A stretch of DNA of 21,800 bases from positions 1 through 21,800 of the IMG/VR virus record IMGVR_UViG_3300044491_001293; one strand, written 5' to 3'. The notes under the pieces were generated by a model. That model was not told where the DNA came from and searched no databases. It saw nothing but the letters and a program-made list of their open reading frames with translations. The stretch is from a virus. The position numbers and the translations under genes are program-made. Positions 1 to 21,800 of this stretch are shown here, one piece after another. Each line of letters begins with the position of its first letter. Within the stretch, counting starts at the first letter, position 1.

Positions 1-816
1 CTAAAACCAGATGACAAACCAATTGGTTCATTTGTGTTTATGGGCCCAACTGGTACAGGTAAAACTGAAACAGCAAAAGCTCTTTCAACACACTTAGGAG
101 TTCCGCTTGTACGTTTTGATATGAGTGAATTCCAAGAGAAACATAGTGTTGCTAAACTTATTGGTGCACCTCCAGGTTATGTAGGCTTTGAAGATGACGC
201 AGGTCAGATGATTGTAAAACTACAAGAAAATCCAAACTGTGTATTGTTGCTAGACGAAATTGAAAAAGCTCATCCAGATGTTGCTAGTATACTATTACAA
301 CTAATGGATAATGGTAAAATTACTGGTAGCAATGGAAAAGAAGCAGATGCTCGCAATGTTGTATTAATTCTTACAACAAACTTAGGTGCAGCTGAAGCAG
401 AGAAAAATTCAATTGGTTTTGGATCTGAAGAAACTGAATACGAAGATAAAAGCATGAAAGAATACTTTAAACCAGAGTTTAGAAATAGATTAGATGCTAC
501 AATTACGTTTGCTAAACTAGGCAAGCCAGTAATGCTTAAAATTGTAGGCAAGTTTATGAAAGAACTTAAAGACCAAGTTAAGCAAAAAGATGTAAAATTT
601 ACAATTACAGACGAAGCACTTGATTACTTAGTAGACAAAGGATTTGATCCTAAAATGGGTGCAAGACCTTTGCAGCGTGTTATTGACAAAGATATTAAGC
701 GTCCACTATCACGAGCATTACTATTTGGTGATCTCAAAAATGGCGGTACAATTATTATTAAACTTGTTGATGATAAAATTGAACTGGAAGTAGAAAAAGT
801 TGTTGAAGAAGTGTGA
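1..816 (+). CDS. ClpA-type AAA+ unfoldase, C-terminal (D2) module, 5' truncated
   Basis: The reading frame is open from base 1, so the start lies outside the window; 271 codons are visible. They read as the second ATPase module of Clp/Hsp100 unfoldases, which thread proteins into a protease. Visible in order: a PIGSF lead-in, Walker A (GPTGTGKTE), the pore-loop region GAPPGYVGF, Walker B (LLLDEIEKAH), sensor-1 TTN, the arginine-finger region EFRNRLD and sensor-2 GARPLQRV. A SIGF tripeptide sits where ClpA has its IGL ClpP-docking loop, which argues for ClpA type over ClpB (ClpB lacks this loop). The C-terminal small domain is complete. Family knowledge says ClpA delivers substrates to ClpP; I infer that the phage protein could use host ClpP. 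The N-terminal domain and D1 cannot be seen. The end overlaps the next gene. Confidence 0.9.
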   Translation, partial: LKPDDKPIGSFVFMGPTGTGKTETAKALSTHLGVPLVRFDMSEFQEKHSVAKLIGAPPGYVGFEDDAGQMIVKLQENPNCVLLLDEIEKAHPDVASILLQLMDNGKITGSNGKEADARNVVLILTTNLGAAEAEKNSIGFGSEETEYEDKSMKEYFKPEFRNRLDATITFAKLGKPVMLKIVGKFMKELKDQVKQKDVKFTITDEALDYLVDKGFDPKMGARPLQRVIDKDIKRPLSRALLFGDLKNGGTIIIKLVDDKIELEVEKVVEEV

Positions 817-1489
817 AACTACAAAACTACACTACGGACGATATCTTTACAAAGTTGTTGTCCGTAGTCCACTAGCAAGTGTGTTTAGAACTGAAATGCA
901 ACGTAATGGCAAACTAAGCTATGCACGTAGCCAAATTGACAGTTATAAACTTTCAGCAAAACTAGGATTACCGTTAAAGAAAACTACGTGGCGTAGTGAG
1001 TTGCATCTTGATTCTAATGACATAACAGATGCTGATAAAATTTGCAGATTGTTATTACACAGTAAAGAATATTTGGTACGTTGTGAATATAATACACTAA
1101 TAATCTATAGTAATGATAAAAAACTTCTAACTACAATTTCAAAGTTTGCAATTGCTGAAGAGTTTTGGGAGCCTGATACTAACTGTATTACTTTCTTACA
1201 AAAAAATACAAACACTATAATTAGTGACAAAAAAACAAACTTTCCAATTAAATTAACGTTTGGGCAGAAACCAGCAAAACGTTCAATGGGTACATGGTTA
1301 CAAAACAACACTGACAAAGCACGTTGCGGGCCTTTGTTGATGAAAAACTTTCTAAATAGAGAACGTTGGATCAAAGGACAATATATTTTTGTACGTGACG
1401 AAAAAGTTTTATTCATGGTACAACTAATTTGCGGTGACAATATTACCCGTATCGATAAAATTGTGTACAAGGATGATATTGATAAATAG
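800..1489 (+). CDS. Conserved-looking hypothetical phage protein
   Basis: This is a 229-residue ORF with no family I recognise. It begins with a TTG at 800 that overlaps the end of the Clp gene by 17 bases; a GGAAG lies about 9 bases upstream, so a coupled TTG start is plausible. The first ATG comes only about 32 codons in (near 896) and would remove the YLYKVVVRSPLASVF stretch, which looks like genuine protein. The product is basic and Lys/Asn-rich, mixed alpha/beta in appearance, without signal peptide, transmembrane segment or cysteine cluster. The end coincides with a late-promoter-like motif that serves the next gene. The start is uncertain and the function unknown. Confidence 0.6.
   Translation: MLKKCETTKLHYGRYLYKVVVRSPLASVFRTEMQRNGKLSYARSQIDSYKLSAKLGLPLKKTTWRSELHLDSNDITDADKICRLLLHSKEYLVRCEYNTLIIYSNDKKLLTTISKFAIAEEFWEPDTNCITFLQKNTNTIISDKKTNFPIKLTFGQKPAKRSMGTWLQNNTDKARCGPLLMKNFLNRERWIKGQYIFVRDEKVLFMVQLICGDNITRIDKIVYKDDIDK
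1481..1488 (+). promoter_or_regulatory. Candidate T4-like late promoter (GATAAATA)
   Basis: GATAAATA matches 7 of 8 bases of the T4 late promoter TATAAATA, which is recognised by gp55 without a -35 element. It overlaps the stop codon of the preceding ORF and lies 28 bases before the ATG at 1516. The same octamer, in the longer context GATAAATAGTA, recurs at 6214-6221 before another virion-type gene. The assignment rests on motif and position only. Confidence 0.55.
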
Positions 1490-1515
1490 TATTAATAAAC
1501 CTATAAGGATACATC

Positions 1516-2067
1516 ATGGAACATTTTGTAAGATTAGTAATGGAAAAGACTCAAGTCAAACTAGACGAAAGTATTTTTACAGAACAAAACATTTATGAAG
1601 CAGTAGAAAATACCTATGTTGAACTACCGCTGCCACGTGAACTTAGCGAGTCCGAAGCAGACGAATATGCACAGCGTTTAGCTGACCTTATGTTTGAAAA
1701 CGGCCACGAAGATTTTGATATTGAAATTATGTCAAACGAAGATGCAATTGACGAAGTTACATACGACGACGATGACGACTTTTATGAAGACTACGGTGAC
1801 ATGTGGTTTAATACAGATTATGTTGACGAAGCTGAATATCAAGGTCGTAAAGTTGCACTTGGTAAACCAATGGCAGGTGATACAAAAAAGTTTAAAGTGT
1901 ATGTCAAAAATCCAAAGGGTAACGTAGTTAAAGTTAACTTTGGACAAAAAGGTGTAAAAATTAAAAAGTCTAATCCGGCACGTAGACGCTCATTTAGAGC
2001 AAGACACAACTGTGATAATCCTGGACCTAGACATAAAGCAAGATATTGGAGTTGCAGGAAATGGTAA
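1516..2067 (+). CDS. Virion-associated candidate: acidic N-half with basic Cys/His C-terminal module
   Basis: This 183-residue protein starts at an ATG with AAGGA about 7 bases upstream and a GATAAATA late motif before that. Its middle (residues about 70-105) is very acidic, with a run of Asp codons near 1767. The last 60 residues switch abruptly to a Lys/Arg-rich module: KFKVYVKNPKGNVVKVNFG, then SFRARHNC, then YWSCRKW, with conserved-looking His, Cys and Trp positions that could bind a metal. I recall this module at the C-terminus of marine T4-like virion or prohead proteins, but its role is unknown to me. The charge split resembles scaffold or core proteins. It overlaps the next gene by 7 bases. 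Confidence 0.7.
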   Translation: MEHFVRLVMEKTQVKLDESIFTEQNIYEAVENTYVELPLPRELSESEADEYAQRLADLMFENGHEDFDIEIMSNEDAIDEVTYDDDDDFYEDYGDMWFNTDYVDEAEYQGRKVALGKPMAGDTKKFKVYVKNPKGNVVKVNFGQKGVKIKKSNPARRRSFRARHNCDNPGPRHKARYWSCRKW

Positions 2068-2279
2068 AAACAGTTGCAGATGAAATTAGAGAAATGGGCG
2101 ATCGCCTAACAGCACTATTAGATCAACGAGCAGTTGACGAAGCAGGCGGGTATTATACACAACCGGTATACGACCTAATTAAAAAACACGGTATTGAAAA
2201 AGTAATGCATGAGCTACTAACATCTTTAGATGGTGATGCGATTCAAAGTTTTTTACAACGTGCGAATTTTGAGGACTAA
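2061..2279 (+). CDS. Small hypothetical virion-cluster protein
   Basis: This is a 72-residue protein. I chose the ATG at 2061 over an in-frame TTG at 2046 because TTGGAG at 2046-2051 gives a ribosome site at normal distance from 2061; it overlaps the previous gene by 7 bases. The sequence looks all-helical and acidic (EIREMGDRLTALLDQR, then PVYDLIKKHGIEKVMHELL). The N-terminus contains I9-R-E11, fitting the [L/I]-x-E prohead-protease signature shared by its neighbours. The C-terminus (FLQRANFED) is typical of a complete protein. No family is recognised; context suggests a virion or assembly role. Confidence 0.65.
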   Translation: MVKTVADEIREMGDRLTALLDQRAVDEAGGYYTQPVYDLIKKHGIEKVMHELLTSLDGDAIQSFLQRANFED

Positions 2280-2282
2280 GAA

Positions 2283-2648
2283 ATGGTAAAACGCAACGAA
2301 ATTTTAGAAAATGCTATGATGGATAACAGTCCTGAAATGAAAATTGGCAGCGAGTTACCATATGATGTACTCGACGATGTTGTTGTGTTTATGCAAAATG
2401 ATCCAGATTTTTATAGAACCCAAACATATCCAGCGTTAGTTGATGTACAAAAAGCAATAAACAATGGCGGTAAATTTAGTAAGAAACAAATGTTTCCAAT
2501 GATTGATAAAGCTATTGAATCATACGTCAAAAAGTTTGATGTGCCAAAACGTCCAGATAGATTATTACACACTGATGCTGAAAAAATGGAATGTGCTACT
2601 AGGCTGTTAAATGCCGAGAAGGAAAACTTTCGTAATAAGGAATACTAA
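2283..2648 (+). CDS. Hypothetical virion-cluster protein
   Basis: This 121-residue protein starts at an ATG just after the upstream stop, with AGGACTAAG upstream as a weak ribosome site. It appears helical, with a central stretch (ALVDVQKAINNGGKFSKKQMF) resembling a small helical-repeat domain. The N-terminus holds I7-L-E9, another match to the gp21-type cleavage signature of this cluster. There is no transmembrane segment and only one cysteine. It overlaps the next gene by one base (TAATG), implying translational coupling. I do not recognise the family. Confidence 0.65.
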   Translation: MVKRNEILENAMMDNSPEMKIGSELPYDVLDDVVVFMQNDPDFYRTQTYPALVDVQKAINNGGKFSKKQMFPMIDKAIESYVKKFDVPKRPDRLLHTDAEKMECATRLLNAEKENFRNKEY

Positions 2649-3733
2649 TGCGTTATCGTGAATTTAAAATACTCACTGAAGCTAAAGTAGGCCGAGAGTA
2701 TCAACACTTAGAAGACTTAGTATTTGTCGATGGAAGCGCAGGTGCAGCCAAAGCAGCAGATATACTTAGTAAAATGGGCAGCGACAGTAGCGATATTGCT
2801 ATCAAGTGGGACGGATATCCTACTATGTATTACGGCAGAGAACCAAGTGGCAAATTTGTACTAGTAGGCAAAAACGGCTGGGGCAGAAACAAAAGTTATT
2901 CTTCAGAAGATTTATATAAATTTATTACCAATACAGGAAAAGGCGAAGAGTGGCGTGAGCGTTTTGCTAGTGAAATGGCTGGTATTTTTAAAGTTATGGA
3001 AGCAGCAACTCCTCCTAACTTTAGAGGTTACATCTACGGAGATATACTTTATCATCCAGGCAAGCCAGTTACAAAAACTGACGAAGGCTTACAGTTTACG
3101 CCAAACCTAGTAACATATACTGTTGATCCTAACAGTGAACTAGGCAAGCGTGTAGCAAACAGTACAGTGGGCGTTACAGTACACACACGCTACGAAAACT
3201 TTGGCGATAGTACTGGCACACCAATTAGTGATGTAAAAGAATTAAACAGTAGCGATGCAGTTGTACTTGGGCAAACTTATGTAACACATCAGCCACAAGT
3301 AGATACAAAAGAAGTAGACGCTATTAGAACATTTGCAAAAAAATATGCAAGTGCAATTGACAGCTTCCTTGCTCCGGTACAAGGATTAAGTGATATGAAA
3401 AATATCATTTATACATATGTAAACCAAAGTAGTAGAGCACAGCAATTACAACAACTTGATAAAAACTTTTTTAGTTGGTTGCAAGGTAGTAAAGTAAGTT
3501 CTAACAAGCAAGCAAAAATCAAAGCAATGAGTGATGAAAATCCAAAAGCGTTGCCAGCAATTTTTAGTCTTGTAAAACAAATTATGACAGCAAAGGATCA
3601 TATCATACAACAGTTAGATGATGCTCCAGCTGATGTAAAACAAAGCACCAAAGGCGAAAAAGGCGGTGAGGGATATGTAGCACTAGGTAGTAAAACTAAA
3701 CTAGTGCCGAGACAAAGGTGGCAACCGTCATGA
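2648..3733 (+). CDS. Putative ligase-fold nucleotidyltransferase with capsid-targeting-like N-terminus
   Basis: This is a 361-residue protein. The first 12 residues, MRYREFKILTEA, resemble the T4 internal-protein capsid-targeting sequence MKTYQEFIAEA, with L9-T-E11 before Ala as a gp21-type cleavage site. Downstream, IKWDGYP (K53-x-D-G56) matches motif I of ATP-dependent DNA/RNA ligases, where the Lys takes AMP. KFVLVGKNGWGRN could be motif Ia and GYIYGDILY a motif III-like strand. Near the end, GGEGYVAL and TKLVPRQRW resemble motifs IV and V. About 200 residues, partly helical, separate III from IV and no OB domain follows, so it is not a standard ligase. I infer an AMP/NMP-transferring enzyme or a degenerate ligase fold placed in the capsid. 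It overlaps the next gene by four bases (ATGA). Confidence 0.65.
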   Translation: MRYREFKILTEAKVGREYQHLEDLVFVDGSAGAAKAADILSKMGSDSSDIAIKWDGYPTMYYGREPSGKFVLVGKNGWGRNKSYSSEDLYKFITNTGKGEEWRERFASEMAGIFKVMEAATPPNFRGYIYGDILYHPGKPVTKTDEGLQFTPNLVTYTVDPNSELGKRVANSTVGVTVHTRYENFGDSTGTPISDVKELNSSDAVVLGQTYVTHQPQVDTKEVDAIRTFAKKYASAIDSFLAPVQGLSDMKNIIYTYVNQSSRAQQLQQLDKNFFSWLQGSKVSSNKQAKIKAMSDENPKALPAIFSLVKQIMTAKDHIIQQLDDAPADVKQSTKGEKGGEGYVALGSKTKLVPRQRWQPS

Positions 3734-4860
3734 AGATAAGAAATTTATTTGAAGCATCAAAGACAGCAGTTCTAGCATTTGGAAGAATGAATCCTCCTAC
3801 AATTGGGCATAAAAAATTAGCCGATAAAGTAGCAAGCATTCCTGGTGATCCTTATATTTTTGTGACACAAAGCCAAAAGCCAAAAACAGATCCGTTGCCA
3901 TTTGCAGATAAATTAAAATTTGCACAAGCAAGTTTTCCAAATGTTAAAGTAGGCAGTAGTGATGTAAAAACTATTATACAAGCACTACAAAAAATTGAAG
4001 CTATGGGATATGATAGTATTGTATATGTTGCAGGCAGTGATAGAATACAAGATTTTACTACACTTATTAACAAGTACAATGGCAAAGAGTATAACTTTAA
4101 AGATATTCAAGTTGTAAGTGCAGGCGAACGTGATCCGGATGCAGAAGGTGCTGAAGGTATGAGCGCAAGTAAGATGAGAGCAGCAGCAGCAACAGGAGAT
4201 TTTGATAGTTTCCAACAAGGTGTTGCTAATCCAAAGATTGCTCAACAAATGTATGACGCAGTACGCAAAGGTATGGGTGTATTAGAAAAGGCTCCTCCGG
4301 GTAGAGAAAAACAAGTCAAAAAACTAAAAGGCAAGTTTGACGATCCAGGTGCACCTTATGCTATTGCTTGGGCACAGCATAACAAACACGGCAAGCCTAA
4401 AAAGAAAACCAATGAAGGTTACAAACTACAACTAGAACGTGACACTGATATGATGGTGTTAAACATTGTTGACACTGCTACAGGCAAACGTACAGAAGTG
4501 CGTGGTAAGCCAGGTTACGAAACAGGCAACTATGATCCTAATGACAAGTTGCATATGCTATTAGATAAAATTGGCAAGAGTGCTGATATTTCACAACTAA
4601 TGAACGGCGAGCCAGTAGGCATTAATCCAAAACACCCACAAGGTGCTAGTGCTAAGGCTGCTACTGATAAAGCATATAACGAAAACTTTGCTGACGGTAA
4701 AGTAAAAGGCAAAAGCAGACCAGGGCGTGTAAAACGTAGTGGTGCAAGTTGTAATGGTAGTGTAACAGCACTACGCAAACGTGCTAAGAACGCAAGTGGT
4801 GAGAAGGCTAAAATGTATCACTGGTGTGCTAATATGAAAAGCGGCAAGAAAAAGAAATGA
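3730..4860 (+). CDS. HxGH-type nucleotidyltransferase with targeting-like N-terminus and modular basic tail
   Basis: This is a 376-residue protein. The ATG at 3730 (ATGA overlap) is preferred to a GTG at 3718 because it begins MKIRNLFEA, with L6-F-E8 before Ala like its neighbours. Residues 14-155 form a nucleotidyltransferase domain: AFGRMNPPTIGH holds the TIGH version of the HxGH nucleotide motif, and SASKMRAAAATGDF stands in for the C-terminal ISSTxxR-type motif. Such domains couple NTPs to phosphoryl substrates, as in NMN, pantetheine or sugar adenylyl/cytidylyltransferases; the substrate cannot be read here. The rest is tail: FDDPGAPYAIAWAQHNKHG, then a Lys/Arg-rich C-terminal module (SRPGRVKRSGASCNGS through MYHWCANMKSG) with two conserved-looking Cys. 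I infer a packaged enzyme. Confidence 0.8.
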   Translation: MKIRNLFEASKTAVLAFGRMNPPTIGHKKLADKVASIPGDPYIFVTQSQKPKTDPLPFADKLKFAQASFPNVKVGSSDVKTIIQALQKIEAMGYDSIVYVAGSDRIQDFTTLINKYNGKEYNFKDIQVVSAGERDPDAEGAEGMSASKMRAAAATGDFDSFQQGVANPKIAQQMYDAVRKGMGVLEKAPPGREKQVKKLKGKFDDPGAPYAIAWAQHNKHGKPKKKTNEGYKLQLERDTDMMVLNIVDTATGKRTEVRGKPGYETGNYDPNDKLHMLLDKIGKSADISQLMNGEPVGINPKHPQGASAKAATDKAYNENFADGKVKGKSRPGRVKRSGASCNGSVTALRKRAKNASGEKAKMYHWCANMKSGKKKK

Positions 4861-4988
4861 CCCAAGAAGAACTAGAACACTATATAGCTAAGTATAAAGA
4901 ACACGAAGCACGTAGAGCTAGTACCAACGAAAGAAATGCATACTGGAATGAATATAGAAGATCTAAAGAAACTAGCAGGGATCAGTGA
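4857..4988 (+). CDS. Small hypothetical ORF (43 aa)
   Basis: An ATG at 4857 overlaps the preceding stop as ATGA, the same coupling used throughout this operon, and opens a 43-residue frame (MTQEELEHYIAKYKEH...). The product is strongly charged and probably a single helix. It ends inside the next gene, overlapping it by about 50 bases. Without this ORF there would be a gap of about 75 bases in an otherwise gapless gene string, which favours it being real. No family is recognised. Confidence 0.5.
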   Translation: MTQEELEHYIAKYKEHEARRASTNERNAYWNEYRRSKETSRDQ

Positions 4989-5154
4989 ATTTAAAGGATA
5001 CACTGAATACACTCTAGAAGATTTTAGCGATGCTGCAAATGCTAATCGTAAGAAAGAACGTGAGCAAAATATCAAACCAGGCACCGACGAATGGTTTAAA
5101 CTATGGTTTAGTCAGCCTAAGATGCAAGGCAAAGGATTTAGAGGCCGCAAATGA
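4936..5154 (+). CDS. Small basic virion-cluster protein
   Basis: This protein has 72 residues from the ATG at 4936, or 68 from 4948, where MNIEDLKKLAGIS looks like a natural N-terminus; the upstream GAAAGAA weakly favours 4936. The N-half is acidic (YTEYTLEDFSDAANANRK) and the C-half basic and aromatic, ending IKPGTDEWFKLWFS then GKGFRGRK. I recall the PGTDEWFKLWF type motif in other marine myovirus proteins, without a known role. It overlaps the next gene as ATGA. Its small size and place among probable internal virion proteins suggest a capsid or assembly role. Confidence 0.6.
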   Translation: MHTGMNIEDLKKLAGISEFKGYTEYTLEDFSDAANANRKKEREQNIKPGTDEWFKLWFSQPKMQGKGFRGRK

Positions 5155-5456
5155 AAATAGACGATTTATTTGAAGATGGACGTATTGTAAAAGGTGTTAA
5201 CACTACCCCTGATGTTGGTGTTAATCAAACTAGTATTGAAGCAGCAAAATTAGGCTTTAAAGTAGACAAAGATGGTAAGCCGCCTACATTAAGTAGTAAG
5301 GTAAAAGGCAAGTCAACTAATGTGCTTTTTAACTTAGGAATGACCGAAGATACTACTCCGCGATATACTGCTGCAGAATGGGCTATTATCGAAGGCGGAC
5401 ACACGCTTGAGGAACCTGAAGAAAAAGTAAAGTTATTTGATTGGACTAAATACTAA
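5151..5456 (+). CDS. Small virion-cluster protein with LFE targeting-like N-terminus
   Basis: This 101-residue protein begins MKIDDLFEDG, nearly the same as the MKIRNLFEA start of the nucleotidyltransferase two genes upstream, and has L6-F-E8 as a predicted gp21-type site. After it comes a Gly/Pro/Lys-rich stretch (NTTPDVGVNQTSIEAAKLGF, then DGKPPTLSSK, then NVLFNLGMTE). I recall this stretch as a recurring module of marine T4-like phage proteins. The C-terminus is acidic and ends FDWTKY. No enzymatic motif is visible. It starts by ATGA overlap and its stop is one base before the next ATG. Confidence 0.65.
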   Translation: MKIDDLFEDGRIVKGVNTTPDVGVNQTSIEAAKLGFKVDKDGKPPTLSSKVKGKSTNVLFNLGMTEDTTPRYTAAEWAIIEGGHTLEEPEEKVKLFDWTKY

Positions 5457-5457
5457 C

Positions 5458-5649
5458 ATGAGACTAAGAGAGACCTTTAAAGCACCTGCATTTCATTTGT
5501 TTATGGCCGATTTACGCATTAGACAAAAGTATTACTCGCAAGCTATCAAAGTGCAAACACAAGCACGTAATGCCATTGAAGCTAAAAAGCAGCTTATGGC
5601 ACAGTATGGTCCTGATACAAAAATTATTTCAATTAGGCGAAGCAAATGA
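5458..5649 (+). CDS. Small basic virion-cluster protein
   Basis: This is a 63-residue protein; the ATG at 5458, one base after the previous stop, is preferred to a TTG 21 bases earlier inside that gene. It is very basic, with helix-forming residues: HLFMADLRIRQKYYSQAI, then a module ARNAIEAKKQLMAQYGPDT followed by KIISIRRSK. I recall this last module at the end of other marine phage proteins. The N-terminus MRLRETFKA contains L3-R-E5 but lacks Glu where its neighbours have LFEA, so cleavage is less certain. It could bind nucleic acid by charge. It overlaps the next gene by ATGA. Confidence 0.6.
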   Translation: MRLRETFKAPAFHLFMADLRIRQKYYSQAIKVQTQARNAIEAKKQLMAQYGPDTKIISIRRSK

Positions 5650-6218
5650 TTATAAGCGAAATTACAGGCGGCGGTAAGGCTGGACATCAAGCCAAAGGCA
5701 AAGATAAAATGCCTATAGCCAAAGGCGGTCGTACTAAGCATCCTTTAAAAGGTAAACTAGTAGGCGAAGCACAACTAGACGAAGCAGCACCTATTATTGC
5801 AGCAGCAATATGGTTGATTAAATTTGCAGCGGCACGTGGAGCATGGCCTATTATTAAATGGCTGATAAAAAGACACGGTGGCAAAATTGGTGCAGGTGCA
5901 GCCGCAGCATACTATATCGATCAAGGATGGGACTGGGTAATATCTCAAATTGGTGAAGAATATGCACAGATGCTTATTGATAACAAATTTGAAATCGGCA
6001 TGGCAGTAGCACTTATACTAGGTGCAGTTGCTCTTAAAAAGTTTATTGAGAAAAAAGGCGAAGCATTAGTAGCCAAATATCAAGAAGAATCAATGTACGA
6101 AACAACAAGTGCTGGTGCAATTGCTTCAACTAATAATGGGTTTGCAGGTGGCGGCCCAGGAAGTATGCTACGCAGAGGTGCAGCACCAAAACGTAGAACA
6201 AAAAAGAAAAACAGATAA
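5646..6218 (+). CDS. Hydrophobic virion-cluster protein, candidate ejected or pore protein
   Basis: This is a 190-residue protein. Its first 46 residues are Gly/Lys-rich and end in QLDEAAP, a good gp21-type site (L44-D-E46 before Ala); I3-S-E5 is a second possible site. Cleavage after E46 would expose a hydrophobic N-terminus: IIAAAIWLIKFAAARGAWPI, then a basic stretch, then a second apolar segment (IGMAVALILGAVALKKFI, near residues 118-135). These could be membrane or amphipathic helices. The tail holds a SAGAIAS...GGGPGSM module, then a basic end (PKRRTKKKNR). I infer an internal protein that might contact the host membrane during ejection; it could equally be a core protein. No family is recognised. 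Confidence 0.65.
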   Translation: MIISEITGGGKAGHQAKGKDKMPIAKGGRTKHPLKGKLVGEAQLDEAAPIIAAAIWLIKFAAARGAWPIIKWLIKRHGGKIGAGAAAAYYIDQGWDWVISQIGEEYAQMLIDNKFEIGMAVALILGAVALKKFIEKKGEALVAKYQEESMYETTSAGAIASTNNGFAGGGPGSMLRRGAAPKRRTKKKNR

Positions 6219-6221
6219 ATA
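6214..6221 (+). promoter_or_regulatory. Candidate T4-like late promoter (GATAAATA)
   Basis: This is a second GATAAATA, again overlapping the previous gene's stop and again followed by GTA, as at 1481. It lies 20 bases before the ATG at 6241, with a clear GGAG ribosome site between. Recurrence of the same octamer in the same context before two virion-type genes supports a late promoter. Confidence 0.5.
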
Positions 6222-6240
6222 GTAGTAACCGGAGAATACT

Positions 6241-7260
6241 ATGACAAATAAGAAACTTGCAGAACGTGATGTAGATGATAACTTCAACATCAATCCAAAG
6301 CACAAAGCTATTGCCGCACTAGGCAGAAAAATGATTGACATGAGTTCGAGAATGACTGGAACTGATGATAACACACTGATGATGGCAAATGCATTATCGA
6401 GACTGGGCGAATCACTTGAATCGTTTGGAGCAAGTTTTGGTCCAAAGAGTATGTCCGATGTTGTTAAAATGACAGGCATGAGTCAAGACGTTATTCAAAT
6501 GTTAATTGGTAAAGCAAAAGCAGACAAAGATGCTTCAACTAATCGTGCAGCTGAACCAGCAGAAGGCAACAAGTTTTCCGGAGAACTTAAAAAAGCCAAA
6601 GACTCAGGCAAAGACGAATTTGAAGTAGACGGTAAAAAGCATAAAGTAGAAGCACTTAGACCTGGGCACGCCAAAGAGTTAAGAAACAAAGAACTTAACA
6701 AAGGCAAAGGTGCACCTAAAGCAGGTAAGACAACCGGGCCTGACGATTATGATTTCTTAAAGTATAAAAACAAAAAGAAAAAAGTAACAACCGAAGGTCT
6801 TGCTGATATGGCAGACATGGCAGAACGTGATCACGAAGTACAAATGGCACGTGCCGAACTATATAAAATTGCAAAGTATTCAATCAAACTACACGAAATT
6901 CTAAAAGGTGTTAGCGAAGCTGAAGGTATTGAAGGTTGGATGCAAAGTAAAATTACTAAAGCAGCAGACTATATCGGCAGTGTATATCACACACTAGACT
7001 ATGATAAATCACCAATAGCAGCAACTGAAAGTCACAAGTTTACAATGGACGAAGCAGATGTTGTAAAGTACAAAAGCAGTTTAGATTCAAGACTTTCAGA
7101 AGCTAAAGGTACATGTAAAGAATGTGGCAATCCAAGTTACACAACACTACCAGAAGAAAAGCAAAAAGGCGTTGACGGCAAAGTATGCTGGAAAGGATAC
7201 AAGCGTATGGGCACCAAGAAAAAAGGTGGCAAAACTGTAGACAACTGCGTTAAAATGTAG
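6241..7260 (+). CDS. Modular virion-candidate protein with C-terminal Cys-rich module
   Basis: This 339-residue protein follows a late-promoter-like motif and a GGAG ribosome site. The N-terminus MTNKKLAERD has L6-A-E8. Residues about 10-95 are helical and Met-rich (KHKAIAALGRKMIDMSSRMT). A Lys-rich linker follows. Residues about 187-255 form another helical module (DHEVQMARAELYKIAKYSIK, then GIEGWMQSKITKAADYIGSV). The last 55 residues hold CKECGNPSY and then VCWKGYKRMGTKKKGGKTVD ending CVKM; four or more Cys suggest metal or disulfide stabilisation. I recall the last two modules in several marine T4-like structural or core proteins, in different combinations. It fits a prohead-core or internal protein; the exact role is unknown. 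Confidence 0.7.
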   Translation: MTNKKLAERDVDDNFNINPKHKAIAALGRKMIDMSSRMTGTDDNTLMMANALSRLGESLESFGASFGPKSMSDVVKMTGMSQDVIQMLIGKAKADKDASTNRAAEPAEGNKFSGELKKAKDSGKDEFEVDGKKHKVEALRPGHAKELRNKELNKGKGAPKAGKTTGPDDYDFLKYKNKKKKVTTEGLADMADMAERDHEVQMARAELYKIAKYSIKLHEILKGVSEAEGIEGWMQSKITKAADYIGSVYHTLDYDKSPIAATESHKFTMDEADVVKYKSSLDSRLSEAKGTCKECGNPSYTTLPEEKQKGVDGKVCWKGYKRMGTKKKGGKTVDNCVKM

Positions 7261-7261
7261 T

Positions 7262-7861
7262 GTGGAAGACAGTGCTGAGGACTTTGTTTGGCACAATATT
7301 GATCCAGCCCACATTTGGGTAATGGACAAACTTATACTCGCTCGTAAATTAAAATATAATAGTGGCCCGGTCGGACTAGATGTTCCGCATCCGGGCTTTT
7401 ATATTGTACGTCCGTGTGTCAACATGCTAGGCTTAGGTTTAGGCGCACAAAAGGCTTGGATCGAAAAAGAAACAATGCATCTTCCAGTAGGACACTTTTG
7501 GTGCGAGTTCTTTGAAGGCGATCATTATAGTGTAGATTATTTTGAAGGAAAGCAATTGTTGTGTGTACAAGGACACAAGCCTGAAGATACATTTACTAGG
7601 TGGACTGATTGGCGTAGAGATGATAAGAAATTTACGTTTCCTGCAATACTAAACGAATTAGTAGAACAGCATCCTTGGATGAACTGCGAGTTTATAGGTG
7701 GCAAACTGATTGAAGTACACCTAAGACGCAACGAAGACTTTGATGGAAATATAAATCATTTTATTCCAGTTTGGGAAGGCGAAGACACAACTCCTCCTGA
7801 TGGATATTCATATAAAGATTATCCTGATGTACACGGACGTATAGGTGCATTTATTCGTTGA
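7262..7861 (+). CDS. Conserved phage hypothetical protein
   Basis: This is a 199-residue protein. The GTG at 7262, one base after the previous stop, is kept because the region before the first internal ATG (WHNIDPAHIWVMDKLILARK) reads as part of the fold. Striking stretches are GPVGLDVPHPGFYIVRPCVN, LGLGLGAQKAWIEKE and HFWCEFFEGDHYSVDYFEGK. I recall similar sequences in marine myoviruses but no assigned function. The Gly-rich segment followed by acidic strands could suggest a nucleotide-binding fold such as ATP-grasp, which is only a guess. Its stop codon TGA is part of the -35 hexamer of the next promoter. Confidence 0.7.
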   Translation: MEDSAEDFVWHNIDPAHIWVMDKLILARKLKYNSGPVGLDVPHPGFYIVRPCVNMLGLGLGAQKAWIEKETMHLPVGHFWCEFFEGDHYSVDYFEGKQLLCVQGHKPEDTFTRWTDWRRDDKKFTFPAILNELVEQHPWMNCEFIGGKLIEVHLRRNEDFDGNINHFIPVWEGEDTTPPDGYSYKDYPDVHGRIGAFIR

Positions 7862-7886
7862 CAAACTGCAACTAATCGTATATAGT
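7858..7886 (+). promoter_or_regulatory. Sigma70-type promoter for dsbA (TTGACA-N17-TATAGT)
   Basis: A perfect -35 TTGACA (7858-7863), exactly 17 bases of spacer, and TATAGT (7881-7886; 5 of 6 to consensus). The predicted start near 7893 leaves a leader of about 18 bases with TAGGAGA at 7899-7905 before the ATG. The upstream stop codon lies inside the -35 box. Confidence 0.75.
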
Positions 7887-7910
7887 ATAAGAAACACATA
7901 GGAGAAATGT

Positions 7911-8177
7911 ATGAGCGATAGAGTATACGGCCAAGAAGAAAAAGCCAAACTAGAACGACTAGTTAAAGAAGGCGTTACAGTATTACAAGAAATTGAAGAT
8001 CTACAAGGCGGACTAAAAGAAACTGTAAAAGCAGTAGCAGAAGAACTAAATGTAAAGCCTTCGCTAATCAATAAAGCAATCAAAGTAGCACAAAAACGTG
8101 ACTGGAGTCGTGTACAAGACGAGTTTGAAGATCTCGAAACTATTGTTGCAACAACTGGGTACGACAGTGACGCATAA
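7911..8177 (+). CDS. dsbA: DsbA-like double-stranded DNA-binding protein, late transcription accessory
   Basis: This 88-residue protein matches T4 DsbA (89 residues) in length and in pattern as I recall it. It is a helical protein with an acidic N-half (KLERLVKEGVTVLQEIEDLQ), a central KETVKAVAEELNVKPSLIN, and then KAIKVAQKRDWSRVQDEFED. The T4 protein has a similar KKDWSRIEEEFE-type end. T4 DsbA binds double-stranded DNA near late promoters and modulates late transcription. The gene has a near-consensus sigma70 promoter and GGAG at ideal spacing, so it is probably made before the late genes it would help to control. It is followed three bases later by the radical SAM gene. Confidence 0.75.
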   Translation: MSDRVYGQEEKAKLERLVKEGVTVLQEIEDLQGGLKETVKAVAEELNVKPSLINKAIKVAQKRDWSRVQDEFEDLETIVATTGYDSDA

Positions 8178-8180
8178 TAA

Positions 8181-9080
8181 ATGTTTCCGCTGGGTGTAGT
8201 ACAATTTTATATTAGTCATACTTGTAATCTAGCGTGTCCAGGGTGTTTAAGTTTTAATAACTATAACATTTCTGGACACGACCTTTTTAGTGACTACAAA
8301 AACGATGCTATAGCATGGAGTAAAATATTAGATCCAATTGATATGAGCATCATCGGCGGCGAACCTATGAGCAATCCTGATCTACACAATTGGGCTATAG
8401 GATTACGTTCAATATTTCCGTACTGCAAAGATTTTAAAATATGCACAAACGGACTTCTTATAGATAGATGGAAACACAATCTTGTTGAATGGTGGAATGC
8501 AGGTATTGTTGTTGAAGTAAATGCACATACACCAGAACATTTTGCAAAAGCAGAACAAGACATTGAATCAGCTATTGGTAACAAAAATATAACAAAAGTT
8601 ACCGGTGCAGAAATAAACAATGTTCCAAAATATTATAAAACTGATTACACTGTATTTTATGTACAAGACAATCGTGTAGTTGCTATGATAGCCGAAGAGT
8701 TTGATTTTTACCAATGGGGTTCAAAAGATCATATCAACGATCAAATTAATTTTTATAAAAACAATTCTGAAGATGCACACAATGCTTGCGACATTAACGA
8801 TTGTCATTATATTTACAAAGGCAAACTTTACAAGTGTGGAACATTAGTTGGAGCGCAAGCACTTGTTAAAAAATATGCAATAGAACCTAGTGCTGAAAAA
8901 CTAATAAAAAAATACAAACCATTAGAACATACAGATAAAAATATATTACACAAAGTATCAAGGCTAACATCAGATGCAATCAAACAATGCTCGTTGTGTC
9001 CTATAGAGCCTAAGTATACTACAATAACCAATAATGATGTTAAGAAGGTCAGAGCCCCAACTAAATACTCTGATAGCTAA
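8181..9080 (+). CDS. Radical SAM enzyme with C-terminal cysteine cluster (SPASM-like)
   Basis: This is a 299-residue protein. C15-x3-C19-x2-C22 (CNLACPGC) is the canonical radical SAM cluster motif, and IIGGEPMSNPDL (residues 57-68) is the SAM-binding GGEP motif. The C-terminal half has CDINDC, YKCG and CSLCP, a set of Cys that could hold an auxiliary iron-sulfur cluster as in SPASM or twitch enzymes. Such proteins modify peptides, sugars or cofactors through a 5'-deoxyadenosyl radical; the substrate cannot be read. It lies three bases after dsbA with little ribosome site of its own (coupled translation) and before a 2OG oxygenase and two glycosyltransferase-like genes, so a small-molecule or glycan substrate is possible. 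A QueE role was considered but nothing specific supports it. Confidence 0.85.
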   Translation: MFPLGVVQFYISHTCNLACPGCLSFNNYNISGHDLFSDYKNDAIAWSKILDPIDMSIIGGEPMSNPDLHNWAIGLRSIFPYCKDFKICTNGLLIDRWKHNLVEWWNAGIVVEVNAHTPEHFAKAEQDIESAIGNKNITKVTGAEINNVPKYYKTDYTVFYVQDNRVVAMIAEEFDFYQWGSKDHINDQINFYKNNSEDAHNACDINDCHYIYKGKLYKCGTLVGAQALVKKYAIEPSAEKLIKKYKPLEHTDKNILHKVSRLTSDAIKQCSLCPIEPKYTTITNNDVKKVRAPTKYSDS

Positions 9081-9094
9081 TAAAGGAAAAATAC

Positions 9095-9598
9095 ATGAAA
9101 CAAGGACATATTGAACCATGTTGGCAAGGACAACAATTTTATAGTTTACCATATGAAAGTGCAGGAGGCTATGGAGGCGATGAATATATCAAATATGGAC
9201 ACGATCCTTATAAAGTTATTATCAATAATGATGTATACGTAGGCCCTAAAGAAATTATGCCTGAATTCTGGAAAGGTGTAGTTGAACAACTTCCAGACCA
9301 CGATCATTTTGAAGTTGCAATTTATAGAACACCGCCAGCAAATATTCTTCCTTTGCACAAAGACATGTATGCAAACTTTATGAAGATGCATAACATTACA
9401 GACGTTAATACTATTACACGTTATATTGTATTTTTAGAAGATTGCAAACTAGGACATTATTTCCATGTAGAAGACACATGCTTGTGTGATTGGAAAAATG
9501 GCGACTGGATTAGCTGGACAGGTAGTGCGCCACATGCTGCATATAACATGGGCATTGAACACCGTTTTACAATGCAAGTTACTGCCTTTGATAGATGA
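9095..9598 (+). CDS. 2-oxoglutarate/Fe(II)-dependent oxygenase family protein
   Basis: This is a 167-residue protein behind an AAAGGA ribosome site. The C-half shows the double-stranded beta-helix signature: H88-x-D90 (PLHKDMY), LEDCKLGHYFHVED, WKNGDWISW, then H147 (APHAAYN) and R157 (EHRFTMQV). These are the 2-His-1-Asp iron triad and the Arg that binds 2-oxoglutarate. The length suits a minimal phage oxygenase. Family members hydroxylate proteins, nucleic acids or small molecules, so the substrate is unknown. It ends by ATGA overlap with the first glycosyltransferase-like gene, suggesting a shared pathway. Confidence 0.85.
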   Translation: MKQGHIEPCWQGQQFYSLPYESAGGYGGDEYIKYGHDPYKVIINNDVYVGPKEIMPEFWKGVVEQLPDHDHFEVAIYRTPPANILPLHKDMYANFMKMHNITDVNTITRYIVFLEDCKLGHYFHVEDTCLCDWKNGDWISWTGSAPHAAYNMGIEHRFTMQVTAFDR

Positions 9599-10590
9599 AA
9601 GTAGTATATGGTGCTGACAAAGAAGGAGTCATTGAGCCTGACTTAAAACAGGTCCTTACTCCTACGGAACAGCACTTTTTATATTATTCAGAAGAAGGTC
9701 GTAATGTTAAAGATTTACAAGGCGCAGTAACAAATAACAATTGTAAATATTTTTGGCATTGTAATCATTCAGATCCATACATCGGCACAAAAGATTATCA
9801 CATAACTTGGCCTGAATTTGATATGTTACTTAGTATTCAGCCATTAGTACAACAAAGACAATCGCCTACACACTTGTATTTCAGTCAACAAAAGTCATTA
9901 GGATATCATCGAGATTTGTTAATGAGTCTTTTGTATAGACAAAGGCTATTGTCAAAAGGACTTGTAAGTTATGCAGAAGACTCAGGACCTGATGAAGACC
10001 ATTTAACAATTAAATACACAAAAGATTCACAAAAATCTAAATTTAATAAATCTTGGCGCAATAACATACACAAATGGTTTCCTAGTGATGGACATGATAG
10101 CAGTTTAGTATGGAATATAGAAGATAACCCACCACCGCCTATTAGCACATGGTACAAGTCTTGTTTTAATATTATTACAGAAAGTTACTATGATATTGAG
10201 GCAAAAGATACTAGTTTACTTACAGAAAAAACATACAGTTGTTTACTACATGCCCAGCCTTTTATTATTGTAGGATGCCAAAACATACATAAAAAAATAG
10301 AAGACGAAGGATATAAATTATATACAGATGTATTTGATTATTCTTTTGATAAATTACCAACTATAGAAGCACGAACTGAAGCAATAGTAAAACAAATAAA
10401 AAACCTAAAAATAAACATGTTTAAATCGACTATAGAAACTGCTAAGTATAATCAGACTGTATTCTTAGACAAGTTAAAAAGATTGCAATTACCTAGTATT
10501 TTAACTAGTGAAGATTACGTGTTCTATCCAGAAGCACAACGACATAAAGAAAAAATATTAAAAATAAAAAAATATGCGGACAATATGTAA
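9595..10590 (+). CDS. Glycosyltransferase-like protein, copy 1 of a tandem paralog pair
   Basis: This 331-residue protein is clearly homologous to the next gene along its whole length. Shared blocks include SLGYHRD, NPPPP, ESYYDI, TEKTYSCL, QPF, EDEGYKL and DVFDYSFD. The C-half (TESYYDI...LLTEKTYSCLLHAQPFIIVG) resembles the donor-sugar binding region of GT-B enzymes such as alpha-1,3-fucosyltransferases (GT10), where a TEK motif precedes a Pro-Phe/Val strand. This is a resemblance, not a proven assignment. No transmembrane segment is present. The gene is noticeably A+T-rich (13 G+C in bases 10381-10440), especially its 3' part. It overlaps both neighbours. Confidence 0.65.
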   Translation: MKVVYGADKEGVIEPDLKQVLTPTEQHFLYYSEEGRNVKDLQGAVTNNNCKYFWHCNHSDPYIGTKDYHITWPEFDMLLSIQPLVQQRQSPTHLYFSQQKSLGYHRDLLMSLLYRQRLLSKGLVSYAEDSGPDEDHLTIKYTKDSQKSKFNKSWRNNIHKWFPSDGHDSSLVWNIEDNPPPPISTWYKSCFNIITESYYDIEAKDTSLLTEKTYSCLLHAQPFIIVGCQNIHKKIEDEGYKLYTDVFDYSFDKLPTIEARTEAIVKQIKNLKINMFKSTIETAKYNQTVFLDKLKRLQLPSILTSEDYVFYPEAQRHKEKILKIKKYADNM

Positions 10591-11618
10591 TGGCAGTTGT
10601 TGTAGGATTTACTAACGATCAACAGCCAGAAGCAAACTTGGCGGAAATATGCGATATAGTTGACGAACTACATTTGTTTTACTATATGGAAGAAGGTTAC
10701 GACTCAGACTGGATAATTGACTACGTTCGAGACAAGAGATTTACACGTTTTGTTAAGCAAGGAAAACTAAAGTGGCACTGTACTCATATGGATCCGTACA
10801 CTACCAAAGAACCAATGCACTACGAGTTCCCGGGATACATGCGACTTACTGGTATACAGCCTACAAACTACAATAAAAATATTGATAGACTATTTTGTTG
10901 TCAACAACAGTCGCTTGGATATCATAGAGACTATTTACTGGATAAATTATACGACAACCAACTACTAGAAACTGGCTATGTAAGTTACAGTCAAACAGCA
11001 GTAGGGGACGATGACGATACCTTACATAAAAGATACTTAAAAAGCGTAAAAAATAAGCCGCTGCATAGAAACTGGGAAGGAAAAATTGTAAAATGGTTTG
11101 ATTATGATAAACACGACCCAGTATTAGTTTACGACTATTTTGATAACCCGCCGCCACCGCTTGATGTATGGAACAAAAGTGCTTTTAATTTAGTTACTGA
11201 AAGTTACTACGATATATCTGTTGTAGATACTACATTATTAAGCGAAAAAACATATAGTTGTTTATTTCAATCACAGCCGTTTTTACTTGTAACTTGTAAG
11301 AATATGCACAGACATTTAGAAGACGAAGGCTATAAATTACACCACGATGTATTTGATTATAGTTTTGACGCACACGATACTATCGAACAACGCATAGATT
11401 CAATTGTAAATCAAGTAAAAGATCTAAATAACAGTACAGCATTGCATAATGCATTAGAAAAAACAGCAAAACAAAATCAAGAGATACACATTAAAAAAAT
11501 GAAAAATATGGAATTACCTAGTATATTGTATAACAAAAGTTACCAATTTTTAACTAGAGCAAAAAAACTCAGACATGATATACTTTATGCTAAATCATTT
11601 GTTGACAACATTGTCTAA
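10590..11618 (+). CDS. Glycosyltransferase-like protein, copy 2 of a tandem paralog pair
   Basis: This 342-residue protein begins at a TAATG overlap with copy 1. It keeps the same blocks in the same order: HCTHMDPY, SLGYHRDYLL, VSYSQ, NPPPP, TESYYDI, LLSEKTYSCLFQSQPFLLV, EDEGYKLHHDVFDYSFD and ELPSILY. Divergence is high elsewhere, so the duplication is old or selected for different substrates. As for copy 1, the SEKTYS...QPF region resembles GT-B/GT10 donor-binding motifs. The two may form a heterodimer or act in sequence on one glycan. The promoter for DNA polymerase begins inside the last codons. Confidence 0.65.
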   Translation: MAVVVGFTNDQQPEANLAEICDIVDELHLFYYMEEGYDSDWIIDYVRDKRFTRFVKQGKLKWHCTHMDPYTTKEPMHYEFPGYMRLTGIQPTNYNKNIDRLFCCQQQSLGYHRDYLLDKLYDNQLLETGYVSYSQTAVGDDDDTLHKRYLKSVKNKPLHRNWEGKIVKWFDYDKHDPVLVYDYFDNPPPPLDVWNKSAFNLVTESYYDISVVDTTLLSEKTYSCLFQSQPFLLVTCKNMHRHLEDEGYKLHHDVFDYSFDAHDTIEQRIDSIVNQVKDLNNSTALHNALEKTAKQNQEIHIKKMKNMELPSILYNKSYQFLTRAKKLRHDILYAKSFVDNIV

Positions 11619-11630
11619 ATATGTTATATT
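11602..11630 (+). promoter_or_regulatory. Sigma70-type promoter for gene 43 (TTGACA-N17-TATATT)
   Basis: TTGACA (11602-11607), a 17-base spacer, and TATATT (11625-11630; 5 of 6). It overlaps the end of the preceding coding region. TAGGAGA at 11641-11647 precedes the ATG at 11652. The same layout precedes dsbA and the clamp gene. Confidence 0.75.
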
Positions 11631-11651
11631 AAGAAATAAGTAGGAGATTGA

Positions 11652-14333
11652 ATGGCATATGTAGATGCATTTTTTGACAGAGATTCGGATATTATCCGTG
11701 TTGTCGAACGCAAGGATGGAAAGAGACATTTCCATGAATACCAAGCAAAGTATACATGGTATTATGAAGACCCACGTGGCAAATACAAAAGTATCTATGG
11801 CGATCCGCTAACAAGAGTTGTATGCAAAAACACAAAAGACTTTCGCAAGGAACTTGCTATTAACAAAGGCAAGACAATGTTTGAAAGTGATGTAAATCCT
11901 ATCTTCCAGTGTTTGAGTGAAAACTATCTTAATCAAGACGCACCTAAACTAAACGTAGTGTTTTGGGATATTGAGACTGACTTTGATCCAGAGCGAGGCT
12001 TTGCTCCAGTTGAAGATCCGTTTATGCCTATTACTGCTATTACTGTACATCTGCAATGGCTCGACATGCTTGTAACTGTTGCTATGCCTCCAAAAGGCTT
12101 GCCATTTGAAGAAGCAAATGCAATGTGTAAAGAACGCTGGGGAGAAAGTTGTATACTATTTCCAAATAGTGAAAAAGGTGAACAAGACATGCTATCAACA
12201 TTTTTAGACTTGATAGAAGATGCCGATATTCACAGTGGATGGAATAGTGAAGGATATGACGTTCCATATACAGTTAACCGTATTAAGCGTGTGCTAAGTA
12301 ACGACGATACAAGACGTTTTTGTTTGTGGGGACAAAAGCCCAAGCGTAGAGAATATGAAAAGTTTGGTAAAACATCAGAAACATATGACACCATCGGAAG
12401 AGTACATATGGACTATCTTAACTTGTATCGCAAGTATACATATGAAGAACGTCACACATATAGACTAGATGCTATTGGCGAAATGGAAGTTGGCGAGAAT
12501 AAGACTGTATACGAAGGTACACTTGATCAACTTTACAACAATGACTTTGAGCGTTTTATTGAATACAATAGACAAGACGTTGCACTACTAGACAAACTAG
12601 ACAAGAAACTACGTTTTATTGATCTTGCTAATGAAATTGCGCATGACAACACTGTGCTATTGCAAACAACAGCAGGTGCAGTTGCAGTTACAGAACAAGC
12701 AATTGTTAACGAAGCACATAGACGTGGACTACAAGTGCCAAACAGAAAAAATCACGAAGGTAATACAGCAGCAGCTGGTGCATATGTTGCATTTCCAAAG
12801 AAAGGTGTGCATGAATGGATTGGTAGTATGGACTTGAACAGTCTGTATCCAAGTATTATTCGTGCAATGAACATGGCACCTGAAACTATTGTAGGACAAA
12901 TACGTTTGGATCTTACAGATGAGTTTTTGCACAATGCAACTACACTTGAAAAGAAAAGTTTTGCAGGTGCGTGGGAAGGAAAATTTGCTACATTAGAATA
13001 TGATGCAGTTATGGAAAAACGCAAAGACGTAGCACTAACACTTGAATTAGAAGATGGAACATCACACGTATTAAGTGGCGCTGAACTTTGGAAACTTATA
13101 TTTGACAGCAATCAACCTTGGATGCTTAGTAGCAATGGTACTATTTTTACAACAGAAATTGAAGGAGTTATTCCCGGACTACTAAAGCGTTGGTATAGCG
13201 AACGTAAAGAACTACAAGCAATGCTTAAAAAAGCAAAAGATGCAAAAAATGATGCAGAGATTGAATACTGGGACAAGCGACAGCTGGTTAAAAAGATTAA
13301 CTTGAACAGTTTGTATGGTGCTATTCTTAATCCAGGTTGTAGATTCTTTGATAAACGTATTGGACAGAGTACAACATTAAGCGGCAGAACTATTGTTAAG
13401 CATATGAGTGCCGAAGTTAATAAGGTTATCACAGGCGAGTATGATCATGTTGGTAAAGCAATGATATATGGCGACACAGACTCTTGTTATTTTAGTGCGT
13501 ATCCTGTACTAAAAGATGATATCAACAAAGGAAATATTCCATGGGATAAAGACAATGTAATTACATTGTATGATCAAGTGTGCGAACAGGCAAACACTAC
13601 ATTTCCACAGTTTATGCTAGATGCATTTCACTGTCCAAGATCACGTAGCGATGTGATTGCAGCAGCAAGAGAGATTGTTGCAGAAACAGGATTGTTTATT
13701 ACTAAGAAACGTTATGCAGCACTAGTGTATGACATCGAAGGCTTTAGAAGTGACAGCGACGGCAAAAGAGGCAAAGTAAAAGCAATGGGCTTGGACTTGA
13801 AGCGCAGTGATACTCCAGTTTTCATGCAGGACTTCTTAAAAGATTTGCTCGATATGGTACTAGATAAAAAGCCTGAAAAAGAACTACTTGATGCTATTAG
13901 TGAATTCCGTAAAGAGTTTAAAGAAATGCCCGGGTGGGAAAAAGGCGCACCAAAACGTGCAAACAAGATTGGACACTACAGACGCTTAGAAGAAAAGCAA
14001 GGCAAAGCAAACATGCCAGGGCATGTAAGAGCAAGTCTTAACTGGAATACATTGAAGCGTATGAATGGAGACAAGTATTCGCAAGAGATTGTAGATGGTA
14101 TGAAAGTTATTGTTTGCAAACTAAAGCAAAATCCACTAGGTTATACAAGTGTTGCATATCCTACAGATGAATTGCGTATTCCAGAATGGTTCAAGGAACT
14201 GCCGTTTGATGGAGATGCAATGGAAGAGGTTATTATTGATAATAAACTAGGCAACCTTATTGGTGTGCTTAACTATGACTTAGAAAGCACAAAACAAAAA
14301 ACAACATTTAACACTTTATTTGAATGGGATTAA
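11652..14333 (+). CDS. 43: T4-type family B DNA polymerase (gp43)
   Basis: This is an 893-residue protein, close to T4 gp43 (898). The 3'-5' exonuclease motifs are present: Exo I VFWDIET (D106, E108), Exo II GWNSEGYDVPY and Exo III EYNRQDVALLD. The polymerase motifs are intact: A (MDLNSLYPSIIRAMNM), B (KKINLNSLYGAILN) and C (YGDTDSCY, residues 606-613). It is the replicative phage polymerase, acting with a clamp such as the product at 17697. There is no intein, split or frameshift. It has its own promoter and GGAG ribosome site. The C-terminus ends FNTLFEWD, where a clamp-binding peptide is expected in the family. The stop overlaps the sulfotransferase gene by 10 bases. Confidence 0.97.
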   Translation: MAYVDAFFDRDSDIIRVVERKDGKRHFHEYQAKYTWYYEDPRGKYKSIYGDPLTRVVCKNTKDFRKELAINKGKTMFESDVNPIFQCLSENYLNQDAPKLNVVFWDIETDFDPERGFAPVEDPFMPITAITVHLQWLDMLVTVAMPPKGLPFEEANAMCKERWGESCILFPNSEKGEQDMLSTFLDLIEDADIHSGWNSEGYDVPYTVNRIKRVLSNDDTRRFCLWGQKPKRREYEKFGKTSETYDTIGRVHMDYLNLYRKYTYEERHTYRLDAIGEMEVGENKTVYEGTLDQLYNNDFERFIEYNRQDVALLDKLDKKLRFIDLANEIAHDNTVLLQTTAGAVAVTEQAIVNEAHRRGLQVPNRKNHEGNTAAAGAYVAFPKKGVHEWIGSMDLNSLYPSIIRAMNMAPETIVGQIRLDLTDEFLHNATTLEKKSFAGAWEGKFATLEYDAVMEKRKDVALTLELEDGTSHVLSGAELWKLIFDSNQPWMLSSNGTIFTTEIEGVIPGLLKRWYSERKELQAMLKKAKDAKNDAEIEYWDKRQLVKKINLNSLYGAILNPGCRFFDKRIGQSTTLSGRTIVKHMSAEVNKVITGEYDHVGKAMIYGDTDSCYFSAYPVLKDDINKGNIPWDKDNVITLYDQVCEQANTTFPQFMLDAFHCPRSRSDVIAAAREIVAETGLFITKKRYAALVYDIEGFRSDSDGKRGKVKAMGLDLKRSDTPVFMQDFLKDLLDMVLDKKPEKELLDAISEFRKEFKEMPGWEKGAPKRANKIGHYRRLEEKQGKANMPGHVRASLNWNTLKRMNGDKYSQEIVDGMKVIVCKLKQNPLGYTSVAYPTDELRIPEWFKELPFDGDAMEEVIIDNKLGNLIGVLNYDLESTKQKTTFNTLFEWD

Positions 14334-14887
14334 GATTGGATTTATATAACCATCCTTATGGTCTTTGTGTGTCAGTTGACAAAGATAATGCTATTGTACG
14401 CATACCAAAAAATGCTTCGAGCTTGGTAGCTAACTATGGCCTAGAACGAAATTGGTTTTATGTTGGAAATGAATTACATCTTGTAAAACCAAAATTTTTT
14501 CATGTTGTGTTAAGAGACCCATTAGAGCGTTGGATTAGCGGAGTTCTTGAATTTCAACAAAGAAAAAAATATCCTGTAATAAAATTTTTAGAAAATTTAA
14601 AAAAAATTGAGTTTGACGAACACACAGTTCCACAATACAAATTTTTACCAGCTTATGGAAAATTATACTTTTATAATATGGATGATGGAGGTTTAGATAT
14701 ATTATTAAAACATAAATTTAAGCTATTTCCACAAACACCACCATTGCCTAAAATTAATTCTACTAAAGAAACCAAGCAGAGAGAAATTCAAAATAGAATA
14801 ATAGCAGCAATGGATAAAAGTCTTGTTAATGATATTAAGGAATATTACGCAGAAGATTACAAATTAATAAAGGAACATTTGCTATGA
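14324..14887 (+). CDS. Sulfotransferase-like protein
   Basis: This is a 187-residue protein. IPKNASS (residues 27-33) matches the 5'-phosphosulfate-binding loop of PAPS-dependent sulfotransferases, and VLRDPLERWISGVLEF (from residue 62) matches the 3'-phosphate-binding RdPxxRwiS motif. DEHTVPQYKFL is also typical of carbohydrate sulfotransferases. It would move sulfate from PAPS to a hydroxyl, most likely on a glycan given its neighbours. The length is short for the family but both cofactor motifs are present. Base composition is very A+T-rich: 99 G+C of 360 over 14461-14820, against about 42% in two sampled lines of gene 43. That suggests a later acquisition. ATG 14324 overlaps the polymerase end. 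Confidence 0.8.
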   Translation: MGLRLDLYNHPYGLCVSVDKDNAIVRIPKNASSLVANYGLERNWFYVGNELHLVKPKFFHVVLRDPLERWISGVLEFQQRKKYPVIKFLENLKKIEFDEHTVPQYKFLPAYGKLYFYNMDDGGLDILLKHKFKLFPQTPPLPKINSTKETKQREIQNRIIAAMDKSLVNDIKEYYAEDYKLIKEHLL

Positions 14888-15291
14888 AAGTAGGATTTAC
14901 ATGTAGTACGTTTGATCTATTACACGCAGGACACGTACAAATGTTGCGTGAAGCAAAAGAACAATGCGATTATTTACTAGTTGGACTACAAATGGATCCA
15001 AGTGTAGATAGAACAGAAAAGAACGCACCTGTACAAAATATTGTAGAACGTTATACACAACTTAAAGCAGTGAAATATGTAGACGAAATCATTCCATATG
15101 GCACCGAACAAGACCTAAAAGATATCTTGACAATGTATAATATTCATGTTAGAATATTAGGTGTAGAGTACAAAGATAAAGACTTTACTGGTAAAGAAAT
15201 ATGCTTACAACGTGGTGTAGATTTTTATTTTAACAAACGAGATCACAGATTTAGTACAAGCGATCTTAGAAAAAGAGTATGTGAAGTATGA
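14884..15291 (+). CDS. Cytidylyltransferase-like nucleotidyltransferase
   Basis: This 135-residue protein is the usual size of TagD/RfaE C-terminal type enzymes. HAGH (residues 14-17, in STFDLLHAGHVQMLREAKEQ) is the nucleotide-binding HxGH motif. KNAPVQNIVERYTQLKAVKY carries the conserved ERYxxL region, and HRFSTSDLRKRV the C-terminal (S)TSxLR motif. The family makes CDP-glycerol, CDP-ethanolamine or ADP-heptose from the phosphate compound. Here it probably activates a sugar or polyol phosphate for the glycan pathway formed with its neighbours. ATGA overlaps on both sides show tight coupling to the sulfotransferase and phosphomannomutase-like genes. Confidence 0.85.
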   Translation: MKVGFTCSTFDLLHAGHVQMLREAKEQCDYLLVGLQMDPSVDRTEKNAPVQNIVERYTQLKAVKYVDEIIPYGTEQDLKDILTMYNIHVRILGVEYKDKDFTGKEICLQRGVDFYFNKRDHRFSTSDLRKRVCEV

Positions 15292-15989
15292 CAATAGAAT
15301 TTGTTTTTGATGTTGATGGTACACTAACTCCAAGCCGTGGTGAAATCGATCCTGAATTTAAACAGTTCTTTGATAAGTTTTGTATAAAGAATAATGTATA
15401 TTTTGTTACAGGAAGTGACAAAGCAAAAACTGTTGAACAGCTCGGCGAAGATACTTATGCATTGGCTAAAGTAGTGTTCAATTGTTCCGGAAATGACATC
15501 TATACTACTGGTGTTAATGTACGCAAAAGCGAATGGACACTGCCGAGTCAGTTAAGGAAAATGCTCGAGGGATGGTTACAAGGTAGTAATTTTAAATACC
15601 GTACAGGAAACCATATTGAAGAACGTCCTGGTACTGTAAACTTTAGCATTATAGGACGTAACTGCACATTAGACGAACGTAAAGAATATATCAAATACGA
15701 CAAATTAATGCGTGAACGTGAAAGTATTGCTTTTCAAATTAATCATTCTTTTAAAGAAATTACTGCTACTGTAGGCGGCGAAACAGGCATCGATATCTAT
15801 CCTACTGGATGTGATAAAGGACAAGTATACTATGAATTTAGTAAAGGTGCCACAATACACTTTTTTGGCGACAAAATGGAACCAGGCGGAAACGATTATC
15901 CACTAGCTAAATTACTAAAACATCCTAGTAAAGCTATCCAAGTAGATAATTGGCAACATACATGGAAGTTACTTAAAGAATATGATTAA
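15288..15989 (+). CDS. Eukaryote-type phosphomannomutase-like HAD enzyme
   Basis: This is a 233-residue protein. FDVDGTLTPSR (D8 nucleophile, D10 acid/base) opens a HAD domain. The cap and later motifs look like eukaryotic alpha-phosphomannomutase (PMM1/PMM2): VTGSDKAKTVEQLG, HIEERPGTVNFSIIGRNCT, DERKEYIKYDK, GIDIYPTGCDKGQ and IHFFGDKMEPGGNDY. The length is a little below human PMM2 (246). The family interconverts mannose-6-P and mannose-1-P (or glucose equivalents), feeding GDP-mannose synthesis. Bacterial PMMs normally belong to an unrelated fold, so this is notable in a phage. Relaxed sugar-phosphatase activity is possible. It lies between a cytidylyltransferase-like gene and a sugar dehydrogenase, consistent with an NDP-sugar route. 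Confidence 0.85.
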   Translation: MTIEFVFDVDGTLTPSRGEIDPEFKQFFDKFCIKNNVYFVTGSDKAKTVEQLGEDTYALAKVVFNCSGNDIYTTGVNVRKSEWTLPSQLRKMLEGWLQGSNFKYRTGNHIEERPGTVNFSIIGRNCTLDERKEYIKYDKLMRERESIAFQINHSFKEITATVGGETGIDIYPTGCDKGQVYYEFSKGATIHFFGDKMEPGGNDYPLAKLLKHPSKAIQVDNWQHTWKLLKEYD

Positions 15990-16722
15990 AATAGGCATTG
16001 CTGGATATGGCTATGTAGGCCAAGCACACTACGAAGCATTAAAAGACTATTATGAAGTACTAATTAGTGATCCAGCAAAAGGACATTATGAAGACTTACG
16101 ACATTGCGATTGTGTAATTGTTTGTGTAGCAACACCCGAAGCTAAAGATGGTACTTGCTATATGCAAAATGTGTATGATGTACTCAACGATCTTAAAAAT
16201 GTACCAATATTGATTAAAAGTACTATAAGCATTGTGGGCTGGCAGTATATCAATAGAACATTCCGAAACGTAAGTTTTTCACCAGAGTTTTTAAGAGCAG
16301 AATCTGCACTAGAAGACTTTAAAAACAATAATACTATACTTATTGGCGGCAATAGTGTACATTTTTGGCAAGAGATTTTTCTTAATAGTATGGGAAATAT
16401 TAACATTGATATTGCTGATCCCGAAGAACTTATACTAGTTAAGTATTTTCGCAACAGTTTCCTTGCTACAAAAGTGGCTTTTTTCAATGAGATATACGAT
16501 CTGTGTAAAAATACAAATGCTGACTACAATACTGTTGCCAAACTAATTAGCATGGATTCACGTATTGGCACTAGCCATACAACTGTTACCGAAGAGCGTG
16601 GATTTGGAGGACACTGCTTCCCTAAGGATGTAAGTGCATTATTAAAAATGGCAGAAGATTTAGGAAATAATCTAAATATACTTGAAGCTGCTAACAACTA
16701 TAACAAAAGGATAAGAAAGTGA
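15982..16722 (+). CDS. Short UDP-glucose/GDP-mannose dehydrogenase family protein
   Basis: This is a 246-residue protein. [12 protein letters not shown] (residues 5-16) is the NAD-binding Rossmann loop. [37 protein letters not shown] (K154, N158) and [10 protein letters not shown] (catalytic C212, K215) are the family signatures for two-step oxidation of the sugar C6 to a uronic acid. Usual members have about 390-440 residues; this one stops just after the catalytic Cys and dimerisation helix and lacks the C-terminal NDP-sugar domain. There is no sign of a frameshift, because the next gene starts by GTGA overlap with a different product. It may work as a compact enzyme or with another subunit. 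The start overlaps the previous gene by 8 bases. Confidence 0.85.
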
Positions 16723-17651
16723 AAATAATTGCTGGAAACGCTAACATGGCTCTAGTAGAATCTATTGCAGAACATTGTTTTGCAGCACTAGTTCCATCTA
16801 AAATTGCTACATTTGCAGATGGTGAAACAACTGTAGAGTTTCATGATAATATACGTGGCGAAGATGTTTTTATAGTACAAAGTACATGTACTCCTGTAAA
16901 TGATAGCCTAATGGAACTGTTGATTATGATCGATGCTGCAAAGAGATCGAGTGCCAGACGGATCACAGCAGTTATTCCTTACTTTGGTTACGCAAGACAA
17001 GACCGTAAAAGTGCTTCACGTACACCTATTACAGCAAAACTAGTTGCTAACTTACTAACAACAGCAGGTGCAGATAGAATACTTACAATGGATCTACACG
17101 CAGGACAGATACAGGGCTTCTTTGATATTCCTGTAGACGACTTAACAAGTCGATTGGTGTTTGCTAAAGATATCAAACGCAATGTAGGAACAGAACAAGG
17201 CACAGTGTTTGTATCGCCAGACGCAGGTGGAGTTGTTCGTGCTAGAAAGTTTGCTGATATGTTCCATGCAGACATTGCTATTGTAGACAAGATGCGTCCA
17301 GAAGCAGGCAAAAGCGAAGTCATGAACTTGATCGGCAATGTAGAGGGTAAACATGCCATTCTGGTTGATGACATCATTGACTCAGGCGGTACACTATGCA
17401 ATGCAGCTAAAGCAATTATAGATGCAGGTGCATTATCAGTACGTGCATACATCACACACGGTGTTCTAAGCGGTGAAGCATGTCAAAAGGTTGAAAAGAG
17501 TGTACTAGAAGAACTAGTAGTAACAGACAGTATTAACAATCGCTGTCCAAAGAATTGCAAAAAGACCCGATACGTGAGTGTAAGCCAACTATTTGGCGAA
17601 GCTATCAGACGTGTCACAAACGAAGAATCAGTTAGTAGTTTATTTGGTTGA
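16719..17651 (+). CDS. prs: Ribose-phosphate pyrophosphokinase (PRPP synthetase)
   Basis: This 310-residue protein is full length for the family (about 310-320). It starts at GTG, overlapping the previous stop as GTGA. Visible motifs: [17 protein letters not shown] (ATP loop); the [12 protein letters not shown] Mg-ATP site; VSPDAGG; and the PRPP loop [10 protein letters not shown]. The enzyme makes PRPP from ribose-5-P and ATP, feeding nucleotide, NAD and histidine synthesis. In a phage it would raise supply for DNA replication, which fits a location between DNA polymerase and sliding clamp genes. The C-terminal third is a bit divergent ([14 protein letters not shown]). Its stop codon lies inside the -35 box of the next promoter. 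Confidence 0.93.
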
Positions 17652-17676
17652 CTTTACACCAAATATACAGTATAAT
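17648..17676 (+). promoter_or_regulatory. Sigma70-type promoter for clamp gene (TTGACT-N17-TATAAT)
   Basis: TTGACT (17648-17653) and a perfect TATAAT (17671-17676) are separated by exactly 17 bases. TAGGAGA at 17685-17691 precedes the ATG at 17697. The TGA of the preceding gene is part of the -35 box, as at 7858. Confidence 0.8.
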
Positions 17677-17696
17677 AATGCATATAGGAGAATTAG

Positions 17697-18425
17697 ATGC
17701 ACGACATTTTACAAGACATTGTAAGCCATACACACAAATTAGGCTTTATTACAACACTAAAAGTTACAGCTGAAACCAATACACAGATCGAAACAATGGC
17801 AGACGATCGTAGTGTTATTATGACAGCAGAAACACACAATCCAGTAAGCGAATTTGCTGGTACATTTGGTATGCCAGACTTAGGCAAACTTGCTTATCAC
17901 TTAAACAATCCAGAGTATAAAGAAAACGCTAACATTGCGGTTGTTGAAGCAGATCGCAACGGCGAAACTATTCCAACACACATTCACTTTGAAAACACAA
18001 CTGGTGATTTTAAAAATGATTATCGTTTTATGAACAAACAGATTATTGAAGAAAAACTAAAAAGTGTTAAGTTCAAAGGCAATAGCTGGGATGTTGAAAT
18101 CCAACCTACAATGGCAAGTATTGCACGTATGAAACTTATGTCTGGCGCACACAGCGAAGAAAATGTGTTCCAAGTTAAAACAGAAGATGGTAATCTAAAC
18201 TTTTACTTTGGCGACGAAGCTACACACGCAGGTTCGTTTACATTTGAACACGGAATCGAAGGATCATTAACTCATACTTGGGCGTGGCCTGTAGCACAAA
18301 CTATTGCTATCTTAAACTTAGATGGTGATAAAACACTTAGCATCACAGATCAGGGTGCAATGAAAATTAGTGTAGACAGTGGCATGGCAACATATGACTA
18401 CATTCTACCAGCACAGCAGAAGTAA
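17697..18425 (+). CDS. 45: Probable DNA polymerase sliding clamp (gp45-like)
   Basis: This is a 242-residue protein (T4 gp45 is 228). The sequence has the repeated beta-rich layout of a clamp: IETMADDRSVIMTAETHN, then a domain-start stretch SEFAGTFGMPDLGKLAYHLN, a second half beginning near WDVEIQPTMASIARMK, and the ending ITDQGAMKISVDSGMATYDY then ILPAQ, a typical clamp-like final strand. I recall marine T4-like clamps with similar end and FxGTFGM motifs. The clamp tethers polymerase to DNA and, with gp33/gp55, activates late transcription, which links it to the GATAAATA promoters. It has a strong promoter of its own. The assignment is by pattern and context, not by catalytic residues. Confidence 0.65.
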   Translation: MHDILQDIVSHTHKLGFITTLKVTAETNTQIETMADDRSVIMTAETHNPVSEFAGTFGMPDLGKLAYHLNNPEYKENANIAVVEADRNGETIPTHIHFENTTGDFKNDYRFMNKQIIEEKLKSVKFKGNSWDVEIQPTMASIARMKLMSGAHSEENVFQVKTEDGNLNFYFGDEATHAGSFTFEHGIEGSLTHTWAWPVAQTIAILNLDGDKTLSITDQGAMKISVDSGMATYDYILPAQQK

Positions 18426-18428
18426 TAC

Positions 18429-19982
18429 ATGAATACAGATCTCACAGAAGCACAACAAGACTATGCACATTTTTTGCCTAGTATTAGTGGCTTCTATGCC
18501 ACGTTTATAGGCAAACAACGATTCCAAGAGTATGTTGAACCTGGAAGAATTCCAAGTGGTATTAACAACATGGAAGGTATGAACTTTTTAAATCCAAAAG
18601 AAGGAGCGTTCCACTACAAATGGGCGCTTTATTCTGCAGGACATGCAGAGCTTGACACAAACAAATTCAGTGAAAAAGAAGATATGTTGCGTAACCGCGA
18701 CAGAGATAACAGCTGGCTACTTGGCGACTCTGGAGGGTTCCAGATTGCTAAAGGTTTGTGGCCTGGAGACTGGACTAATCCAGATTGTCCCCATGCTGCA
18801 AAAAAACGTGAACTAGTTGTTAACTGGATGGAAGAGTATATGGATTATGGAATGATGTTAGATATTCCAACATGGACATTCCAAGATAAAAAAGCAGCCG
18901 ATGCAGCAAATATTCGTAGTTATCAAGATGCTGTAGATGCTACACACATTAATGCACGTTATTATATGGATAATAGACGTGGTAACTTTAAAGTACTAAA
19001 TGTACTACAAGGTAGTACACACAGTGATGCTGATAGCTGGTACGAAGAGTTTAAAGATTACTGCGATCCTGTAAAATATCCAGACACACACTTTAATGGC
19101 TGGGCAATGGGTGGACAGAACATGTGCGATGTACATCTTATCTTAAGACGCCTTGTGCATATGATACACGATGGCTTACTAGAAGAAGGATTGCATGATG
19201 TAATGCACTTCCTTGGTACTAGTAAACTAGAATGGGCTGTATTGCTTACAGATATCCAACGTGCAATACGCAAGTATCACAATCCAAACTTTATGATTAC
19301 ATATGATTGTGCTTCGCCGTTTCTTGCAACAGCAAACGGACAAATTTATCACAGTATTCGTATTGAAGACCGTGGCAAATGGAGCTATATGATGTCGCCT
19401 GGAGCTGATGCATTAAAATATGCTACAGATACACGCAAGTTTAGTGACGCAGTTATTACAGATCGCATACTAGATGCATTTGAAGATTCTCCTATTAGTA
19501 AACACTGCAAAATGAATGATATTTGTATCTATGCAGAAGGTGATAAAAACAAAGTTGGTTCACCTAAAATTAAAGCAGGTGATATAGACTTAGACAAGCA
19601 TGGCGATCCTATATTAGATGAAGATGGAAATCCGGTAGTACGTAAAAAAGATAGTACCAGTTGGGATAGCTTTAGCTATGCACTACAAATGGGCCATAAT
19701 GTTTGGATGCACATTGAAAGTACACAACGTGCAAACAGAGAATACGACAATGGCAAGTTTCCATACATGCTTATAAATGACAAAGACTTTCCAGGTTGGG
19801 GAGTTGTTAAATTTAAAGAAGTTGTAGACGAAATCTTTAGTCTCAAAGATCGACAAAAGAGTCTAGACTTGATTGAAAAATACGATCGTTATTGGATGCA
19901 TGTTATTGGAACACGCCTAAATATTGGTAAGAAAACTAAAAATGCATTAACAAACTTTGGTAAACTTTTTGAGGAAGTATAA
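18429..19982 (+). CDS. tRNA-guanine transglycosylase-like protein (TGT/DpdA superfamily)
   Basis: This is a 517-residue protein. LLGDSGGFQ (D100) matches the TGT DSGGFQ motif with its general acid Asp. MLDIPTW (D145) matches the base-recognition Asp, VLQGST (Q194) the QGG motif, GWAMGG the GyaxGG loop, HFLGTSK the YLMGVG loop, and TYDCASPF (D293) the FDCVxPT nucleophile region. The CxCxxC zinc site that follows in bacterial TGT is not seen, and there are insertions (residues about 365-410), so it is closer to phage or DpdA-like members. TGTs swap guanine for a 7-deazaguanine in tRNA; DpdA does so in DNA. Which applies here cannot be told. A possible QueD-like protein lies three genes downstream. 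Confidence 0.8.
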   Translation: MNTDLTEAQQDYAHFLPSISGFYATFIGKQRFQEYVEPGRIPSGINNMEGMNFLNPKEGAFHYKWALYSAGHAELDTNKFSEKEDMLRNRDRDNSWLLGDSGGFQIAKGLWPGDWTNPDCPHAAKKRELVVNWMEEYMDYGMMLDIPTWTFQDKKAADAANIRSYQDAVDATHINARYYMDNRRGNFKVLNVLQGSTHSDADSWYEEFKDYCDPVKYPDTHFNGWAMGGQNMCDVHLILRRLVHMIHDGLLEEGLHDVMHFLGTSKLEWAVLLTDIQRAIRKYHNPNFMITYDCASPFLATANGQIYHSIRIEDRGKWSYMMSPGADALKYATDTRKFSDAVITDRILDAFEDSPISKHCKMNDICIYAEGDKNKVGSPKIKAGDIDLDKHGDPILDEDGNPVVRKKDSTSWDSFSYALQMGHNVWMHIESTQRANREYDNGKFPYMLINDKDFPGWGVVKFKEVVDEIFSLKDRQKSLDLIEKYDRYWMHVIGTRLNIGKKTKNALTNFGKLFEEV

Positions 19983-20194
19983 TGACTACAGTAGAAAACT
20001 TAAAAGCATATATTGCAGAACTTACAAAAAAACATAGAGCGCTAGATGAAAAAATTATCGAATTAGAAAAAAAGCTCTATGTAGATCAAGAAGTAAGAAC
20101 ATTAAAAACGCAGAAGTTATTCTACAAAGATGAACTACATCGAATAGAAAATAAAATAAATGCAATGGAGAATGGAGTAAATGGATCCAAATGA
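19982..20194 (+). CDS. DUF465-like coiled-coil protein
   Basis: This 70-residue protein starts at TAATG overlap after a GAGGAAG ribosome site. It is almost wholly helical and charged. HRALDEKIIELEKK, then LKTQKLFYKDELHRIE, fits the HxxLDxxI...LKxxKLxxKDE pattern of the small DUF465 (YdcH-like) family, whose role is unsettled. It sits directly behind the TGT-like gene and overlaps the next small helical gene. It may be an accessory or oligomerisation factor; this is inference from position only. Confidence 0.7.
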   Translation: MTTVENLKAYIAELTKKHRALDEKIIELEKKLYVDQEVRTLKTQKLFYKDELHRIENKINAMENGVNGSK

Positions 20195-20354
20195 GAAAAA
20201 AATTCGTTTAGAAACTATCGAAATGGCACTAGAAGATATCGAAACTATTATTGCTAACATGGAAGAAAAAAACTATCCTAAAAAAGAAATCAACGAATAC
20301 TATAAAAAACGCTGGGATCTTTGGCAGGAACAGTATAAAACGAGGAAATCATGA
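20181..20354 (+). CDS. Small charged helical protein (57 aa)
   Basis: An ATG at 20181, with GGAG about 4-7 bases upstream, opens a 57-codon frame: MDPNEKKIRLETIEMALEDI, then NYPKKEINEYYKKRWDLWQE. It overlaps the preceding gene by 14 bases and ends with an ATGA-type overlap at 20351-20354. It fills what would otherwise be a 156-base gap in a gapless operon, which supports it being a gene. It is probably helical, like its neighbour at 19982; no family is recognised. Confidence 0.6.
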   Translation: MDPNEKKIRLETIEMALEDIETIIANMEEKNYPKKEINEYYKKRWDLWQEQYKTRKS

Positions 20355-20878
20355 AAAGAGTATATGACCAAGGAACAGATATTGAAAGTGTTCAATATTT
20401 TGTTGGAACAGAAGTTGAACATACCCCACAGTTTGGAAAGAAAACACTATTTGTTGTAGGTGCTATGGATCCTGATGAAGTAATGGCTATGGCCGAAATG
20501 CAAGGATGTAAACATATCTATTGTGGTGCTAATATGAGTTTTAATGTCACTAGCAATACAGAAAGCGAATGGAAACCTTGGGAAGCTATGGTATTTCCAT
20601 TATTAAAAGAAGGTTATTGGGTTACACTAGATGCTGATGTAAGCCAAGTTGAAGGCTTATTAGAAAGTGGATTCACGGAACACAACCGTTTTATTCCAAT
20701 GATTAGTGTGAAACTACCATATATCGATCAACTTGGATATAACGCTTGTTTAAAAATTGACGATAAAGACTTCGATGCAAGTAATCCTGGTGTATGGGTT
20801 CATAGATTACACGATTTAAAAGAGAAGGCTGTCTTTACAGACTGGTCTAAATACACTACAGACACAATTATCACTTGA
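20351..20878 (+). CDS. Conserved phage hypothetical protein
   Basis: This is a 175-residue protein behind GAGGAAA. It looks alpha/beta: KTLFVVGAMDPDEVMAMAEM, then HIYCGANMSFN, WEAMVFPLLKEGYWVTLDAD, FIPMISVKLPYIDQLGYNAC, LKIDDKDFDASNPGVW, and an FTDWSKY end. I recall close relatives in marine T4-like phages but no assigned function. The TLDADV stretch and conserved Asp pairs could bind metal; this is not established. The stop codon TGA is embedded in the -35 box of the next promoter. Position between a TGT-like and a T-fold-like gene makes a shared pathway possible. Confidence 0.75.
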   Translation: MKRVYDQGTDIESVQYFVGTEVEHTPQFGKKTLFVVGAMDPDEVMAMAEMQGCKHIYCGANMSFNVTSNTESEWKPWEAMVFPLLKEGYWVTLDADVSQVEGLLESGFTEHNRFIPMISVKLPYIDQLGYNACLKIDDKDFDASNPGVWVHRLHDLKEKAVFTDWSKYTTDTIIT

Positions 20879-20903
20879 CAATATGCAACAAGAACGCTAT
20901 TAT
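20875..20903 (+). promoter_or_regulatory. Sigma70-type promoter (TTGACA-N17-TATTAT)
   Basis: A perfect TTGACA at 20875-20880, 17 bases, then TATTAT at 20898-20903 (5 of 6). The -35 contains the stop codon of the upstream gene. A transcript starting near 20910 would miss the ATG at 20883 but include AGAGGAAG and the ATG at 20943, so it also decides the start of the next gene. Confidence 0.6.
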
Positions 20904-20942
20904 ACATATATGCAAAGACGCATGAGAGAGGAAGATGCTAAG

Positions 20943-21341
20943 ATGAGCACGACACACAGACTACAAAATGCAAAACGCAGTATTTGGGTTACCTTTACTA
21001 AAGAAGGCATTCACAAATACCCAGCAGCACTAGAAGATCCTGCACTAGCAACAGGTGACGAGTATGATGTAAGTTTCTTAGGATACCCACATCGTCATAC
21101 ATTTCACTTTAAAGTGCAAATTCAAGTAACACACAACGATCGCGACATTGAATTTATTCAATTTAAGCGTTGGTTGGAATCACTGTATGCAGGTGATATC
21201 CTGCAACTAGATTACAAGTCATGCGAAATGATTGCAGATGATTTGTATGAACAGATTAACGACAAGTACCCCGGCCGATTTGTCGTTATTGATGTCGCCG
21301 AAGATGGCGAGAATGGCTGTCAAATTGTTTACCCAGCATAA
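20943..21341 (+). CDS. QueD/PTPS-like T-fold protein (divergent)
   Basis: This has 132 residues from ATG 20943, chosen over 20883 because AGAGGAAG precedes it at good spacing and a promoter overlaps the earlier region. The pattern follows 6-pyruvoyl-tetrahydropterin synthase/QueD: an early His (H24 in EGIHKYP), a paired His (H50-R-H52 in GYPHRHTFHFKV, like HGHxY), then DIEFIQFKRWLESL (DFxxLK-like), SCEMIADDLYEQI (PTxENLAxxI-like), and a late VVIDVAEDGENGC strand with Glu. No Cys lies between H24 and H50, where QueD has its catalytic one, so activity is doubtful. Similar proteins are, as I recall, common in marine T4-like phages as hypotheticals. An alternative is an unrelated small beta protein. 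Confidence 0.6.
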   Translation: MSTTHRLQNAKRSIWVTFTKEGIHKYPAALEDPALATGDEYDVSFLGYPHRHTFHFKVQIQVTHNDRDIEFIQFKRWLESLYAGDILQLDYKSCEMIADDLYEQINDKYPGRFVVIDVAEDGENGCQIVYPA

Positions 21342-21355
21342 AGGAAATAAGGTAA

Positions 21356-21556
21356 ATGAATATCACATTTAATCGTGATGCGTATCAGAAAGTATTTAAC
21401 GATCTGGACGAATACCGCGACTACTGTCGCTTTGAAGGTAAAGTGTTTGATGAAAAATCACTTTATAAAAAGTCTGATCCTGTATGGCAGGCATATCAGA
21501 AGTATCAAAACTATTTACGTGCTAAAGCACGTGGTGGTAAACCTCGGAGACGCTAA
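21356..21556 (+). CDS. Small basic conserved hypothetical protein
   Basis: This 66-residue protein starts at an ATG preceded by AAAGGAAATAAGG. It is aromatic and charged (NRDAYQKVFNDLDEYRDYCR, then VWQAYQKYQNYLRAKARGGK) and ends in PRRR. An overlapping frame from 21375 also stays open but lacks a ribosome site and has a less natural composition. I recall similar short proteins in marine myoviruses, with no known role. The stop overlaps the next ATG (TAATG). Confidence 0.65.
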   Translation: MNITFNRDAYQKVFNDLDEYRDYCRFEGKVFDEKSLYKKSDPVWQAYQKYQNYLRAKARGGKPRRR

Positions 21557-21800
21557 TGCGTAAACTATTTTATATGGGCTTAGAGCCATATGAAGGACGT
21601 TATACACTCCAGTTGCAAGACTGGAGTGAACGTGCTTTTAAAAGACGTAATATTGATTATGTAGTTGTACCAGGTACAACAATTGATGACACTAAAGCTA
21701 TTAGTGTTGGACAAGTTCTTGATGCACATGGACGCAGTTACTTTGCTATGTCGCAAATGATGAATTTAGTACAAATGATGCGTAACGGTGAAGTAACAGG
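21556..21800 (+). CDS. Probable glycosyltransferase-type protein, 3' truncated by window
   Basis: The frame is open from ATG 21556 to the window end, giving 81 complete codons. It begins MRKLFYMGLEPYEGRYTLQL and continues DWSERAFKRRNIDYVVVPGT, then LDAHGRSYFAMSQMMNLVQM. This looks like the N-terminal Rossmann half of a GT-B-like protein, and I recall similar starts in marine phage proteins labelled glycosyltransferases. The donor-binding half lies outside the window, so the family is not secure. A perfect 9-bp inverted repeat lies in the early coding region. Confidence 0.6.
   Translation, partial: MRKLFYMGLEPYEGRYTLQLQDWSERAFKRRNIDYVVVPGTTIDDTKAISVGQVLDAHGRSYFAMSQMMNLVQMMRNGEVT
21605..21628 (+). 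repeat. Perfect 9-bp inverted repeat (hairpin) in coding sequence
   Basis: CACTCCAGT (21605-21613) and ACTGGAGTG (21620-21628) are exact reverse complements with a 6-base loop, and more G+C-rich than the surroundings. There is no T-run after it, so it is not an intrinsic terminator. It starts about 50 bases after the start codon of the last gene and could affect translation or be chance. Confidence 0.6.

Follow-up and report, generated by a model that had tools for sequence, protein, structure and literature searches.

We propose, with a probability of roughly 0.78, that positions 2061-7260 of this viral DNA form a cargo island, most of whose products carry short N-terminal leaders that would target them to the capsid and be cut after Glu by a gp21-type protease. 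The window, by which we mean the whole 21,800-nucleotide stretch analysed (positions 1 to 21,800 of IMG/VR record IMGVR_UViG_3300044491_001293), has no nucleotide match to phage records and belongs to a marine phage of the T4 superfamily, probably a jumbo one. An initial annotation had pointed to [LI]xE near the start of eight of the ten genes in this block, and our independent gene calls give the same count, with the motif in residues 2-12 of 8/10 block genes as against 1/19 later genes (Fisher 8.6e-5); 11-mers sampled from the interior of these proteins give an expectation of 0.46. The eight motifs (IRE, ILE, LTE, LFE, LFE, LRE, ISE and LAE) were read correctly, as was the single later match, LTEA in a TGT-like protein. 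The p value is optimistic, because the limits of the block were set after inspection, and the recurrence of leaders in related loci and in other phages is the stronger support for tagging. On one S-CREM2 stretch with 69 annotated stops, our gene caller recovered 68, and its starts agreed with the annotation for 58 of those 68 genes.

The features described here all lie on the + strand. Conservation of the motif across homologous N-termini, which the initial annotation had put forward as a check, is seen for the genes at 2283, 2648, 3730, 5151, 5458 and 5646, and fails for those at 2061 and 6241. The leader MVKRNEILE (2283-2309) of gene 2283-2648 has [LI]xE within residues 2-12 in 40 of 44 distinct homologous N-termini. 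MRYREFKILTE (2648-2680), from the ligase-like DUF6267 gene 2648-3733, retains its site in 6 of 8; two homologues (loci L035 and L019) have a longer leader with a SITE or EIQE end close before the same core, and the predicted structure has pLDDT below 50 over residues 1-17. For MKIRNLFE (3730-3753), which precedes the CTP_transf_like nucleotidyltransferase of gene 3730-4860, the site is present in 45/49 distinct N-termini of homologues found by phmmer and in 40/43 found by core motif. The leader MKIDDLFE (5151-5174) of gene 5151-5456 keeps the site in 34/38, and the short leaders MRLRE (5458-5472) of gene 5458-5649 and MIISE (5646-5660) of gene 5646-6218 do so in 6/8 and 4/6, respectively. The product of the last of these genes is hydrophobic in its middle and basic in its tail, as judged from hydropathy and charge.

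The remaining genes bear on the suggestion that the whole block is packaged, which stands only in part: the leaders do look like capsid-targeting prohead-protease propeptides, but the match at 2061 appears fortuitous, the gene at 4857 has no leader site and that at 6241 is weak. The small protein at 2061-2279 has IRE at residues 9-11 in its one distinct N-terminus (three loci). We regard this as probably a chance match, since a family in the same place in relatives (family 57), which may or may not be homologous to 2061, has ..EIREL or ..QIRDL at a greater distance from its start, with 0/6 members tagged. MTNKKLAE (6241-6264), the weak leader of gene 6241-7260, has the site in 2/5 distinct N-termini; the C-terminal module of this protein (CWKGYKR..DNCV) occurs in 20 proteins, each from a different source, and some of these begin with what resembles a leader. 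Gene 4936-5154 has a candidate late site, MHTGMNIEDLKKLAGISE (4936-4989), suggested by the N-termini of its homologues, among whose 50 distinct forms 15 show [LI]xE within residues 2-12 and 39 show [LIVM]xE within residues 2-16. Just upstream of the block, gene 1516-2067 (MEHFVRLVMEK.., with V-M-E at residues 8-10) is a candidate extra member: [LI]xE falls in residues 2-12 of only 2/40 distinct homologous N-termini, and [LIVM]xE in residues 2-16 of 34/40. Its C-terminal module, SFRARHNC..YWSC, is found in 69 proteins of 69 sources, and its DUF5754 match falls below the cut-off. A ClpA-like gene lies a short way upstream of the block. Counts of the late promoter motifs TATAAATA (0 found, 3.3 expected) and CTAAATA (8 found, 6.35 expected) were uninformative, and depletion of internal [LI]xE in the block proteins was rejected as a mark of protease exposure, 8 being observed against 9.4 expected.

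Across 63 sources, the tagged fraction is 0.26-0.94 at positions -1 to +8 relative to the nucleotidyltransferase gene, and just 0.02-0.17 at positions -9 to -4. The gene content of the islands differs between relatives, and many non-homologous island families share leaders like MK(I/L/V)x(E/D)(I/L)xE. Counting each island family once, the strict form of this leader, a pattern defined after inspection of those families, is present in 29/122 as against 0.67 in shuffles (maximum 5); the loose pattern is present in 51/122 against 14.4. Families found outside the island only give 26/170 against 17.2 for the loose pattern and 6/170 against 0.68 for the strict one. Families here come from the stricter of two clusterings, the looser having merged modular proteins, with 556 in one family. 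In the counts by genome, genes touching the ends of pieces were left out, and G031 was covered to base 146,000 of 148,056. The strict leader is not enriched in Phosso, and in G009, G027 and G047 at least one shuffle equals or surpasses its count; a T4-spaced pattern shows no enrichment in S-SM2, S-H25 or S-H9-2, the leader count in S-SM2 being low because the caller omitted the annotated nucleotidyltransferase leader.

The nearest precedent is T4, in which IPI, IPII, IPIII and Alt, all cut by gp21, likewise bear a short N-terminal [LI]xE leader on otherwise unrelated proteins. The view that MKIRNLFEA closely resembles the T4 leader could not be upheld, as the spacing of IPIII (hydrophobic residues at 4 and 7, I/L at 8, E at 10) is absent from the window, whose leaders end at residues 5-11 and are spaced otherwise; it does occur in the S-CREM2, S-SM2, S-H25 and S-RIM50 relatives, so that cyanophage leaders match IPIII where those of the window do not. 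The window leaders are therefore not the T4 capsid-targeting sequence proper, and the best reading is that they work like it in a different form. The clade of the window has instead an 8-residue MKIxxLFE type, shorter than the T4 leader, and T4 itself has a 6-residue Alt leader, ITE-6 (PMC5694885). Further differences from T4 are the single large island with many families, the enzymes as cargo and, in relatives, copies of the major capsid protein (MCP) arm.

These copies connect the leaders with the capsid. Predicted MCP sites have the same form as the leader sites and lie directly before the predicted mature MCP N-arm. In five of ten genomes another protein copies the arm of its own phage's MCP (S-SM2, S-RIM50, S-CREM2, G047 and Atu_ph07; score reached by 0/200 shuffles in each), with Phosso marginal (1/200) and no copy detected in S-SZBM1, Melnitz-3, C48C1 or S-H9-2; for this test the MCPs of S-CREM2, Phosso and Atu_ph07 were assigned by hand and S-H25 was left out. 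In S-SM2 a leader is joined directly to the copy, MKTLKQFLKE|TPTNSVGNGGYTSAGGQTVAGYD, the MCP itself reading MIAE|QPTNAVGNGGYTSSGGQTVAGFD. The only match in the window to this site-plus-arm pattern is internal to gene 5646-6218, SMYE|TTSAGAIASTNNGFAGGGPGSML (6099-6170), and alignment of this arm with that of G047 is by itself not significant (590/1000 shuffles). The protease and MCP of the window phage are absent from its record; in G047 island, S77-type protease and MCP occur together on one contig. Among relatives' contigs, MCP appears in 3/47 records and an S77 protease in 3/47, and PF04586 in 0/21, absences that are uninformative because the records are mostly fragments. We tentatively suggest, at somewhat less than even odds, that T4-superfamily phages give selected cargo the mature N-arm of their own MCP behind a prohead-protease site, such that cutting would expose a shell-anchoring arm; on this view each phage group has an arm of its own, and the copy would change with it.

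Published virion lists, as far as they are accessible, place some homologues in the particle. Four of five S-CREM2 proteins with T4-IPIII spacing, a pattern defined after inspection of S-CREM2 N-termini, appear in that phage's list (Fisher 0.012 overall; when the 26 virion proteins classed neither structural nor endolysin are compared with undetected genes, 0.0012); the authors allow that carry-over of abundant proteins is possible. With the loose pattern ([LI]xE anywhere in residues 2-15), Fisher's test yields only 0.019 for S-CREM2 and 0.21 for S-SZBM1. In the printed S-SZBM1 list the strict pattern finds 1/6 and exact matches 0/2, with no enrichment, the nucleotidyltransferase being the sole island-type positive. 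Virion-listed relatives, MCP sites of the same kind and the S-SM2 fusion together support the earlier idea that the leaders resemble capsid-targeting prohead-protease propeptides. In Atu_ph07, eleven leader-bearing genes at CDS 53-63 (own numbering) lie inside CDS 31-76, a region with 29 proteins detected in virions in the portion of that report available; the called gene set there contains extras, with 845 genes called against 714 annotated. The eleven form one paralogous group, their motifs suggesting ADP-ribosyltransferase-like proteins; Pfam searches of ten gave Zeta_toxin and AAA_33 in the first and no match above the cut-off in the remaining nine.

Two enzyme-like proteins had been proposed for the block, and two of its products do look like enzymes. 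Pfam and PHROG matches identify gene 3730-4860 as a nucleotidyltransferase, with no PDB sequence relative at E 0.1. The DUF6267 protein has KxDG, EGxV and K residues invariant in 10 aligned sequences, which we take to be the motifs of the covalent nucleotidyltransferase (ligase) superfamily; its fold comparison is weak (Foldseek best E 0.13, VIA best Z 6.3), with ligases as top matches aligned from K53, and a PDB sequence search gave a single match at E 0.2. Cytidylyltransferase/NMNAT-like relatives of gene 3730-4860 are reported in virions of S-CREM2, S-SZBM1, S-SCSM1, S-CBWM1 and S-SM1, accounts that, in the parts accessible, draw no connection between their occurrence in particles and a leader or a site for the protease.

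On our reading, most block genes would encode precursors whose first 5-18 residues are a leader ending in [LI]xE. This would dock the precursor in the prohead during head assembly, as the T4 capsid-targeting sequence does, and a gp21-type protease, which would trim the MCP too at a site of this type, would then cut after Glu, leaving the mature protein in the head alongside the DNA. For the subset with an arm copy behind the site, this may provide a second capsid contact or perhaps a good protease substrate. That the cargo then enters the host cell together with the DNA we favour slightly. As relatives suggest that the tag loads proteins into the head, the virus may bring with it proteins, already made, that serve as infection begins.

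That the packaged and cut proteins remain part of the head or shell, giving structure or condensing DNA rather than being delivered to the host as effectors, would fit the small size, basic character and recurring basic C-terminal modules of several of them, and the shell contact suggested by the arm copies; we judge it rather unlikely, as the nucleotidyltransferase and the named SAM hydrolase and kinase of S-CREM2 look like enzymes and varying gene content is unusual for core structure. Improbable, in our estimation, is that the leader is another signal (addressing the protein to a membrane or a replication compartment, for example, or marking it as a degron for the upstream ClpA-like ATPase), with [LI]xE reflecting no more than a short amphipathic helix. 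The ClpA-like gene ahead of the block, and annotated Clp genes similarly placed in Phosso and Atu_ph07, would suit such a role; yet the Glu is invariant in 40 site-bearing nucleotidyltransferase leaders (partly by definition, 3/43 being without the site), leader-bearing S-CREM2 proteins occur in virions as listed, and the S-SM2 leader meets its arm copy precisely at Glu. Chance matches in Glu-rich starts we consider very improbable indeed: the motif has just three residues, one of them a wild card, enrichment is lacking in several genomes and 2061 resembles just such a case, but the counts of island families against shuffles, set beside those of families seen outside only, argue otherwise.

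Capsid-targeting leaders would make it possible to predict from sequence which uncharacterised proteins are carried in the heads of T4-superfamily phages, marine and jumbo ones, and may be the earliest to act in the host. They might also explain why enzymes have been reported from cyanophage virions. The MCP-arm copy, as a suggested second docking element, might help load proteins into phage heads. A related strategy is described for the head ejection proteins of phiKZ and SPN3US, likewise jumbo phages, in which a protease related to T4 gp21 removes propeptides from many packaged proteins by cutting after Glu; SPN3US differs, in the sections of the literature available, in its A-x-E motif and in propeptides that can be long, and the capsid proteins of both phages fall outside the gp23 family tested here. 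The window DNA polymerase points to Atu_ph07 and Phosso rather than to phiKZ or SPN3US.

The initial annotation of the window had pointed to N-terminal [LI]xE motifs clustered in the genes at 2061-7260, and an independent gene caller bears this out: residues 2-12 are positive in 8/10 genes of this block versus 1/19 later genes. Because the block limits were picked by eye, the decisive test is repetition elsewhere. Relatives were taken as the best 80 of at least 597 viral-contig stretches encoding a nucleotidyltransferase homologue; 63 sources, the window included, have that enzyme by its core motif, and some are near-identical (L002 is 100% identical in that protein). With genes numbered from the nucleotidyltransferase, the tagged fraction across these 63 sources is 0.02-0.17 at -9 to -4, runs 0.84, 0.94, 0.35, 0.53, 0.60, 0.60, 0.57, 0.33, 0.28 and 0.26 from -1 to +8, and is 0.04 at +11. 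Many non-homologous families of this island share a leader of the form M-[KR]-[ILVFM]-x-[ED]-[ILV]-x-E, examples of island leaders being MKINEILAE, MKIKDITEA, MKVFDVISEA, MKIHDIISEA, MRIIEVTEG and MKLSDITEE. A strict leader pattern, composed after inspection of the island families in which it was then counted, occurs in 29/122 island representatives, one per family, versus 0.67 in shuffled N-termini (maximum 5 in 2000), and in 6/170 representatives of families found only outside the island versus 0.68 (maximum 5).

In whole records, an excess of this pattern over shuffled N-termini holds for Atu_ph07 (22 observed; shuffled mean 3.0, maximum 8) and for the viral contigs G031 (8; 0.8, 4) and G041 (6; 0.7, 3), but not for Phosso (3; 2.3, 7), while G047 (4; 0.8, 4), G027 (3; 0.5, 3) and G009 (2; 0.3, 3) lie at or below their shuffled maxima. 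Only Phosso (negative) and Atu_ph07 (positive) stand outside the pattern's source set, and 11 of the 22 Atu_ph07 proteins form one tandem paralogous array (L192 39484-50000, record 39484-50592), whose leaders include MRWEQLTE and MKWHQLTE. By their motifs YRGM, SFICTS and NEVWVSG these eleven paralogues look ADP-ribosyltransferase-like, and the first of them additionally matches Zeta_toxin. The array (CDS 53-63 by our count) lies inside a gene cluster for which the published account gives 29 virion-detected proteins, a cluster-level figure (PMC6102473).

A comparison of N-termini across relatives, proposed earlier as a check that the motif persists while its flanks vary, finds the site in 40/43 distinct nucleotidyltransferase N-termini. 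Two positions ahead of the Glu, these 40 leaders have L (31) or I (9), and 32 have Ala directly after the Glu; 39 lie 9-11 residues from the FGRMNPP core and the remaining one 77 residues. Homologues of DUF6267, the family of window gene 2648-3733, arrive at a site by way of unlike leaders (MRYREFKILTEA, MRAFEFLIEAE, MKSYKQHLTEAD); those of L035 and L019 have a longer leader with a SITE or EIQE end just ahead of the same core, and that of L075 is without a site. The DUF6267 model has pLDDT < 50 at residues 1-17.

The best reading of these leaders, by analogy with T4, is that each would dock a cargo precursor and would then be cut by a gp21-type protease, the mature cargo being retained with the DNA and presumably delivered. 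One contig, G047, holds the island, an S77-type protease and the major capsid protein (MCP). As for the putative cargo, window 3730-4860 matches the CTP_transf_like and phage cytidyltransferase families, and its cyanophage relatives are named NMNAT-like by their authors (PMC10665884). Invariant KWDG, EGxV and K residues in DUF6267, together with weak fold matches dominated by ligases (Foldseek best E 0.13; VIA best Z 6.3, rmsd 3.7 over 109 residues), suggest a ligase-type adenylyltransferase. Window 5646-6218 combines a hydrophobic stretch with a basic tail. C-terminal modules are found again on different proteins, and relatives can join a leader to a lone module (MKIKEVVEKAPPGREK.., 48 aa). 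Short basic Cys-containing C-terminal modules (SFRARHNC..YWSC, MYHWCANM and CWKGYKR..DNCV, in window genes 1516-2067, 3730-4860 and 6241-7260) reappear on different island proteins of relatives, and may bind DNA or the shell.

In the published account of the T4 IPIII leader, targeting comes mainly from residues 4 and 7 and processing from residues 8 and 10, and Asp at residue 10 blocks processing while still allowing targeting (PMC9026906). Our T4 control sequences were ipIII MKTYQEFIAEA, ipI MKTFKEFTSTTTPVSTITEA and gp23 FLTEAEIGG. A pattern with the IPIII spacing mirrors these residue roles, yet was settled only after the S-CREM2 N-termini were known. In S-CREM2, exact IPIII spacing occurs in 5/219 genes, four of which (proteins named SAM hydrolase, APH-like kinase and cytidylyltransferase, plus ORF13) are in the printed virion list (PMC10665884 Table 3; Fisher p = 0.012 overall). 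Among virion proteins not classed structural or endolysin, a sorting of our own, the comparison is 4/26 versus 1/167 undetected genes (Fisher p = 0.0012); the S-CREM2 study itself voices concern over carry-over (PMC10665884). The S-SZBM1 virion list (PMC9146016 Table 1) shows no enrichment, with 1/6 strict and 0/2 exact matches listed, the one being the cytidylyltransferase (MRFRQFIIEA), already published as contained in cyanophage virions. Its leader in S-SM2, S-H25 and S-RIM50 is MKSFFQFLSEA or MKKFSAFLTEA, and the S-H9-2 protein has none. Over whole genomes, the strict T4-spaced pattern is found 4 times in S-RIM50 versus 0.82 shuffled (3/300 shuffles as high), 2 versus 1.13 in S-SM2, 2 versus 0.93 in S-H25 and 0 versus 0.92 in S-H9-2; the T4-spaced counts of 6 versus 0.74 in Melnitz-3 and 4 versus 0.90 in C48C1 come from genomes partly inspected before the pattern was settled. 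The island leaders are best read as a variant of the T4 targeting system; among the literature titles listed, from a collection with few subscription journals, we met none on leaders of this kind in either marine or Rak2-like phages and none on copies of the MCP arm, the predicted mature N-arm of the capsid protein. The proposed arm mimicry may be the part that is new in kind.

MCP sites, predicted by position rather than measured as cuts (slash, after Glu), are leader-like in Melnitz-3 (FLSE/AAPT), C48C1 (FLTE/TGPT), S-SM2 (MIAE/QPTN), S-RIM50 (MLSE/TLAT), Phosso (LME/TATAGATSAGN) and Atu_ph07 (LME/NATAGATSSGN). When the best non-MCP score was set against the largest of 200 shuffles, an arm copy was clear in 5/10 genomes. 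In S-SM2 gene 91376 (score 114, shuffle maximum 58; annotated SSM2_108, start identical) a T4-spaced leader leads straight into a near copy of the arm. S-RIM50 gene 151795 (96 versus 55; L259 1296-1829, R290704_192), 5.3 kb from the nucleotidyltransferase start, starts with Met and then at once the mature MCP arm, with no leader, and so presents the arm copy naturally pre-cut. S-CREM2 ORF160 (89 versus 57) is among the published virion proteins; G047 gene 33133 (58 versus 46) and Atu_ph07 gene 39484 (57 versus 44) both bear leaders, the former inside the island and the latter inside the published virion cluster. The Phosso result is marginal (47, reached by 1/200 shuffles, or 0/300 with a shorter arm), its arm-like protein also being leader-bearing (MKAIEILSES..LFE/HASGGGTGAGSVAT), and the alignment found no arm copy in S-SZBM1, Melnitz-3 (10/200 shuffles reach the score), C48C1 or S-H9-2. 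These copies may be shell anchors, or good protease substrates. By eye, a likeness to the MCP arms of cyanophage relatives is also seen in S-SM2 L210 8028-8216 (LRE/EATAAPTNNVGGGQI) and in S-SZBM1 gene 134 (MINE/EAPTNSVGTG), the latter not top-ranked in the S-SZBM1 alignment.

Across 81 sources the jumbo-phage MCP site-plus-arm pattern picks out 30 proteins: 24 at +3 to +8, 2 at +13 and 4 in loci without an index; the majority are one homologous family, and hence not independent. In whole records it finds the MCP alone in Phosso and Atu_ph07, the MCP plus a single protein of the island in G047, one protein each in G031, G041 and G027, and none in G009. Its window match is gene 5646-6218 (SMYE/TTSAGAIAS), which alone does not align significantly with the G047 arm (590/1000 shuffles), so that for the window the case depends on relatives.

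The window record, 21,800 bases of IMG/VR virus sequence, is probably a fragment, with no megablast match in the phage collection. Its DNA polymerase is closest to those of the jumbo phages Sinorhizobium phage Phosso (469 kb, 49.5%) and Agrobacterium phage Atu_ph07 (490 kb, 47.1%), the latter assigned to the T4 superfamily, close to Rak2-like phages, in its published description (PMC6102473); Vibrio phage 2.275.O follows, then further phages, among them Serratia phage BF and Salmonella phage Munch. A ClpA-like gene lies upstream of the block. At 18429-21341, the protein initially called TGT-like matches 14 phage records by tblastn, Pseudomonas jumbo phages nearest, and neighbours a protein that gives a weak QueD-like match; the two are perhaps a 7-deazaguanine DNA modification set. 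On inspection of the sequences, 14324-17651 holds in a row sulfotransferase-, glycerol-phosphate cytidylyltransferase-like, phosphatase-, sugar dehydrogenase- and ribose-phosphate pyrophosphokinase-looking genes.
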